DNA from: Stieleria bergensis
GTDB taxonomy: Bacteria; Planctomycetota; Planctomycetia; Pirellulales; Pirellulaceae
NCBI GenBank assembly: GCA_007745635.1
Contig: CP036272.1
Coordinates: 6,687,566-6,751,565 of the forward strand
Direction of reading: 5' to 3'
DNA: 64,000 nt
The position numbers and the translations under genes were made by a program. This document shows, piece by piece, positions 1 through 64,000 of this stretch (its first letter is position 1; the number at the start of each line of letters is the position of its first letter). Below the pieces are notes generated by a model, which did no database searches, was not told where the DNA came from, and saw nothing but the letters and a program-made list of their open reading frames with translations.

Positions 1-152
1 GCAACCGGGCGCGACTTTTAGGACGAATGATTCGGCAACGGATCTTTGGATCGTCAGTACGAAAGTTTGACTGACAAATGATGGTTGTATCGGGAGCATT
101 TGTTTTCTCGATAAGCCGATCGATGTCCGCCCTGCCAAAGGAGGCAGTCGCG

Positions 153-1265
153 ATGGAAATGATGGCAAACGTGTGGATTCCCAGTGCTTGGCAACTGCTA
201 CTTGGGGCAGCATTGATCGCTTCCCTGGTGGTCGTGCTGCTCATTGCGGTTTTCGCAAAGTGGGGATCGTACTGGCTTCAGGCGTACATGTCGGGCGCGG
301 ACGTGAACATGAAAAGCCTGATCGTCATGAGCTTTCTGAGGATTGAACACCGTTTGATCGTGACCGCCAAGGTCATGGGCCGGCAGGCAGGTTTGCGAAT
401 TGACCGCGAAGGCGGAATGAGCACCGATCGTCTACTTGCACATCATCTGGCTGGCGGTGATGTGATGACCGTGGTTCGGGCTATCATCGCCGCACAACGA
501 GCCGGAATCGACTTGGACTTTGACCGCGCCACCGCGATTGACCTGGCAGGGCGTGACGTGCTGCTGGCGGTGCAAACGAGTGTTTCGCCGCGAGTGATCT
601 CCTGTCCGCGTCAGGACGGCGAGGGCAAAAAAACTCTTAGCGCGGTTGCCAAGAACGGTGTCGAACTTCTGGTTGGTGCTAGGGTGACGGTTCGTACGAA
701 TCTGGACCAGTTAATCGGAGGGGCGACCGAAGAAACGATCACCGCTCGCGTCGGTCAAGGAATCGTTTCTGCGATCGGATCGGCGAATTCGCACATGGAC
801 GTACTAGAGATGCCGGCGCAGATCTCAAAAGCTGCGATGTCACATGGCTTGGACGCCAACACCGCCTTTTCGATTGTCTCGATCGATATTGCCGACATCG
901 ACGTCGGAGAGAACATTGGGGCACGCCTGCAGACCGATCAGGCAGACGCTGATACTCGCATTGCGAGAGCCCAGGCCGAAGTGCGTCGCGCCAAAGCGGT
1001 GGCTCAAGAGCAGCAGATGAAGGCCAAGGTAACTGAAGCCCGGGCGGAATTAGTGCTTGCCGAGGCCCAGGTGCCCGCAGCGCTGGCCGCTGCATTCCGC
1101 GCTGGCCACCTTCGAGCGAAACCAAAGCAAGGTGCGCAGGGCACACAACCCAACGAACCGAAACAAGGCGCGACACGCGACCGACCGAACGGTCCTCGGA
1201 ATGTCGGCGATGACAAAGGGCCTTCCATGATTCCCTTCCCAAGGGCGAGAGAGGCAAACCAATGA
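153..1265 (+). CDS. floA: FloA-like flotillin (SPFH / UPF0365 family)
   Basis: Flotillin-like membrane scaffold of the FloA/UPF0365 type, a family that organises functional membrane microdomains. I place the start at ATG 153 because AAGGAGG lies at 138-144, eight bases upstream; the frame stays open to 78 but has no such site there. The product is 370 aa: one hydrophobic segment at about residues 12-38, the SPFH body, then an Ala/Glu/Arg-rich coiled coil ([18 protein letters not shown]) and a Gln/Pro/Lys-rich tail longer than in the usual ~330-aa FloA. The GroEL gene follows after 31 bases. The 77 bases at the window edge hold the end of no gene I can recognise. Family call good; role in a stress operon inferred from neighbours. 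Confidence 0.88.
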
Positions 1266-1296
1266 ACCGAATAACGAATCACACCTAGGTGCCAAG

Positions 1297-2865
1297 ATGT
1301 CCAAACTGCTCTATCACGACGAAGCTCGCGAAGCGATCCGACGCGGTGTCGGTCAACTAGCGAGAACGGTACGCAGCACCCTTGGCCCGTGCGGCCATAC
1401 GGTGATGCTCGCTAATTCGTTTGGGCCGCCGACAGTCACCAAAGATGGCGTCACCGTTGCCGACGCAATCGACCTGGATGACGCCGACGAAAATATCGGC
1501 GTGAAAATGGTTCGTGAAGTCGCGTCAAAAACGAACCAGGTGGCGGGCGATGGCACGACAACCGCAACGGTACTGGCAGACGCAATTTTCAACGAGGGAC
1601 TGCGAGCGGTTGTCGCCGGCGTCAATCCGGTTGGACTCAAGAGCGGAATCGAAAAGGCGACTGCAGATGTGGTGCGTCACTTGCAGTCCCGTTCCGTCGC
1701 AATCAAGGGGCAAAAGGCGATGGCTCAGGTCGCATCGATTGCCGCCAACAACGATTTGACGATCGGAAAGGTTGTCGCCGATGCGTTGCAACAGGTTGGT
1801 TCCGGAGGCATTGTCACGATCGAAGACGGGAAAGCGGTCGACAACGAAGTCAATTGGGTCAAAGGGATGCAATTCGACAACGGATACCTGTCGCCCTACT
1901 TCGTCAACCACCCGGAATCGATGGAGTGCGTCTTGGAGGATCCCTATGTTTTAATCCACGAAGCAAAAATCTCCAATGTCCAGGAATTCCTGCCCCTACT
2001 GGAAAAAGTTGCGGCGGCTGGCAGACCGCTGTTGATCGTGGCCGAAGACGTAGAGGGTGAAGCGCTAACGACGCTGGTGATCAATGGTCTGCGAGGAACA
2101 TTCACCTGCTGCGCCGTGAAGTCACCGGGGTACGGAGATCGTCGCAAGGAGATGATGGAAGACATCGCGATCATGACCGGTGGCAATACGATTGCCGAGA
2201 GTCTCGGTTTGCAGCTGAAGAATCTAGGACTCGACTCACTCGGGCGAGCCAAAAAAGTCATCATCGATAAGGATCACACAACAATCATTGATGGCGCAGG
2301 GACGAAGTCGGAAATTCAAGCCCGCATCGCTCAGATCGATAGCGAACTTGAGAAAGCGACCCAGGACTACGACCAAGAGAAATTGCGGTCACGGAAAGCG
2401 AAACTGTGTGGAGGCGTTGCCACGATCAGCGTCGGGGGTGCCACCGAGTCAGAAGTCAAAGAGAAGAAACTGCGCTTCGAGGATGCGTTGAATGCGACTC
2501 GCGCTGCAGCCGAGGAGGGAGTCCTTCCCGGCGGCGGCGTCGCGCTGATGCGTGCCGCGGCGGCCTGCAAGCCCGCGAAACTCAGCGACGGCGAACAGGT
2601 GGGCTACGACATTGTGCTGCGTGCCTGCCGCTCGCCACTGATATGGATTGCGGAGAACGCAGGCGGGAACGGTCGTTTGATCCACGAAAAAGTCGCCGCG
2701 GAGAAAGGCAACTATGGATACAACGCTGCCGAAGATCGATTTGAAGATCTGGTGGTCGCGGGCATCATTGATCCCGCGAAGGTCGTTCGTTGCGCATTGC
2801 AGAACGCCGCCAGTGTTTCCACGCTACTGCTGACCAGCGATGTGCTGATCACGAACACAAAGTGA
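1297..2865 (+). CDS. groEL: GroEL-family chaperonin (60 kDa), accessory paralogue
   Basis: Group I chaperonin subunit that folds proteins in an ATP-driven double ring. At 522 aa it is slightly shorter than the usual ~540-550. The ATP-site signature [12 protein letters not shown] is near residues 82-93 and the [20 protein letters not shown] block near residues 394-413, so the catalytic core looks intact. It ends [13 protein letters not shown] and lacks the Gly-Gly-Met repeat tail of housekeeping GroEL. No groES is adjacent; it sits between floA and a small unknown gene. Together these suggest a specialised second or third copy, which planctomycetes commonly have, rather than the main chaperonin. 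The shine-dalgarno before ATG 1297 is weak. Confidence 0.95.
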
Positions 2866-2888
2866 AATGAACTTACAAAGGTTCGACC

Positions 2889-3326
2889 ATGAACGCTCTC
2901 CTAGCCAATACACCCTGCGACGTTTTGCTTGACGGCAATCAACGTTTAGGTCCGAAGCTAATGGCTCATCCCGGCGGACTCCAGTACATGGCGATTTACG
3001 GGTTCTCAAGCAAGAAATCGTATGACCTTTTCTGTGCCAATAGCGACCAGTCATTCATACCCTACCCGTTGGTGAAAGGCTACTTGAAGAATCAGATCGC
3101 TGATTCGGTTGATACGGTGCAACTGGTTGTGATTGATGCCGCAGGACCGCAGGAAACTCATGTGAATGCGGCAACCATGAAGTCCGTCTTGGAAGCAGTG
3201 GAGCAAAAAGAGAATCAGGTGGCGCTCTCATTTCGCTTGACACTGGATCGAGAATCACAGGCTTACTCTGTTGAAAAGGCTTTAGCCAAATTGGAACTGG
3301 CGAGCAGTCTGGCGAAGACTCAGTAA
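2889..3326 (+). CDS. Hypothetical protein, 145 aa
   Basis: Not recognised. A 145-aa soluble protein with no signal peptide or membrane segment. It starts MNALLANTPCDVLLDGNQ, with AAAGG at 2877-2881 seven bases before ATG 2889, and lies 23 bases after groEL in the same direction, so it is probably co-transcribed. The middle (residues 60-85, around VQLVVIDAAGPQETHVNAA) looks like a beta strand-loop-helix, and residues 85-140 are helical by composition. It is not GroES: too long, and without the mobile-loop pattern. Its place in the stress cluster is the only functional hint. Confidence 0.7.
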   Translation: MNALLANTPCDVLLDGNQRLGPKLMAHPGGLQYMAIYGFSSKKSYDLFCANSDQSFIPYPLVKGYLKNQIADSVDTVQLVVIDAAGPQETHVNAATMKSVLEAVEQKENQVALSFRLTLDRESQAYSVEKALAKLELASSLAKTQ

Positions 3327-3417
3327 ATGGCGTGATCAAGCGCTGCGACCTGTTCGAGCCCAACGAAACATGAAGAAGACGTATCAGTAATAGAAATCCA
3401 AACCAGGAGACTTTCGG

Positions 3418-3705
3418 ATGAAGTGGGATCAAGTGAAACGCGATTGGCTATCGGTCAGCCAGCAAATCAAGCTCAAGTGGGGCAAGTTTACAGACGAGGA
3501 CCTGGCCATGATTTCCGGTGATCGGGAGTCGTTTGTCAGGCTATTTGAGCAACGATACGAAGACGACCAGACGACGGCAGAGCAGAAGATTGACGCGTTC
3601 GTTCTCGGGCTGACGTTGCCGACAGAGCGGTCGAAAATCCTCTCGTGGTCCCAACATTGTTGGAACAATATAAGGAGTCTTACCCGTGTCCGACCTCGCA
3701 TCTAG
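3418..3705 (+). CDS. CsbD-like general stress protein
   Basis: Small CsbD/YjbJ-type protein, 95 aa. The family is induced by general stress (sigma-B in Bacillus), and its biochemical role is unknown. The N-terminus MKWDQVKRDW and the following KLKWGKFTDEDLAMI match the family core, which normally covers only ~60-70 residues; the last ~25 residues (LPTERSKILSWSQHCW...) are an extra tail. AGGAGA at 3405-3410 supports ATG 3418. The 3' end overlaps the next start by 20 bases in another frame, so translation may be coupled. Confidence 0.85.
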   Translation: MKWDQVKRDWLSVSQQIKLKWGKFTDEDLAMISGDRESFVRLFEQRYEDDQTTAEQKIDAFVLGLTLPTERSKILSWSQHCWNNIRSLTRVRPRI

Positions 3706-4501
3706 CACGTATGTTGCTGCTGCCCCAAACAGCGAAAAAGCGGCCGCAGCAGACCAACTGAAAAAAGAACTTGCCGATCGACTCATTGCATTGATTGACA
3801 ACGCCGAAGCCCGGGTTCGATCAATGCAGAAGAAAGCTGCCACCAAGTTTACGAGACGTCAATCGCGACTCGCTCAGTTTGCCGCGACCCGAACGCGGGT
3901 CAACAGGATCATCAACGATCGCTTGGGAGTTCTGATGAGCCAGAGCCAATTCAACGACGGCCAGTTAACGCACAGCGATGGCGTCGGATGCACCGCGGGA
4001 GCGAAGTGCAATGGCAGTACGACCACGGTCACTTTTCCGACGTCCGCGGCGCGACAAAAGCGAATGGAATTTTCGTTCGATGTCTTTCACGACAGTGACG
4101 TCGACAATGCGGTCGTAGAGTATCGCTTACAAATTCTTCCCGTTTTCGTGAAGTTCGTGTCCCATGACCAACTGGCCATTTCGATCGATGACCAAACCGA
4201 TTCGGATGTCGTTGCTTGGGTCGATGCGAAACTCGTTGGCTTTGTCGAAACCTACTTCGACGTTTTCTTTCACCCTGAATATCAGAAGTCGCACATGGTG
4301 ACTGATCCTGTCATGGGCATTTCATTTCCCAAGGCGATGGCATCGAGTATTCGCCAAACGGATGGCCGAACCCTTTATTTCTTTACTGACGAATCCTGTC
4401 GGCAGTTCAGCGAAGACCCTTCTTACTACCTCGGTACAACGCTTCGGTTCAACCATGGAATCAAGCTGCATGGTACCGTTTCACACCGGAGAGAATCATG
4501 A
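3686..4501 (+). CDS. YHS-like domain protein, 271 aa
   Basis: Start is GTG 3686, fixed by TAAGGAGT at 3671-3678, seven bases upstream. Residues about 20-75 are a charged helical stretch rich in Arg/Lys. The middle (110-190) is an unrecognised beta-rich domain (AARQKRMEFSFDVFHDSD). The C-terminus (about 205-255) resembles a YHS domain: VTDPVMGISF, then GRTLYFFTDESCRQFSEDP. In ordinary YHS domains the first motif is DPVCGM; here Cys is replaced by Met, so metal binding through that residue is doubtful although the later Cys is present. The gene ends ATGA with the BON gene. The YHS call is moderately sure; the function is unknown. Confidence 0.65.
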   Translation: MSDLASSTYVAAAPNSEKAAAADQLKKELADRLIALIDNAEARVRSMQKKAATKFTRRQSRLAQFAATRTRVNRIINDRLGVLMSQSQFNDGQLTHSDGVGCTAGAKCNGSTTTVTFPTSAARQKRMEFSFDVFHDSDVDNAVVEYRLQILPVFVKFVSHDQLAISIDDQTDSDVVAWVDAKLVGFVETYFDVFFHPEYQKSHMVTDPVMGISFPKAMASSIRQTDGRTLYFFTDESCRQFSEDPSYYLGTTLRFNHGIKLHGTVSHRRES

Positions 4502-4743
4502 CCCTTGGTAACCAAATTCCCGACAAGACGCTTCAGAAGAATGTTGACCGTAAGTTGATGCAAAAGTGTCCTGGATCAGCACGAATCAGTGCGGCTGTAC
4601 GAGGTGGGGATGCCACTGTCACGGGCACACTCAAGAACGAATATGAGCGAAAGCCAATTGTTCGATGCGTGGCAGCGGTGCAGGGAATCCGGCGTGTCGT
4701 CGACCAGTTGCAGGTGCTGGATAAGAAGAAGCCAAACGGATAG
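4498..4743 (+). CDS. BON-domain protein
   Basis: An 81-aa protein that is essentially a single BON domain: DKTLQKNVDRKLMQ, then the beta-strand segment ISAAVRGGDATVTGTL and the helix EYERKPIVRCVAAVQGIRRV. BON domains bind phospholipid or other surfaces and occur in osmotic-stress proteins (OsmY) and secretion channels. There is no signal peptide, so this copy is probably cytoplasmic. Its ATG overlaps the stop of the YHS-like gene (ATGA), implying coupled translation. Company with CsbD-like, GroEL and flotillin genes supports a stress role. Confidence 0.85.
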   Translation: MTLGNQIPDKTLQKNVDRKLMQKCPGSARISAAVRGGDATVTGTLKNEYERKPIVRCVAAVQGIRRVVDQLQVLDKKKPNG

Positions 4744-4755
4744 ATGATCTAGCAA

Positions 4756-5022
4756 ATGCTCATCATTAAATTTGTCGGAGGTCCATTCGATGGCCATCAG
4801 CAGTCTTGCTTGACGAGCCCGAGCCAACTTCCAACGGACGTGATTTGGCTTGTGTGCGAGGATGGATTGCGACTGATTGGCGGGGGCGACCATCAACAAC
4901 GTGGAGCTTTCACAAGTGTCGCTCTGTATGGGCTTGACTGGGAAACCGGGACGGCACGGTATCGGTTTGCAGGCGCAATCTCAGCCAAAGATTTTGACGA
5001 TTCCCTATTCAACATCACATGA
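4756..5022 (+). CDS. Small hypothetical protein with GGPFDGH motif
   Basis: An 88-aa protein, not assignable to a function. It opens MLIIKFVGGPFDGHQQSC; the GGPFDG N-terminal motif recurs in small uncharacterised bacterial and phage proteins. The rest is beta-rich (VIWLVCEDGLRLIGGG, TSVALYGLDWETGTARYRF). It starts 13 bases after the BON gene in the same direction. No convincing ribosome site is visible, but the spacing suits an operon. Confidence 0.6.
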   Translation: MLIIKFVGGPFDGHQQSCLTSPSQLPTDVIWLVCEDGLRLIGGGDHQQRGAFTSVALYGLDWETGTARYRFAGAISAKDFDDSLFNIT

Positions 5023-5041
5023 CGACTAACGAGAACAACAA

Positions 5042-5125
5042 ATGACCATCAGCTTCGTCACGATCGGCAATCCACATGCTGCCGCCGGCAGCCACGACGG
5101 CATATTCGCCGCACCCAACAACTAG
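5042..5125 (+). CDS. Possible 27-aa leader or relic ORF
   Basis: A 27-codon frame (MTISFVTIGNPHAAAGSHD...) fills most of the gap between the GGPFDGH gene and the enzyme I gene. Its TAG stop is part of the TAGGAAAG that serves as the enzyme I ribosome site, so translation of one could influence the other. The GNPH...GSHDG pattern loosely echoes the GGPFDGH of the preceding gene, so it may be a decayed duplicate. Its reality as a gene is uncertain. Confidence 0.25.
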   Translation: MTISFVTIGNPHAAAGSHDGIFAAPNN

Positions 5126-5134
5126 GAAAGAAGA

Positions 5135-6907
5135 ATGAAAATATTGGAAGGGAGTCCCGTCTCACCTGGCTTCGCAAGTGGGATTGCGATCGTCTGCGAC
5201 TACGAGGTCGAACGTAAGGTGACGTTGCCGGATCGCGATATTCTGTACGACGACGTGGAAACGGAATGCGATCGGATTGACGATGCGCTGGACCGGTCCC
5301 AGCGTGAACTGAAGATGGCTGAACAAACTGCCAGCGGTGATCCGAAACTCGCAGACGCCGCAGCGCTGCTGTCCGCTCATGCGTCAATGGCCAGTGAAAT
5401 TGCGGCGACAGTCAAGAAGCAGATTGGATGTGATCTCGTCAATGTCGAGCAGGCTCTTGATTCGGTCATCCGCGACTGGATCAGCCGATTGCAAAAACTC
5501 GATAACGAATACCTTCGGCAACGCGAACAGGACATCCGTGACGTGGGCCAGAGGATGACTCGCAACTTGGCAGGCGTGACACCGTTGAGCTATGAGATGC
5601 TGCCGCCGGGATCCGTCATTGTGACGCGCGAACTGCTTCCATCCGAAGCGGTCGGGCTAGCCAACAGTGGTGTGGTCGCAATCGTTTCCGAGTACGGAGG
5701 GAAGTTTAGTCACACTGCGATCGTCGCCCGATCACTGGGGATCCCGGTGATCTCGGGGATCGCGAACGTGACCACACGGGTTCCGTCCGGCGCGAAATTG
5801 CTTGTCGATGGCCTTTCGGGAGTCGTCACGATCGGTCCGGACGAATCGGAGGAGGCGGACTTTTCAACTCGACAGCTCGAGCACGAGCGGCAAATCTCAT
5901 CGCTGGCATGCGAAGAAGAGCAACCCTGTGTGACGCAGGACGGAGTGGCGATTTCACTGCTGGGAAACGTCGGATTGCCGGATGAACTGGATCAGATCGC
6001 GGATCATCACTTAGGCGGCGTTGGGCTGTTTCGCACCGAATTTTTGTTCATCGATTCGCACAAGCGTCCGGGCTTCGACTTGCAGGCGAAAGTCTATGGG
6101 GACATGGCAAACAAGTTAGCTGGTTTGCCGATGGTGATTCGGACCTTTGATCTCGGGGGTGACAAACTTCCTCCGTTCCTGGCACTTGATGATGCCAGCG
6201 TTCGTTCGAGCCTTCACCTGCGTGGCTTACGATTCTCACTGTCCGAAAAGGATCTTCTTGACGCCCAATTGCGGGCGATTGTTCAAGTTGCGCAGACCGC
6301 CGATGTTCGCATTTTGTTCCCGATGGTGATCGGAAGTCACGACTTTTCTCAAGCAATCGCGGACGTCGATCGTGCCGTGCGGCAACTCGATGTGCTGCGC
6401 CGACCTGCCGTCGGCGCGATGATTGAAACACCTGCTGCACTGTTTGCCTTGGACGAGATTTTAGAACTGGCAGACTTTGTCGCGATCGGCACCAACGATC
6501 TGACTCAGTACATGCTGGCGGCCGATCGTGACTTGTCCGAGGGCACGGACGATTGCACGGCCATGCATCCAGCTGTCCTTCGCGCCATCAAGCGGGTTGT
6601 CCAATCAAGTCAGCGTTGGATCTGCTCAGTATGCGTCTGCGGCGAAGAAGCCGGCGAATCCGACTTTGCTTGCTTACTCGTCGGCCTAGGTGTTCGAGAA
6701 TTGAGTCTTAGCCCTAGTCGAGGCGCAGCCGTTCGCCATGCGATCCGTCGTGTCGATTCACGTCGAGCCGCTGAGCTTGCCGAACGGGCGCTTCAATGTC
6801 GAAGTCCAAGTGAAGTTCGCGAGCTGTTGACGTTGGGACTATCGGACTGCGCCACGACGTTCATTTCGCCAGAAACGTCGCCGGACTTATCGAGCGATTG
6901 CTCATGA
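5135..6907 (+). CDS. ptsI: PTS enzyme I (phosphoenolpyruvate-protein phosphotransferase)
   Basis: Transfers phosphate from phosphoenolpyruvate to HPr, the first step of the phosphotransferase system. It is 590 aa, close to the usual ~575. The phosphohistidine motif GGKFSHTAIVAR carries His193; the PEP-binding barrel shows FRTEFLFID, GTNDLTQYMLAADR and VCVCGEEAGE with the catalytic Cys502. All key residues are present, so it should be active. No HPr or enzyme II gene is in the window, so it may serve a regulatory PTS or partners elsewhere. AGGAA at 5124-5128 supports the start. The last bases overlap the GH130 gene (ATGA at 6904), tying the enzyme to glycan metabolism. Confidence 0.93.
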   Translation: MKILEGSPVSPGFASGIAIVCDYEVERKVTLPDRDILYDDVETECDRIDDALDRSQRELKMAEQTASGDPKLADAAALLSAHASMASEIAATVKKQIGCDLVNVEQALDSVIRDWISRLQKLDNEYLRQREQDIRDVGQRMTRNLAGVTPLSYEMLPPGSVIVTRELLPSEAVGLANSGVVAIVSEYGGKFSHTAIVARSLGIPVISGIANVTTRVPSGAKLLVDGLSGVVTIGPDESEEADFSTRQLEHERQISSLACEEEQPCVTQDGVAISLLGNVGLPDELDQIADHHLGGVGLFRTEFLFIDSHKRPGFDLQAKVYGDMANKLAGLPMVIRTFDLGGDKLPPFLALDDASVRSSLHLRGLRFSLSEKDLLDAQLRAIVQVAQTADVRILFPMVIGSHDFSQAIADVDRAVRQLDVLRRPAVGAMIETPAALFALDEILELADFVAIGTNDLTQYMLAADRDLSEGTDDCTAMHPAVLRAIKRVVQSSQRWICSVCVCGEEAGESDFACLLVGLGVRELSLSPSRGAAVRHAIRRVDSRRAAELAERALQCRSPSEVRELLTLGLSDCATTFISPETSPDLSSDCS

Positions 6908-7959
6908 TTGCTCGAATTTCCGAACGACTCCTGATCTGTCCGGCTGACTTGGAACCGTCGCGAGACGAATTCGAGGTGATCGGTGTGTTCAATCCAGGCG
7001 TGGTTCGGATTCGCAACGAGGTCGTGATGCTCGTGCGAGTTGCGGAGAAACCAGTCGAGCAACGTGCCGGTTTCATAGGACTGCCGCGATGGGAAATAGA
7101 TGGCGAGTGTGTCGTCGACTGGTTCCCTGAATCCGATTGGATATCGGTCGATCCGCGGGTTGTAAAATCAACGTCAACGGGTCTATTGCGGCTGACGTCC
7201 GTCTCCCATCTCCGCGTGTTTCGCAAGCGTGATGGAAGCTCCGAAGGATGGTTGCCAGGGGCGGTATTCTTGCCGGAGACAGCGACGGACGAGTTCGGCA
7301 TTGAAGATCCTCGAATCACCAAGATCGACGAAACTTACTGGATCACTTACGTCGCTGTGTCACGAGAGGGCGCCGCGACATCGCTCGCTTCCAGCGATGA
7401 TATGGTGACGATCAAGCGACACGGATTGATCTTTTGTCCAGAGAACAAAGACGTCGTTCTGTTTCCCCAACAAATTGACGACCAATACGTTGCCCTGCAT
7501 CGTCCCAATCCAAATTCGCATTTCAGTCCGCCACAAGTTTGGATCGCTCGATCACCCGACCTGTTGCATTGGGGCGATCACCAGTGTCTGTATCGAGGGC
7601 AGGCCGGATGGGAATCGGACCGCGTGGGTGGGGGAACTCCGCCACTTCTGATTGAAGAAGGCTGGCTGCATCTCTACCACGGCAGTCGTCGAGATGAGCG
7701 TGAGGGTCATGTCGGCGAGTATTCCGTGGGCGCCCTGCTGTTGGATCGAGACAATCCGGCCCGCGTGCTCGCGCGATCCACGCAGCCGATCATGCGACCG
7801 ATGTCAGAATTCGAGCGAAACGGCTTCGTACCCCGCGTCACATTTCCGACCGCAGCGATCGAGCACGATGACCTGATCAGCGTCTTTTACGGCGCAGCTG
7901 ACACTTCGACCGGCGTCGTCTGTTTCGCGAAACAGGACATTCTCGGCGCACTCAATTGA
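6904..7959 (+). CDS. GH130-family mannoside phosphorylase/hydrolase (first copy)
   Basis: Glycoside hydrolase family 130 five-bladed propeller. Characterised members phosphorolyse or hydrolyse beta-mannosides (for example beta-1,4-mannosyl-glucose or beta-1,2-mannobiose). With the ATG at 6904, which overlaps the ptsI stop, it is 351 aa. Family blocks seen are FNPGVVRIRNEVVMLVRV near the start, GIEDPRITKI (its Asp corresponds to the catalytic acid of the family), LHRPNPN and YHGSRRDEREGHVGEY. Substrate cannot be read from the sequence. A GT4 glycosyltransferase and a second GH130 follow, suggesting that a mannose-containing glycan is made and recycled. Confidence 0.88.
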   Translation: MIARISERLLICPADLEPSRDEFEVIGVFNPGVVRIRNEVVMLVRVAEKPVEQRAGFIGLPRWEIDGECVVDWFPESDWISVDPRVVKSTSTGLLRLTSVSHLRVFRKRDGSSEGWLPGAVFLPETATDEFGIEDPRITKIDETYWITYVAVSREGAATSLASSDDMVTIKRHGLIFCPENKDVVLFPQQIDDQYVALHRPNPNSHFSPPQVWIARSPDLLHWGDHQCLYRGQAGWESDRVGGGTPPLLIEEGWLHLYHGSRRDEREGHVGEYSVGALLLDRDNPARVLARSTQPIMRPMSEFERNGFVPRVTFPTAAIEHDDLISVFYGAADTSTGVVCFAKQDILGALN

Positions 7960-7990
7960 CAATGAATCGAAACAAAACAAGGAACCTCCC

Positions 7991-10312
7991 ATGCCAGACT
8001 CGGACTTAACCAAAATCGCTTTCGTTGGCGATTACCTGCCGCGAAAGTGCGGCATCGCAACGTTCACACACGACTTGCGCGGCGCGGTCGCCAGAGCCTC
8101 TCCGGCCCAATGTGTCGTCCTGCCTGTAGATGATATCCCAGGCGGTTACGACTACTCGTCCGAAGTCAGTTTTCAGATCTCGGAACAGGATCTAGACGCC
8201 TATCGTCGCGCAGCCGATTACTTGAACTTCAGCAATGTCGATGTGATCTCGCTACAGCACGAGTTCGGCATTTTCGGTGGCCTTGGAGGCAGCCACATTC
8301 TGGCCTTCTTGCGTGACATTCGGATCCCGGTCGTGACGACCCTGCATACGGTCTTGTCCGAACCCGATGCGACGCAGCAGAGAGTCATGGAACAACTGAC
8401 CGAACTCTCGACGCGACTGGTCGTGATGACCCAGCGAAGTCGCGAGACATTGTGCCAAACCTACGCGGTCCCCGAAAGCAAGGTGGACTTGATCGCTCAC
8501 GGCATTCCCGACGCTGCGTACGCGGATCCGAGCGAATTCAAGGAGCAGTTCGGAGTGAAAGGCAGGCAGGTCGCACTAACGTTCGGGTTACTGTCTCCGA
8601 ACAAAGGTATCGAGTACGTGCTGAATGCGATTCCCGAAGTCATGGGCGAGTTCCCGAACTTTGTCTATCTGATTCTGGGGGCGACGCATCCCAGCTTGGT
8701 GCGCAGCGAAGGCGAACGTTATCGAATCAGCCTGGAACGAATGGCGAAAGAGTTGGGTATCACAAAGAATGTTAGCTTCTACAATCGATTCGTGGAACTG
8801 GAGGAATTGACGCAGTTCATCGGCGCAGCGGACCTCTATATCACTCCTTATCTAAATGTAGAACAAGCCGTTTCCGGGACGCTTGCCTACGCGTTCGGCT
8901 GCGGACAAGCCGTCATCTCGACGCCATATTGGCACGCCGAAGAGTTGCTCGCTGACGATCGCGGAGTGCTCGTTCCGTTCGCCGATTCGAATGCGATCGG
9001 CCAAGAAATCATCGCGCTGTTGGGCGACGATCAAAGACGACAACTGATGCGTGATCGTGCCTACGACATGGGGCGCGACATGAGATGGAGTCACGTGGCG
9101 AAAATCTATTTGCAGTCCTTCCGCGACGCACAAGCGAAGTACGCCAGCGATCGCAAGCCGCTGGCGGTGCGAACGCTCGATGAGCAACCGTTGGCTTTGC
9201 CGCGAATGAACTTGGAACACTTGCAACGGATCAGCGATTCCAGCGGCATCATTCAGCACGCTTGTTATTCGATCCCCAACCATCACGAAGGATACTGTAC
9301 CGACGACAACGCACGGGCCCTGATATTGACAGTCTTGCTGGAAGAATTGGGCACCGATTCGCAGGAATTGCACTCGCTGGCATCGACCTACGCCGCGTTT
9401 CTGAATTACGCATTCAATGCGGAAACCAGCCGCTTTCGTAACTTCCTTGGCTTCGATCGACGATGGCTTGAAGAAGATGGTTCCGACGACTCGCAAGGCC
9501 GCGCGGTCTGGGCACTCGGTACCTGTGTCGGTCGTTCACGGCGGCGAGGCTTTCAGTCGTGGGCGATGGAGTTGTTTCCCAAAACGCTGCCCGCCTGCGA
9601 AAATAGCACATACCCACGCACCTGGGCACTTGCGCTGCTTGGTGTCCACGAATATCTGCGCCGGATGAGTGGTGATCGAGTCGTCAGTCAAACTGGAGAG
9701 CGTTTGGCTGAGAAACTCGTCGACCTATACGATCAAGTGGCAACAGACGACTGGCCTTGGTTTGAGGACATCGTGACGTACAACAACGCCAAGCTATCTC
9801 ACGCATTGATTCTGAGCGGGTGTTGGAATGACAATCCGCGGATCACGCAGATTGGTATCGAATCGCTCCGCTGGCTGTGCGGAAAACAGTTATCGCCCGA
9901 AGGCCGATTCCGTCCAATTGGATGCAATGGTTTCTTTCGCCGTCACGGATCGGCCGCCGTTTATGATCAACAGGCAATCGAAGCACACGCCATGGTATCG
10001 GCCGCGATCGCGGCCTATGACGTCGTCAAAGAGCCGTTTTGGTATGAACAGGCGCACTTGGCCTTCGACTGGTTCCTTGGTCGCAACGATCTCGGATTGC
10101 CGATCTACAATGCAACGACAGGCGGATGCTACGATGGGTTGGCCGAACATCAGGTCAATGAGAATCAAGGAGCCGAGTCCACTCTCGCGTTCCTGCTTTC
10201 CTTAGCAGAAATGCAGCGACTTGAAGTTTCTGTGACCGCATTCAAGACTGATGCCAGTTCCGAAACGAAGTGGCAATCGCAGGAATCGGTCGGCGGTACT
10301 TATGCCACTTAA
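7991..10312 (+). CDS. GT4 glycosyltransferase with C-terminal alpha/alpha-barrel domain
   Basis: A 773-aa cytoplasmic protein. Residues about 8-390 form a retaining GT4 (GT-B fold) glycosyltransferase: FVGDYLPRKCGIATFTHDL, GLLSPNKGIEYVLNAIPEV and TPYLNVEQAVSGTLAYAFGC for donor binding. Residues about 400-755 are a helical domain rich in Trp and His (SIPNHHEGYCTDDNARAL, FEDIVTYNNAKLSHALILSG, QQAIEAHAMVSAAIAAYD) that looks like an alpha/alpha toroid such as those in glycan-processing enzymes. AAGGAA at 7979-7984 marks the start. GH130 genes on both sides suggest a shared mannose-based glycan. What the second domain does (acceptor binding, phosphorolysis or epimerisation) is open. Confidence 0.82.
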   Translation: MPDSDLTKIAFVGDYLPRKCGIATFTHDLRGAVARASPAQCVVLPVDDIPGGYDYSSEVSFQISEQDLDAYRRAADYLNFSNVDVISLQHEFGIFGGLGGSHILAFLRDIRIPVVTTLHTVLSEPDATQQRVMEQLTELSTRLVVMTQRSRETLCQTYAVPESKVDLIAHGIPDAAYADPSEFKEQFGVKGRQVALTFGLLSPNKGIEYVLNAIPEVMGEFPNFVYLILGATHPSLVRSEGERYRISLERMAKELGITKNVSFYNRFVELEELTQFIGAADLYITPYLNVEQAVSGTLAYAFGCGQAVISTPYWHAEELLADDRGVLVPFADSNAIGQEIIALLGDDQRRQLMRDRAYDMGRDMRWSHVAKIYLQSFRDAQAKYASDRKPLAVRTLDEQPLALPRMNLEHLQRISDSSGIIQHACYSIPNHHEGYCTDDNARALILTVLLEELGTDSQELHSLASTYAAFLNYAFNAETSRFRNFLGFDRRWLEEDGSDDSQGRAVWALGTCVGRSRRRGFQSWAMELFPKTLPACENSTYPRTWALALLGVHEYLRRMSGDRVVSQTGERLAEKLVDLYDQVATDDWPWFEDIVTYNNAKLSHALILSGCWNDNPRITQIGIESLRWLCGKQLSPEGRFRPIGCNGFFRRHGSAAVYDQQAIEAHAMVSAAIAAYDVVKEPFWYEQAHLAFDWFLGRNDLGLPIYNATTGGCYDGLAEHQVNENQGAESTLAFLLSLAEMQRLEVSVTAFKTDASSETKWQSQESVGGTYAT

Positions 10313-11747
10313 CCGAACGGAGATCGTACTTTCCCCCAACAATCGACGTGTGGTGCTTCGTCCCTTTGTGCCTCCAGGTGACGACCGAATCCTTCGGCTC
10401 ATCGCTCGCATTTCAACGTTGTCAAAAGATGAGGTTGATGCGCAACTGCACCATGTGCTGGAAGAGTTCCACGGTAGACATCAGAGGCCGCGTGAATTCT
10501 TCCTTGGACAGTATGAAGCGATGCGCCGTCATTTGCCGACCGACACGGCACCGAGCGAAAACCGCCAACTGTTGCTCGGTGCTTACTTCACTCAGGAATA
10601 TGCGCTGGAATCAGCAGCCCTGTTCAATCCGTCGATCGTCTGGCATCCCAACCAGTCGAACCTTGCGGTCGGCTCTCGTCGCTTCGTGTTGAGTCTGCGG
10701 GCGGTCGGTGAAGGACACATCTCATCAGTCACGTTTCGTTTGGGGGTCATTGATGCGGACAACCAGTTGTCGATTGATGAACCAACGAAATTCGTGACGA
10801 CGCCCCAGTTCGTCCCAGATGCGGTTTACGAGAAAGACTTGTTTCTCCGCAAACTGGTCGAACTTGAGTTGGGCAACCCGTTCACAGATCGTGTGCTGTC
10901 TACATTGGACTACGATTTCACGTTGGATCAACTGGAAGACTCGCTGAGAACTGGTTTGCGAGAACATTGGCCCCAACATCACGAACTGGCCCCAATCGTT
11001 GAGCAAGTCGTCACGCTCGCCAAGTCAAACTACGAAATCACCTACTTACCGGAACACGAATTGTCCGAACGGCTGATATTTCCTTTTGGACCCACTGAAA
11101 CCAACGGGATTGAGGATGCTCGCTTCGTGCAGTTTCAGGAGGAAGATGGCTCGTCGCAGTACTTCGCCACCTACAGTGCTTATGACGGAAAGATGGTGTT
11201 GCCACAGTTGCTTGAAACACAGGATTTCCTCCGTTTCAAGATGCATACGCTGAATGGGCCGGCGATTTCGGATAAGGGGCTCGCGCTGTTTCCCCGCAAG
11301 ATCAACGGGAATTACACGATGTTGTCGAGGCAAGACGGTGAACATCTCTACCTGATGCACTCTGAAATGCTCCACTTCTGGCATACGAAACAGATGATCG
11401 TAAAGCCAACTTACCCTTGGGAGTTTGTTCAGATGGGCAATTGCGGCTCACCGATCGAGACCGATTCGGGATGGCTGGTGCTAACTCACGGTGTCGGCCC
11501 GATGCGCAAGTACTGCATCGGCGCAATGCTGCTGGACCTGAACGACCCATCGCGAGTCATCGGCCGCTTAAAAGAACCGCTGCTAACTCCCAACGAAAAT
11601 GAACGGGAAGGTTACGTCCCCAACGTGGTGTACAGTTGCGGTAGCGTGGTCCACAACGGGCATCTCGTGCTTCCCTATGCCATGTCGGACTACGCCACGA
11701 CCTTTGCCACGATCCCCATTGATGAACTGCTATCTTCGATGATCTAA
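10302..11747 (+). CDS. GH130-family protein (second, longer copy)
   Basis: A 481-aa relative of the GH130 gene at 6904, more divergent and about 130 residues longer. The family signature is GIEDARFVQFQEEDG, with LFPRKINGNYTMLSRQDGE and LTHGVGPMRKYCIGAMLLDL downstream. The N-terminal ~100 residues (PPGDDRILRLIARISTLSKD...) are an extra helical region. I use ATG 10302, overlapping the glycosyltransferase stop by 11 bases; the frame is open 17 codons further upstream. Two GH130 types around one GT4 gene imply two cleavage or phosphorolysis specificities on one glycan. Confidence 0.85.
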   Translation: MPLNRTEIVLSPNNRRVVLRPFVPPGDDRILRLIARISTLSKDEVDAQLHHVLEEFHGRHQRPREFFLGQYEAMRRHLPTDTAPSENRQLLLGAYFTQEYALESAALFNPSIVWHPNQSNLAVGSRRFVLSLRAVGEGHISSVTFRLGVIDADNQLSIDEPTKFVTTPQFVPDAVYEKDLFLRKLVELELGNPFTDRVLSTLDYDFTLDQLEDSLRTGLREHWPQHHELAPIVEQVVTLAKSNYEITYLPEHELSERLIFPFGPTETNGIEDARFVQFQEEDGSSQYFATYSAYDGKMVLPQLLETQDFLRFKMHTLNGPAISDKGLALFPRKINGNYTMLSRQDGEHLYLMHSEMLHFWHTKQMIVKPTYPWEFVQMGNCGSPIETDSGWLVLTHGVGPMRKYCIGAMLLDLNDPSRVIGRLKEPLLTPNENEREGYVPNVVYSCGSVVHNGHLVLPYAMSDYATTFATIPIDELLSSMI

Positions 11748-12138
11748 GGGAAATCGACAGTGGTAGGTCACGTCGACCTCTTCGATCCATCGCGCGTATT
11801 AGCAACCACAATAGCCGTCATGCCGCCCGCGATTTGGCCAACTCTACAACCCGCGCTGCCTTGGTTGGCCCACCTGCTTGGCTGCCTATCCCAACCACGG
11901 CAGGAAGCCGGCCTCATCTAATCTTCCACCCAGTGAGAAGTAATCAAAATAGAGTTTGACACCCAGCTCCGCTCACATACGAGCATCGGAATTTGTTTCC
12001 ATTCCGGCACGTGCGAAAAGAAGGCTTGAATGGAATTGGAGTGGGGATTACGAATTACTTCGTCGTATAGCCGTTTGCTATCGCCGTTCGCTGACGTTGC
12101 AACGTGGCTCGCGGCGGCGTTATAGAAGGTGCGCCAAA
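11748..12138. other. Intergenic, edge of accessory patch
   Basis: About 390 bases between the second GH130 gene and the left terminal repeat of the insertion element. I find no convincing gene or terminator. A minus-strand frame across 11918-12151 has no recognisable product and runs into the element, so I treat it as chance. Confidence 0.5.
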
Positions 12139-13913
12139 CCGCGCGGTACAAAAACCTCGGTCGCTAGAAATCGAGTGATTTTCGGTGCGTGAGCTGGGAT
12201 TGGCAGACGCGACGTTGCGAACTTTTAGGTTGAGGCGGGGCAATTTTAGTTGCTTGGCCGTCGATTTTGCACGGCTTGGTCAGTGACTGCGCAGCAGCGG
12301 TCGATTGTTCTTTGACAATTTGGTGAAACCGAGACCGAGCTAAGCGGCTGCTCGATACGACTTCAGCAGGCCACCAAGTTCCTTGTGACACTCAATCTTG
12401 GTTGTCTTCAGGTCGATAGTTGGCGGCGAGTCTGTTTCGCGGATCGGTGGCAGGTTGCCTCGCGCTGAATGACCGCGACGGTTGTTGTACCAGTTGGCGC
12501 CCACAGAGAGGATTTTATTGAGTTGTTGATTGGTCACGACCACGAACCCGTTGAGCACCTCGTGCTTCAGAGTTTGGATAACTCGCTCGACATGAGCTTG
12601 TAAGTTCGGGCTCGCAGGAGTGATGCGTTTTACCTTGCACTTCGTTGACTCAAACACTGTATCGAACGACTTGGTGTATTTGGCATCATTGTCGCGAGAT
12701 AGGATTTCACAGGGGAGATCTTCGTCTTGCAGGTGCATTGGGAAGTTGCGTGCTTGCTGAGTGGTCCAGTCTCCGGTTGGGTTTTCCGTGCACCGTGAAA
12801 CCCAAATTCGGCGAGTCCCCAGGTGAATAAACACCATCAAGTAAACGTCGACCAATCCCTTGACGGTCCACTTCTTCTTGCAGCCAAAATCACATTTCCA
12901 CATCGCTGCTGCATGACGCTTCAGGAACTCTGACCAGCTATCTGGATCGGTGTCGTCTTCCGGCGCGATCCCCGCGCGAACCAGTACATTCTTTATTGTT
13001 TGCCGAGAGACAGAATGGCCAAGTCGAGTCACAGCTTGGCGAACCTTGGTCAGTCCCCAGCCGGTTTCTTTCCGGACTCTGACGATGGCATCTTCCAGGG
13101 GCTCTTCGATCCTTGGCCGCCCACCCCTGCTGGACTTTTTCTTCGGCTTGGCTGCTCCATCTTCAGACTCACGAACCCAGCGGCGGAAGGTCGAGTAGCT
13201 GATGATCGTGAGCAGCTGACGAATCTTCCCGCCGAGTGGTTTGCCATGTTTAAGGATCTTTTCCCGGTCCTTCGGTGTGAACTCAATCCTCTTTGGGAGC
13301 TTCGAACGCAGGATTTGGTTTTCGGCTTTCAACAGACGGTTCTGAGCCGCCAATTGTTGCCGAGAACTTGATGCAAGCAGGATCAAAAAGGGGTGTGCGG
13401 TAACATCGCTGGGGCACGCATCGAGCGGTAGAAAGGGGCTTGAAAACACTGGGAAAATGGATGTGGCGAGGTTTTTGTACCCCGCTAAGAGGTCGAAGAT
13501 ATTCGGGGTCAATTTTCCCGGTAGATCAAAGCCATCGAGACGCGCCCACAGGCCGCACGGGACGCCACGTTTCGGCACGACAATCGCGCAGGTAGAACAG
13601 GGGCTACGCAAGAAGTCGCCACACAGTCGGCCGACTGACTGGTTAACTGAACAGAGTAAAAAGCTGTTGACCAGGAGATCCAACTTCGTCGCCACGACGG
13701 TTAAGATCTGACAGCCGTCGCCTCTTATCACGTCGCACGATCGGCAAGCGATGTCTCTCTTTGTGTTAACCGAGACAGGATCGAAAGGCCCAGGAGTTGG
13801 GACCGAATGAGGCCACCGAAGAATTGGTTTGGCCCGTCAGTCGCGTCCGTCCAACGCTTTGCTCATTTCCACGAAACAGAGACTCGGTAACAATTGAGTT
13901 GTGTATGGGGAGA
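12139..13913 (-). mobile_element. Autonomous insertion element, copy A
   Basis: About 1775 bases bounded by imperfect terminal inverted repeats: left CCGCGCGGTACA at 12139, right (read inward) TCTCCCCATACA ending at 13913. Three shorter copies in this window share the first ~200-250 bases and the last ~250-300 bases, which is how the limits were set. The interior holds the transposase on the minus strand. On the right it abuts exactly the point where a second transposase-like frame is cut off (13914-14017), so it landed in older mobile DNA. I see no clear target duplication. It looks like the source of the non-autonomous copies. Confidence 0.8.
12340..13449 (-). CDS. DDE (rve-type) transposase of copy A
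   Basis: Integrase-core transposase. I choose GTG at 13449 (product begins with FSSPFLPLDACPSDV; 369 aa), because the frame further upstream to 13731 translates sequence shared with the copies that lack the gene. N-terminal: a coiled coil (QNRLLKAENQILRSKLPKR), a helix-turn-helix around YSTFRRWVRESEDG and a basic linker. Catalytic core: Asp in MWKCDFGCKK, Asp in LSRDNDAKYTKSFD, Glu in PNLQAHVERVIQTLKHE, so the DDE triad is intact. The C-terminus ends KSYRAAA. Probably functional and able to act in trans on the deleted copies. Similar transposases are plentiful in Rhodopirellula-type genomes. Confidence 0.87.
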   Translation of the reverse strand: MFSSPFLPLDACPSDVTAHPFLILLASSSRQQLAAQNRLLKAENQILRSKLPKRIEFTPKDREKILKHGKPLGGKIRQLLTIISYSTFRRWVRESEDGAAKPKKKSSRGGRPRIEEPLEDAIVRVRKETGWGLTKVRQAVTRLGHSVSRQTIKNVLVRAGIAPEDDTDPDSWSEFLKRHAAAMWKCDFGCKKKWTVKGLVDVYLMVFIHLGTRRIWVSRCTENPTGDWTTQQARNFPMHLQDEDLPCEILSRDNDAKYTKSFDTVFESTKCKVKRITPASPNLQAHVERVIQTLKHEVLNGFVVVTNQQLNKILSVGANWYNNRRGHSARGNLPPIRETDSPPTIDLKTTKIECHKELGGLLKSYRAAA

Positions 13914-14017
13914 TCGTTTTCGGTACGCAGGTAATCGATCGCTTCTTGCTGTTGCCGATTCACCCAGCCGGCAAGCAAGATGGCAATCAGCTGCCACGGT
14001 TGCAGAATAAACTTCAT
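13914..14017 (-). pseudogene. N-terminal remnant of a second transposase
   Basis: Starts MKFILQPWQLIAILLAGWVN, continues RQQQEAIDYLRTEN and is then cut by the right end of copy A. The hydrophobic start followed by a YLRTEN helix is the N-terminus of another planctomycete integrase-type transposase family. The remainder is not found beyond the left end of copy A, so the insertion was followed by loss of the rest. The frame reads on into the element, giving an apparent 83-aa product with no meaning. Confidence 0.6.
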
Positions 14018-14276
14018 CCTCGCCTAAGTGGCTGGTCAAAAAGCAACACAATCATTGATGCGTTGCAACCTGAAAAGCATGATCACTGAAACAGCGAAGC
14101 CCTGCCTTGGCATTCGCTCCAGTCAAATCGATGGTGAGGAAAGTGCGGATGCGTATTTGCTCGCCACATCAGGCCAGAATAAAACAATGGGCAACGGCAC
14201 TGAAACAGAAATTGGCTGGAGACAGTGGGCGGCGGACTTTGTTGAACCCAACTAAAGGTGAGATGCATCGCAGAGG

Positions 14277-15194
14277 CTAGCACCAACCGCTTGTTGGCGA
14301 CCAGTTTTGAACGAAAGGCTTTCCTTCACTGGCCGAGATGGATGGTGGCATCAAGAACTCCGTTAAACGTTCAGCGACGTCGGCTAGCGCCAGGTTCCCG
14401 CTTCCGAGATTTCCCTTGCGCAGGAAAGCAATCCACTGTGAAGCTTTTTGACTATCCGCAGTGAACTCTGATGTTAAGGCCAACGGTTGCGACCCAGGAA
14501 TTGCTGTCTTTCGCCGTTCAAAGGTCGCGCAAATGGCTTTTTGAACAACTGCGCCTTCGAACTTAAATTGATTGCAGAGTGTGTAGAGGTCGAAGAAGTC
14601 TTTCATACGACTGTTGGCAATCCCAAGAGCTACCATGGCTTGAAACTTTTCAGCTACGACTGTCTCCCTTGGATACGACAGAAGCTCGGGAGACGGAAAG
14701 TTTAGAACGGTCGGGAACTTCGTTGTCACTGCAGCGGGTGTGATAGCGTCGCCAAATCCGATGTCAACCTGAATCGGAATTCGTGCTGAAACGAGCTGTG
14801 CCTCAAGCTTCATACGAATGCCCTCGTACTCCTCTGCTTCTTTCATACGGTTCGCAGTGACAGTTTCCGACACGAAAACAAGTCCATCTTCGTCGACTTT
14901 CTGGTTGCAAAGCGAACGGAAGCAATCTTCAAATCGTTCAAGATCTGGCGCCCCAGCCCCAAGTAAATCTAGGTCGCGAGTTGGCCGGTGTTGCAACCTA
15001 CTCCAGACTTGAAACATCACCGCTCCTTTGACAACGAACTGCTCTCGATACGTCGATTGGGCGACACGATAGAGGAGCCGTTCGAGCGCGTAACGGATCA
15101 GTACTAAGTCAAAAGCTTCTTTATTCTCTCGAGCGACATTCATTAACCTCGCACGTACCGACGCAGCCATGTTCTTATGAGCCATGCCCGTCAT
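14277..15194 (-). CDS. abiEii: AbiEii-type nucleotidyltransferase toxin
   Basis: Toxin of an AbiE-like abortive infection / type IV toxin-antitoxin module; family members are DNA-polymerase-beta-fold nucleotidyltransferases that modify RNA and stop growth. The start at 15194 overlaps the antitoxin stop (ATGA), giving 305 aa. Motifs: FVVKGAVMFQVWSRL followed by HRPTRDLDLLG (metal-binding Asp pair), IPIQVDIGFGDAI, and YPRETVVAEKFQAMVALG with RMKDFFDLYTL. All look intact. It lies between element copies A and B, consistent with horizontal acquisition. No stop or frameshift is seen. Confidence 0.87.
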   Translation of the reverse strand: MTGMAHKNMAASVRARLMNVARENKEAFDLVLIRYALERLLYRVAQSTYREQFVVKGAVMFQVWSRLQHRPTRDLDLLGAGAPDLERFEDCFRSLCNQKVDEDGLVFVSETVTANRMKEAEEYEGIRMKLEAQLVSARIPIQVDIGFGDAITPAAVTTKFPTVLNFPSPELLSYPRETVVAEKFQAMVALGIANSRMKDFFDLYTLCNQFKFEGAVVQKAICATFERRKTAIPGSQPLALTSEFTADSQKASQWIAFLRKGNLGSGNLALADVAERLTEFLMPPSISASEGKPFVQNWSPTSGWC

Positions 15195-15859
15195 GAGGTT
15201 GCCTCCAGATAAGGACGCATCACGTTCGCCATGCGGCAGGCATTGGCTGCCTTCCAAAGCTGATCATTGGTCGCTTTACGTGTGCGCCGACAATCCCTCA
15301 GAGCTTCGATCGCTACGTCGAGGCCGATCTTGTTTCTGTACTTAAAACAGTCTGCGACCGTTTTTGCTGGTGAATAAACAGTGACGGGGATCCCCTCGAG
15401 CTCATGCTGCTCAACGCCAAATGTACGAGCCGCACCGGAAAAGCGAACAACGCGAATCGGCGGGTAGCTTATCTGCGGCTTGCGGTCTTTCTCGCCGATC
15501 GCAAGCCAAACCTCATAGGGCGATTGCGTCGTCAGGTCATGGACCCGCAGCGCGCTGAGCAAGCAGACCGTCGAATTCGGGGAAAGCTTGCAAGCCTCGA
15601 CGATGGATCGAAACTCAGTCGGTTCCGCTTCAGGAAGCGTGTAGAGGCCGCGGTGAGGGCGGTCGAGCACTCCCTGCCTAAACAACAAGTTGAGATAGGA
15701 GCCCGAAACACCAATGGCCTCTACATCCCGTGGCCGCACCACTTCCATGCTGTTGAACAAGTCCAGTACGAGCTCTTTTTTCGTCGCAGTCAAGATTTCT
15801 ATTCCGTCGGGAGATATCCGCAAGTCCCGACATATTCTAAGTCCAGGATCGACCGCCAT
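15191..15859 (-). CDS. abiEi: AbiEi-type antitoxin / transcriptional repressor
   Basis: Antitoxin partner, translated just upstream of the toxin. The winged helix near the N-terminus is visible in RPRDVEAIGVSGSYLNLLFR and GVLDRPHRGLYTLPE, which in the family binds inverted repeats and represses the operon. The C-terminal part (LSPNSTVCLLSALRVHDL, YSPAKTVADCFKYRNKIGLD) is the antitoxicity domain. I take ATG 15859 (222 aa); a TTG 14 codons upstream is also possible, and neither has a good ribosome site. The stop overlaps the toxin ATG. Confidence 0.85.
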   Translation of the reverse strand: MAVDPGLRICRDLRISPDGIEILTATKKELVLDLFNSMEVVRPRDVEAIGVSGSYLNLLFRQGVLDRPHRGLYTLPEAEPTEFRSIVEACKLSPNSTVCLLSALRVHDLTTQSPYEVWLAIGEKDRKPQISYPPIRVVRFSGAARTFGVEQHELEGIPVTVYSPAKTVADCFKYRNKIGLDVAIEALRDCRRTRKATNDQLWKAANACRMANVMRPYLEATS

Positions 15860-15990
15860 CAAGTTTGATACGGCAAAGGATGCGAGATCCCTTGAAGCCA
15901 AAAAGCGGAGCGAGCTTTTGGATTGGGGATTCCTTACCTTTAACGTGATTCAAAGTGTTTGGCTTCGGCCGAGGAGATGGCGGGAAACGC

Positions 15991-16657
15991 CCGCGCGGTA
16001 CAAAACCTCGAGCACTAGAAATTGAGTGATTCTCGGTGCGTGAGCTTGGTTGGCCAGACGCGATGTTGCGAACTTTTGGGGCGAGGTAGAGCGATATCCC
16101 CGTTGCATGGTCGTCGATTTTGCACGGCTCGGTCACTGATCGCGCAGCAGCGAACGATATCCCACCAGGTTTGCACGTTTTGCCTGTTGGCAGAGATCAG
16201 CAACCTGTTCTCCTCCCTTTTTGATTTCGCATCGAAACCGGTCGGGACGCACACGATGCCCCGTGTCGGCGCTACAATCGCGCCAAGTAGAACTGGGCCA
16301 AGGCCAGACGGTGCCACACTGTCGGCCGACTGACTGGTTAACAGGCCAGAGTAAAAAGCTGTTGCCCAGGAGATCCAACTTCGTCGCCACGACGGTTAAG
16401 ATCGGACAACCGTCGCCTCTTATCACGTTGCACTATCGGCAAGTGATGTCTCTCTTTGTGTTCAACCGTTATTGCCACGAAGAAATGGAGAACCGGTGAA
16501 CACAATCTGTTAACCGAGGCGGCATCAAAAGGCCCAAGAGTTGGAACCGAATGAGGCCACCGAAGAATTGGTTTCGCCCGTCAGTCGCATCCGTCCAACG
16601 CATTGCTCAATTCCACGAAACAGAGAATCGGCGTCAATTGAGTTGTGTGCGGGGAGG
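15991..16657. mobile_element. Non-autonomous element, copy B (internal deletion)
   Basis: About 667 bases with the same ends as copy A: CCGCGCGGTACA at 15991 and TGTGCGGGGAGG ending 16657. The left ~150 bases and the right ~350 bases align by eye with copy A, but the transposase region is gone; the join is near 16150. The right part is more complete than in copy A, holding a segment around 16460-16520 (GTTCAACCGTTATTGCCACG) missing there, so copy B is not a simple deletion of the copy A present today. It could be mobilised only in trans. Confidence 0.75.
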
Positions 16658-16971
16658 TCTTAAGCGTCGCAAGCGCTAATAGATCCACCGCCATAACGCG
16701 ATTGCCGCGAATAGACGACGTTCAGCCGAAACGGGATCTCTGTTTCGTCATTCACTTCCGAGTATTGATCTCGTCAAGGTGATGGCCTTGGCCGACACAA
16801 GTCGTCAGCTCACAACCACCCTCTTAGCTTCGCGAAAGCAGATCGCATCTTTCCCAAATCGCAGCAGGCTTGAGGGAACAGGAACTACAGAGAACGGCTG
16901 TTTCGTCGTAAATTAATGGTTCCGCCGACTGTCGTATCAGCAGTCTCACAAGCAAAACGGAGTGACCATCC
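16658..16971. other. Intergenic, upstream region of hypothetical gene
   Basis: About 310 bases between element copy B and the gene at 16972. No gene is recognisable. GGAG at 16959-16962 is the ribosome site of the next gene. Confidence 0.5.
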
Positions 16972-18096
16972 ATGAGCGTTTACCAGTACGTCTATTTTGC
17001 CGCAGTCGACAAACCTCTCGATAACCAGCAACTTGAGTACATGCGTCACCAGTCGACGCGGGCGGAGGTGACGCGGTGGCAATTCACAAACGAGTACCAT
17101 TACGGTGATTTCCACGGCAACTCGCTTGAGATGATGCGACGCGGATACGACGTGCACCCGCACTACGCAAACTACGGTGTCCGCAAGTTGATGTTTCGAT
17201 TGCCATTGGGCCTGCCCGTGGGTGCGAAACCGTTCAAAGCCTATGCGACCGAGTACGGCCTCGAATGGAAGAAGGACAAACGCGGAAAAGGGGGCGTACT
17301 TTCGATCCAACCTGAATGTGACGCGGGCTTCTACAGCGAGGATTACTTCGACTTCGAGCGAATGGTCGCCTGCCTTCCGAAAATCCGCGAAGGGTTGATG
17401 ACCGGTGACACGCGGGGGCTCTACCTTGCCTGGCTGGCATCCAATTGGAATGAAGAATCTCTCGAGCCGCCCGTACCCGCTGGCCTAGGAAAGCTCCCGC
17501 CCGAGCTTGCCGAATTGACTGACTTCTACGAACTCGATAGCGATCTTCTCGCTGCCACCAATGAACAGTCGCCGAAACTTCCCGGCCAAGCTGCCCGTGA
17601 GCCGGACATAGATCAATGGTTGGCTAACCATTCACCCGATACCCTGCGCGCACTCATGCGGCGTGTTCTTCACGATGACGCGGCAGCGGTGCGCGCCGAA
17701 TCGCTAGCCGCCATGCGGAACCAGTCCGGCAAGGCCACGTGGCCGATCAATGCCGGCTCTCGCACGCTCGAAGAACTCCGGGAGCTGGCAAACACAAAAG
17801 CGGATCAACGGAAGAAACGCGAACTTGCCAGCGAGAAACGCAAACTCGAAAAACGACTCGCCAAAATACGCAAAGATCCCGCTGCAGCGATCGCGGATGC
17901 CGAAAAGCTAATTCAAACTCGTTCGACTCAAAATTACACAAAAGCCGCGCAGGTGCTCGCCGAACTCCGCGAAGCGGTTGGTGGCGATGAAGGATCGCGA
18001 ATCGCTGACCAAGCCGCCAAGAAGATTGCCAAGAAATATCCAACGCTCAGTTACGCCAAGCGGGCGTTCAAAGAAGAAGGATTGAACTACCGATAA
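16972..18096 (+). CDS. Conserved hypothetical protein, 374 aa
   Basis: Belongs to an uncharacterised family I know from planctomycetes and myxobacteria, often near SWIM zinc-finger genes. The N-terminus is typical: YQYVYFAAVDKPLDNQQLEY, then VTRWQFTNEYHYGDFHGNS and VHPHYANYGVRKLMFRLP. Residues about 1-150 form this domain. Residues about 260-300 are a strongly charged Lys/Glu helix (coiled coil), and the C-terminus (residues 330-374) is helical and basic, ending AKRAFKEEGLNYR. No enzyme motif, signal or membrane segment. No SWIM partner is adjacent here. GGAG nine bases before ATG 16972 supports the start. Confidence 0.75.
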   Translation: MSVYQYVYFAAVDKPLDNQQLEYMRHQSTRAEVTRWQFTNEYHYGDFHGNSLEMMRRGYDVHPHYANYGVRKLMFRLPLGLPVGAKPFKAYATEYGLEWKKDKRGKGGVLSIQPECDAGFYSEDYFDFERMVACLPKIREGLMTGDTRGLYLAWLASNWNEESLEPPVPAGLGKLPPELAELTDFYELDSDLLAATNEQSPKLPGQAAREPDIDQWLANHSPDTLRALMRRVLHDDAAAVRAESLAAMRNQSGKATWPINAGSRTLEELRELANTKADQRKKRELASEKRKLEKRLAKIRKDPAAAIADAEKLIQTRSTQNYTKAAQVLAELREAVGGDEGSRIADQAAKKIAKKYPTLSYAKRAFKEEGLNYR

Positions 18097-18144
18097 AACG
18101 CCGCGTAAAATAAACCCGCAAGAGGCCTGGCGTGCTCACCGTAG

Positions 18145-18702
18145 CTAAGGAGGTAAAGCACCGACTCGCCTACCATGCTCGTAAACATCAGCCAACTGAT
18201 AAGGACGTTCCAGGTTGCTGTTGTCGTAAACCAAGACATGGGGCATGCATGCGATGGCGCGTTGAAGGTTCGCTTTCGTTCGCTCGAATCGCGATTTCAG
18301 TTTTTCGTCGGGCACGTCATGCCCACCCTGGCTGGCTCGCATCGCCACACGTCGGATCGATTCGCCGACCTCATGTAACTGGATAAAGATCAACACCACG
18401 GTGTAACCCGCATCCGAGTACTTGGCGAGAGTGTCCACTTTGTCACCGACGGGATCGGAGAGCACCGTTTCAAAGATGAAACTCTCGCGATGAGTCACCA
18501 GTGAAGATCGGATAGACGCTGCCAACTCGGCCGCCTCGTATGCGGTGATCTCCAGTCCTTTTGCGATAATATCCGCATTGATGAAACGAAGGCCACAGTC
18601 GGAAAGAAAGGTTTCAAAGAAGGTTGATTTGCCCGCGCCATTCGATCCGGCGAGGGCTACAACGATGGGCCGTTGGTCCAGAAACGCAAACGGTAGGCTC
18701 AA
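18145..18702 (-). CDS. Zeta-toxin-like P-loop kinase
   Basis: A 185-aa P-loop protein of the zeta toxin / AAA_33 type; zeta toxins phosphorylate UDP-amino sugars and block wall synthesis. The Walker A motif GSNGAGKST spans residues 19-27; residues 36-45 (FINADIIAKG) match the Asp-containing substrate segment of zeta-like kinases, and FIFETVLSDP follows. The C-terminal part HVLVYDNSNLERPYQLA is also usual. The gene overlaps the upstream ParD-like gene (ATGA at 18699-18702), so the pair forms an operon. Toxicity is inferred from that pairing. Confidence 0.83.
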   Translation of the reverse strand: MSLPFAFLDQRPIVVALAGSNGAGKSTFFETFLSDCGLRFINADIIAKGLEITAYEAAELAASIRSSLVTHRESFIFETVLSDPVGDKVDTLAKYSDAGYTVVLIFIQLHEVGESIRRVAMRASQGGHDVPDEKLKSRFERTKANLQRAIACMPHVLVYDNSNLERPYQLADVYEHGRRVGALPP

Positions 18703-19076
18703 CGGTCGTCACCGACTTCTTCAAACTGCCGATCGACAAATCGACCAATGGTTTCAGTACCGTCGGCTTCGATACGTCGAAGTAGATCGGGCTTTCCCGG
18801 CACCGGTTTGTAATGTGGATAAGGACGCTTCTTCAGATAAGCGTCCACTTGCTTGCGCCCCTTGGCGGTATCGACCTCAGCGATCGCTTGCGAAAGGAGG
18901 CGTTCGGAACCTGATCGCAGAATCAGCATCGAGCGGTCGCCGCGCAAGAGCGGTTCGATCGACTTGCCCAAACCGGCCCAGAACTCAATCTGTCCGGCAA
19001 TGCTCCGCTGCGAGAAGGGCACGACTGCTCGTGCGTCGTCGACAAGTTCGTCCGATAGTTTCACTGGCTGTCCCAT
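18699..19076 (-). CDS. ParD-like antitoxin
   Basis: A 125-aa protein opening MGQPVKLSDELVDDARAVVP, then FSQRSIAGQIEFWAGLGKSI, which matches ParD-like (PF11903-type) antitoxins with a ribbon-helix-helix. The C-terminal half (KGRKQVDAYLKKRPYPHYKP, ETIGRFVDRQFEEVGDD) probably wraps the toxin. Encoded first, overlapping the zeta-like gene by four bases. A perfect inverted repeat just upstream (19096-19112) is a likely autoregulatory operator. Confidence 0.8.
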   Translation of the reverse strand: MGQPVKLSDELVDDARAVVPFSQRSIAGQIEFWAGLGKSIEPLLRGDRSMLILRSGSERLLSQAIAEVDTAKGRKQVDAYLKKRPYPHYKPVPGKPDLLRRIEADGTETIGRFVDRQFEEVGDDR

Positions 19077-19095
19077 GAATCACCTCTACCCATAT

Positions 19096-19112
19096 GGTAG
19101 CATTTTGCTACC
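19096..19112. promoter_or_regulatory. Inverted-repeat operator upstream of the TA pair
   Basis: GGTAGC-ATTTT-GCTACC, a perfect six-base inverted repeat with a five-base spacer, 20 bases before the ATG of the ParD-like gene. Ribbon-helix-helix antitoxins normally bind such repeats over their own promoter. Assignment as operator is inferred from position and symmetry. Confidence 0.5.
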
Positions 19113-19288
19113 GACCAGTCCAGCAATTTTGAAAACCAGAGCGAAGCGGACGCGAAACGTGTCTCCCCTCGTCCGTCAGTTGCCGTAATTTGCGGTGTTT
19201 TTGGCCGTTCGACGCTAACCACTCAGGCAACCGATCCAACCCCGATTTGAGCTGTATTTTAGAAAGCGAAAACTCTCGCGAACCAGTT

Positions 19289-19322
19289 AACGCCCGTCGG
19301 TCCCGCATGACCCGCGGGCGTT
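19289..19322 (+). terminator. Strong GC hairpin, possible terminator
   Basis: AACGCCCG pairs with CGGGCGTT around an inner GGTC/GACC stem and a six-base loop, followed on the plus strand by TTTCTCGTTT. It sits in the otherwise empty 19113-19420 interval between the TA operon and element copy C. Plus-strand genes that would need it are not close, so it may be a relic or a bidirectional structure. Confidence 0.35.
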
Positions 19323-19420
19323 TCTCGTTTCCGCCCCCTTTTTCGCGGTCTTTCCACGCTGCGGCGGCCGAATCCCACGTTCCAACTTTCGCGGAGAGAC
19401 TCCGGACTGCCGAGTCCAAC

Positions 19421-19907
19421 CCGCGCGGTACAAAAACTTCGAGCACTAGAAATTGAGTGATTCTCGGTGCGTGAACTTGGTTTCCCAAACGCGTCTTTGC
19501 GAACTCTTGAGGTGAGGCGGGGCAGCTATCTTTGCTTGGCCGTCGATTGTGCTCGGCTTGGTCACTGACCGCGCAGCAGCGAACGATTGCTCTTTGACAA
19601 TTTGGTGAAGCGAAGACTGAGCTAAGCTGCTGCTCGAGATGGCTTTAGCAGGCCACCAATCGTCGCGTCTTATCACGTCGCACGATCGGCAAGCGATGTC
19701 TCGCTTTGTGTTCAACCGTTATTGCCACGAAGAAATGGAGAACCGGTTAACACAAGCTGTTAACCGAGGCGGCATCAAAAGGCCCAAGAGTTGGAACCGA
19801 ATGAGGCCGCCGAAGAATTGGTTTCGCCCGTCAGTCGCATCCGTCCAACGCATTGCTCAATTCCACGAAACAGAGAATCGGCGTCAATTGAGTTGTGTAC
19901 GGGGAGG
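19421..19907. mobile_element. Non-autonomous element, copy C
   Basis: About 487 bases, the shortest copy. Left end CCGCGCGGTACA at 19421; right end TGTACGGGGAGG to 19907. The left ~240 bases resemble copy A including the tail of the transposase reading region, then it jumps (near 19660) to the right ~240 bases, which are nearly identical to those of copy B. It is inserted so that its right end replaces the 3' end of the minus-strand kinase-like gene. No coding capacity of its own. Confidence 0.75.
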
Positions 19908-21298
19908 TCTCGCTTTGACGAGACCAACATCAGCCACTGAGAGCTGGTGAGACCTCTGCCTTGACTGCCTTTCCACCGCGGGTACGGAACACTTCGGAAT
20001 TGATGGGATAGGCGATGCACTCGAGTCGGCGTGACCTTGGAAAGAATCCAATGCACCAGAAACATCAAACCAAATGTCACTGGCTTCGACTTTGATTCCA
20101 GTCGTTGCTCTTGGCGAAACTGAACGACTTTGCGATCTACGAAGCCACCAAGCCGATGCTTGCGATAATCCCGGTCGGTACAGAAAAGGCGAAAACGCTT
20201 ACGAGCCTCTCGATTGCCGCAGAGCTTTTGCAACCCTTTGCCCAAGCCGCCAGGTAGCATCCCTACCCAATAGATGGGTCGACTGTAAAGCCTTGCACTG
20301 TTGCGAAACCGCTGATCGGTTTCACTGTCTGTTCGCCCTGTTCGGCACCAATGGTCCAATGTCTGTTGGCGATAGCGCGATTGAAATTCGGAGCTGAGGA
20401 ACGGAAGACCGCTCCGGAACATACTGACTTCAGCCGCTTTCCAGGCCTTGGAATGAGCGATCAAGGAATCAATATCACAACGAAGATCAGCCAAGCCATC
20501 CTCACCGATTGCTTCCTCAATCTGTTGACTGTTCTGGTCAATGAATGCCGTTAGCCCTTGAGGATCCACATCATCAAAGAGCGGCCACGACTTCAATCGC
20601 AAACCGGCAAGCACGTAATGCATCACCAGAATTGCAGGAATACCAGACTCAAGATCAACCACGACGTACCCCGATTCGGTACGAAGTAAGTTCGCTGTTG
20701 ATACCACTGCGGACTTGCTGACCTGCCAGCCAGAGCCCACCATTCCAGATTCGCGGAATAGCGTTTCCAGGCGACTCATCAGCGACAACAGTTCATCAAT
20801 TTCGCCCTGTTCAGCATCCTGCTGAGGCGTCTTTGACCAAGGCAACGAGTTGCGAAGTCGGCGGGTAAAAGCTGGAGCTGGCCGAATCCCTCTTCCCTTG
20901 ATGAATTCAGCCGCTAGCGAATAGGCACCTTCTTCGGGATTCCAGCGTACATAAAGCGGCTCTGCGATAGCTGCTTCAGGTACAAACACGCGAATCAGCT
21001 GCGAGGCAACTCGCCTGCGATAGTAACAAGCAAAGATCGCATCTCGATTCGCTTGGTAACCGAAGGGTGCTTGAAAGAATGCGCGGTAAATAAACCGAGT
21101 CAACAACCCTGGCGCAAAGATCTTTTCAACACACTCGGTCTCACGCCCAGAATAATCGGTAGCAGAAACCAACACGGCTGTAGCCGCACGCCCATTACCC
21201 AACACACGCACCGGTTCAACGTGCGTTGGTTGTAGACGCCCCCCAGGTTCACTGATGGAGTCGCTGATTTGGGGATTGAGTTGGCTCTGTTGCTGCAT
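19775..21298 (-). CDS. Kinase-like hypothetical protein, 3' end replaced by element C
   Basis: A 507-aa frame, of which the first ~464 residues are native and the last ~43 are translated from element copy C (DLPVHNSIDADSLFRGIEQC..., the same reading seen at the end of copy A). The N-terminus has a kinase-like glycine-rich strand, RVLGNGRAATAVLV, followed by a Lys in CVEKIFAPG, and later GYVVVDLESGIPA, reminiscent of the metal-binding Asp segment of ABC1/RIO-type atypical kinases. I see no clear HRD motif. The gene is probably truncated, so activity is doubtful. No operon partner. Confidence 0.5.
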   Translation of the reverse strand: MQQQSQLNPQISDSISEPGGRLQPTHVEPVRVLGNGRAATAVLVSATDYSGRETECVEKIFAPGLLTRFIYRAFFQAPFGYQANRDAIFACYYRRRVASQLIRVFVPEAAIAEPLYVRWNPEEGAYSLAAEFIKGRGIRPAPAFTRRLRNSLPWSKTPQQDAEQGEIDELLSLMSRLETLFRESGMVGSGWQVSKSAVVSTANLLRTESGYVVVDLESGIPAILVMHYVLAGLRLKSWPLFDDVDPQGLTAFIDQNSQQIEEAIGEDGLADLRCDIDSLIAHSKAWKAAEVSMFRSGLPFLSSEFQSRYRQQTLDHWCRTGRTDSETDQRFRNSARLYSRPIYWVGMLPGGLGKGLQKLCGNREARKRFRLFCTDRDYRKHRLGGFVDRKVVQFRQEQRLESKSKPVTFGLMFLVHWILSKVTPTRVHRLSHQFRSVPYPRWKGSQGRGLTSSQWLMLVSSKRDLPVHNSIDADSLFRGIEQCVGRMRLTGETNSSAASFGSNSWAF

Positions 21299-21528
21299 AA
21301 CAAACTATGAAGTTAGCCGGCGTTCACCGGACCATTCAATGTGCTGAGGCAACGATCACAATGCCAGTAATTGCGATGATTTCACCTCTAGTAGGAGTGC
21401 GTGAAAAACACACTCCCGAGGAGGTTAGCAATAACCCTCACCCGGCCGCAATAGCACTCAAAACAGCAGCAAATCGTCAAAAAACGGGGCTCTTTCAGGG
21501 GTCAAGGAGCTGGAGCAATGCGGCGGAA

Positions 21529-22345
21529 CCGCGCGGTACAAAACCTTCGAGCACTAGAAATTGAGTGATTCTCGGTGCGTGAACTTGGTTTCCCAAACGC
21601 GTCTTTGCGAACTCTTGAGGTGAGGCGGGGCAGCTATCTTTGCTTGGGCGTCGATTCTGCTCAGCTTGGTCACTGACCGCGGAGCAGCGAACGATTGTTC
21701 TTTGACAATTGGGTGAAACGAAGACCGAGCTAAGCGACTGCTCGAGATGACTTCAGCAGGCCACCAAGCTCCTTGTGGCATTCCGCGCGGTACGCAACAC
21801 GGGCGGTTACTCGTGGGGCGAGGCCGAAGAAGAAACTGAAGCCACCAGCAAAAAGGCCCGCGCATTGGCACCTGATCGGCTCGCCGCCTCTCAGCTCATC
21901 CAAGGAATCACCAAAGAGATCATCAAGAATTTTAGCAACAGCTGGGACAGCCGCCTAGTTTCCCCGGTTGATCAAAGCCATCAACACGCGCCCACCGGCC
22001 GCACAGGATGCCACGTGCCGGCGCGACAATCGCGTTAGGTAGAACAGCGGCAAGGCAAGAAGTCGCCACACAATCGGCCAGCTGACTGGTTAACAGACCA
22101 GAGTGAAAAGCTTTTAACCAGGAGCAAATAACGGCACCTCCGTCACGTTATAGCGCTCTCGCGTGGCGAAACAATGGTGCTCTGGTTAACACAAGCGAGT
22201 CAACCGAGCAAAAGAGATTCGCAGCCGTTTCCCTCGTCAGACGGCCCGCCGAGCGGGACGCGAAATCGCTAAGCTCATAGCAAGAAGACACTTAAGAAAA
22301 GTTCTCCAAGAGAGAACGTACCGTTTTCCGTATTGTACGGGGAGG
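21529..22345. mobile_element. Element copy D, decayed and carrying foreign sequence
   Basis: About 817 bases. The left ~250 bases match copies A and C closely (from CCGCGCGGTACA at 21529). At about 21781 it switches to unrelated sequence (to ~21960), then returns to family sequence (gttgatcaaagccatc...) and continues to TGTACGGGGAGG at 22345, with the last ~200 bases strongly diverged. The foreign stretch is an open frame (FRAVRNTGGYSWGEAEEET...) that looks like the C-terminal piece of another gene. Confidence 0.6.
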
Positions 22346-22572
22346 CACTTTACACCCCGCGCTACGATCGGCTGCCTTATCGCAATGTACCAAGACCGAC
22401 ATTCCCGTTAGATCAGGTAGAAAGCTGAATTGCGGGCTAGTGACACCTATCAATCGGTGTTAAACCGTGCTAGGTTGTCGGCACCCACTTAGCGGGGACT
22501 ACTCGTTGACATTCGGCCAATTTCGGTCGGCACGATCTCGTCGCCTCCTCTGAGCCAACTCGAGGAGTCACA

Positions 22573-23766
22573 ATGTCAGCGTCCCCGTTCGCTATGTTGC
22601 CCAATGCGCCGACTGCCAATCACGAACTTACCACCACCGATGTAGCGATTCCCGTCCAATCGCGAAACGGCATTGGACGCAAGCGAGTCCCAACGGCAGT
22701 CGTCTATTGCGAAGCAAACTTCGGGTCCATCGACGGCAAGACCGCCAACGGACTCGTCCGTCATTCCGAGAAGTACCAGATCCTCTCCGTCATTGACAGC
22801 GAAAAGACGGGTCTGGACTCCGGCATCGTGCTTGATGAGAAGCCGAATGGAATTCCCATCTGCCGTGACCTCGCCGATGCACTGACGCACGCCCCCAGCA
22901 AACCCGACTACTTTATTTTTGGTACGGCACCGGCGAGTGGCATGTTGTCGTCACACGAGCGCGGCCTAGTGCTCGAGGCGATGGATCTCGGGATGAATAT
23001 CGTCAACGGTCTCCATGAATTCTTGAACGACGACCCAGTGTTCGCAGCGGCGTGCATCTCGAAGAACGTGAAAATCCTCGACGTTCGAAGGCCTCGCGCC
23101 AAAAAAGACCTGCGACTCTTTAGCGGTCGAATCGCCGAGGTCACCTGCCCGCGCATCGCCGTGCTCGGCACCGACTGTGCAATCGGCAAGCGCACAACCG
23201 CGAATGTCCTCGCCCGCGCGCTAAATGATCGCGGCGTGAAAACGGTGATGATCAGTACGGGCCAGACCGGCTTGATCCAGGGTGCCCGCTACGGGTTGGC
23301 GCTCGATGCCGTCCCGTCACAGTTCTGCTCCGGTGAGCTAGAATCCACCATCGTCGAAGCATTTGAGAACGAAAACCCCGACGTAATCATCATTGAAGGG
23401 CAAGGCTCGCTGAGTCATCCCGCCTATGCGACATCGTCCTTCATACTCCGAGGAAGTTGTCCGGACGGGGTCGTGCTGCAGCACGCCCCAGGACGAACAA
23501 GCCGCTGTGACTTTGACCAGATGGCAATGCCGACTCCGGCCGCCGAAATCAATCTCATCCAAACCTTTGCGAATACGAAAGTCATCGGCCTCACGATCAA
23601 CCACGAAAGCATGTCCGACGCCGAAGTCGATGGGGCCATCTCGCGGTACGAGAGCGAACTCCAGATTCCCGTCACCGATGCGTTAACCAGGTCACCCGAC
23701 CGATTGGTGGAGATGATCCTCGCAGCGTATCCGAAGCTTGAGAAGAAGCTGACCGTGGCCGCATAA
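22573..23766 (+). CDS. DUF1611 protein, DgcN-like (D-glutamate N-acetyltransferase family)
   Basis: A 397-aa DUF1611 protein. A family member (DgcN) N-acetylates D-glutamate in D-amino-acid catabolism. The N-terminal ~45 residues are variable; a Rossmann-like domain follows (PDYFIFGTAPASGM). The C-terminal P-loop-like domain carries VLGTDCAIGKRTTANVLARA, ISTGQTGLIQGARYG and DVIIIEGQGSLSHPAYATS. GAGGAG at 22562-22567, five bases before ATG, fixes the start. The stop overlaps the racemase ATG (TAATG), so the two work together. Substrate is not proven; D-glutamate or another D-amino acid is the natural guess. Confidence 0.87.
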   Translation: MSASPFAMLPNAPTANHELTTTDVAIPVQSRNGIGRKRVPTAVVYCEANFGSIDGKTANGLVRHSEKYQILSVIDSEKTGLDSGIVLDEKPNGIPICRDLADALTHAPSKPDYFIFGTAPASGMLSSHERGLVLEAMDLGMNIVNGLHEFLNDDPVFAAACISKNVKILDVRRPRAKKDLRLFSGRIAEVTCPRIAVLGTDCAIGKRTTANVLARALNDRGVKTVMISTGQTGLIQGARYGLALDAVPSQFCSGELESTIVEAFENENPDVIIIEGQGSLSHPAYATSSFILRGSCPDGVVLQHAPGRTSRCDFDQMAMPTPAAEINLIQTFANTKVIGLTINHESMSDAEVDGAISRYESELQIPVTDALTRSPDRLVEMILAAYPKLEKKLTVAA

Positions 23767-24890
23767 TGAGCGCGCCGCGTTTGGAGATCGACCTCGACAA
23801 GATTGAGCACAACGCCCGCTCGCTGGTCGCACGGCTGGCCGATCGTGGCATCTCGGTCACGGCCGTCACAAAGGCCGCACTTGGCTCACCCGAGATTGCC
23901 CGCTCGTTGCTACAGGCGGGCGCGAGTGGACTCGGCGACTCGCGCATCGAGAACATCGAAGCGATGTGTCATGCCAATGTACCGGCGTCGATGACTCTCA
24001 TCCGATCTCCCATGCTCAGTCAAGTGGAGCGACTTGTCACGCACGTCGAAGTAAGCTTCAACACCGAATTGGACGTCATCCGCAAGATCTCGTTCTGCGC
24101 GCAAAAGGCGAGGCGGACACACGGGGTCGTGCTCATGGTCGAACTCGGAGACCTTCGTGAAGGCATCATGCCCGGCGAACTTGAGAACGCCGTACGCCAG
24201 ACACTTCGATTCCCGTATATCGCTTTTAAAGGTATCGGCACGAACCTCGCTTGCCGTAGTGGAGTGTCACCCGACGCCAGGAACATGGCAGAGTTGTCTA
24301 CACTCGCCGAATCGATCGAGGCGAAGTTCGGCCTAACGATTGAGGTCATCTCGGGCGGGAACTCCGCCAACGTCCCGTGGGCGCTGAGCGGCGCGGACAC
24401 TGGGCGAATCAACAATCTCCGCTTGGGTGAATCGATCCTGCTCGGTCGCGAGCCACTTCATCGCCAAAGAATCAACGGCCTGCACACCGACGCCATCACA
24501 CTCATCGCCGAGGTGATCGAGTCGAAGGTCAAGCCAACGCAGCCATGGGGCGAGATCGGACAGACCGCATTCGGGGCCAAGCCACCCACCCAGGATCGAG
24601 GTGACATCTGTCAAGCGATCCTCGCCATAGGACTTCAAGACACCGATGCGTGCGGCCTCGAGCCGCCTCCCGACATCAAGATCGTTGGGGCCAGTAGCGA
24701 CCATCTGATCGTGGAATCGGGTCTCCACCTCGTCCCCGTTGGCACCGAATTGACGTTCCAACTCAACTACAGTGCGCTGGTCCGTCTCATGACGTCACCC
24801 TTCGTCACGAAGGTCATCTCACCAAAAATTGGCTTGCCAGATGCGACGTTGCGAACTCGGGAGACGGGGCGGGCGTTTTTTGATGCTTGA
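23766..24890 (+). CDS. PLP-dependent ornithine/alanine-type racemase
   Basis: A 374-aa racemase of the ornithine racemase (Orr) branch of the alanine racemase N-terminal fold. Residues 8-40 include VTAVTKAALG, whose Lys should hold PLP. Further marks: GLGDSRIENI, VVLMVELGDLREGIMPGEL, ISGGNSANVPWAL and LRLGESILLGREPL, in the same order as clostridial ornithine racemase; near the C-terminus are AILAIGLQDTDACGLEPP and GASSDHLIVESG. It overlaps the DUF1611 stop. The pair probably interconverts and then processes a D-amino acid. Whether the substrate is ornithine, alanine or glutamate cannot be read. Confidence 0.85.
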   Translation: MSAPRLEIDLDKIEHNARSLVARLADRGISVTAVTKAALGSPEIARSLLQAGASGLGDSRIENIEAMCHANVPASMTLIRSPMLSQVERLVTHVEVSFNTELDVIRKISFCAQKARRTHGVVLMVELGDLREGIMPGELENAVRQTLRFPYIAFKGIGTNLACRSGVSPDARNMAELSTLAESIEAKFGLTIEVISGGNSANVPWALSGADTGRINNLRLGESILLGREPLHRQRINGLHTDAITLIAEVIESKVKPTQPWGEIGQTAFGAKPPTQDRGDICQAILAIGLQDTDACGLEPPPDIKIVGASSDHLIVESGLHLVPVGTELTFQLNYSALVRLMTSPFVTKVISPKIGLPDATLRTRETGRAFFDA

Positions 24891-25213
24891 CTTAATAAGC
24901 CATCAACCGAGTTCTGCTTTGGGGACGGAGTTTGAGCCTTGATGGGTTGCCTGGTTTCACTTGGGTGTCCAAGGCGTTTTTGACTGGGTGGCTGGGTTAG
25001 AAGGGCGTGCGTTTGACGGCTTGGCAGTGCGTTGACGCGGTGAGAGTGCGTTTGATTGGCCCGGTGGATTGAAATGGCTTGGTTTTGAGGGTTTTAGATT
25101 TGGTAATGGCATGCCGCTAGCCGGATCGATTTTCAATGACTCGATTTCCTGCTCATCAGTCGTGGCCCCGTTGTTGTTGATCATGGGGGTGGCCGCTGGT
25201 GCGGAGTAAATTG

Positions 25214-25233
25214 GTGCGTGCAAGCACAGCACC
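25214..25233 (+). repeat. GTGCGTGCAAGCAC intergenic repeat
   Basis: A 20-base unit GTGCGTGCAAGCACAGCACC, nearly identical to two units at 42914 and 42964. The core GTGC-AA-GCAC can form a tight stem. All copies are between genes. Confidence 0.6.
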
Positions 25234-25462
25234 CTACGATTCTCCCCGAGCAATTCCATCGTCTATCGCGACTTCCTCCTTCGCGCTCTTCGCGTCCTTC
25301 GTGGTTTATTTCCGGTTTATAACCAATGCCGGGGATGGCAAGTTTTTGGTGCTACCCGCTATTGGGGACGCTGCCGCACGACCGATCGATTTAACGAATC
25401 GCAAGCGGCATCCACTGCCAAGGGAACGATTGATCGACAAGCGTTTGCCGCGTCAGTCCGTT

Positions 25463-25488
25463 CCCAGGGTGCGCTGCGCGACCCTGGG
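25463..25488 (+). repeat. CCCAGGGT palindromic repeat, copy 1
   Basis: CCCAGGGT and ACCCTGGG flank a ten-base GC centre. It is followed by a conserved downstream half (gaacaccttcggcgttcgg). A closely similar 60-base unit is at 61435, and a variant in reverse orientation at 25648. Confidence 0.65.
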
Positions 25489-25647
25489 CTATGGGGTAGA
25501 ACACCTTCGGCGTTCGGAAATCTGGATGCGATTGTGAAAGCCATCGCCTTGGCTTTGGCAGGTTACTTGGGCGTGTTTCTCTGATCATGTGTTCGAAGGA
25601 ACGTCAGGCTGGACTGGCGAACAACGTAGGTGCTCCACTTTCACAGC

Positions 25648-25673
25648 CCAAGGTCGCGAAGCGCACCTTGGGT
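25648..25673 (-). repeat. CCCAGGGT palindromic repeat, copy 2 (reverse)
   Basis: CCCAAGGT/ACCTTGGG with the centre CGCGAAGCGC, preceded by gaacaacgtaggtgctcc, so it is the family in opposite orientation with compensating changes (both arms carry the substitution), which argues that the hairpin is maintained. Confidence 0.6.
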
Positions 25674-25788
25674 AGGAGCTGTGCAACCAGTCCTTGATCC
25701 TGAGGATCTCGGCCGGTAAACCGTCCTAGCAGCTGGCTCTGCTCTTGCGGAATCGGCAAGTCCTGGTGATGTCAGCACGTACAAAAAG

Positions 25789-25832
25789 AGAACCCTGTGC
25801 GAAAAGTGGCAGGAGGGTTCTGTACGGGGAGG
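25789..25832 (+). repeat. Hairpin plus element-end 12-mer; possible group II intron domain V relic
   Basis: AGAACCCT (25789) pairs with AGGGTTCT (25814-25821), enclosing a GCGAAAAGTGG interior, a size and shape reminiscent of group II intron domain V; then comes TGTACGGGGAGG (25821-25832), the same 12-mer that ends copies C and D of the insertion family. No reverse transcriptase gene is nearby, so at most a 3' fragment. Assignment is tentative. Confidence 0.3.
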
Positions 25833-25859
25833 TGCGAATGCATGGTCAAGAAAACCACT

Positions 25860-26738
25860 TCATTTATTTCGCAAATCCATCGTGCAATTCGGATCAGACG
25901 GGACAGGATCGCCCACCTGATTGACTGGGTGAGTAAAGAGATAGCTCCAAACACGGTCCCACTTTTCTCTGCCGCGCACGACGATGGAATGAGCTCTACT
26001 CGAATTCTCCTGAACATCGCAGTTGGTGATCAATCGGCGGGAATGGCTGAACGGCTTTTGAGTCTCATCGACATTGACGATCGAGCCAAACTCGGCCAAC
26101 CCTAACATTTGCCAGGAACGACAGTAGTGATCTCCAGTCCAGCCGCCATCGAGAATATGGGTAAACCCGAAGTAACGATTCGCGGGCGTTGCAGATTCAA
26201 GTCCTTGCCAGGATTCCAGCTGATCTCGTGGTCCGGAGAACATCACGACCCGTGCGACCTTTTGATGCTTTGCCCAACGAGCGGCAGTGGTCGAGCCGTG
26301 CGAAATACCTGAGAGAATCACCTTGTCCCAGAGCAGATCGCTTTGGTCATCGGTGAGAAATTGTTGCCAGTTTCCCTTCGGATGATTCTCTGCGAGCCAT
26401 TTTACAAAGTGCAGCGAGCGAGCCGCAGCACCATCGTGTTTAGGAATGCTTACTAACGGACTGTGATCGTCGCCTGTGGCGGCTTCAAGTCGAATGTCAC
26501 CGAGCACTTTGCCACGATCCCGAGCTTCGGCTTCGATCTTCGAAAACCAACCATTGGCATAGTGGGGTTGAATGTCGTGGAGTCCATAGCTGGCAATGCT
26601 TTCAAAAAGCTGCTGGTTGTGGCCCATCAGCCAAATCACCAGCTTACCTTGCGATGGGACTCGGGTGTCGACAACGGCATGCTGAAGATCTTTGGGTCTC
26701 CCCTTTTCATCAGCAAATACATAGTTGATGACAGGATG
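25860..26738 (-). pseudogene. Alpha/beta hydrolase, 5' end missing
   Basis: The minus-strand frame is open from the stop of the SGNH gene (26739) to 25860, about 292 codons, but has no good start: the recognisable domain already runs at INYVFADEKGRPKDLQHAVV, upstream of the first usable GTG. The nucleophile elbow is GISHGSTTAARW (G-x-S-x-G); LVIWLMGHNQ and NGWFSKIEAEARDRG are further hallmarks. A signal peptide and the first strands appear lost. Either a 5'-truncated pseudogene or the tail of a former fusion with the SGNH gene, separated by one in-frame TAA. Confidence 0.55.
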
Positions 26739-27616
26739 TTATTTCGCATCGGGATTGATGTCACTGACTCGCGCGGACAGGTCGAAACGTTTTCCCAGTC
26801 GCGGCTCAAGGAAGGCGGCTACCGTTTGACCGAGAAAAGTATTCCCTTCACCATTGAAATGGCAGTCGTTAGGGTTCTGTAGTTCGGCGAGGCGCGGTGA
26901 GATCGCTGCAAACAGGTCGTTGACCTCTACCTGGTGTTCCGCCATCACTTTTGCGGCCGCCGCATTGCGATCGATCACGGACGCCGATGAATACTTGCCG
27001 GGCACAGCGGGTAGCGGTGGGTATTGGCAAAGATGAGTTTGGCTCCGGTTCCCTGCATCCGCGTGATGAGCTGTTCGAGGCGACCGGTGTAGTCGGCGAG
27101 TTTGGTTTGACGATCGTGAATCCCAAAATTGAATTGAATAATGTCCCACTTTCCATCGCCCAGCCAAACATCCATTTTCTTAAGCCCCGTGGCAGTGGGT
27201 CCACCGTTTGCTGGCGCACGATGCACGTTCGCTTTTCCGGCGAGTTCTGAGCGAACGGTCCGGGTGTAAGCGCGAGATACAGAATCACCAATTAGCAGAA
27301 CTCGCGGCAGGTCTGGATCGTCTTCGACAAAATCCCAGGCATTCGATTGCCCTGCCACCTTCTGCCGCTTGTGAATCGGCAAGTAAAATCCGCCCAACTC
27401 AGATTCCAGCACCTTTTCCCAGGCTTGTTGTTCTGGTTGAAGAGTCGCCACCCAGGCCTGATACTTTTTATCAAGTTCAGCGGCGGACTTGGCTTCCTGT
27501 GCGCTGGCTTCCTGTGCGCTGGCTTCGGCAGCGCCAGTGGGTTCGGCTTGGTTTTGCGCGGCTGTCAGCGAGGCGAAAGCCACGAAGATGAGCATAAAGA
27601 TTGCGGTCGTTTTCAT
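26739..27616 (-). pseudogene. SGNH/GDSL-type hydrolase, frameshifted
   Basis: Begins MKTTAIFMLIFVAFASLTAA, a signal peptide, then a Gln/Glu/Ala-rich stretch. The SGNH blocks are VLLIGDSVSRAYTRTVRSEL (GDS), GGPTATGL and IIQFNFGIHD. Around 27010-27025 the frame breaks: after KLIFANT the family sequence continues in another frame as PLPAVPGKYSSASVIDRNAA, then NDCHFNGEGNTFLGQTVA with the catalytic Asp/His pair. Both halves are good family matches, so one gene has been split by a small indel. It lies 95 bases downstream of the giant fusion gene, same direction. Confidence 0.7.
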
Positions 27617-27735
27617 TTGTTTACTTCGCAGTTCGTTCAAGCTGGGATGGTTCCCGGTAGAGAAACGCGTCTGGCGTCAGTCACGAAAGCAGGAGTGACT
27701 TCAACCTTCCTTCGTTTTCTGGTAAGCCTTCTTAG

Positions 27736-30700
27736 TCATTGGGTGATCGTCTGTTTCCGGCTCTGATCATCGGTCATGCCTTTTTGTTGGATCGCTTGAA
27801 GTTCGGCACGAAGTTTCCTGACGACATCGGGATGACGTTCCCAGAGATCTTTCGTTTCAAAAGGATCATCGGCAAGATTGAAAAGCTGGCCGATCGTCGG
27901 ATCGTCGGGCAGCGTTCCTTTCGGTGGTTCCCCGCCGTAGTTTTGGGCCACGTGTCCCCCCGTCCATTTCGTTCCGAACACGGCCTTCCACTTAGCGTCA
28001 CGAATGGTCAAGAAACCGGCGTAGGAAGCCGTCACCAAAGCCGGGCGCCGGACAATGCCATCTTTACGTTGCAAGAGCGAAGGCAACTGGTTGACGCTAT
28101 CCACGCCAGCGTCTGGGGGCAACGGTGATCCACACAACGCGGCAAACGTGGCGAGCAGATCTGTCAGGCTGATCAGATGATCGGTGGATGCGCCAGCTGG
28201 AATCTGCCCTGGCCAGCGGGCAAGAAACGGAACGCGTGTGCCACCGTCCCAAACATTTGTCTTCAAGCCGCGATACGGTCCCGTCGGCTCGTGCCCGTTC
28301 TCTCTGGCAATTGGGCTATTGATAGGGCCGTTATCCGTGGTGAAGATCACCACCGTGTCGTTGCTGACTTTCATTCGATCGAGCGCCGCAAGTATCTTTC
28401 CGACACTCTGGTTGACCCAAAGAATCTTATCTTCACGTTTTGTGAGGCCAGTCTTGTCAACGAATCGGTCCGGAACTTCCACCGCGCCGTGAATCGCATT
28501 GAGCGGTAGGTAGACGAAGAACGGTGTGTTCTCGTGTTGTTGTTCATGCGATTCGATGAACTCGACTGTTTTGGAAACGTAGATGTCGTCGACCTTATCT
28601 CGAACGCAGGCCGGGTCACGCATGATGCCTGAACGATCTGGCAACGGCTGACCAACCACTCGGTCATCCTGAATGAAGAAAGGCAGCCGGTTGCAGTTCG
28701 ACGGCGTACCGAAGTACGTCTCAAATCCAACATCGGTCGGTCCGTTGTGAAACGGCTTGGTGTGGTCGATTCCCTTTGTCACCAGGGCGGCGACTTTGAC
28801 GTCCCTGGTCTCCCAATTCGATCGCCAGTTCGCGGGGTCACCCTTGACTGGCGTCCAGTCAAGACCGAGGTGCCATTTTCCGAAGCCACCGGTTCGATAC
28901 CCCTGTGACTTCAGATAAGAAGCCAATGTCGTTTGCCCCTTTGTGATCATTGCGGGAGCGTAATAGGCGAGTACCTTTTCCTTCAGATAGGAACGCCATG
29001 GATAACGACCGGTAAGCAAGCCATAGCGCGTCGGCGTGCAAACCGACGAAGGCGTGTGTGCGTTCGTAAACCGAATTCCTTCGGCTGCGATCCGGTCGAT
29101 GTTGGGTGTTTTGATGGGCGAATCAGGATTGTTGCAACTGGCATCACCCCAGCCAAAATCATCTGCAAGAATGATCACAATGTTGGGCAGGGTGGGTTTC
29201 GCAGATGATCGATTCGTCGCAGGCCGAGGCGTGCTGGCTTGACGCGGCTGTTTTTTTGCGTCGCGTGACAATTTCTTGATGCGGATGTTTCGGAAGGCGA
29301 CCTTGCAGCCTTTGCCGTGATCCTGCAGGGCAATCACACCGTTTCTGCGAGACAGCCGTTTGTCATCGTCACTGACTTTGGAGAAGACCACGCCGTTGAT
29401 CTTCTGGGTCAGTGTGTTGCCTTTGGCGATGATCTCCATGGTGTTCCAGGCATCTTGGTGGAATTGAGCGACGATCTCTTCTTTGTTGGCGACTTGCTTG
29501 ACGGACTTTTTCCCATCGGCTGTGATCGCGACTTCCTGCCCTGCGGTCGCCATGAAGAATCTCGCCTCGTGGGCCGGGTCGTCCTTGGCCAGGAGGGAGT
29601 GATGCCAGAGGCCCATCTTGTTCTGCGGAGCGACCTCGACCTGGTAGCCGAAGACCTGGTGGTCGCCCTGGTCATCGCTGCGAACCTGAACGCCAGAGTT
29701 GCCAGCTTCGTATTTGAAGTCGAGACGAAGCACAAAGTCGGAAGGCGTGCCGCCACGCCAGATGATCCAGTTCTTAGTCTTCTCCATTCCGGTGCAGGAA
29801 ATCGCACCGTCAGCAACTTCCCATGCGCCCTGGCGATGGTCCCACTGGTCGAGATTCTTTCCGTTGAAAATGAGGTTGAAGCCAGGCTCGTCGTCTGCTG
29901 GCTCTGTCTTTTTGTCAGGCTCGGCAGAGAAACTGCCCGCGCCCGGAGAGAAGTCCCAGGGAATCGTTTCCGCACCGAATTGTTCGAGAAAGGCTCCGGA
30001 AGAGAAGGCGAGGAAAAGACTTTGATCACCAGGCTGGTTGCGGTGCTTCGCGTAGAGTTCCTTCATGCGGGGAATGAGTCGTTCCGCTTTCGGCCCCAAC
30101 AACTCAATTGCCCGGCAGGCGTGCAGGGCACTCCACCAGTCATCAAGTGAGCTGTCTTTGATGAGGATTTCGAGCGCGCGGTCGCGGTCCTTGGAGGAGG
30201 CTTCGGCCAACCAGGAAGCGGCTTCCGTTCGGACTGCAGCTGCGGCGTCACTGAGCAAGCTGGTGGCCAGAGTGTGGAGAGCGGCATCGTCAGCGAAGTT
30301 GACCCTCATTCCGACCAATGCCCAGTAGCGTTCGGCGGCGTTCGGGCTTTTCAGGAATTCCACAAGGGCCTCTCGATCTTCTGTTCCCACCGCATCGGCG
30401 GCTGTCCATGCGGCGTCGAGATCGGGGGCGTGCTGGGTCTTGCCTTCCAGGATGTCGCGGATGGGCGCATTCTTTTGACGAACGAGATCGCGCATCACCG
30501 ACTCCGGGAGAGCGCCAACGTCCCGAATCTCTCGGCGGGTTTTGACATAGGCTTCGCGAAGCCGTTTGATTGCGGCTTGTTGCGCGGCGTTCAGCTCACC
30601 GTCGAGCAAGTTGATGGTGTTATCAGGATCAGCGATGCAATCGTAGAATTCCTCAACTGGCTTCCGGGGGCCAGCATAGGCTCTTTGAGCTGCGGTGAGC

Positions 30701-33700
30701 CCAACGAGATTGCTGTCCGCCAAACGAGTGATCTCGTTCCTGATCTCGCCCAAGTCGGAAAAAACGCTGGGCTGGTTGTACGACAGGTGCGGCATGTAGT
30801 TGCGGACATACAGAAACTGTTTGTCTCGCACAGATCGCGCCATCTCCATCGCCTCATCGACTCGATCCCGGGTGCCGTAGACCGTCTTCCGCTGGTTTTC
30901 GCAATCAGGCCCTAGAAAAGGAATTCCCTGCATGTAATTCGGAATGGGTTGTCCGGTCAGATTCAGAACCGTGGGCGGAAAATCGACGAAGCTGACTAGC
31001 CGGTCCAATGGTGTGCCGGGTGCCGCCGGAGCGAGGTGCTGGAACTTTTTCGGAAAGCGAACCATTAGGGCAACGCGCATTCCCGAATCCAACAACAGGC
31101 GTTTGTGCCGCGGCATACCGGAACCGTGGTCGGAGTAGAAGAACACGATCGTGTCGTCGGCGAGGCCGTCTTCTTCCAACTGGTTAAGGAGACGACCGAC
31201 GTTCTTGTCCATGACCGTAACGCAGTCGTAGTATCGGGCCACCGCCTTGCTGATTACCGGAGTTTCCGGGTAGTAAAGCGGCAGTGGCATGCCAGCGGGA
31301 CTGCTAATCTCCTGCTTCGTAAGCTTTGACTGAATGTGCTCCTGAAACACAGCATAGGGCCAGACCATGGTGCGTGACTGATGTGTTGTCATGTCGTTGA
31401 ACACCGAGAAGAACGGCTGGCCGGGCTTCCGATCTTTCCAATGTGCTTGGGCTGACGAAAGATCCCACGACTCATTGATCAGTCGCGTGTTCTCAGCGCA
31501 GTTGTAATCGGTCTTGACGTTGTTCGACGTGTAATAACCGGCCTCGCGAAGCAGGGACGGAAAGCCTTTCACCCCCGTTGGGATCTGGTTGGAGGACCGC
31601 ATTTGGTTGGTCCCCATGCTGGCGTTGTACATCCCGGTGATGAGCGTCGATCGCGATGGCGAGCAGACCGGAGAGACCGCAAAGGCGTTGGTGTAAAGAA
31701 TGCTCTCGTTCGCGAATGCGTCGAGATTGGGGGTTCGGGCGGAACTGTCCCCGTAGCATCCGAGTGTCGGACTCATGTCTTCGACGGTAATCCAAAGGAT
31801 GTTCGGCACGCCTTCGGCTTGACCGATTTGTGGTCGGGCTGGCTGAGGCGGGACCGCTTTGCGCGGACGAGCCTTCGTTGGCGGCCGCACCTTCTTCACC
31901 GTCTTCCATTTCTTGCCATTGATCGAAACGAGAACGTCGAAAGAGACTGGAACTCTTCGGGTAAGCCGGCCGCCGCGATCACGAGAGAGAACGACCCGGT
32001 CGATCTCGATTACTTCTGGAAGTTCAATCTGAGCCCATCCCGGGGTCTTCGCCGGGATCCAACTATGGGCGTTTCCATACTTGCCATCGTTGAGGAATTC
32101 GATCTGGTGTTTTTCTTCATAACCTCTTAGTAGCGAAGACGCGGTTGCTTTTGCGCCAATCGAATGCAACGCGAAGTTCTTCGGCAAGTCGCCAGAGAAG
32201 ATCTCCAGTTCGTCGATGCAGGGTTGCGCTTGCGAGCTCGCCAGCACATCCACTCGCACGTACTTTGCCTTCGTCGGAACGAACGAGAATGAGTTCGCTG
32301 CATTCGGATCAAAATCATGGCGAGCGATGACGGCTGTCGGATCGCCAACGACCTCAGCTTCTTCAGCAACGCTGAAAGCTTCCCGGGATGAAGGCGGTGG
32401 CTCAAGACTTCGAATTTTGACGTTCCGCAACCAAAACGGCAGGCCGTGATCCTGGAAACCGATGTAGCCCTGTTTTGATTTGCTTTTCAAATTTGGATCT
32501 GACAGCTTGACCTGATTGACTAGCACCCCGTTAAGCCTGACTGTGACTTCGCCTCCCACGCTGGTGACATTCATCTGATTCCATTGGCCAGCTGGCTTTG
32601 TCATATTGGCTTTCGGAGCGACTCCCGGCAAGATGCCTCCGGTGACGGCATGTGCGTCAAGTTTCGTCTCGCCGGCCGAGTCACGTATTTGCACTTCAAT
32701 CACTGCCCCAACCGCTTGCTGGCGATCGGGAACGTTGAAGTAGAAACCACCGTTGCCATTTTTCTGGTGTTTGTATTCAAACACGCATTGAAAATCCTGA
32801 TACTCGTTCTTTAGCCACAGATAGTCCCCATATCGCTTCCAATCGGTTTCACCTTTGCGTGGCTGCAGATGAGCGACACCGTCTTCTCCGAGTGACCAAT
32901 TGCCTGTCGTCTCAAAATGCTCCTTCAAATCGCCGCCGGCAAGCAAATCAATCAAACCGTCCGACGTGGAGTCGCCGCTGGCCTTCAGCGTCATCAAGTA
33001 CCGAACGATGTGCTTCAATTCGTCCGGTCCGTTGATCAGTCCGACCGGCATCAATGATGTCTTGCTAGGTGCTTTCACCTCGATGTCATCTTTGTCGATC
33101 GCCTTCAACGCACCATCCATCATCTGCAAGGTGACACGGTTCTCGTCTTCACCGGACAAGAACCCCAGCAAGACCTCGCCGTCAATCGTGAGGACCGACC
33201 ACGATTGAAAGTTGGGCGAAACAGCCCTGCTTGGCGCGGCGACGGACTGAGCCAGATATTGTGGCGTGAACCGTTTTGCGACACCGGCGAGGGAAGGACC
33301 GATGACACCACCACCCTGGCCGGAATCGTGGCACGCGACGCACTTTGTCTTGAACAGCGCCGCGCCTTTCTGTGCGTCTCCTTTTTTCCAGGCGGTCGTC
33401 CAGTCGATCGCCTGGTACTCGGGGGGCATGGCTTCGTTGGCCGAGAGTGTCGCGCCCTTGGCGATGTCGGCCTTGACGTTTCTCGTTTGGGCGAGACCTG
33501 GGATTCTTGCGGCAAGATGGTCCATTCCCAGCGTGTTGGCAAAGACAGCTGCCGTCTTACGGTGCGCGAGATCGGTGTCGTAGATGGCCTGCCGGATCAT
33601 GCGGCCGATTACACCGATTTCCGGAGCGTCAGGATTTGACGCCGCTGACTGCTGCCACCAATCCATCATGGGAAGGCCACCGACTTGGAAGCCATACGTT

Positions 33701-35520
33701 TGGGATTCTGTTTCTAGATTTGACTTCGGATCGTCTACATATCCGAAGCCGTTGACGTGCTTCTTAGCCGCGGCACTGATTTTGACCCCATCGGGGATCG
33801 TGCCGTTTTCAACCGTGTCATTCCATTTCCACATCGCCGCCGCAAGTGAGACGCGGCGGGCTGGCAAGTCGCCTGCACCGAATTGTTTTTCAAGCTCATT
33901 CCACGTCGTGTGTCTTCCGATCCAGCGTTGAGCCGCTTGACGAACAAGACTGTCGCTGCTGGAGGCCAATTTGGTAACGAACTCGCGACGGACAACTCGA
34001 CTGGCGGCTCGCAGTCCAGCGAGCTGCTTGATGGGGGAATCACTTGCCAGCAGCGACTCTACCTGGGATTCGCTCAACCGATGAAACCGACGCAGGATGT
34101 CGGCGGCGGTGCTGGCCTGTTGTTCATCTCGTGACGTCAGCGATTGGGTAAGCGCAGCGACGACTCGCTGATCATCGTGGCGTCCGGCAAGCCACGCCAG
34201 CGAATACCAAGCCGGACTGCCTGCGGCCGCATCGAAAAATCGCTCGCGAACGGCAACTTCGCCACTCAACCGGCGTGAAATGATTTCTCGATGTGCGTTG
34301 AATCGTCGCTTCCATGACGGCGATTCAATTTCACGCAGCAGCGTGTGAATGTCTGCCCTGGTTGGGTCATAAGCGTGAAGGGCCAAAGGATTTCCTGGGT
34401 TTGAAATCACAACAAGGTCCGTTCGCTTCACCGGCGACGCCTCATTGCGTTCCATGAAACAGATGCTCGCAAATAACCGCCCGTCGTTGCCCGTGAACAC
34501 CGCTACCGGTCGAGCTGTCCCTTTGCCGACGAGCAACGGCTTCTGACTGCTCGCGAATGACGCACCGCGGGTTGACAGCGGGAATTGTCCCAGTTCGCGA
34601 CTGCCCCATCGAGCAACAATCAGCGACCGCTGATACGCTTTGCCCAGATGATCTTCTTTGTAGTAACACGTGCCAAACGGTACGAAACGCCCAAGGTCGG
34701 GATCGATCGTTTCGATTAAGTCATTTCGATAAGGCTCTTTTGCCTGCAACCAACCTCGCGACCATTGGTAGTGCGATCCCTCGGTGACATGAGCCAATCG
34801 TCCGAAAGTATGAAGCGCGCTGCCTTCCTGGTCGTTGTCGTTGCCGAACAGATTCCAATGTTCATCAAAGTCCAGGTCGCAGATGTTGCGAAACCCTTGA
34901 GAAATGACGGTCACGTCATGCGACTTGGGGTCGTAGCGAACAACTCCACCTACGCCGGTCCACGGCGTCTTGCTAGCCTGGGGTCCACTCAGGAATGTCC
35001 AGTGCCAGACGTGTCCCGGATTGGTCTTTCGCCGAAACGGCCCAGGCTGCGGATCGCCAAACGCGATAAACAGACCGCCATCGGGCCCCATCTTCATGCC
35101 ATGAAATCCCTGATGGATATGCCCCAACGGGATGCCCCAGAGCACTCGTTCAAACGTCACCTTGCCTGGATCACGAATGACGTTTGGCAATCGATACAAC
35201 GCGGTAACGGTCAAGACGTAAAGATCGTCACCCGATATCTGTAATGAATAAGACCAGGTGTCAGGCGGCAGTTTTGTGATCGTCTTTCGCTCTTTGAATC
35301 CACCATCGCCGTCGGCTTCAAACAAATACACCGCGTCGCGGCCACCGACGTAAAGATTGCCGCGCGGGTCCATGTCCATACTGATGTAGAACGCTTCAGG
35401 ATCCGAGTGAACCAAATCGAGTTGAAGACCATCGTCGACACATCGATAGCTGTCTTGGCCAATTGCAATGCGGCATAACGCCAGAGCGATGACGCAAATG
35501 TAAAGTCTCGTGGAAGCCAT
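27736..35520 (-). CDS. Giant secreted fusion: propeller-HEAT-cytochrome c-DUF1080-sulfatase-HEAT-DUF1080-sulfatase
   Basis: One uninterrupted 2594-aa frame. Signal peptide 1-21 (ALALCRIAIG); beta-propeller of the PVC membrane-bound dehydrogenase type, ~25-395; HEAT-like helices ~400-690; cytochrome c with CVACH at 727-731; DUF1080 (3-keto-disaccharide hydrolase/LamG-like) ~855-1040; discoidin-like module ~1065-1205; Pro/Lys linker; sulfatase 1 ~1240-1650 with VCSPSRSTLITG (Cys1286, the formylglycine site); HEAT ~1690-1860; second DUF1080 ~1884-2082; Pro-rich linker; sulfatase 2 ~2111-2594 with VCTPTRYGLLTG (Cys2161). Both catalytic Cys and metal motifs look intact. Each part is usually a separate gene in planctomycetes. 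Likely periplasmic or exported, coupling sugar oxidation to desulfation. Start ATG 35520. Confidence 0.88.
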   Translation of the reverse strand: MASTRLYICVIALALCRIAIGQDSYRCVDDGLQLDLVHSDPEAFYISMDMDPRGNLYVGGRDAVYLFEADGDGGFKERKTITKLPPDTWSYSLQISGDDLYVLTVTALYRLPNVIRDPGKVTFERVLWGIPLGHIHQGFHGMKMGPDGGLFIAFGDPQPGPFRRKTNPGHVWHWTFLSGPQASKTPWTGVGGVVRYDPKSHDVTVISQGFRNICDLDFDEHWNLFGNDNDQEGSALHTFGRLAHVTEGSHYQWSRGWLQAKEPYRNDLIETIDPDLGRFVPFGTCYYKEDHLGKAYQRSLIVARWGSRELGQFPLSTRGASFASSQKPLLVGKGTARPVAVFTGNDGRLFASICFMERNEASPVKRTDLVVISNPGNPLALHAYDPTRADIHTLLREIESPSWKRRFNAHREIISRRLSGEVAVRERFFDAAAGSPAWYSLAWLAGRHDDQRVVAALTQSLTSRDEQQASTAADILRRFHRLSESQVESLLASDSPIKQLAGLRAASRVVRREFVTKLASSSDSLVRQAAQRWIGRHTTWNELEKQFGAGDLPARRVSLAAAMWKWNDTVENGTIPDGVKISAAAKKHVNGFGYVDDPKSNLETESQTYGFQVGGLPMMDWWQQSAASNPDAPEIGVIGRMIRQAIYDTDLAHRKTAAVFANTLGMDHLAARIPGLAQTRNVKADIAKGATLSANEAMPPEYQAIDWTTAWKKGDAQKGAALFKTKCVACHDSGQGGGVIGPSLAGVAKRFTPQYLAQSVAAPSRAVSPNFQSWSVLTIDGEVLLGFLSGEDENRVTLQMMDGALKAIDKDDIEVKAPSKTSLMPVGLINGPDELKHIVRYLMTLKASGDSTSDGLIDLLAGGDLKEHFETTGNWSLGEDGVAHLQPRKGETDWKRYGDYLWLKNEYQDFQCVFEYKHQKNGNGGFYFNVPDRQQAVGAVIEVQIRDSAGETKLDAHAVTGGILPGVAPKANMTKPAGQWNQMNVTSVGGEVTVRLNGVLVNQVKLSDPNLKSKSKQGYIGFQDHGLPFWLRNVKIRSLEPPPSSREAFSVAEEAEVVGDPTAVIARHDFDPNAANSFSFVPTKAKYVRVDVLASSQAQPCIDELEIFSGDLPKNFALHSIGAKATASSLLRGYEEKHQIEFLNDGKYGNAHSWIPAKTPGWAQIELPEVIEIDRVVLSRDRGGRLTRRVPVSFDVLVSINGKKWKTVKKVRPPTKARPRKAVPPQPARPQIGQAEGVPNILWITVEDMSPTLGCYGDSSARTPNLDAFANESILYTNAFAVSPVCSPSRSTLITGMYNASMGTNQMRSSNQIPTGVKGFPSLLREAGYYTSNNVKTDYNCAENTRLINESWDLSSAQAHWKDRKPGQPFFSVFNDMTTHQSRTMVWPYAVFQEHIQSKLTKQEISSPAGMPLPLYYPETPVISKAVARYYDCVTVMDKNVGRLLNQLEEDGLADDTIVFFYSDHGSGMPRHKRLLLDSGMRVALMVRFPKKFQHLAPAAPGTPLDRLVSFVDFPPTVLNLTGQPIPNYMQGIPFLGPDCENQRKTVYGTRDRVDEAMEMARSVRDKQFLYVRNYMPHLSYNQPSVFSDLGEIRNEITRLADSNLVGLTAAQRAYAGPRKPVEEFYDCIADPDNTINLLDGELNAAQQAAIKRLREAYVKTRREIRDVGALPESVMRDLVRQKNAPIRDILEGKTQHAPDLDAAWTAADAVGTEDREALVEFLKSPNAAERYWALVGMRVNFADDAALHTLATSLLSDAAAAVRTEAASWLAEASSKDRDRALEILIKDSSLDDWWSALHACRAIELLGPKAERLIPRMKELYAKHRNQPGDQSLFLAFSSGAFLEQFGAETIPWDFSPGAGSFSAEPDKKTEPADDEPGFNLIFNGKNLDQWDHRQGAWEVADGAISCTGMEKTKNWIIWRGGTPSDFVLRLDFKYEAGNSGVQVRSDDQGDHQVFGYQVEVAPQNKMGLWHHSLLAKDDPAHEARFFMATAGQEVAITADGKKSVKQVANKEEIVAQFHQDAWNTMEIIAKGNTLTQKINGVVFSKVSDDDKRLSRRNGVIALQDHGKGCKVAFRNIRIKKLSRDAKKQPRQASTPRPATNRSSAKPTLPNIVIILADDFGWGDASCNNPDSPIKTPNIDRIAAEGIRFTNAHTPSSVCTPTRYGLLTGRYPWRSYLKEKVLAYYAPAMITKGQTTLASYLKSQGYRTGGFGKWHLGLDWTPVKGDPANWRSNWETRDVKVAALVTKGIDHTKPFHNGPTDVGFETYFGTPSNCNRLPFFIQDDRVVGQPLPDRSGIMRDPACVRDKVDDIYVSKTVEFIESHEQQHENTPFFVYLPLNAIHGAVEVPDRFVDKTGLTKREDKILWVNQSVGKILAALDRMKVSNDTVVIFTTDNGPINSPIARENGHEPTGPYRGLKTNVWDGGTRVPFLARWPGQIPAGASTDHLISLTDLLATFAALCGSPLPPDAGVDSVNQLPSLLQRKDGIVRRPALVTASYAGFLTIRDAKWKAVFGTKWTGGHVAQNYGGEPPKGTLPDDPTIGQLFNLADDPFETKDLWERHPDVVRKLRAELQAIQQKGMTDDQSRKQTITQ

Positions 35521-35677
35521 GTTCTAGTCAACGACTCGGCGGGTTATGAGCTGATTGCCCGATAGAAAATAACGTCAACCTGCTAGAGCGGGTGCTGCCC
35601 TAAACGCACGAGATCGACCGATAAGACGCAAGCCAATTTCCATGCTGGTGCGCGATTCGTATTATAGTTCAGATGAT

Positions 35678-35690
35678 TCACATGATGTGA
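35678..35690. promoter_or_regulatory. Possible operator upstream of the giant gene
   Basis: TCACAT-G-ATGTGA, a perfect six-base inverted repeat 158 bases before the ATG of the 2594-aa gene, in its upstream region next to an AT-rich patch (TATTATAG). Shape resembles GntR- or CRP-type sites. Position and symmetry only; could be chance. Confidence 0.25.
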
Positions 35691-35916
35691 CCAATGTTTT
35701 TCTCTGGGGGGTGCGCCTTTTCACGCTCTGTGCTTTCGCACTACTTGTCACCAAAAAATGACCAGAGCAACGATAGAGTATCCAGCGTCAATGCTGGAAT
35801 TGAATTTGGATCCAGAGTTCGTCATCGCTCACAATCCTCCGACCATCGCGACCTCGCTTAGATGCTCATCATCGCCGGCGCGGTACACAAATCTAAAGCA
35901 AAAAAAGCGAGCGCGT

Positions 35917-36292
35917 TTCGGCGCAGCCCTGGACGACGTCCCGGTCGCCATCCATGCATGGCTGTCGAGCCCCAACGATTTCCGTCAAGCGGTTACCAGT
36001 GTGATTGAGTGCGGAAGGCGATGCGGATACGACGGCCTCGATCGTCGGTGGCATTGTGGGGACAGGTGTCGGGAAAGCAGGTCCCCCCACCGAATGGATC
36101 GATGGCATTTGGGAATGGCCACGAAGCATTGGCTGGATGCAACGTCTGGGCGAAACGCTGGCGCAGTCGCTTGACGGCAATCGCACCGTGAAACCGCCTA
36201 CGATTCTTCCCATGGCAGTGCGTCTCCGCAATCTACTGTTCCTATTCGTCGTTCTCTTTCACGGCTTCCGCCGGCTTGCTCCACCTGACTGA
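35917..36292 (+). pseudogene. ADP-ribosylglycohydrolase C-terminal relic, one-base insertion
   Basis: The frame DDVPVAIHAWLSSPNDFRQA leads to VTSVIECG, then breaks; one frame over it continues GDADTTASIVGGIVGTGVGK, EWIDGIWEWPRSIGWMQRL and a hydrophobic end. Removing one A from TGCGGAAGGCGATGCGG (near 36013-36017) restores a continuous match to the C-terminal third of ADP-ribosylglycohydrolases, including the metal-binding GDxDT motif. The N-terminal two thirds are absent. Clearly a decayed fragment. Confidence 0.7.
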
Positions 36293-36659
36293 GACACTGA
36301 CTGAACCATGAACGACAACCGCAGCGCGATCGAAGAGACTTTGCGCCTGCATGTCGATCGAAATGCAACGATGAGAGACAGTTCAACAACGACCCGATCA
36401 GTCGTTTTGGCGTTAGACACGGTTTGGTCGCGGACGAACGCTGCACCGAAAAATCGGGCCTAGTAGCCGGCGGTTAGCGCCGCAGACGCTAGTTGCCATC
36501 AGTCGTGCGGGGTAACTGCTGGCAAATGATCACCGGCAAACCATTTCGTCGGCCGTAGCGATGATCTGGACGGTCTAAATGACTACACTGTTCACAGACG
36601 AGATCACGGAACTCTCTCACTCTTCACGCCCTTGAGGCAATTCGGAGCCATCCAGCAAG
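36293..36659. other. Intergenic with a decayed coding fragment
   Basis: No intact gene. A short plus-strand stretch near 36308-36370 reads MNDNRSAIEETLRLHVDR, which resembles the beginning of a larger planctomycete hydrolase or peptidase but stops soon after. Together with the ADP-ribosylglycohydrolase relic it marks a decayed stretch upstream of the DUF1552 gene. Confidence 0.4.
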
Positions 36660-37958
36660 ATGAAATCCCGTTCAACCCTTGATCCCTCCCGACGCATCGC
36701 CCTGAAGGCGGCTGGAGTCTCGATCGCCCTGCCGTTGCTTGAATCCGTCCACACAGCGGAAGCGGTTGCGGCGAAGAACCGGGACGCAGCATCAAAAAGG
36801 ATGGTCTTTGTCAGCACGGGACTGGGGATGAACCCCTCGACGTTTTTCCCCGACGAGTATGGCGCTCAATTCGCTTCGTCCCCAGTTTTGCCAGCGATGA
36901 TGAAGCATCGCGGTGAGTTCACGTTGTTTTCGCACATGGACCATCCGAATGTCTTCACCAAGCACGCCGGCATCAAATCACTGCTCAACGGCGTGCTGAA
37001 CAAAAACGCTCGGCCTGGCCAGAACATCTCGATCGATCAGGTCGCTGCCAATCACCTGGGCTATACATCACGCTTTCCTTCTCTGCACATCTCGCTGGGA
37101 GGCGCCGAGAGCGCTTCCTACAGCTCCTCTGGAATCCTGCTAAGACAGGAGACTTCGCCAGAAGCTCTGTTCAAGAAACTGTTCGTAGCTGATTCGGCGG
37201 CGGCACGAAAGCAGCGTGCATTGAAACTGGAAGAGCAGGGGAGTGTCCTTGATCTGGTCCGTACACGAGCGAGTCGACTGGAGCGTGACATCAGTCGATC
37301 CGATCGGGCCAAACTGGACGAGTACCTGACAGCGATCCGAGAAGCCGAAGAACGCCTGCAGGGAATGCGCCGTTGGCAGGACATCGACAAGCCAAAGGTC
37401 ACCAAGGAACAGTACGATCCTGCGGCGCGAGGACACGGCAGCTTGGACTACGGATTCCTCGGGCCGGTCATGTTTGATCTGCTGGCGCTGGCGCTGCAGT
37501 CAGATTCCACCCGTGTCATCACCGCAAACTTCTCGATGCACAATCGTGTGATTGAAATCGACGGCGTGACCAAGGGCTATCACACGCTTTCCCACCACGG
37601 AAACCGCCCGAGCCATCTACGTGAGCTTCAGATCATTGAAACGTTTTACATGCAGCAGTTATCGCGGTTCATCGAAAAACTGAAGGGAATCAACTCGAAT
37701 AGCGGTTCTCTCCTGGATGACACGATGGTGTTCTTTGGCAGCGGCATCAGCGATGCCTCCCGACACTCGAACCGCAACCTGCCAATCATCTTGGCTGGCG
37801 GCGGGCTCAAGCACCAGGGTCATTACGACGCTGTGCAGCGACACAATGGCAAACAAACTCCCTTGAACAATCTCTTTACCACCATGCTTCAGCACTTCGG
37901 GATCGAGATCGAATCCTTCAATGGCGCGACCGGAAATCTGAATCACGTGCTGGCTTAA
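36660..37958 (+). CDS. DUF1552 protein (plus-strand module)
   Basis: A 432-aa DUF1552 protein; the family is abundant in planctomycetes, exported, and almost always beside a DUF1587/1592-type cytochrome gene; its biochemistry is unknown. The N-terminus SRRIALKAAGVSIALPLLES looks like a Tat-type signal with a twin Arg. Family blocks: GLGMNPSTFFPDEYG, FTLFSHMDHPNVFTKHAG, YHTLSHHGNRPSHLRELQII and DDTMVFFGSGISDASRHSNR. The DUF1592 gene starts one base after the stop, so the two are coupled. Confidence 0.9.
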   Translation: MKSRSTLDPSRRIALKAAGVSIALPLLESVHTAEAVAAKNRDAASKRMVFVSTGLGMNPSTFFPDEYGAQFASSPVLPAMMKHRGEFTLFSHMDHPNVFTKHAGIKSLLNGVLNKNARPGQNISIDQVAANHLGYTSRFPSLHISLGGAESASYSSSGILLRQETSPEALFKKLFVADSAAARKQRALKLEEQGSVLDLVRTRASRLERDISRSDRAKLDEYLTAIREAEERLQGMRRWQDIDKPKVTKEQYDPAARGHGSLDYGFLGPVMFDLLALALQSDSTRVITANFSMHNRVIEIDGVTKGYHTLSHHGNRPSHLRELQIIETFYMQQLSRFIEKLKGINSNSGSLLDDTMVFFGSGISDASRHSNRNLPIILAGGGLKHQGHYDAVQRHNGKQTPLNNLFTTMLQHFGIEIESFNGATGNLNHVLA

Positions 37959-37959
37959 T

Positions 37960-40314
37960 ATGAATACCAAAACTGCCTTTCCACTGGTGTGCCTGTTCCT
38001 GCTGGTCGCTGCTGAACGACTGCACGCGGACGATCCCTACTCGCCTGTTCAGCCGTTCCTCAATCGCTATTGTGTTGCTTGCCACGGGGCAACCAAGCAG
38101 AAAGGCGAAGTGCGTCTGGACGACTTCGCCCAGATCGACGGCGCTCTCTGGAGCGACCTCTATGACCAGATCCATGACGCCAGCATGCCCCCTGAGGACG
38201 CTCGCCAGCCCTCGTCGAATGAGCGTGCCAGCATCGCTCAACTTGTGCTACAGATCTCGCGAGATGAAGCCTTCTCCATTCCCACTGGGTACCGCCGCCT
38301 GAACCGCCGAGAATTTCGCAACACCGTGCGTGACCTGCTTGGCCTAAAACCCGGAATCTATGACCCGGCAGGGCGAGTCTTCAAAGACGAAGTCGACCAC
38401 GGATTCGATACCAATGCGGACGAGCTGGTCATTTCCAATGAGCTGCTTTTGGAGTATCTCGAATCAGCCGAACACAGTTTACGGATGGCGTTGTTTCTGA
38501 CAGACCTTCAGCCGCCGGTCACAAAAGTTGTGGCGTTCAAGCCCGGCAAACTTCAGAGCGGAGATCGACGCTTCACCACAAACAAGAAGCATTCGACGGT
38601 CCTGCGTGGATCGGGACAGTACTCTGCAAGTGAAAGCCCACGCGGAGTCGCAATCTCGGGTTACTACAGGATCACTGTTCACGCCGCCGGAGTGGATCGC
38701 AACCACTACGGCAACATGAAGTTCCCGCCCGTAAGCGGTCCGATCAAGATGGGCATCGGCACACGACTCGATAGCGAAGGCAAGCAGTCCACGTCGAATC
38801 TGGCAAAGTCATTCGATCTTTTAGATGACCAGTTCGAAGTCTACAGCACTGTCGTCTGGCTTGAGAAAGGCGCCTACCCTTGGGTCGGTTTCCTCAACGG
38901 AGCGGGCAAACCTGCGTCCAGCATTCGCCAAGCCATTCGGCAACGAAAAGTCGACCCCAAAGAAATCAGTCCAGAGAACTACAACGGACCGGGCGTTGAA
39001 GTGACTCGATTCAGTCTCGAAGGCCCACTGGACCCTCAATGGCCGCCCCCTACCTACCGGACCATTTTCCAGACCGACGAGATGCCCGACTTCGAGAAGG
39101 CCGAAGTCCGCGCTCAACTGATGCAGCGTTTTCTGACGCGTGCATTCCGTCGCCCAGCCACCGATCAGGATGTCCGGGACTACCTTGATTACCTCGACCA
39201 ACAGTATCAGAGGACGTCGGATTGGCAGGAAGCATTCATCAAGACCTTTGCCGCCGCCATGGCCTCGCATGATTTCCTTTACATCAAAGAAGAAATCGGA
39301 CAACTGCCGCCCTTGGAACTGGCCAGCCGGCTTTCTTATTTTCTCTGGAGCACAATGCCCGACGCGGAACTGTTCCAGCTGGCAAGATCGGGCAGGCTCC
39401 TCGATGCGGACGTCTATTCGGCCCAGGTTGAACGCATGCTCGGCGATCCGAGAACGGATGAGTTCGTCCACGGCTTCGCCACCCAATGGCTCTCGCTGGA
39501 CCTGCTCGGAACCATGCCACCGGACATCAAAGACCGACGCTACTCGGCCTACCATAAGCAAAACTACGAGACGGCGTTTCGCAACGAAACGCTGCACTTC
39601 TTCAGGCACGTGCTTTTTGAAAACCAACCTGTCGGCGACTTCCTTGATTCAGACTACTCCATCATCAACGACACTCTGGCAAACGTTTACAACCTGCCCT
39701 TTGACGGTGGCTCGGAATTCCAACGTGTCTCACTGCCCAAAGCATCCCTGCGCGGTGGACTGCTAGGACACGGCAGCATCCTGGCCCTCACGTCTAACGG
39801 AGTGGAAACGCTGCCGGTGACCCGCGGCCACTGGATCCTTGACGAACTGCTGGGAACGCCACCGCCTGCCCCACCCGAAGAGGTCCCCGCTCTTGTCCCC
39901 GATCTGAACGGAGTCGACACGCCAAGAGACCAACTGGTCCGACATCGCAGAGACCCCGCCTGCTTTGAGTGCCACAAACGGATGGATCCACTGGGCCTGG
40001 CTCTGGAGAACTTTGACGTCATCGGAAGATACCGCGCAGCATACGAAACAGGGGCAACAATTGATCCTGCCGGTCAAATCTTTGGCACCAAGTTCCAAAA
40101 CGTGACAGAGCTGCGAAAACTCCTTCGCACACAACAGGATCCATTTGCCAAGAGCCTGATCATCAAACTGGCCGAATACGCCAAAGGCAGGCGACTCAAC
40201 CGGCGCGACCTCGAAATCGTCGATCAGGTCGCGGCAAAATCGAAGCAAGACGAACACCGATTTCAGTCGATGCTACGGCACCTGCTGGCCAGTGAACTCC
40301 TGCTTCACCGCTAA
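37960..40314 (+). CDS. DUF1587/1595/1592/1588/1585 cytochrome-type protein (plus-strand module)
   Basis: A 784-aa exported planctomycete protein. Signal peptide 1-23; heme-binding motif CVACH at residues 38-42; DUF1587 near 105-170 (GYRRLNRREFRNTVRDLLGL); a carbohydrate-binding-like middle; DUF1595 ~395-455; DUF1592 ~465-590 (ELASRLSYFLWSTMPDAELF); DUF1588 ~610-705, with CFECHKRMDPLGLALENFDV; DUF1585 at the end. The second CxxCH-like site, CFECH, could bind another heme. Function is unproven; thought to be an electron-transfer partner of carbohydrate or sulfatase metabolism. It follows DUF1552 directly. Confidence 0.9.
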   Translation: MNTKTAFPLVCLFLLVAAERLHADDPYSPVQPFLNRYCVACHGATKQKGEVRLDDFAQIDGALWSDLYDQIHDASMPPEDARQPSSNERASIAQLVLQISRDEAFSIPTGYRRLNRREFRNTVRDLLGLKPGIYDPAGRVFKDEVDHGFDTNADELVISNELLLEYLESAEHSLRMALFLTDLQPPVTKVVAFKPGKLQSGDRRFTTNKKHSTVLRGSGQYSASESPRGVAISGYYRITVHAAGVDRNHYGNMKFPPVSGPIKMGIGTRLDSEGKQSTSNLAKSFDLLDDQFEVYSTVVWLEKGAYPWVGFLNGAGKPASSIRQAIRQRKVDPKEISPENYNGPGVEVTRFSLEGPLDPQWPPPTYRTIFQTDEMPDFEKAEVRAQLMQRFLTRAFRRPATDQDVRDYLDYLDQQYQRTSDWQEAFIKTFAAAMASHDFLYIKEEIGQLPPLELASRLSYFLWSTMPDAELFQLARSGRLLDADVYSAQVERMLGDPRTDEFVHGFATQWLSLDLLGTMPPDIKDRRYSAYHKQNYETAFRNETLHFFRHVLFENQPVGDFLDSDYSIINDTLANVYNLPFDGGSEFQRVSLPKASLRGGLLGHGSILALTSNGVETLPVTRGHWILDELLGTPPPAPPEEVPALVPDLNGVDTPRDQLVRHRRDPACFECHKRMDPLGLALENFDVIGRYRAAYETGATIDPAGQIFGTKFQNVTELRKLLRTQQDPFAKSLIIKLAEYAKGRRLNRRDLEIVDQVAAKSKQDEHRFQSMLRHLLASELLLHR

Positions 40315-40583
40315 CTGAACTTCACACACCTGAATCGATTCATACAAGTCTCGGGGTTCACAATCATCTGAAATCCGTGACGAGCGCGGCCCTGATCACC
40401 GAGCGTACTGACCAGCACGCCGCCATCAGTCGATCGATGCGAACTGGATGAAGGCGACAAGCGTCGACAAAGCGGACAAACGCGACTGCTCGAAGCACTG
40501 CCTGTCGACAGGATCGCGTAACACTTCGCCGAAAACTGCAACATTCCCCGAAACCTTCGCTTTCAGCAACAGAATTTCAACTC

Positions 40584-42701
40584 ATGAAAAACACCCTGAC
40601 CACCATTTTGGCCGCGCTGATGATCTCGCTGACAGCGGCGCCGTTGTGCCGTGCAGACGAGGCGCCACCCAATGTCGTTCTGATCTTTGCCGATGACCTC
40701 GGTTACGGAGACTTGGGTTGTTACGGCGCGACGAAAGTACAAACGCCCAATCTGGACAGGCTTGCCGCTCAGGGACGCCGGTTCACGGACGCTCATTCGG
40801 CCTCTGCGGTCTGCACTCCGTCTCGCTATGCACTGCTCACCGGCCAATACCCCGTGCGTGGAAACGGCGGCCGTGGCGTTTGGGGGCCGGCACCCATTAC
40901 GTCTCCGCTGATCGTCAAGACCGACCAAACGACGATTGCCGATGTCTTCAAGAGCCGCGGTTACGACACCGCCGTCATCGGGAAGTGGCATCTGGGGTTC
41001 GGCAACGAACGCAATGCGTGGCAGGAACCGTTGCGCCCCGGGCCTCAGGACCTCGGCTTTGATTACTACTTTGGCATGCCGGTTGTTAACAGCGCCCCTC
41101 CATATGTCTATGTGGAAAACGATCGCGTCGTGGGAAGTGACCCTGATGATCCGCTGGTTTATCTGGGCAGGAATGCCAAAGGCGCCACGGCGATCACTCC
41201 CATTCCCCCAGAGGCTGCCAATCGCAGTGCCAACGCCTTCGGCGGAGCGAAGGTGGCTCACCAGTTGTTCAACGACTACCAAGTGGGAACAACCTTCGCA
41301 AAAAAATCAGTTCAATGGATCACCGAGCGCAAAGACAAACCGTTCTTCCTGTATCTGGCGACAACCAATATCCATCACCCATTCACTCCCGCCAAGCGTT
41401 TCCAGGGCACCAGTCAATGCGGTCTTTATGGCGATTTCATCCACGAACTGGACTGGATCGTTGGCGAGGTCCTGACCTGCCTGGAAGAACAGGGATTAAG
41501 CGACAACACGCTGGTCATCTTTACCAGTGACAATGGGGGCATGTTCAACCATGGCGGACAGACTGCGTTCAAAGCTGGGCATCGACAGAACGGTACCCTG
41601 CTGGGGTTCAAGTTTGGCATCTGGGAAGGCGGGCACCGGGTGCCGATGATCGTCCGCTGGCCGGGCAAAGTCAAGGCCGGGACCACCTCCAGTCAGGTGA
41701 TCAGCAATGTTGACATGCTTGCCACGTTTGCGGCGGTCACTGAACAAACCATGGAGAACACTCAGCAGGCAGACAGCGTCAACATGCTCCCTGCCTTTCT
41801 AGGCGAACCCGAGCAACAGATCCGCGACCACCTGGTTCTTGCACCCAACAAAGGCACTCATCTGTCGATCCGCAAAGGCAAGTGGATGTACATTCCGTCG
41901 CAAGGCAGTGGCGGTTTCGGGGGCAGGACTCCCAACAACCACACATTCGCAGGACCGGCAGCCGCCAGCTTTGTCGGTTCTGTCAACAGCGACATCGAAG
42001 ACGGAAAAATCAGGAAGGATGCGCCGCCTGCTCAACTCTACAACCTGGAAGCCGACGTTAATCAGATAATCAACGTGATCAACGAACACCCCGAAGTTGT
42101 CAAGGAACTGAGCTCGCTGCTGGCAACCTACAAACCAAAAACCGGCCCCACGACTCGCCGCACAGGACGAGGCAATCCGGCGAAAAAAATTCCCGCCACG
42201 CCAAGTTCCCGCGCTGCATCGTTTGATTTTGAATCCGGCACGCTGGCGCCCTGGAAAATTGTCGACGGTCAATTCGGCCACATCATTGGCAGTCGAGACA
42301 GGTTCTTCCACAACAAGGGCGCCTACAACAAACAGGGCAAACACTACCTGACGACGCTTGAACCGTCCGCAGATGCCGAAAAAGGCCTGGACTCTCAAAC
42401 CGGTGTCATTGTGTCACCGTATTTCATCCCCAAAGCTGGCAAAATGACGTTTCGCGTCGGCGGAGGAGATGGAGCACTGGTGTACGTGGCACTGTGTACA
42501 GCCGATGGGAATGAAGTCCAGTTTGCGCGCGGATGGAAAGATCAGGTGATGCAAAATCGCGAGTGGAATCTTGCCCCTTACGCCGGCAAGAAAATGTTCA
42601 TCAAAGTGGTCGACAAAGCAATCGACGGCTGGGGACACATCACCGCCGATGATTTTCAGTTTGATGGTGAAGTCCTGACGGAATTCCCAGAGATCCCCTA
42701 A
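40584..42701 (+). CDS. Sulfatase (formylglycine-dependent) with C-terminal jelly-roll
   Basis: A 705-aa type I sulfatase, secreted (signal peptide ending near PLCRADEA). The active-site sequence AVCTPSRYALLTGQ puts formylglycine at Cys77; LIFADDLGYGDLGCYG binds calcium; GKWHLGFG and FTSDNGGMFNHGG complete the site. Residues about 550-705 are an added beta-sandwich (FDFESGTLAPWKIVDGQFGH, FRVGGGDGALVYVAL) of carbohydrate-binding type, seen on planctomycete sulfatases and GH32 enzymes. Separated from the DUF1592 gene by 269 bases, so possibly its own promoter. Substrate is probably a sulfated polysaccharide; regiospecificity cannot be read. Confidence 0.92.
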   Translation: MKNTLTTILAALMISLTAAPLCRADEAPPNVVLIFADDLGYGDLGCYGATKVQTPNLDRLAAQGRRFTDAHSASAVCTPSRYALLTGQYPVRGNGGRGVWGPAPITSPLIVKTDQTTIADVFKSRGYDTAVIGKWHLGFGNERNAWQEPLRPGPQDLGFDYYFGMPVVNSAPPYVYVENDRVVGSDPDDPLVYLGRNAKGATAITPIPPEAANRSANAFGGAKVAHQLFNDYQVGTTFAKKSVQWITERKDKPFFLYLATTNIHHPFTPAKRFQGTSQCGLYGDFIHELDWIVGEVLTCLEEQGLSDNTLVIFTSDNGGMFNHGGQTAFKAGHRQNGTLLGFKFGIWEGGHRVPMIVRWPGKVKAGTTSSQVISNVDMLATFAAVTEQTMENTQQADSVNMLPAFLGEPEQQIRDHLVLAPNKGTHLSIRKGKWMYIPSQGSGGFGGRTPNNHTFAGPAAASFVGSVNSDIEDGKIRKDAPPAQLYNLEADVNQIINVINEHPEVVKELSSLLATYKPKTGPTTRRTGRGNPAKKIPATPSSRAASFDFESGTLAPWKIVDGQFGHIIGSRDRFFHNKGAYNKQGKHYLTTLEPSADAEKGLDSQTGVIVSPYFIPKAGKMTFRVGGGDGALVYVALCTADGNEVQFARGWKDQVMQNREWNLAPYAGKKMFIKVVDKAIDGWGHITADDFQFDGEVLTEFPEIP

Positions 42702-43092
42702 GTGTTACCGGCCGAACTGTTGTGAATTCTGGAGCAGCGATTTCGCCTAGATCCCCTGCCTTGAAAGAGATGCGAGGCAAGAACTTCTCCGGCTCAGCAT
42801 GTGCTGCTGGATGTTGATTCGATCGCTGCGGACGTTGCTTTGACAAGACGCGCTTCAATAATGCGTTCACTTTATAACCCATCAACCGGCTTGGGATGTC
42901 GAGGTTTGACAGGGTGCGTGCAAGCACAACACCCGACCGAATGCAAAGCTCTTCAAAGCACTGGTGCGTGCAAGCACAACACCCTACGTCGCTTGAATTC
43001 CAGCACGACCAGTGGCAATCGGTTGATGGTCGCCGTTCGCTCCGCGAAAGGCGACTCTTAGCAGATGAGGAGATGTCCCACCTTGTCTCGCC
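42702..43092. other. Convergent intergenic region
   Basis: Gap between two converging operons (sulfatase on plus, DUF1592 on minus). It contains the paired GTGCGTGCAAGCAC repeats at 42914 and 42964, which could fold and serve as a bidirectional transcription barrier, but no classical T-tract terminator. Confidence 0.5.
42914..42983 (+). repeat. Two GTGCGTGCAAGCAC repeat units
   Basis: GTGCGTGCAAGCACAACACC occurs at 42914-42933 and again, identical, at 42964-42983, 50 bases apart start to start. The same unit with one change is at 25214. The spacing and exact identity suggest a recent local duplication of a small repeat. Confidence 0.7.
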
Positions 43093-45558
43093 CTAGTTCT
43101 TCAGGAAGCTCTCGCTGACGACGATCGCTCGAATCAGATCGCGAAGGCCTGCGTCGGGTTCGGCCATCTGCTCGCAAATCCGGTCGATGACAGAGCGATC
43201 GCCAACTTCGACTTCGCGGCCAAGCGCGTAGGTCATCAGTTTCTCACTCAGACTGCGAGTGAACTGATCGTGCCGCTTGATCAATAGGGTGCGAAGTTCA
43301 CGGATGTCATCGAACTGTTCGCCGCTGGGCAGCTGGCCCGAAGCGTCAACCGGCAAGCCCTTGCCGTACTGAGTCCGCCAAGCGCCGATGGGATCAAAAC
43401 TCTCCAAGGCGAACCCCAGCGGATCGATTTTGCGGTGACACTCGGCGCAGGCAGCGATGCTGCGGTGCTTGGCCAGCTCTTCACGAACGGTCAGAGCGCC
43501 GCGGATGTCGGGTTCAATCTCCGGCACATCATCGGGCGGGGGCGGCGGAGTGTATCCCAAAACCTTCTCCAAAGCATAGATGCCACGCACGACCGGCGAA
43601 GTGTCCACACCGTTAGCCGAAGCCGTCAGGAAACTGCCCTGGGTCATCAGCCCTCCACGCACCGTGCCAGCGGTCGAGACCCGGCGCAGATGGTTGCCTA
43701 CGACCGGAGGCAACTCGTAATGCGCAGCCAATTCACGGTTGACAAACGTATAATCGGCATCGAGGAAACGTTTGGGCGGCAAGTTTTGATCAAGAAGGTG
43801 ACGGAAGAACAGCGTCGTCTCGCCCGCCATGGCCGACTCAAGATTGTCCCGATAATACACACCGAATTCACCCGACACCGGCATCTCACCCAGGTTGTCC
43901 CAGTCCAGCCAGCGCCGCACGAACTGATTGACAAACCGCTCAGAGCGAGGATCCTTTAACATGCGATCAACTTCGGCATCAAGCACCTTCGGGTCGCTTA
44001 AGTGACCCGCGCCAGCATGAGCCAGCAGCTGGGCATCAGGCTGTGAAGACCAGAGAAAGTACGACAAGCGCGAGGCCAGACTGTACCCGCCAAGCGTTCC
44101 CTGTCCCTCTTGCAGATAGATAAACGACGGCGAGCACAAAATCGTCTGGAACCCAAGCTGCAATGCAGCCAGCGGCTCCAGGCCTGAATCAAGCTTTGCG
44201 ATCACCATCCGCTCAATCGGCTTCAACTCGTCAGCCTGCAACGGGCGACGAAAAGCACCGGCGGCAAACACACGCAAGCGTTGAATGATTGTGTTACGGT
44301 TCAGATCCTCGGGTTGCAGGTCGCCATACATCAACCGGTGACCCGCCGGCGGCCACTGTTCAAGGTGCGGGCCTTCGACTTGGATGTCAAAGATGCGAAG
44401 TTTCGGACCGCGATAAACCTTCAGCAGGCCATGAGATTTCTCATAGCCGGATTTCATCTTGGCGAACGGCGCGACCTCGGGATGTTCGGCGGCTTTCTGT
44501 GTGATGATGCGAACCAAGCGTTTCGCGGCACTCGTTCCGTTGCGAAATCGCACTTCAGGCTCGAAACCCTGATCGATGTGAGTGGTCCACTCGAACCACG
44601 CCGGCTCCTCGCTGGTCAGTTCGGCCAGACCGACGGAGCGTTCGGTGGTGATGTTGCCGGTGCTCTCAACGCTGCCCTCCCGGTCAACCATCGCCAGTTC
44701 CAAGACCAGCGGGTCACCGTTGCGGAAGTCATCCAAGGCCGTGCCATACGGGTGATCGCGATCAATCGCCGCAGCCTTCACACGCACGGTGTACATGCCG
44801 CTATGAGCCACGCCGCCATACAAGGGACGGAACCCGATGTGCCCACCTCGATAGTGACGGCCATACAGATCGGTGTATGGCGTGTCTGGGATGAACCGAA
44901 AGCGGTCAACATGAAAGAGCTTGGGCAGATTCTCCTTGTCTTTGCCAGTGAAGTAGTACGGCGTCTGCTGGGCGTACTGCTTTGACTCCGGTCGAGGCCC
45001 GAAATGCGTCGCACGCCTGATCGCTTCCTCGGCCGCACCCAGGTAATGATCCAACAGCATGCCAGAGGTCACCAGTTCGCGTCCGTTGTTGTCAAACCCG
45101 TCCACTTTGACATCCGGCGGGAAATCCGCTGCGGGATTCCATGCCTGAACATTCAGTGACAGAAGGTCACCGATCGTGTGTTGATACTCGAACCGGTTGA
45201 GCCGTCGCATGACGGTGTGTTGACCGTGAGATGTCAACTCGGCACGCGCGTCGGCGATTCCCGCAGTGATCGACGCGATGGTCTTGGCCTTCTCGTCTGC
45301 ACTCGGTTGCCGCTTCTTTGGCGGTGGCATCTCGCCGAGGTTCAGCTGATCAACGATCTCCTGCCAGAGCTCCAACTGGTGAAGGTCCGTGATCGCATCG
45401 CCCAGACCGTCGAAGCGGCGGTCAGATTTCTGGGTGTCCGGGCCGTGACAGTCGATGCAGTAGGTCGCAAGAAACTGCCTGGGCAGCTCGGCATCGGCTA
45501 CTCCACTCAGAGCAACCAGCATCGCCAGGCACAGTGTGGTCAAAGTTGTCTTGTTCAT
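43093..45558 (-). CDS. DUF1587/1595/1592/1588/1585 cytochrome-type protein (minus-strand module)
   Basis: An 821-aa paralogue of the gene at 37960 with the same domain order. Signal peptide ending near GVADA; heme motif CIDCH at residues 34-38; DUF1587 with MRRLNRFEYQHTIGDLLSL; DUF1592 with SLASRLSYFLWSSQPDAQL; DUF1588 with CAECHRKIDPLGFALESFDP; DUF1585 at the C-terminus. It is the last gene of the sigma-FecR-DUF1552-DUF1592 operon, 14 bases after DUF1552. The two paralogues in the window are clearly divergent, so they are not a recent duplication. Confidence 0.9.
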   Translation of the reverse strand: MNKTTLTTLCLAMLVALSGVADAELPRQFLATYCIDCHGPDTQKSDRRFDGLGDAITDLHQLELWQEIVDQLNLGEMPPPKKRQPSADEKAKTIASITAGIADARAELTSHGQHTVMRRLNRFEYQHTIGDLLSLNVQAWNPAADFPPDVKVDGFDNNGRELVTSGMLLDHYLGAAEEAIRRATHFGPRPESKQYAQQTPYYFTGKDKENLPKLFHVDRFRFIPDTPYTDLYGRHYRGGHIGFRPLYGGVAHSGMYTVRVKAAAIDRDHPYGTALDDFRNGDPLVLELAMVDREGSVESTGNITTERSVGLAELTSEEPAWFEWTTHIDQGFEPEVRFRNGTSAAKRLVRIITQKAAEHPEVAPFAKMKSGYEKSHGLLKVYRGPKLRIFDIQVEGPHLEQWPPAGHRLMYGDLQPEDLNRNTIIQRLRVFAAGAFRRPLQADELKPIERMVIAKLDSGLEPLAALQLGFQTILCSPSFIYLQEGQGTLGGYSLASRLSYFLWSSQPDAQLLAHAGAGHLSDPKVLDAEVDRMLKDPRSERFVNQFVRRWLDWDNLGEMPVSGEFGVYYRDNLESAMAGETTLFFRHLLDQNLPPKRFLDADYTFVNRELAAHYELPPVVGNHLRRVSTAGTVRGGLMTQGSFLTASANGVDTSPVVRGIYALEKVLGYTPPPPPDDVPEIEPDIRGALTVREELAKHRSIAACAECHRKIDPLGFALESFDPIGAWRTQYGKGLPVDASGQLPSGEQFDDIRELRTLLIKRHDQFTRSLSEKLMTYALGREVEVGDRSVIDRICEQMAEPDAGLRDLIRAIVVSESFLKN

Positions 45559-45572
45559 GTTTTGCCTGTGCC

Positions 45573-46829
45573 TTACACCAGTTTCATGGGCGAAAATGTG
45601 CCTGTGCTCTTACCAAACCGATCGGTCTGGATGCCGAACCACTGCAGCGTCGACAGCCACAGGTTCGACAACGGCACACGTTTGTGCTCCTCATCCGGGC
45701 AGACCACGTGGCCCTGGTGGTTCATTCCACCGCCGGCAAGGATCACCGGCAGGTTCCGGTTGCTGTGGCTTGATCCATTGCCCATTCCGCTGCCCCAGAC
45801 CACCGCGGTGTGATCGAAGACCTGAGCTTCCTTCAGCTTTTCGATCAGGTGACCAAACTGTGTCATCAGGTAGGTGTCGACAATCTGGAGCTGTGCGAGG
45901 CGCTCTTCCGATTTGCTGTGGTGCGACAGCCCGTGGTAGCTGCCGACATCCAGTTCAGAGGTCCGAAACCCCATGGGGATCTCGAACGTGGCGACGCGCG
46001 TCGAGTCGGTCTGCAGCGCCAGTGTCAGCAAATCGTAGAACAGCGGAATCTCTTCAAGATGCATGCGCTCCTGATCCGCCACAGGGTCGATCGGGGACGC
46101 GGGCTTGGGTTGATCCAACCACGCCTGCGACATCTGCAACTGTTTCTCGACTTCTCGCACACTGGTCAGGTACTGATCTAGTTTCTGGCGGTCTGCAGCA
46201 CTGAGTTTCCCATCCAGCTGCCCAGCGGATTCACGCAGGGCATCAAGCACGCTGGCCCGATGCGTTAATCGCGTGCGTTGTCTACCAATTGACGCGGCAT
46301 CAGACTGGACGAACAAGGCCGCGAACAGGCGCGCCGGGTTATTGACCGGCGGGAGACGCACACCGGAGCGAGTCCAACTGAGGTCCGTGCCGTTGTCCAA
46401 TCCAGCCGTGATCGACGGGAAACGCGTGGCACTGCCAACGTGCTCCGCAGCCGCCTGGTCGATGGTCATGTTCTTATCGGGAAATCCAGCAGACTCGTCC
46501 TTGCGGATGCCAGAGAGAAAGGCCTGAACGCCCTTGTGCCCACCGTTCATGCCGTCATCAAGGTTCGAGAAGACCGTAAAGTCATCCCGGTGAGCATCAA
46601 TGTTCTGCAGCGTCGGGCTGGTCTTGTAGTCCTTGCCGGCCGTCTTGGGAAAGAAGCTGCCGGGATAGTACCCAAGGTGGTTGCCGATACAGACCAGACG
46701 CCGAGGATTGGCATCCCGTTTTTCCGCTGCCCAGCCCAACTGACTTTCCATTAACGGCAGTGCCAGAGCGATGCCCGTTCCCTGCAGGAACTTGCGGCGG
46801 TCCAGAGGTTTCGTTTGTTTTATCATCAC
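45573..46829 (-). CDS. DUF1552 protein (minus-strand module)
   Basis: A 418-aa DUF1552 protein, paralogue of the one at 36660. The N-terminus LDRRKFLQGTGIALALPLME is a twin-Arg export signal. Blocks: NHLGYYPGSFFPKTAGKDY, FTVFSNLDDGMNGGHKGVQ, YHGLSHHSKSEERLAQLQI and AVVWGSGMGNGSSHSNRN. Sits four bases downstream of the FecR-type gene, so it belongs to the operon headed by the ECF sigma factor. Confidence 0.9.
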   Translation of the reverse strand: MMIKQTKPLDRRKFLQGTGIALALPLMESQLGWAAEKRDANPRRLVCIGNHLGYYPGSFFPKTAGKDYKTSPTLQNIDAHRDDFTVFSNLDDGMNGGHKGVQAFLSGIRKDESAGFPDKNMTIDQAAAEHVGSATRFPSITAGLDNGTDLSWTRSGVRLPPVNNPARLFAALFVQSDAASIGRQRTRLTHRASVLDALRESAGQLDGKLSAADRQKLDQYLTSVREVEKQLQMSQAWLDQPKPASPIDPVADQERMHLEEIPLFYDLLTLALQTDSTRVATFEIPMGFRTSELDVGSYHGLSHHSKSEERLAQLQIVDTYLMTQFGHLIEKLKEAQVFDHTAVVWGSGMGNGSSHSNRNLPVILAGGGMNHQGHVVCPDEEHKRVPLSNLWLSTLQWFGIQTDRFGKSTGTFSPMKLV

Positions 46830-46833
46830 TCAC

Positions 46834-48243
46834 TCACTGGTCATTGAAGGCGTTATCAGCAGCAACGAGGACGCGAATTTGGTCCACGCCATTGCTAACA
46901 TTCAGAGCAACCCGAAGCACACGCCGATCGGGACTTAACGTCACCACATCAGCGTTGTTAATTCCCCGGCGAAAAATATTTCGAAAGTCGGTTTCAGGAA
47001 GCGCCATCCGAGCGTCAGAAGCATCCAATAGATCTTTCTGCATGATCAAAGCCACGATTGGGCGATCAAAATGCAGCTCACCCTGAAACGTTTGATTCTT
47101 GGACTCGCTGTCATCCTGTCCCGGATTGTATTGCAAAAGAAAGCTGTCGACGCGCACGTCTTGCGTCAGCTTCACGGTGTGTTTTCGGAAAGGTCGGCTG
47201 TAGGTCCCCGGTTCCATTGCATCGACCAAGCAACCTTGTTCCAGAAACGCATCTTCGCGTTCAGGAAACAGCAATAACGAATCACTGTCGCGGACCAATC
47301 CCGGTGAATGTCGTTCCCCCGGTGAGGCGACACGGACATCGCCAATCAACTGCTCGACGCCAAAGGAGACTCGCCATGTGTTCAGGAACTGACTGATAGC
47401 ATACGGGATCTCGCGAGGCGACTGTTCACTCGCGGAGAGCGCGACCGACTGTCCGCCAACAAGACGGCGGCGATCTTCCAATTCGATCTCGCCCTCAAAC
47501 ACCGAGATCGCGGTGTCCCCTTTGGTGTCCACATCGACTCCGAACGATGTTCCCAAGTCCGTCATTCGCTGGTGCAGAGTCTCCAAAATAAACCCTTTGA
47601 TCGCTCCAGGAACTCGCACCGTCGCCACGCCGTGCTGAAGCTGTGCCGAATTCGGCCCCAGCAGCTTCAACTCCGCTGGTGCCTGAATCGCAAGCCGGGC
47701 ACCGGACTGAAATCTAATGGTGACGCGGCCATCCACAAGCTTCAAAACTTGCCCGGATCGCAGGGGATCGCCAACGGAAACCGCTTGCACCTTGCGAGCA
47801 TTCTGAACCGTCGCGACAACATCGCCGGAACCGGTGCCAACGTCGCCTGTGAGAAACACACACAATGAAACCACCGCTGCAACGGCACACGCTGCGATCC
47901 ACCCGCGTGCGCGACCGCGTGACCAACGGCGTGCCGCGGGACCTGATTGCAAACCATCAGCGGGCGATGGCTGAGCGCGGCTTTCAAGACGCTGGCGCAC
48001 CTCGCTTGAGAGATCGATGGCACGTTCGCTGCGTTTGAGACAATCGTTGACGGCCAACGGCAGGCGATCGGAATCCAGCACCGACAGTGCCGCTAACGCA
48101 TTCCCGACACGCAGCTCATCAACAAAGAGTGACAGACGTGACTCGTCCTCGTCAAACCACTGCAGAAGCTCGCGGCAGTCGGTATCGCTCAGCGCATCGT
48201 CCTGAAACTCTTCCAGCATCCGTTGCAGTCGTGATTCGTTCAT
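46834..48243 (-). CDS. FecR-type anti-sigma / membrane regulator
   Basis: A 469-aa protein with a cytoplasmic N-terminal helical domain (1-110), one membrane span at about 114-133 (GWIAACAVAAVVSLCVFLTG), and a periplasmic FecR domain at ~150-240 (GDPLRSGQVLKLVDGRVTIR, LQHGVATVRVPGAIKGFILE, MTDLGTSFGVDV). The C-terminal ~200 residues form an unassigned beta-rich domain. FecR proteins sense a periplasmic signal and control a cognate ECF sigma factor; its ATG overlaps that gene (ATGA). This is the common planctomycete arrangement in front of DUF1552/1592 genes. Confidence 0.85.
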   Translation of the reverse strand: MNESRLQRMLEEFQDDALSDTDCRELLQWFDEDESRLSLFVDELRVGNALAALSVLDSDRLPLAVNDCLKRSERAIDLSSEVRQRLESRAQPSPADGLQSGPAARRWSRGRARGWIAACAVAAVVSLCVFLTGDVGTGSGDVVATVQNARKVQAVSVGDPLRSGQVLKLVDGRVTIRFQSGARLAIQAPAELKLLGPNSAQLQHGVATVRVPGAIKGFILETLHQRMTDLGTSFGVDVDTKGDTAISVFEGEIELEDRRRLVGGQSVALSASEQSPREIPYAISQFLNTWRVSFGVEQLIGDVRVASPGERHSPGLVRDSDSLLLFPEREDAFLEQGCLVDAMEPGTYSRPFRKHTVKLTQDVRVDSFLLQYNPGQDDSESKNQTFQGELHFDRPIVALIMQKDLLDASDARMALPETDFRNIFRRGINNADVVTLSPDRRVLRVALNVSNGVDQIRVLVAADNAFNDQ

Positions 48244-48815
48244 GCGGTTGCCTCCTCATCGAGGCGACGCTCGATGCACACGCGAAGCGCTCGGCGCGAT
48301 CGGCTTAACGTACTGGAGACCCAAGTCACGGTCCGGTTGAGTGATTCGGCAATGCTGCGACACGACTGCCGCTCTTCGTAACGCAGACGCACGACCAGGG
48401 CCGCTTGAGACTGCAAGGCCGTCAAGCATTCACGCATTGCCGAAAGCGACTGCCGCTGATCATTGTCACTCAGTTCGGCCATGCGCTCGCCCACACGAAG
48501 CCGCAAAGCGTCGCTGAACTGATCCAGGTTCCTGAATTCTCTTCGCTGACGTTCGAGTTCCGACAGAATGAAGTGCTTGCAAATCACACAGAGCCAGACT
48601 CCGAAATCACGCTGGGGCTGATATTCATTCAACTGCTCGTACGCTCGAATGAATGTCAGCTGAACGACTTCCTGCGCGGCATCAAGATCCGGCAATCGAT
48701 TCGCCGCGTACCCCAGCAGCATGGCCTGGTATTGCCGGACCACCGCATCGTAGGCGTCCAAGTCGCCACCAAGGATTGTTTTGATCGTTGCCTGTTGCAT
48801 TGAGCCATCTTCCAC
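48240..48815 (-). CDS. ECF RNA polymerase sigma factor
   Basis: A 191-aa extracytoplasmic-function sigma factor of the planctomycete/verrucomicrobial type. Region 2 is YAANRLPDLDAAQEVVQLTF followed by DFGVWLCVICKHFILSE (promoter melting and core binding). Region 4 is RLRYEERQSCRSIAESLNRT then WVSSTLSRSRRALR (helix-turn-helix). ATG 48815 and ATG 48800 are both possible. First gene of the operon, coupled to the FecR-type regulator; presumably directs transcription of its own operon. Confidence 0.9.
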   Translation of the reverse strand: MEDGSMQQATIKTILGGDLDAYDAVVRQYQAMLLGYAANRLPDLDAAQEVVQLTFIRAYEQLNEYQPQRDFGVWLCVICKHFILSELERQRREFRNLDQFSDALRLRVGERMAELSDNDQRQSLSAMRECLTALQSQAALVVRLRYEERQSCRSIAESLNRTVTWVSSTLSRSRRALRVCIERRLDEEATA

Positions 48816-49118
48816 AGATTCAGTCAGTTTCGAAAGTAGGGTCGAATCCGACCTTTGTCACAACCATTCTGATTCTTTTTCCCTAAGATCTCTAGAAATT
48901 GCCGAATCTCAGCAAAATGCCCGCCTCTGTCCCCGCCCAGCGTGCCTCCCCGGCCAGCGTTAGGCTTCACATTCAAAAAGAGGGGCACCACTCACCACAG
49001 GCGACCAGCTTCGCAACGAATCGTCGATTTGTCCCAGGCAGACGCCTAGCAGCGCCCCGTCGCTTGCCTCGAACAGCCAGCCGCTGATCATGGGCCAGCG
49101 GGATTCGCCCGCTGGCAG
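48816..49118. other. Intergenic, promoter region of the sigma operon
   Basis: About 300 bases upstream of the ECF sigma gene (minus strand) and downstream of the hydrolase gene. No gene seen. It must hold the promoter of the sigma-FecR-DUF1552-DUF1592 operon; I cannot pick out a convincing ECF promoter. Confidence 0.4.
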
Positions 49119-50981
49119 TCACAACGCCTCCGGGTTTTCGGCGAAAAGCAGTTTCAGCCTCTTCGTCTCCTCGTCACTCCAATTGACCGGCGCCGTTACG
49201 GCGATCCAAGCGTCGATGTAACTGGCCGCGGAGAGATTGTGGCCATAGCCCGCTGGGACGCTTGTCGCCATTGGCAAATCGAAACCGACCTGCAGGAACG
49301 TGACGATGGGATACCAACTCATGTAGGGAGAAATGTCAGGTCCTCTCTCGCCACTGAGCCACTGCGGTCGCTGGTAAAGCAGTTCTGTTGAAAAGAAAGT
49401 CATGGGGTCACTGGCATGTTGGATGTAGACGAATCGCATCGGCCCCCATGGCTTGCCCGTATTTTTCAAGGCGTTCTCTCGTGCAGTGAATCGAACAATC
49501 CTTCCATCACGAAATGTCGGAAGCCAGACGGGAGAATCTGCGTTCCTCGCTTTCGTGATGTCTGCCCAAGAGGTGCTGGGGAAGGGCGGTCCGCTCCAGA
49601 CGGCACCCTGAATTGGATCCTCAAACAACGTGAACAGGTCGGCACAGGTCTCCGACCCATAGGCCCCAAGACTCAGGCCGTGTAGATAAAGCCTTGGCCG
49701 AGACTCAGGAGGAAGCGATCTCCAGTGACCGTAGATCGTCTCGAACAAGACCCGCGCTGAATCCCGCGACCCCTCTGGATCGACCAAGAGTGTCAGCCAG
49801 CTCGGTAGGTAAGAATACTGAATCGTGACAATGGCCGTATCGCCAGCGTGCAGATATTCAATCGTGTCCACGGCTTCCGGTTGAAGCCATCCCGTTCCGG
49901 TTGGATTGGCGACGACTAAGACAGACCGTTCGAAGCCTCCGACACGAATCAATTCCTGCAAAGCCAACTCGGCCCGCTGTTGCGCCGTCGCTCTGCAGCC
50001 CAAGCCCACGTAGACCCTTAGCGGGGGCTTTGCCTCCCTGCCGATGAACTCAGCGATCTGTCCCCTCTCTGGACCAGACACGACAAAGTCCTTCCCACGC
50101 CTGGAAAGAACATCCCAATCGATTAGCGAATCGACACTCCCGGAAGCCAATGCACTTACCGGCCTTTCGATCCCCTCGTCAACGAGACCATCGATCTCAA
50201 GAAAGGCCCTGTCGGCGATCCGCAAGGTCGGTTTGATCACAAGATTGGTGGTGAGGGTCAGCACGGCAAGGATGACCAGAAACGTGCCCATCAAGTAAGA
50301 ATAACGTCGTGAGAGGATTCGTCTCAATCGCCGGTCGACGAGACCATAGACACTCCTGAACGCCCGAGCCATCATTAACAAGACGAACGCCAAGGGGATT
50401 GAAATCATCACCACGTACGGTGAATAGACGCCGCGCACGGGCTCCATCTCCATCAGGCTGCGAATCGAATTCTCCCACACCGTTGCCCGCCACAGAGTGA
50501 CAAGCACGATACAGCCAAGGCAAGCCAGAGTGATTCGTTTGCCAAAACAAATCCATCTCGCAGCGAGAACGGGTAATTCGAGACATTGCCATAACCAGTG
50601 AACGCCAACACCAAAACCGTATCCAGTCGCCAACGCAAAGCCGGACTCCACCCCCTGCACAACGTACGTTCGCGGGATCAGTGACGGCGTCAGCGATGCA
50701 CAGAAGAGCAGCGTGCCGAAGACCACTCCGACAACTGAAAGCGACGCCAACAGGCCGCGATGCGGCGAAACCGAAGAGCTATTCACAAGCAATCTCACAC
50801 GTCGTTGGAGGTCTTGAGCCAGGCATGACGCAAAGGATAACGGAAACAGCACCGATACCAAGAACAGAGTTACCAACGACGTCAACAACAGCCTCGGCAC
50901 AGCGCCCTTGAAAAAGCCAATGCAACGATAGCGGCCCGGTTCAACAACGAGCGACACAACCGGTGGCGACACCGGTGGCAT
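49119..50981 (-). CDS. Membrane alpha/beta hydrolase, Abhydrolase_9 type
   Basis: About 620 aa from ATG 50981. The frame is open to 51215, but its only start there is a TTG and the extra N-terminus is Cys/Arg-rich and unlike the family. Several membrane spans fill residues ~20-270, including SLTPSLIPRTYVVQGVESG, the hallmark of the N-terminal domain of this family. The cytoplasmic or periplasmic C-terminal half is an alpha/beta hydrolase with nucleophile elbow LHGLSLGAYGSE and VYVGLGCRATAQQRAELALQ. Family function is unknown; proteins of this kind occur in actinobacteria and other phyla. Single gene, no operon partner. Confidence 0.8.
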   Translation of the reverse strand: MPPVSPPVVSLVVEPGRYRCIGFFKGAVPRLLLTSLVTLFLVSVLFPLSFASCLAQDLQRRVRLLVNSSSVSPHRGLLASLSVVGVVFGTLLFCASLTPSLIPRTYVVQGVESGFALATGYGFGVGVHWLWQCLELPVLAARWICFGKRITLACLGCIVLVTLWRATVWENSIRSLMEMEPVRGVYSPYVVMISIPLAFVLLMMARAFRSVYGLVDRRLRRILSRRYSYLMGTFLVILAVLTLTTNLVIKPTLRIADRAFLEIDGLVDEGIERPVSALASGSVDSLIDWDVLSRRGKDFVVSGPERGQIAEFIGREAKPPLRVYVGLGCRATAQQRAELALQELIRVGGFERSVLVVANPTGTGWLQPEAVDTIEYLHAGDTAIVTIQYSYLPSWLTLLVDPEGSRDSARVLFETIYGHWRSLPPESRPRLYLHGLSLGAYGSETCADLFTLFEDPIQGAVWSGPPFPSTSWADITKARNADSPVWLPTFRDGRIVRFTARENALKNTGKPWGPMRFVYIQHASDPMTFFSTELLYQRPQWLSGERGPDISPYMSWYPIVTFLQVGFDLPMATSVPAGYGHNLSAASYIDAWIAVTAPVNWSDEETKRLKLLFAENPEAL

Positions 50982-51215
50982 GAAGACCGACGACGCCGCA
51001 ATCAGCACAGCGAGCGCGAACAGAGACGGTGACGATTCAAGCGTCTCGGCACTACTGATGGCAATCGGAGCAAACAAGCACAGCTGTAGTGGTCGTCGGC
51101 AAGAGCATCCCCAAGGCAGCGGTGAGCGAAAACAATCTCTGCGAAACGTTGGCTGATTGCACTGGAGTTGACGGAACAAGTCCGAACACCAGCGAATGTT
51201 CGGACTTCGTGGCAA

Positions 51216-51885
51216 ACGTCAGGACGCCTACGTTGCGTCCTAACCTAGAAGTCTAATCGAGAGTTCGAGCAGACGCAGCATCTTATCGTCGCCCACGACA
51301 GCGAATTCCATGGCCTCTGTGAACCGTCTCGGGACGACTCGACACCTCGATAAACTTCTCGATGCTGCCCCAAAAAGCACCATTGTTTCCAAAGAGAATT
51401 TGAGTCACCCATCCATCGGTCACCATCGGCCGACCCCAATGAGCAAATACACTCCGCAGGACTGAATTCAACACTCGCGCGTCCAATTTCGCAGAAGCAA
51501 ACGCCCAGTCGAGTCACAGTCGGGCATAAACTTCATCGCACAAAAAGCGCGTAGGACACCCCAGCCATGAAACCCCGCGCCCATGAAAACCCGCAAGAGA
51601 ATGGCAAAATGAATTCGTCAACGGTTCCGTGCGAGGCGAGCCAATCGCCATCATGGCCGAGTTTGAACAGGGCGGTTTCTTGTCTCACTCTGCTCGACCG
51701 AGTAAATTAGGGGCGGAGTCCACCAACGCCTCAAAGCCGTCTAGACTTGCCTGCAAGTTTCACAGGAGACGCCGCGCAGGAAGCCAAACGGGGTCGCGGC
51801 CATAACGCTGGGGACGGAAAGAGGCGTCTGGCGTGGTCACCCAACACAACCGCGTGCTGAAATCGATTCGGAGTCGGACTAGATA
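51216..51885. other. Intergenic with a decayed minus-strand gene
   Basis: Between the hydrolase and the HNH gene. On the minus strand a fragment reads VLRSVFAHWGRPMVTDGWVT then ILFGNNGAFWGSIEKFIEV, and, one frame over, VVGDDKMLRLLELSIRLL before a stop at about 51242. The two pieces look like one small gene broken by an indel; I do not recognise the family. The rest (51520-51885) holds nothing I can name. Confidence 0.35.
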
Positions 51886-52779
51886 GTGGATACTCAATAC
51901 TGGCTCGATCGGATTGCAAAGCTGAACAAAGCTCGAAACAATGCGCCTCACAAGCCACTGTTGCTGCTGACGGTGCTTGATCTTGCAGATGCGAGTGATT
52001 TGCCAAGCGAGTCCGTCTCTCTGACGCCAGAGATCGCGTTTCGCTTCGAGACATTTGCTCAGATTGTCACCTACCGCCGAACGCAGCGGATTGATATTCG
52101 GATGCCATTCCATCACTTGAAATCCGATGGTTTCTGGCGGGCGTTCACTCAGGAAGGCTCACTGTCGAAACATCGTTCGGTGACCCAATATGTTGTGCCG
52201 GAACCTGGGTTCGTCGAGGCGTGTTCGAAAGCAAGTTTTCGCGAGTCCGCCAGACGCTTAATCATCGCAAAGCACTTTGAACCGGCAGAGCGGAACGCGC
52301 TTTATCACATGGTTGGGCTAACGATTCCAGATGATGATCAAATCGCCCGCGATGCCAACTTCGAAATCCCCGAGGGTGCGGAGCGAGCTGGAAGAAACGG
52401 GCGATTCCGAATTGATGTTGCTGCGGCCTACGCTTTCACGTGTGCATTGACTGGCTATCGAATCACGACACTTGATGGTGGGTCAATCGTCGATGCAGCA
52501 CACATTCATCAGTTCGCCGACTCGCGAAACAATGATCCTCAAAATGGGCTGGCTCTCGGCAAGAATGCTCACTGGCTCTTCGATCGAGGCCTTTGGTCGA
52601 TCGACGACGATTTCCGAGTGCTGGTGGCGGTCGATGCGTTCACGGAGGCTTGTCCGGATCAAACTTCGCTGACCGAATACCACGGCGAGCGTTTGCGACT
52701 CCCGATCAACGAGAAGCTCTGGCCCGACCAGCATCACTGTCGCTGGCACCGCAAACATCGCTTCCGAGGATCCGTGTAA
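51886..52779 (+). CDS. HNH endonuclease with putative sulfur-binding-type N-terminal domain
   Basis: A 297-aa protein (GTG start at 51886). The C-terminal HNH nuclease (PF13391 type) shows CALTGYRI, then DAAHIHQF (His206), DPQNGLALG (Asn220) and NAHWLFDRG (His229), the H-N-H triad intact. The N-terminus NNAPHKPLLLLTVLDLA and IRMPFHHLKSDGFW resemble the domain that precedes HNH in phosphorothioate-DNA-binding type IV restriction enzymes (SBD-HNH, as in ScoMcrA), with weaker similarity. Such enzymes cleave DNA carrying a foreign modification. It is 97 bases upstream of the HIT-PLD-helicase gene in the same direction, so probably part of that locus. Modification specificity is inferred. Confidence 0.8.
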   Translation: MDTQYWLDRIAKLNKARNNAPHKPLLLLTVLDLADASDLPSESVSLTPEIAFRFETFAQIVTYRRTQRIDIRMPFHHLKSDGFWRAFTQEGSLSKHRSVTQYVVPEPGFVEACSKASFRESARRLIIAKHFEPAERNALYHMVGLTIPDDDQIARDANFEIPEGAERAGRNGRFRIDVAAAYAFTCALTGYRITTLDGGSIVDAAHIHQFADSRNNDPQNGLALGKNAHWLFDRGLWSIDDDFRVLVAVDAFTEACPDQTSLTEYHGERLRLPINEKLWPDQHHCRWHRKHRFRGSV

Positions 52780-52876
52780 CTGGGCTCACTGGAGTAGACG
52801 TGCAAGCGTCACTGCGTCACAATTATTGATGTGGACACTTCCCAACGACAGTCAAGCGACTTACTAGCGAGCGTGG

Positions 52877-55800
52877 ATGCGTATGGCGACTTCGCCGTTT
52901 CTCGAAATTCCTTCAGCGAACTGGATCGCTTCGAACGATCTGGCCTTCGCCGTTTTCGATGGCTTTCCCGTGAACGTTGGACACTCGCTAATCATCACGC
53001 GGCGAGTCACACCCACTTGGTTTGATGCAACGGCGGACGAACAATCCGCATTGATGGAACTCGTCAACGTTGTCAAACAGAAACTTGACCAATCGCTGCA
53101 CCCAAAACCTGACGGCTACAACGTCGGTTTCAACGCCGGCGATGCAGCCGGACAAACCGTCCCTCATCTCCACATCCATGTGATCCCAAGATACTCAGGC
53201 GATGTGGATGACCCACGGGGCGGCGTTCGATATGTGATTCCTAGCAAAGCGAATTACCTAAAGGACGACCTGACGGAAACTTCCAGCGAACGGGCTTCCG
53301 ACGAACCGAGCCCCAGCCAACGGGCAAGCAGCCAACGGGCAAGCAGCCAACTGGTAAGCAGCCAACTGGTAAGCAGCAACGCGAAACCTGCGGCCACCTT
53401 GAGTGTCGGCTACCCCGACTCGCCGCTGTGGGAACAACTGTCGTGGAGAATTGCCGGCGCCCATGCGGTTGATGTCCTGGCCTCGTTCGTTCAGGCATCG
53501 GGGCTTGCAATCATCGAAGAGCAACTCTTCAAGGCGCTGCGCAGTGGAGCTCAAGTACGAATCCTGGTTAGCGACTACCTCTATATTTCTGCACCAAGGG
53601 CACTCCAAACCTTGCTCGGCTGGTGCGAGTTGGCGGCAGAGGATTTTGATAACGGACGGCTACACGTTCGACTGATTCAGACAGCCAAGCTTCCGACTGA
53701 TCCGGAGTCATTTCACCCCAAGGCATGGCGGATTGTCGAGGGATCACGCGACTTCATTTCCGTTGGAAGCAGCAACCTCTCAAAAGCCGCGCTTGTCAGC
53801 GGTGTGGAATGGAACCTGCTGTCAAGCTCCACTACGTCGGAACCGTCTCACGTTCAATTCTCGGAGGAATTTGACGCACTGTGGCAGGCCGCGTCACCGT
53901 TGACGCCGGAACTTGTCGCCTCGTATGCAATCTCGGCGGCGAAATATCGTCAGCAGCATTTTGTGCCTGAGGCGAAAGACGCTCAAGAGATCCCAGCACC
54001 GCGGCCCTGGCAAGTTGAGGCCTTGGCTTCGCTGGCGCGCTTGCGCGACGCAGGACACAGCCGAGCGCTGGTCGCAGTGGCAACGGGCATGGGTAAAACG
54101 TGGTTGGCAGCTTTCGACGCTTGCCAGGTTGGCATGGAAATCGGCAGGCGCCCCAGGGTCCTGATCATCGCGCATCGGGCTCATATCCTTGCCCAGGCCG
54201 AAGCGGTGCTCTCACGTTTGCTCGACCACCGCTTCAGTTCCAGTCCAACCGCATGGTACATCGGCAATCAAAGCGAACTGTCGAGCAACTTGGTCGTCGC
54301 ATCGATCCAGAAACTTTCTCGCCCCGCAGGGATCCAGCGACTTGCGACCGAACACTTCGACTATGTGATCATGGATGAGGTGCACCACGCCCACGCACCG
54401 AGCTACCGCCGAGTGCTCGCGCAACTTAATTGCGACTTTGCACTCGGGTTAACCGCGACTCCTGAACGGACCGACGGCGTCGACGTTGCGACGATCTTTG
54501 ACGACAACTTGGCGTATCACGCCAGCATTGGCGAAGGGATCGCCGAAGAGGCTCTTGTCCCCTTCCACTATGTTGGCATCAAAGACACGGCTGACTTTCG
54601 GCAGATCCCTTGGCGAAACGGGCGGTTTGACCTTGCCGAATTGGAGCAACAAGTCGCTCGTAGCGAACGCATGGATCGGCTGTGGTCAACGATGGAACAA
54701 CACCCTGCCGACCGGACGCTCATTTTCTGCTGCTCGCGGCGACACGCGGTGTTCGCACGAGACTGGCTGACGGCGCAGGGCGTCTCCGCTGCGGCGGTCT
54801 TTTCTGGCGAGGGAAGCGATCCCTACGGTGACTCACTGGAGCGATTGCGGACAGGCGAATTGCACGCCCTATGTGTCGTCGACATGTTCAATGAAGGATT
54901 AGACATTCCGGCGGTGGACCGCGTTGTCATGCTGCGCCCAACCGAGTCCAAAATCATCTTCCTCCAGCAACTTGGCCGCGGCCTGCGTGCGAGTGAAGGC
55001 AAGAGTCGCTTGCTGGTCATTGACTTTGTAGGCAATCACCGCGTCTTTGCTCAACGGATCATCCACCTGCTGTCACTGCAGTCCGCAAGCAATCAGTGGC
55101 ACGCGCTCAAAGATTGGCTCAATGGCAAACCGGCCAACCTCCCCGAAGGTTGCCTGCTGGACGTCGAAGTGGATGCCAAAGACATGCTCAAACAATTCCT
55201 ACCGAAAGGCAGGAACGCGGGGATCGAAGGGTATCGCGCGATCCGCGACGACCTGGGGCGGCGACCAACCGCAATGGAGGTCTTTAGCCGGGGATTCCTG
55301 CCACGCACGATCGGCGCCGCTGAAGGAAGCTGGTTTCGATTCGCGGATGCCGAAGGTGATTTAGATGAGTTGCAACGGCAGGTGGCGGCGGAGTTCCATG
55401 AATGGTTGAAGACGCTGGAAACGACCAGCTTGAACAAGTCTTACAAAATGGTTGTGCTCCGTGTCCTGCTAGATTCCGGACAGCTGTTCACAGGGATTGA
55501 GCTCGACGAACTCTCCAGGCAGTGCCGTCGATTCATGCTAGAACACGAGGTACTGCGCCGTGATCTCGAAGGAAAAAACCATGCCGTCGACCACGAAAAT
55601 GCCAGCCAACGCGAGTGGGCAGCCTGGTGGATCAAATGGCCGATTGGGCGTTGGCTTGATGCTCAGAATAAAAAGGTTTGGTTCGAGCGTACCGGCGATC
55701 GCTTTCGATTGCTCATCCAATGCGCGGACGATCTGAAACCATCACTCGAATCCATGACAGAAGAACTCGTCGACTGGCGCCTGGCGGCTTACGCCAAAAG

Positions 55801-56668
55801 TCGTCGGCTTGTTAAAAGTGCGGTTGGCGATCTTGCCTTTGAGGGAAAGGTGTCGCACGCCAACGGCCGGCCAATCTTGTTCCTCCCGGACAAAACGAAA
55901 TGCCCAGATCGGCCCGTTGGTCCAATCGTGGCAACACTGCCCGATCGCTCGCAGTGGGAATTTAAACTCGTCAAGGTCGCGTGCAATGTGGCAAAACCGC
56001 TCGGTGAAAAAGGCAATCAGCTGGGTGAGTTACTGAAGCGGTGGTTTGGCTCCAACGCAGGATTGCCAGGCACCGGTTTCCAAGTGCGGTTCGAATCCAA
56101 ATCGGGAGCGTGGCATGTCTCGCCGGTGGGCGCGGCCATGCAGCCCGATGTCCAGCTAGAGAGACCGCCTGAAGAGACGTTCCAGCAAGTGCAGCCAAGC
56201 GTTGAATTGGCGTCCCGATACACAACACATGCCCCGGTTTACGACCTATCGGCTGCGGCCGGTGACTGGGGACCGCAAGGAAGCCCTGCCGAAGCTGGCT
56301 GGATCGCGGTCGCAGATCAATCGCTGTCGCAGGGCATGTTTGCGGCTCGGGTGACAGGGCAGTCAATGGAGCCAAGAATTCCGAGCGGCTCCTGGTGCCT
56401 TTTTCGTCCCTGCCCAGCCGGATCGCGCGAAGGACGATTATTGCTTGTGCAAATCAACACGCAGACAGATCCAGAAGACGGCGGCCAGTACACCGTCAAG
56501 CGATACCATTCCGTCAAGCAATCGATTGAGGACGGATGGGAGCATCATTCTGTTCAGCTTGAACCGCTCAACAAGGGTTACCAGCCAATCGAAATCTCCA
56601 GCGAACAAGCCGACGACATCCGCATCGTCGGCGAATTCATCAGCGTGATCGAACCCAACGATTCGTAA
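52877..56668 (+). CDS. HIT-PLD-SF2 helicase-S24 peptidase fusion, 1263 aa
   Basis: Four activities in one chain. Residues 1-125: HIT hydrolase with HLHIHVIP (His97/99/101), normally acting on nucleotide-adenylates. 140-170: Ser/Gln linker of four five-residue repeats. 175-345: PLD-type nuclease half (FHPKAW with His280/Lys282, GSSNLS with Asn300). 375-780: SF2 helicase, Walker A VATGMGKT (Lys407), DEVH at 500-503, LGRGLRASEGKSRLLVIDF as motif VI. 780-1110: unassigned helical region. 1115-1263: S24/LexA-type signal-peptidase fold with GQSMEP (Ser1163) and YTVKRY (Lys1208), a complete Ser/Lys dyad. Resembles helicase-nuclease defence proteins; the S24 part could trigger self-cleavage on damage. 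ATG 52877 lacks a clear ribosome site. Confidence 0.87.
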   Translation: MRMATSPFLEIPSANWIASNDLAFAVFDGFPVNVGHSLIITRRVTPTWFDATADEQSALMELVNVVKQKLDQSLHPKPDGYNVGFNAGDAAGQTVPHLHIHVIPRYSGDVDDPRGGVRYVIPSKANYLKDDLTETSSERASDEPSPSQRASSQRASSQLVSSQLVSSNAKPAATLSVGYPDSPLWEQLSWRIAGAHAVDVLASFVQASGLAIIEEQLFKALRSGAQVRILVSDYLYISAPRALQTLLGWCELAAEDFDNGRLHVRLIQTAKLPTDPESFHPKAWRIVEGSRDFISVGSSNLSKAALVSGVEWNLLSSSTTSEPSHVQFSEEFDALWQAASPLTPELVASYAISAAKYRQQHFVPEAKDAQEIPAPRPWQVEALASLARLRDAGHSRALVAVATGMGKTWLAAFDACQVGMEIGRRPRVLIIAHRAHILAQAEAVLSRLLDHRFSSSPTAWYIGNQSELSSNLVVASIQKLSRPAGIQRLATEHFDYVIMDEVHHAHAPSYRRVLAQLNCDFALGLTATPERTDGVDVATIFDDNLAYHASIGEGIAEEALVPFHYVGIKDTADFRQIPWRNGRFDLAELEQQVARSERMDRLWSTMEQHPADRTLIFCCSRRHAVFARDWLTAQGVSAAAVFSGEGSDPYGDSLERLRTGELHALCVVDMFNEGLDIPAVDRVVMLRPTESKIIFLQQLGRGLRASEGKSRLLVIDFVGNHRVFAQRIIHLLSLQSASNQWHALKDWLNGKPANLPEGCLLDVEVDAKDMLKQFLPKGRNAGIEGYRAIRDDLGRRPTAMEVFSRGFLPRTIGAAEGSWFRFADAEGDLDELQRQVAAEFHEWLKTLETTSLNKSYKMVVLRVLLDSGQLFTGIELDELSRQCRRFMLEHEVLRRDLEGKNHAVDHENASQREWAAWWIKWPIGRWLDAQNKKVWFERTGDRFRLLIQCADDLKPSLESMTEELVDWRLAAYAKSRRLVKSAVGDLAFEGKVSHANGRPILFLPDKTKCPDRPVGPIVATLPDRSQWEFKLVKVACNVAKPLGEKGNQLGELLKRWFGSNAGLPGTGFQVRFESKSGAWHVSPVGAAMQPDVQLERPPEETFQQVQPSVELASRYTTHAPVYDLSAAAGDWGPQGSPAEAGWIAVADQSLSQGMFAARVTGQSMEPRIPSGSWCLFRPCPAGSREGRLLLVQINTQTDPEDGGQYTVKRYHSVKQSIEDGWEHHSVQLEPLNKGYQPIEISSEQADDIRIVGEFISVIEPNDS
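53315..53374 (+). repeat. Four tandem 15-base repeats inside the fusion gene
   Basis: The unit AGCCAACGGGCAAGC occurs twice, followed by two copies of AGCCAACTGGTAAGC. Because 15 is a multiple of three, the array encodes a repeated SQRAS/SQLVS linker between the HIT and PLD domains and can lengthen or shorten without frameshift. Pairwise identity of units 1-2 and 3-4 shows recent tandem duplication. Confidence 0.9.
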
Positions 56669-57258
56669 CCACCGCAACGCGACGAGCTCTTTTTCTGTCG
56701 ATGCGTCAGCGTTCGCTGTCGCGAGGACCAGAACAGCTGGAAAGCAATCGTGAACAGAGATTCCAAACCACAGTCCATCGCAGGACAACAGACTGTCCCG
56801 CTAGATCCTTCATTCCCTCGTCGCATCGTCGACACCACCATCTTGTTCAACAGAACGAAGCCCCGTAAAATAGTGCCACAAGACGGTCTACGCACCACTC
56901 AAATGGCGGCTCTAACAGACGCAACCGTGGCTCACAACTCAGAAGTGACGAAGCTGATTCGAACACGCGGGGACACGACCCGCTAGAATCTGGGATTTGC
57001 TAAAATCATCACGTGGATCCATTGACGAATTCTTGTCTCAAAGTGCTTCGCTGAGATTAAAAATTCCGATCGTCTCGACGCACATCACAATTTACGACAT
57101 CAACGCACTGATAGCTGCCATCTGAGAGCATGCTCTTCCGGATTGGTAACCGACCTTTGTCATTCGCCTTGCCCCCGTAAAACTGCATGGCATTCGCGCC
57201 GTAAGACTCTGAATTCACTTTAGAAATCGCAACCTGTAAGCACATCACTTGATCGGCC
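56669..57258. other. Intergenic between the two halves of the defence locus
   Basis: 590 bases without a convincing gene on either strand. It probably holds the promoter of the GHKL operon. TTGACG at 57022 could be a -35 element, but I find no good -10 at the right spacing. Confidence 0.4.
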
Positions 57259-59226
57259 ATGTCAGAATGGGTTTTTGCAAAACTGTCGGGCGCTGCTGTT
57301 CGGCGGGATCCTCAAGAGACGGAACTCTTTAAGACTGAGGATGCCGGCGAGGGCGAGTACGCCGGTACGGACGCCTTGGTCCGTGAAGTCATTCAAAATT
57401 CAATGGACGCGGGGACCGGCGATGGACCGGTTCGAGTTCGATTTGCCTTGCACGGAAACGATTCCTTGCCCGATCCCGGGCGAATTGCGAGCTACTTTAG
57501 GCGACTGCAACCTGGCTTGATGTACCGAGATATCTCGTTCAATGGAGCGGGCGAGCCTCAACTACCGCACGGCTTCCTGGTTTGTGAAGACTTTGGCACT
57601 CGTGGCTTGGGTGGAGATCCATACCGTGCGACCGACCCACCGGACCAAACCAAAGGCGAAGACTTCTTTTGGTTCTGGCGAAACATCGGGCGAAGTGGCA
57701 AAACGGGCGATGATCTCGGACGTTGGGGGCTCGGCAAAACCGTCTACCGTGCCGCCAGTCGTGTTGGTTGCATGCTCGGGATGACCGTTCGCCACTCCGA
57801 CGGCAAGCAGTTGCTGATGGGACAAGCCGTGCTGAGAATCCACAAGCACGATGGAACAGAGTACGCACCTGAAGGATTTTGGTGCAGTGGTTGCAACGAG
57901 ACCGAGACTCCTCTGCCCATTGATGATGAGGCGTCTCTTGCACGGTTCGCGTCGGAGTGGAAACTTGCGCGAAAGGGTGAACCGGGACTTTCCGTCGTCG
58001 TTCCCTATGTTGCGGATGAACTAAAAGCCGAAAGCATTCTTAGACTAGCAGCCGTCAACTTTTTTTTGCCGATCGTGCAAAAGCGACTGGTGGTCGAGAT
58101 CGCCGGTGATGGGCTCCCTGGCGGACAGGCTGAGTATCGCGTTGACGACCAGACCATTGAATCGGTCTGCAAGAAACTCAACTGGACCGGCAAAGCAAGA
58201 CAGAAACTGAATGCGGCACCACCAGTCGAATTCGCAAAGAAGTGTCTCGCCCCAACGACAGAAGTCATTCCCACCCGGTTGCTGGGTGAGTCTCGGATTC
58301 CGTCAATGTCTGAAGAAGCGTTCGACACAAGGACGTTACAGAAACTGCGGCAGCGATTTGCCGACGAAGAATTGGTGGCCATCCGAGTCCAGTCCGCGCT
58401 GCCGAAGAAAGCCGGTGGCCATGAGATCGGCGAGTTGAATGTGTTCCTGCAACGCACTGCGGTGAATGATCGATTTGAGTCGTACTATGTCCGTGAAGGA
58501 ATGACGATTACCCGGCTCAATTCCAAACTGTCCATGCGTGGCACGCGGGCGTTGGTCACCGTTGATCCTGGACCACTGGCATCGTTGCTTGGTGACACGG
58601 AGGGCCCATCACACGTTAGCTGGGACACGTCGAACGACGAACGTCCAAACCGAGTCTGGAAGACCTGGAAGGGACGCGTCAAATTCTTCGCCAAGATCGT
58701 GGACTCACTTGTCGAGCTACTCACTCCGCCCCCGGATAAAGCTGACTTTGACCTTCTTAGCGATTTCTTCTCGATCGAGCAGCTTGAATCGCCGCAGAGA
58801 AAACGAAAGCCCAAATCGGAGGGTGAACGGACGCGAGACTTCGATCCACCCGATCCATCACCAAGATGGTACCGCATGCAGGGCAAGGGAGGCGGTTTTC
58901 AGATCTGCGACTCTAGCCAGCTTCCAACACCGGTTGGAGCGACACTGCGAGTCTCCGTCGCCTACGATATGCCGAGTGGCAATCCGATGAAGCACTGGAG
59001 CAAATTCGATTTCAACTTCCGTGACAAAGCCAGCCACATTAAGTTTAAGCTTCGGGGCCTGAATGCGAGAGCGACAAGCGGCAATGTCATCGAGATAAAA
59101 GTCGAGGACGAAGACTTTGATCTTGTTGCAACAGGCTTTGACATCCATCGAGACTTGATCGTCCGAATCGACGAAGTTCAAGAAGAGGCAGAACACGCTG
59201 ATAAACCACAGGAGGTCGCATCATGA
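57259..59226 (+). CDS. GHKL ATPase (MORC/MutL-like), first gene of a three-gene operon
   Basis: A 655-aa protein with a Bergerat-fold ATPase in the first ~300 residues: N box LVREVIQNSMDAG (Asn47, Asp50), G1 box CEDFGTRGLGG (Asp111), G2 box DDLGRWGLGKTVYRAAS (residues 151-167). The S5-like domain and a C-terminal beta-rich part (residues ~540-655) follow; no nuclease motif is visible. Homologues of MORC/MutL ATPases occur in predicted prokaryotic restriction and defence operons beside SF2 helicases, as here. Not a sensor kinase: no HisKA or membrane span. The stop overlaps the next ATG (ATGA at 59223). Confidence 0.82.
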   Translation: MSEWVFAKLSGAAVRRDPQETELFKTEDAGEGEYAGTDALVREVIQNSMDAGTGDGPVRVRFALHGNDSLPDPGRIASYFRRLQPGLMYRDISFNGAGEPQLPHGFLVCEDFGTRGLGGDPYRATDPPDQTKGEDFFWFWRNIGRSGKTGDDLGRWGLGKTVYRAASRVGCMLGMTVRHSDGKQLLMGQAVLRIHKHDGTEYAPEGFWCSGCNETETPLPIDDEASLARFASEWKLARKGEPGLSVVVPYVADELKAESILRLAAVNFFLPIVQKRLVVEIAGDGLPGGQAEYRVDDQTIESVCKKLNWTGKARQKLNAAPPVEFAKKCLAPTTEVIPTRLLGESRIPSMSEEAFDTRTLQKLRQRFADEELVAIRVQSALPKKAGGHEIGELNVFLQRTAVNDRFESYYVREGMTITRLNSKLSMRGTRALVTVDPGPLASLLGDTEGPSHVSWDTSNDERPNRVWKTWKGRVKFFAKIVDSLVELLTPPPDKADFDLLSDFFSIEQLESPQRKRKPKSEGERTRDFDPPDPSPRWYRMQGKGGGFQICDSSQLPTPVGATLRVSVAYDMPSGNPMKHWSKFDFNFRDKASHIKFKLRGLNARATSGNVIEIKVEDEDFDLVATGFDIHRDLIVRIDEVQEEAEHADKPQEVAS

Positions 59227-59990
59227 TCAAGCGATTCAATTCCCTGGGGCGAAAGCGCGTTCCTCGCGACTGTGTCTCGATTGAAGTTGTAGATGGTGAA
59301 CCACGAACATTCTCCGCTCACATTGACTTCAAAAATCACAACTGGGATGCAAACGGAACCGTTGTTCTAGAAGCAACCTGTGCCGGCTCTTCTTTGGTTC
59401 AGCGATTTGACTGTGGGACGGTCGGCGCACTAAAACAACCGATCGGCCTGCCCTTGAATGATCTACACGGCCAGAACGTATTCTTCTCACTGAAGATAAT
59501 CGATCCCAGTCAGCACATTGGTCGGTTACTTGGCGTTGCTGAAAACATCCGACCGATCACCACGGGAAAGCAAACCGTCAGCGGGCGAAAAGGCATCCTG
59601 CCGGTCGAGCACGCGCCGCTTGGCCAAGAACTCTGGAAACTGGAATACCGAGATCACGACGTTTTCCTACTGGTCAATCAAGATGTACCAAGCCTTTCAG
59701 AGAGCATCCGCTCCGACCCCGTTTTCTTTTCGCTCATCTACCCTCAGATCATGCGACAGGTTCTCCACCGCGCAATCGCGGACGGAGCGGAAACAGATGA
59801 GGACGACGATCGATGGCCAGTTCTCTGGCTAACGTTCGGTCGAAAACTCCACCCTGATCATGAAGAACCACCTGCTCATACCGATGGCGAAGACGTGATT
59901 GATGACTGGGTCGAAATGGTGATTGCCGAATTCTGCAAACTGCACGAACTAAAGAACAAGTACGTACACTCCGGCTATGGGGGAAATTAG
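59223..59990 (+). CDS. Unknown protein in GHKL operon, 255 aa
   Basis: Not recognised. 255 aa, soluble and beta-rich in the first ~110 residues (VSIEVVDGEPRTFSAHIDF, GTVVLEATCAGSSLVQRFD), followed by helical segments and an acidic patch (ETDEDDDRWPVLWL). The C-terminus EMVIAEFCKLHELKNKYVHS is helical. No signal, membrane span or nuclease motif. Overlaps both its neighbours (4 and 14 bases), so it is strictly co-translated with the GHKL ATPase and likely forms a complex with it. Confidence 0.75.
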   Translation: MIKRFNSLGRKRVPRDCVSIEVVDGEPRTFSAHIDFKNHNWDANGTVVLEATCAGSSLVQRFDCGTVGALKQPIGLPLNDLHGQNVFFSLKIIDPSQHIGRLLGVAENIRPITTGKQTVSGRKGILPVEHAPLGQELWKLEYRDHDVFLLVNQDVPSLSESIRSDPVFFSLIYPQIMRQVLHRAIADGAETDEDDDRWPVLWLTFGRKLHPDHEEPPAHTDGEDVIDDWVEMVIAEFCKLHELKNKYVHSGYGGN

Positions 59991-60744
59991 TCAGATGCGA
60001 CTTAGACAATTCAACCAAGCTGGCGTCGACGCGTTTAGCAAATTCCTCACCGCGTGCCGTGAGAATCCCAACGAGCGCGTGCCCATGGAACTTGCGGAAA
60101 GCGACCAGCATACAATCCTGATCTCGGATGAGATCTTTGTCGAGCCTCGCGAATTCTCTACGCGACGTGATGCAGCGGATTACTTTCATCGAATCCTTTC
60201 TCCGCTATCTCCGGACGCAGTCCGAAAAGACGCAGGGATGTGGACTTGGCTTTCGCTATTTTACTTCGATCAGATCTGCCCGAATCCAAACGGCAACCGA
60301 AAGGTCCGAAACGACTACACATATCTCTTTATGCCCGATCAGTCTCGGCATTTTTATCGCCATTTGCTGTTTATCGCGTGGCAGGTCAAACAAATTGCTT
60401 CAGAGCACAATCGGCTGTTTCTCGATTCGTCACTGGTCACTCTCGATAAGTTGACGACCGAGGTGTTCAAGCGATTGTATCTCACTCGTATCCCTTGCGT
60501 GTTTGAGTTGCTCGACCGACTTTACTGGGACCGCAGGACCAATCGCCCCGCAAAAGGAATTGTGTCTCCGCACAAAATCAGCGCTGGCGATCTGATGCAT
60601 CGCCTCCCCACACGCATCCGACAACTTGAAAAGACGTACGACCTACAGAGCCTGAACGCCGACCAACTGCTAGAAATTCTTGGCAATGAATTTCAACAAC
60701 GAGCTGCCGAATCAAACCCTCAAATGGAGTTCATCTTGGAATGA
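59977..60744 (+). CDS. Unknown protein in GHKL operon (DUF6339-like in character), 255 aa
   Basis: I do not recognise this with confidence. 255 aa, all-helical by composition: MRLRQFNQAGVDAFSKFLTA, WTWLSLFYFDQICPNPNGNR, RHFYRHLLFIAWQVKQIASE, VTLDKLTTEVFKRLYLTRIP. Similar-looking small helical proteins follow GHKL ATPases in other bacterial operons; the DUF name in the call is a guess to test. No catalytic motif. The start at ATG 59977 lies inside the preceding gene (14-base overlap); ATG 59995 is an alternative. Last gene of the operon. Confidence 0.65.
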   Translation: MGEISQMRLRQFNQAGVDAFSKFLTACRENPNERVPMELAESDQHTILISDEIFVEPREFSTRRDAADYFHRILSPLSPDAVRKDAGMWTWLSLFYFDQICPNPNGNRKVRNDYTYLFMPDQSRHFYRHLLFIAWQVKQIASEHNRLFLDSSLVTLDKLTTEVFKRLYLTRIPCVFELLDRLYWDRRTNRPAKGIVSPHKISAGDLMHRLPTRIRQLEKTYDLQSLNADQLLEILGNEFQQRAAESNPQMEFILE

Positions 60745-61202
60745 TCCCAAATCCGAGTACAAGACTTCACTGAAGACTGATGCCAAGCGACAAACGTTGA
60801 CGCGCTGACATCACGACGGTGCCTCTTGGCTTCGGAATTCCTGCCCGTCTAAAGCAGGCCATCGCCCAATGACCAATCGCCACTTTCGATGACAGGGTGT
60901 TAACTCATTGACTTTGCTCATTTGCGTCACGAACAATACGGTTAACAATTGGTACTCGGCGGTTCCTCACGAGCGGGAGACACGCTGATTTTCGTCTCGC
61001 AGCGTTCAGGTTCGACTGGACCAAACGAGGTTGGCTCTAAACAATGGGGCGGGTGCAAACGAGGGGGGGGGACCATCATGAACGAAGTTAATCTTGTTGA
61101 ATCCCTTGGGCTAGTTTCAGCGCCGGAAACCGCCTGTGTGTTGTGCGCCTTTTGCGCGAATAGGTGCGGGAGATGATCGAATGAAAGAACGTTCGCAACA
61201 TT

Positions 61203-61238
61203 TGCTCATTTGCTTCCAAATTTGAAAGCAAATGAGCA
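61203..61238. repeat. Large perfect inverted repeat
   Basis: TGCTCATTTGCTT (61203-61215) and its exact complement AAGCAAATGAGCA (61226-61238) enclose a ten-base loop that itself contains CAAATTTG. Thirteen uninterrupted pairs. The arm recurs as a direct repeat at 60913. Could be a recombination site, a plasmid-type origin element or an RNA hairpin. Confidence 0.7.
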
Positions 61239-61434
61239 GCGTTTGACTGATTTCTGTCACGCAAACACTCGTCGCACAAGCCACAAAGGTATCATCAAAA
61301 GTTTCAATTACCGTTGGGACATGCCTCAATCGAACGCTCTCGCACCGCCTCCACACACCGCTGTGCTTCCCTTGGCTCGTCCAGCAACCTGTGTCGAACA
61401 CCGACGGCGTTCGGGTGATTGATCGCAACGCTTA

Positions 61435-61460
61435 CCCAGGGTGCGCTTCGCGACCCTGGG
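61435..61460 (+). repeat. CCCAGGGT palindromic repeat, copy 3
   Basis: CCCAGGGTGCGCTTCGCG then ACCCTGGG, followed by ggaacacctacggcgttcgg: the same composite unit as at 25463, with matching downstream half. Third member in the window of this intergenic family. Confidence 0.65.
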
Positions 61461-61504
61461 CTGTGAGTATGGAACACCTACGGCGTTCGGCACAGACGTC
61501 GGGT

Positions 61505-61520
61505 GCCGTGCAAGCACGGC
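61505..61520. terminator. Perfect hairpin, possible terminator
   Basis: GCCGTGC-AA-GCACGGC, a perfect seven-base stem, 30 bases beyond the stop of the sulfatase (minus strand) and after the defence operon on plus. No T-tract, so function as terminator is uncertain; it shares the GTGCAAGCAC core with the repeats at 25214 and 42914. Confidence 0.4.
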
Positions 61521-61548
61521 AACGGACGTGATGATTGGTTGAGGTGGC

Positions 61549-63822
61549 CTAAAGTGGTACGCGAACCGTGCCCAACGCGGCCGGCTGGAAGAGGAGGGTT
61601 GGGCCTACGGGGGCTCGGTGGCGGGAATAGGCGGGGCTGAGGTCTTCGAAGGCCGGTAATTCGAGGGCGCTTTCTAGATTCCCGTTTCGGACGAAACGGC
61701 TTCGCCGAATCTCTATCCAAGGATGGACTTGCGGCGAAAGACCATCAAAGCTGGCCGCGTCCCGGAAATGATCTCCGTCGGCAACCGACGTTGACATCAA
61801 CAGAACGTACACCGCCTGCCTCTCTAACCGAACCGGATGCTTCAAACGGATGTACCGAAAGCAGTCGCGCAACTCTCCCTCTGCTCCTGGCGTCACCTGG
61901 CATCTCGCAATCTCAACGGCCTTGCCCGATTCCATCCGCAACAGCCGCAACACGTGACTGGCAAGCAGCTGCCGGTTCTTACCTTGAGCCGCCTGCGCCG
62001 ACGGCTGGTCGCTGGCCTGCTCGGTGGGGATCGCTCGCGCCGGACGAACAGGCGTGTCTTTACCATGGTCGTCGAACATCCCAAGATGTGTCACCAGCTT
62101 GTCACCACGACCACCAACCAACTGGAATTCGAACCCGACTTCTCCAGTGACATCGTTTCGCAAGTTGTGCCACCCAGGGTCCGCGAACAACTCGGCTCCG
62201 TCGGCGACTGCCAACTCTCTGGCATGTCCTCGGTTATGAATCTTCAAAAGCGTGGCCGCCAGTTCACTGGCGATCGGATCGGCACTCTGGCTGGAAATGT
62301 CTCCGTCTTCATAGAGGTTCTTCGTCAGGTCATACAACACCGTCGGCCTGGCATCGCCACGCGATCCCTGTGACGACCACCGCCCCCAAGGCATGACAAG
62401 ACCGCCATCGACAATCAGCTTGTGTGATCCCTGTCGGATCGCCAACGCATCATTCAGATAAGGCGGCCCAAGGTGACAAAAGAAGACACGCGGGCGATCG
62501 TCGGCTGTTTTCAGCGAACCCGTCCAATAGTCGAAAACGTCGTAGCTGTCTTGAGCTTCATCAGCCGCCAGCGAGTGACCCGCAAGACGGGCCAGCGTCG
62601 CGTACAGATCCGTCAACGTGACGATCGACCGATTGACTTTTGCACCCTCTAGAACCGCCGGCCAAGAAACGATAAAGGGTACTCGGATGCCGCCTTCCCA
62701 GAGCTTTGCTTTCTTGCCTCGCAAGCCGCCGCTTTCTTGATTGCGGCCAAGATTGTCGCCGGTGTTCGGCCCATTGTCACTGGTAAAGATGATCAGCGTG
62801 TTCTCATCCAGCTTGTGTCCGGGCCAGCGAGGATCGTCGGTCGAGCGCAGCTTCTTGAGCAGCCTTCCAAACACGACGTCGTTCTCAAGTACCATGTCTT
62901 CGCGGTCGCTTGCGATCCCGCCGTCACTGTAACGACTCTGGCCTTGAATGGCTTGACCACCGACATGATCGGGAACGGCATAGTCGCCCTGCGGGTTCCT
63001 CTGGAGGTGATTCGCATTGGGCACATAATAAAGAAAGAAGGGCTGGGCAGCCTGTGCGGCCTGGCGATCAAGGAACGATTCTGCCTCCTGTAGATAAAGG
63101 GGTCCAAGGTCGCGTTGATCCCAATCGGGAGCCGCCAGAATTCGTCCGGCTCGATTCTTCATGCCGATCAACTGCATGCGACTGCGATCGGTGAAGACAA
63201 AACGATCGTTGCGAATCAGAACACGCGGTTCGGTATCCAGCGGGTCCTCGGTGTTGCCAGGCACTCCAAAGTACTCATCAAAGCCGTGATGCGTCGGCCC
63301 ATCGAGCAACGGTTTTGTGAAGTCCACATCGTGAAAGTAGAAATCGTCCGCTGGCTGCCCGTCTCCATCATCAAAGGACATGCCAACGTGATACTTCCCG
63401 ATGCCGGCGGTGCGATATCCATTCTGTTGCAGCATTTCAGGCAGCGTCGTCAGAGCCCGTTGAATCAGGGGCTGATTCGGTCCGTGCGGCAGCCAACCCT
63501 GGTACTTCAGAGACGACCGATGAGCGAATCGGCCAGTCAACAAGGAATACCGTGTCGCACTGCACATCGACGCCGGCGCGTATCCATCGGTGAACAGGGT
63601 CGCTGAACGCGCGAATGATTCGAGATGCGGAGTCCGCAGCGTTCTCTCGATCGGCGGTCCACTGGGACTCAAACGCACGCCGAGATAGGCGCTCGTGTCC
63701 CCAATCCCCATATCGTCTGCCATCATGACGATCAGATTGGGCTTGGCGGGCCGTGGGTCTGCGGCCTGGCAGGTCGTCCCCAAGCCGATCAGGAGGACAA
63801 GGCACAGGAGCTTGTTCATCAT
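61549..63822 (-). CDS. Sulfatase (formylglycine-dependent), 757 aa
   Basis: Secreted type I sulfatase; signal peptide 1-20 (LCLVLLIGLGTTCQA). The active site ASMCSATRYSLLTGR has Cys87 in a C-x-A-x-R variant of the usual C-x-P-x-R, still accepted by formylglycine-generating enzymes. Metal residues in LIVMMADDMGIGDTS and FTSDNGPNTGDN; GIGKYHVGMSFDDGDG with His. Residues about 555-757 form an added beta-sandwich not needed for catalysis (VTGEVGFEFQLVGGRGDKLV). The ATG overlaps the stop of the upstream DUF1501 gene, so the two are coupled. Substrate is unknown. Confidence 0.92.
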   Translation of the reverse strand: MMNKLLCLVLLIGLGTTCQAADPRPAKPNLIVMMADDMGIGDTSAYLGVRLSPSGPPIERTLRTPHLESFARSATLFTDGYAPASMCSATRYSLLTGRFAHRSSLKYQGWLPHGPNQPLIQRALTTLPEMLQQNGYRTAGIGKYHVGMSFDDGDGQPADDFYFHDVDFTKPLLDGPTHHGFDEYFGVPGNTEDPLDTEPRVLIRNDRFVFTDRSRMQLIGMKNRAGRILAAPDWDQRDLGPLYLQEAESFLDRQAAQAAQPFFLYYVPNANHLQRNPQGDYAVPDHVGGQAIQGQSRYSDGGIASDREDMVLENDVVFGRLLKKLRSTDDPRWPGHKLDENTLIIFTSDNGPNTGDNLGRNQESGGLRGKKAKLWEGGIRVPFIVSWPAVLEGAKVNRSIVTLTDLYATLARLAGHSLAADEAQDSYDVFDYWTGSLKTADDRPRVFFCHLGPPYLNDALAIRQGSHKLIVDGGLVMPWGRWSSQGSRGDARPTVLYDLTKNLYEDGDISSQSADPIASELAATLLKIHNRGHARELAVADGAELFADPGWHNLRNDVTGEVGFEFQLVGGRGDKLVTHLGMFDDHGKDTPVRPARAIPTEQASDQPSAQAAQGKNRQLLASHVLRLLRMESGKAVEIARCQVTPGAEGELRDCFRYIRLKHPVRLERQAVYVLLMSTSVADGDHFRDAASFDGLSPQVHPWIEIRRSRFVRNGNLESALELPAFEDLSPAYSRHRAPVGPTLLFQPAALGTVRVPL

Positions 63823-64000
63823 GCGAATAGATCCAATACGGGCTCGCCTTTGTGGGCAACAGTGAACGGCCGACCGGTCGGACTGATGAGCTCCTGGCCG
63901 ATCGGAATCCCCAGTGCGTAAGCAATGGTGGCGTTGAAGTCGGGAATCGTCACTGGGTTCTCCACCACTTCTTCGCCGCCCGGGGAGGTTTTTCCGTAGA
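63819..64000 (-). CDS. DUF1501 protein, C-terminal end (partial)
   Basis: Only the last 59 residues are in the window, reading YGKTSPGGEEVVENPVTIPD, FNATIAYALGIPIGQELIS and PTGRPFTVAHKGEPVLDLFA, which is the typical C-terminus of planctomycete DUF1501 proteins (exported, Tat-signal, sulfatase-like fold). The rest lies beyond 64000. The TGA stop (63819-63821) overlaps the sulfatase ATG. Confidence 0.85.
   Translation of the reverse strand, partial: YGKTSPGGEEVVENPVTIPDFNATIAYALGIPIGQELISPTGRPFTVAHKGEPVLDLFA

Follow-up and report, generated by a model that had tools for sequence, protein, structure and literature searches.

Three neighbouring gene modules on the forward strand of the Stieleria bergensis window (the whole 64,000-nt stretch of DNA analysed here) probably form a small defence island of parts with separate histories, not one operon or one system. 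The first module is a single HNH gene, the second a single gene named HEL, and the third an overlapping trio, GHKL-U1-U2; judged from their sequences, all three probably have an anti-phage role. The main novelty of the locus is HEL, which by its domain order is a variant of the SauUSI-type (type IV-like) restriction motors. An earlier note had proposed a five-gene system, and this false lead is replaced here by a restriction motor that seemingly carries its own SOS-type protease switch. The third module is a conserved, divergent trio of Planctomycetota with the layout of the candidate system PDC-M33.

Locus organization

The five predicted ORFs encode proteins of 297, 1263, 655, 255 and 255 aa and are all on the + strand, as the earlier note had described. 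The HNH gene (51886..52779) is followed after 97 bp by HEL (52877..56668), and the GHKL (57259..59226), U1 (59223..59990) and U2 (59977..60744) genes overlap end to start. Between HEL and GHKL lies a gap of 590 bp (56669..57258, + strand) in which a convincing gene was not found; the small extra gene seen upstream of GHKL on several plasmids was not recognised in this interval either. The proposed single operon of five genes is rejected because of this gap and because the modules occur separately elsewhere. Promoter and terminator scans of the locus gave counts that were not above those of shuffled sequences, and a candidate element shared before HNH and before GHKL (51611-51628/57015-57032 and 51677-51694/57030-57047) was discarded as being at chance level (E 0.09).

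The G+C content is 0.51 across 59-61 kb, compared with 0.57-0.58 immediately outside. No further defence genes were identified among 10 more ORFs of the window searched against Pfam and 10 others searched with PADLOC, a scan that, with the five locus genes, covers 25 of the 57 window ORFs of at least 150 aa, many of which overlap. DndC had no match genome-wide, and 0/14 control genomes were above the cut-off as well, so a strong positive control is absent from this search. The genome encodes both RecA and LexA. An empty-site comparison was attempted across 14 genomes of the genus, in which the upstream flanking gene has homologues (51-54%) in 9/13 other genomes; no empty site could be defined because the downstream flanking gene gives only 36-38% matches, in 7/13.

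HNH nuclease

The HNH gene product contains an SBD-like N-terminal domain and a C-terminal HNH_2 nuclease domain (residues 186-240) that lies above the Pfam curated cut-off (3.2e-11). Matches were also obtained to the PADLOC HNH model (2.4e-15) and to the protein data bank entry 8h0l, SBDHga1 (8.1e-05). The protein resembles the phosphorothioate-dependent SBD-HNH nucleases such as ScoMcrA at a score below the curated cut-off for that family, since the match to NCBIfam NF045808 (PT-DNA_restrict, 8e-35) reaches 120.3 bits and not the 180 set there. Residues H22, K23 and P74 are invariant across 7 homologues and, when mapped through SBDHga1, would correspond to the sulfur-pocket residues H116, R/K117 and P165 of ScoMcrA. 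ScoMcrA differs in having a reported SRA-like middle domain, to which the 297-aa protein has no Pfam match. The SBD-like domain, HNH_2 and the putative pocket agree with the modification-sensing type assigned to this gene earlier, and the product may act as a phosphorothioate- or modification-sensing restriction nuclease. Its closest relative found (86%) is in G013, a genome without a GHKL match.

HEL, a probable restriction motor

HEL encodes a 1263-aa protein in which five regions follow one another: a HIT domain with an HxHxH motif (residues 14-107; 52916..53197), a PLD nuclease domain (approximately residues 202-336; 53480..53884), an SF2 motor composed of ResIII and Helicase_C and placed by Pfam and a SauUSI alignment (residues 375-705; 53999..54991), a coupler-like region without a Pfam match (approximately residues 726-1087; 55052..56137) and an S24 peptidase domain (residues 1120-1254; 56234..56638), all on the + strand. 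HIT, ResIII, Helicase_C and S24 (1.8e-10) are above the Pfam curated cut-offs. PLDc_2 reaches 25 bits where 27 are required, yet its HxK and SSN motifs are conserved. The domain calls made earlier hold; PLDc_2 falls short by score and GHKL has no Pfam counterpart.

Residues 202-822 match the SauUSI entry 7clg of the protein data bank at 4.4e-73, and PADLOC identifies HEL as mREase_IV (1.3e-84) with PbeA as the second match (4.9e-31). As in SauUSI, a PLD nuclease with HxK is joined to an SF2 motor and then to the start of a coupler in the same order, whereas SauUSI lacks the N-terminal HIT domain and ends in an SRA target-recognition domain where HEL ends in S24. HEL would thus be an ATP-driven, SauUSI-like restriction motor in which the PLD nuclease cuts, the SF2 motor translocates and the coupler joins both, with HIT added in front and an S24 domain of the LexA/CI type taking the place of the target-recognition domain. 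DUF3427 has no Pfam match in HEL, in contrast to the distant homologue L019, in which a weak S24 match is followed by DUF3427.

The AlphaFold model of the HEL C-terminus has a mean pLDDT of 62 and is mostly confident only at approximately residues 779-1087; Foldseek returned no match at E 0.001 for this model, whose S24 part is of low confidence. The closest relative of HEL found (85-89%) is in genome G012, approximately 2.7 Mb from the GHKL gene of that genome. No description of the HIT/PLD/helicase/S24 combination, or of S24/LexA with restriction and a helicase, was found in the literature covered, to which preprints and most subscription papers did not belong.

S24 domain and the proposed switch

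By its motifs, the S24 domain of HEL has the Ala-Gly cut site (A1128-G1129), the Ser (Ser1163, 34 residues past G1129) and the Lys (Lys1208) of the self-cleaving domains of LexA, UmuD and CI. It matches two PHROG repressor families (9e-14 and 3.5e-04), but when only the S24 stretch was searched against the protein data bank, nothing matched at E 0.1. The conservation alignment holds 30 rows, 28 of them distinct; with 8 rows resembling the DUF3427 type, L077 (no HIT) and 8 cut, broken or S24-less rows left out, 11 distinct homologues that carry HIT and contain an S24 stretch are counted, the window included. The Ser and Lys columns are conserved in 11/11 of these and the cut-site Gly in 10/11.

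The S24 domain could serve as a proteolytic switch. We tentatively place HEL in a family of damage-gated SauUSI-like restriction motors, in which RecA filaments arising on ssDNA under phage attack or DNA damage would trigger self-cleavage at A1128-G1129 and detach a specificity or inhibitory end, so that restriction is turned on, or turned off as a built-in alleviation. If true, DNA-damage sensing and restriction would be tied together inside one protein. The type IV-like restriction with a proteolytic switch that had been suggested for the locus is retained for the SauUSI-like motor and the conserved S24 residues, with the switch itself as a possible extension of them. In HEL the domain forms the end of the protein. 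In L019, L064 and L065 it comes after the motor but is not terminal; in the latter two it is followed by approximately 250 aa without a Pfam match. The Lys of the L019 domain is uncertain.

GHKL-U1-U2 trio

The 655-aa GHKL protein has no Pfam match at E 1, and its GHKL motifs were read off an alignment. It matches PADLOC PDC-M33A at 9.1e-13, with the best stretch at residues 38-283, and profile-profile comparison with PDC-M33A-type proteins gave 99.7% and 3.9e-27 (2.6e-34 in a second comparison). PDC-M33 is an A-B-C candidate of PADLOC-DB in which, as in the trio, a GHKL protein is followed by two smaller overlapping proteins. From operon order, U1 and U2 (255 aa each) take the positions of PDC-M33B and PDC-M33C (DUF6339), but neither matches the PADLOC M33B and M33C models. 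Using hhalign, U1 aligned with M33B-type proteins at E 6e-4 and 3.6e-3 (probability 28.5% and 9.1%) and U2 with M33C-type proteins at E 0.63 and 0.016 (0.1% and 2.8%), where four crossed controls gave E 0.18-0.8. By sequence the trio is related to candidate PDC-M33 but divergent from it, and the relationship is firm for the GHKL protein only.

The closest relative of the GHKL protein found is in Rhodopirellula maiorica (81%), and its best plasmid match has 21% identity across 94%. Searches of the protein data bank with GHKL, U1 and U2 profiles gave no meaningful match, and the AlphaFold model of U1 (mean pLDDT 33.8) was unusable. Virus-borne GHKL was sought in a search of limited reach, in which 62 stretches fit two peptide patterns and 0 were relatives. 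No description of PDC-M33 or DUF6339 was found in the literature covered, again with preprints and most subscription papers outside it.

Relatives of the trio on plasmids adjoin methyltransferase, Vsr, restriction enzyme, AIPR, Shedu or AbiG genes, and the earlier call of an overlapping GHKL ATPase operon is supported. MORC and paraMORC GHKL families occur in restriction-modification operons, with helicase, methyltransferase, HNH and Vsr genes nearby (Iyer 2008, PMC2292703); the GHKL ATPase in an operon is common to them and the window, whereas the passages covered make no mention of two small partners such as U1 and U2. The paper on HEF_HK/paraMORC (PMC8011034) gives context only. The GHKL kinase systems CapK/CapS and VapKSC were rejected as counterparts, as these have STAS according to the part of the source available (PMC13373217) and the locus has no STAS match in Pfam. 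The GHKL protein may be a MutL/MORC-type ATPase with U1 and U2 as partners, perhaps an ATP-driven clamp through which nucleases are recruited or licensed.

Distribution of the modules

The trio is kept in 21/24 GHKL loci, and HEL or HNH lies within the retrieved stretch in 2/24, these being the window and L014 of R. maiorica. With L016 and L082 (TBK1r) counted as one locus, and L019 and L068 as another, a HIT/S24-type HEL, whole or in part, is present at 19 further distinct loci, of which only L014 has GHKL in the stretch; several contigs are short (3.3-7.5 kb), so absence refers to the retrieved stretch. Among 396 genomes of the order, 20 carry GHKL, 58 carry HEL-type genes and 9 have both. 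By the listed coordinates of these nine, the two genes are adjacent in the window's own genome only, approximately 25 kb apart in G351 and on separate contigs in 7, where adjacency across contig ends is possible because the contigs differ.

GHKL and HEL-type genes share genomes above expectation, which speaks against separate modules: HEL-type genes are present in 9/20 genomes with GHKL and 49/376 without (p 0.0008; 8/19 and p 0.002 with the own genome dropped), uncorrected for kinship. At the family level the figures are 5/7 and 8/53 (p 0.004; 0.013 with the own genome dropped) and, for HIT-type HEL only, as sorted here, 4/7 and 5/53 (p 0.007; 0.028), likewise uncorrected. Shedu, taken as a control, is in 0/20 GHKL genomes and 14/396 overall, a weak control as the chance expectation is below 1.

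This association, the five co-directional genes and the presence of all five inside approximately 10 kb in L014 are what one undescribed five-gene restriction system would predict. Such a system is nevertheless very improbable: gene order and orientation in L014 differ from the window, its identities to the window are unlike (HNH 52%, HEL 69%, GHKL 81%), the 590-bp gap precedes GHKL, and 22/24 retrieved stretches hold the trio with neither HEL nor HNH. The claim of one new system is abandoned on this last count and on the match of GHKL to a listed candidate; the co-occurrence check thus finds the genes mostly separate elsewhere, yet together in L014. The defence-island reading fits because the closest relatives found differ by module. 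HNH and HEL could instead be a functional pair of two modification-dependent nucleases, with the GHKL trio apart, which we regard as unlikely. Their shared strand and short spacing agree with it, as do PLD-helicase genes matching HEL within approximately 1.5 kb in 4 of the 10 HNH genomes found among 98 relatives (the window, G013, G001 and G022, the last with a weak HNH match of 25% identity) and the order HNH-c18-HELb common to G013 and G001. Against it, the G013 partner (L070) is of the DUF3427 type, the aligned G013 and G001 partners have neither HIT nor S24, HNH is missing from the stretch at most loci with a HIT/S24-type HEL, and a homologue of an L070 protein matching the PADLOC candidate PDC-S14 adjoins HNH equally often (4/10). 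Nor do HNH and HEL share genomes significantly often within the family (p 0.06; 0.14 with the own genome dropped).

Housekeeping DNA repair or damage response, in place of defence, has an equally slight chance as the five-gene system. HIT, with its putative aprataxin-like chemistry, S24 and RadD/XPB-like motors are also found in repair, and the RadD and XPB models match HEL, well under their cut-offs. Against this reading, the best match of HEL is to a type IV restriction enzyme, GHKL and HEL-type genes are sporadic in the order, and the plasmid relatives of the trio have the neighbours named above. A pair of a ResIII-type gene and an HTH gene lies upstream of GHKL in the closely related L008 and L009 and upstream of HNH-HELb in L070.

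Organization of the locus

The five ORFs claimed in the earlier note are all present where it had placed them, on the + strand, and the locus is ordinary in one sense, being probably a defence island whose modules belong to known or candidate types. The HNH nuclease gene (HNH, 51886–52779, 297 aa) precedes HEL (52877–56668, 1263 aa), which encodes a HIT-PLD-SF2 motor-coupler-S24 protein, by 97 bp. No recognizable gene was found in the 590 bp separating HEL from the following ATPase gene (GHKL, 57259–59226, 655 aa), and GHKL, U1 (59223–59990, 255 aa) and U2 (59977–60744, 255 aa) overlap in a row. The flanking genes encode an alpha/beta hydrolase and a sulfatase according to Pfam and are not defence genes. 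The host genome is a single contig of 7.1 Mb. The window also carries two sets of DUF1552/DUF1592-type planctomycete genes (36660–40311 and 43096–45558) with a sulfatase in between.

HEL, a SauUSI-like protein with HIT and S24 domains

Pfam domains identified in HEL are HIT (residues 14–107), ResIII with Helicase_C (375–705) and S24 (1120–1254), while PLDc_2 scored slightly under the cut-off. The top PADLOC models were type IV methyl-directed enzymes (1.3e-84) followed by PbeA (4.9e-31), and the DISARM and Zorya models gave weak, helicase-level matches only. Mza was also weighed as a comparison, and neither it nor DISARM or Zorya is counted among the closest known systems. The top PDB chain was 7clg, a "putative helicase" of 953 aa (4.4e-73 across residues 202–822), which we take to be the type IV restriction enzyme SauUSI. 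This assignment is made because of the 953-aa length and the SauUSI paper (PMC7913695), which gives the order PLD nuclease, motor, coupler (618–805) and SRA target-recognition domain (806–953). The first parts are common to both proteins, whereas HEL alone has an added HIT domain and ends in S24. In another sense the locus is unusual: HEL is a SauUSI-like motor that carries HIT together with an S24 domain of intact appearance, a variant for which literature searches found no published description.

The HEL alignment comprises 30 rows, 28 of them distinct. The HIT HxHxH, PLD HxK and SSN, Walker A and DExH motifs are conserved in the HIT-type rows that cover them. The HIT-bearing homologue in L062 lacks S24 in a complete ORF, and eight rows resembling the DUF3427 type have neither HIT nor S24. 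The HIT and PLD domains of HEL are joined by a repetitive Ser/Gln-rich linker (residues ~145–170, window 53300–53400). In genome G022, a PLD-helicase with S24 but no HIT (L077:2114–6452, −) adjoins an HNH-like gene.

Among the 11 distinct HIT-bearing rows with an S24 stretch, window included, the S24 Ser and the Lys column are kept in all and the cut-site Gly in 10, with Ser at that position in L081. The Gly-to-Ser distance in the window is 34, as it is in E. coli LexA. The DUF3427 of L019 comes after a weak S24 match of 19.2 bits (under the cut-off of 23.3), and in L064 and L065 S24 lies above the cut-off with ~250 aa lacking a Pfam match behind it. Taking the window as well, S24 thus either lies between the motor and the C-terminus or forms the C-terminal end itself. 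The S24 part matches transcriptional-repressor and CI-like-repressor PHROG families and the genome encodes both RecA and LexA; given these matches and the conservation of S24, a putative RecA-triggered switch that would turn HEL either on or off is therefore possible.

HNH and putative recognition of phosphorothioated DNA

HNH exhibits a full-length match, under the cut-off, to NF045808, a phosphorothioated-DNA restriction endonuclease, and SBDHga1 (8h0l) matches its N-terminal part. Alignment with SBDHga1 places H22-K23 and M73-P74 at presumed sulfur-pocket positions, which would correspond to H116-R117 and Y164-P165 of ScoMcrA. According to the ScoMcrA paper (PMC6224610), the R117 position is Lys in most homologues and Y164M binds more strongly. 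Across seven aligned HNH homologues H22, K23 and P74 are invariant and M73 is variable. The genome has no DndC match, as is expected of the host of a PT-dependent nuclease.

HNH is present in 10 genomes among 98 relatives. A PLD-helicase match lies within ~1.5 kb of it in four (the window, G013, G001 and G022), and a homologue of one DUF4357 protein adjoins it in four (G013, G009, G007 and G011). The DUF4357 protein of G013 (locus L070), the only copy scanned, matches the PADLOC candidate system PDC-S14 (8e-115). At the level of fetched loci, the HNH homologues of L070, L072, L073 and L076 adjoin the DUF4357 protein family.

The GHKL-U1-U2 trio and PDC-M33

GHKL was found in 7 of the 98 relatives, and a profile search covering 396 genomes of the order found it in 20. 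In the set of 24 loci (the window, L008–L014 and L100–L115), U1 and U2 follow GHKL in 21, counting L100 (U2 cut by the contig end), L109 (U2 split) and L014 (U1 frameshifted); of the other three, L013 carries an internal deletion, L107 runs into a contig end and L115 is a fragment. In L113 (1–2277, −) a U2 homologue is fused with a long repeat run, leucine-rich-type by eye, that reaches the contig end, a hint of protein-partner binding by U2. Genes for an Eco57I-type methylase and for a DEAD helicase carrying an MrfA Zn-binding domain adjoin the operon in L102 (9887–14050, −) and L108 (9162–14333, +), and another HNH nuclease (PF01844) and a metallophosphoesterase lie immediately behind U2 in L008 (13743–15569, +).

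A plasmid search with GHKL returned three records, two of which were reused as second-step queries. The three-gene layout is annotated in 7 of the 11 plasmid stretches, from Arthrobacter, Enterococcus, Lactococcus (L092), Ligilactobacillus, Paenarthrobacter, Priestia and the archaeon Halomicrobium, with the third gene annotated DUF6339 in six. The remaining stretches comprise three unnamed Deinococcus genes in a row, a Lactococcus record that stops behind GHKL and two without annotation. Neighbours of the plasmid trios include dcm, Vsr, restriction enzymes, AIPR, Shedu and AbiG.

In PADLOC the Arthrobacter trio matches PDC-M33A (3.5e-82), B (6.4e-30) and C (1e-31), the Enterococcus trio matches A and B but not C, and the GHKL of the window matches PDC-M33A at 9.1e-13; the GHKL family profile matched PDC-M33A-type proteins at 3.9e-27. 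U1 and U2 agree with PDC-M33 in gene position, but at the sequence level U1 is weakly supported and U2 hardly at all; the profile comparisons of U2 gave 0.63 and 0.016 against 0.18–0.8 for crossed controls. PDC-M33 has candidate status in PADLOC, and literature searches found no published test of it.

Association of the modules

The five genes that the earlier note proposed as a single system also occur together in Rhodopirellula maiorica (L014), where HNH (−), GHKL-U1-U2 and HEL lie in this order inside ~10 kb; elsewhere the modules stand apart in the fetched stretches, and L014 is the only one of the 23 other GHKL loci with HEL or HNH within the stretch. Identity between the window and L014 is 52% for HNH, 69% for HEL, 81% for GHKL, 78% for U2, and for U1 89% across 188 aa and 82% across its remainder. 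In the deposited R. maiorica draft HNH (L014:167–1052, −) and U1 (4401–5158, +) appear frameshifted. Among the relatives found, the nearest relative differs for each module.

HEL-type genes are commoner than expected in GHKL genomes (9/20 vs 49/376, p 0.0008, uncorrected for kinship), although in three of the nine (G525, G351 and G443) the range matched indicates the other type of helicase. At family level, likewise uncorrected, they occur in 5/7 vs 8/53 (p 0.004, or 0.013 with the own genome left out), and restriction to HIT-type HEL gives p 0.007 (0.028 without the own genome, kinship again uncorrected). Shedu, used as a control, occurred in 0/20 GHKL genomes and 14/396 overall, too rare to be very informative. 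With kinship uncorrected and most of the genomes drafts, a functional link of GHKL and HEL in trans is no more than a possibility.

The same pair of a ResIII-type gene and an HTH gene, differing in length, precedes different defence modules in L008 (6965–9819) and L009 (8673–9673), which are close kin, and in L070 (4027–5582), a pattern that resembles an insertion hotspot.
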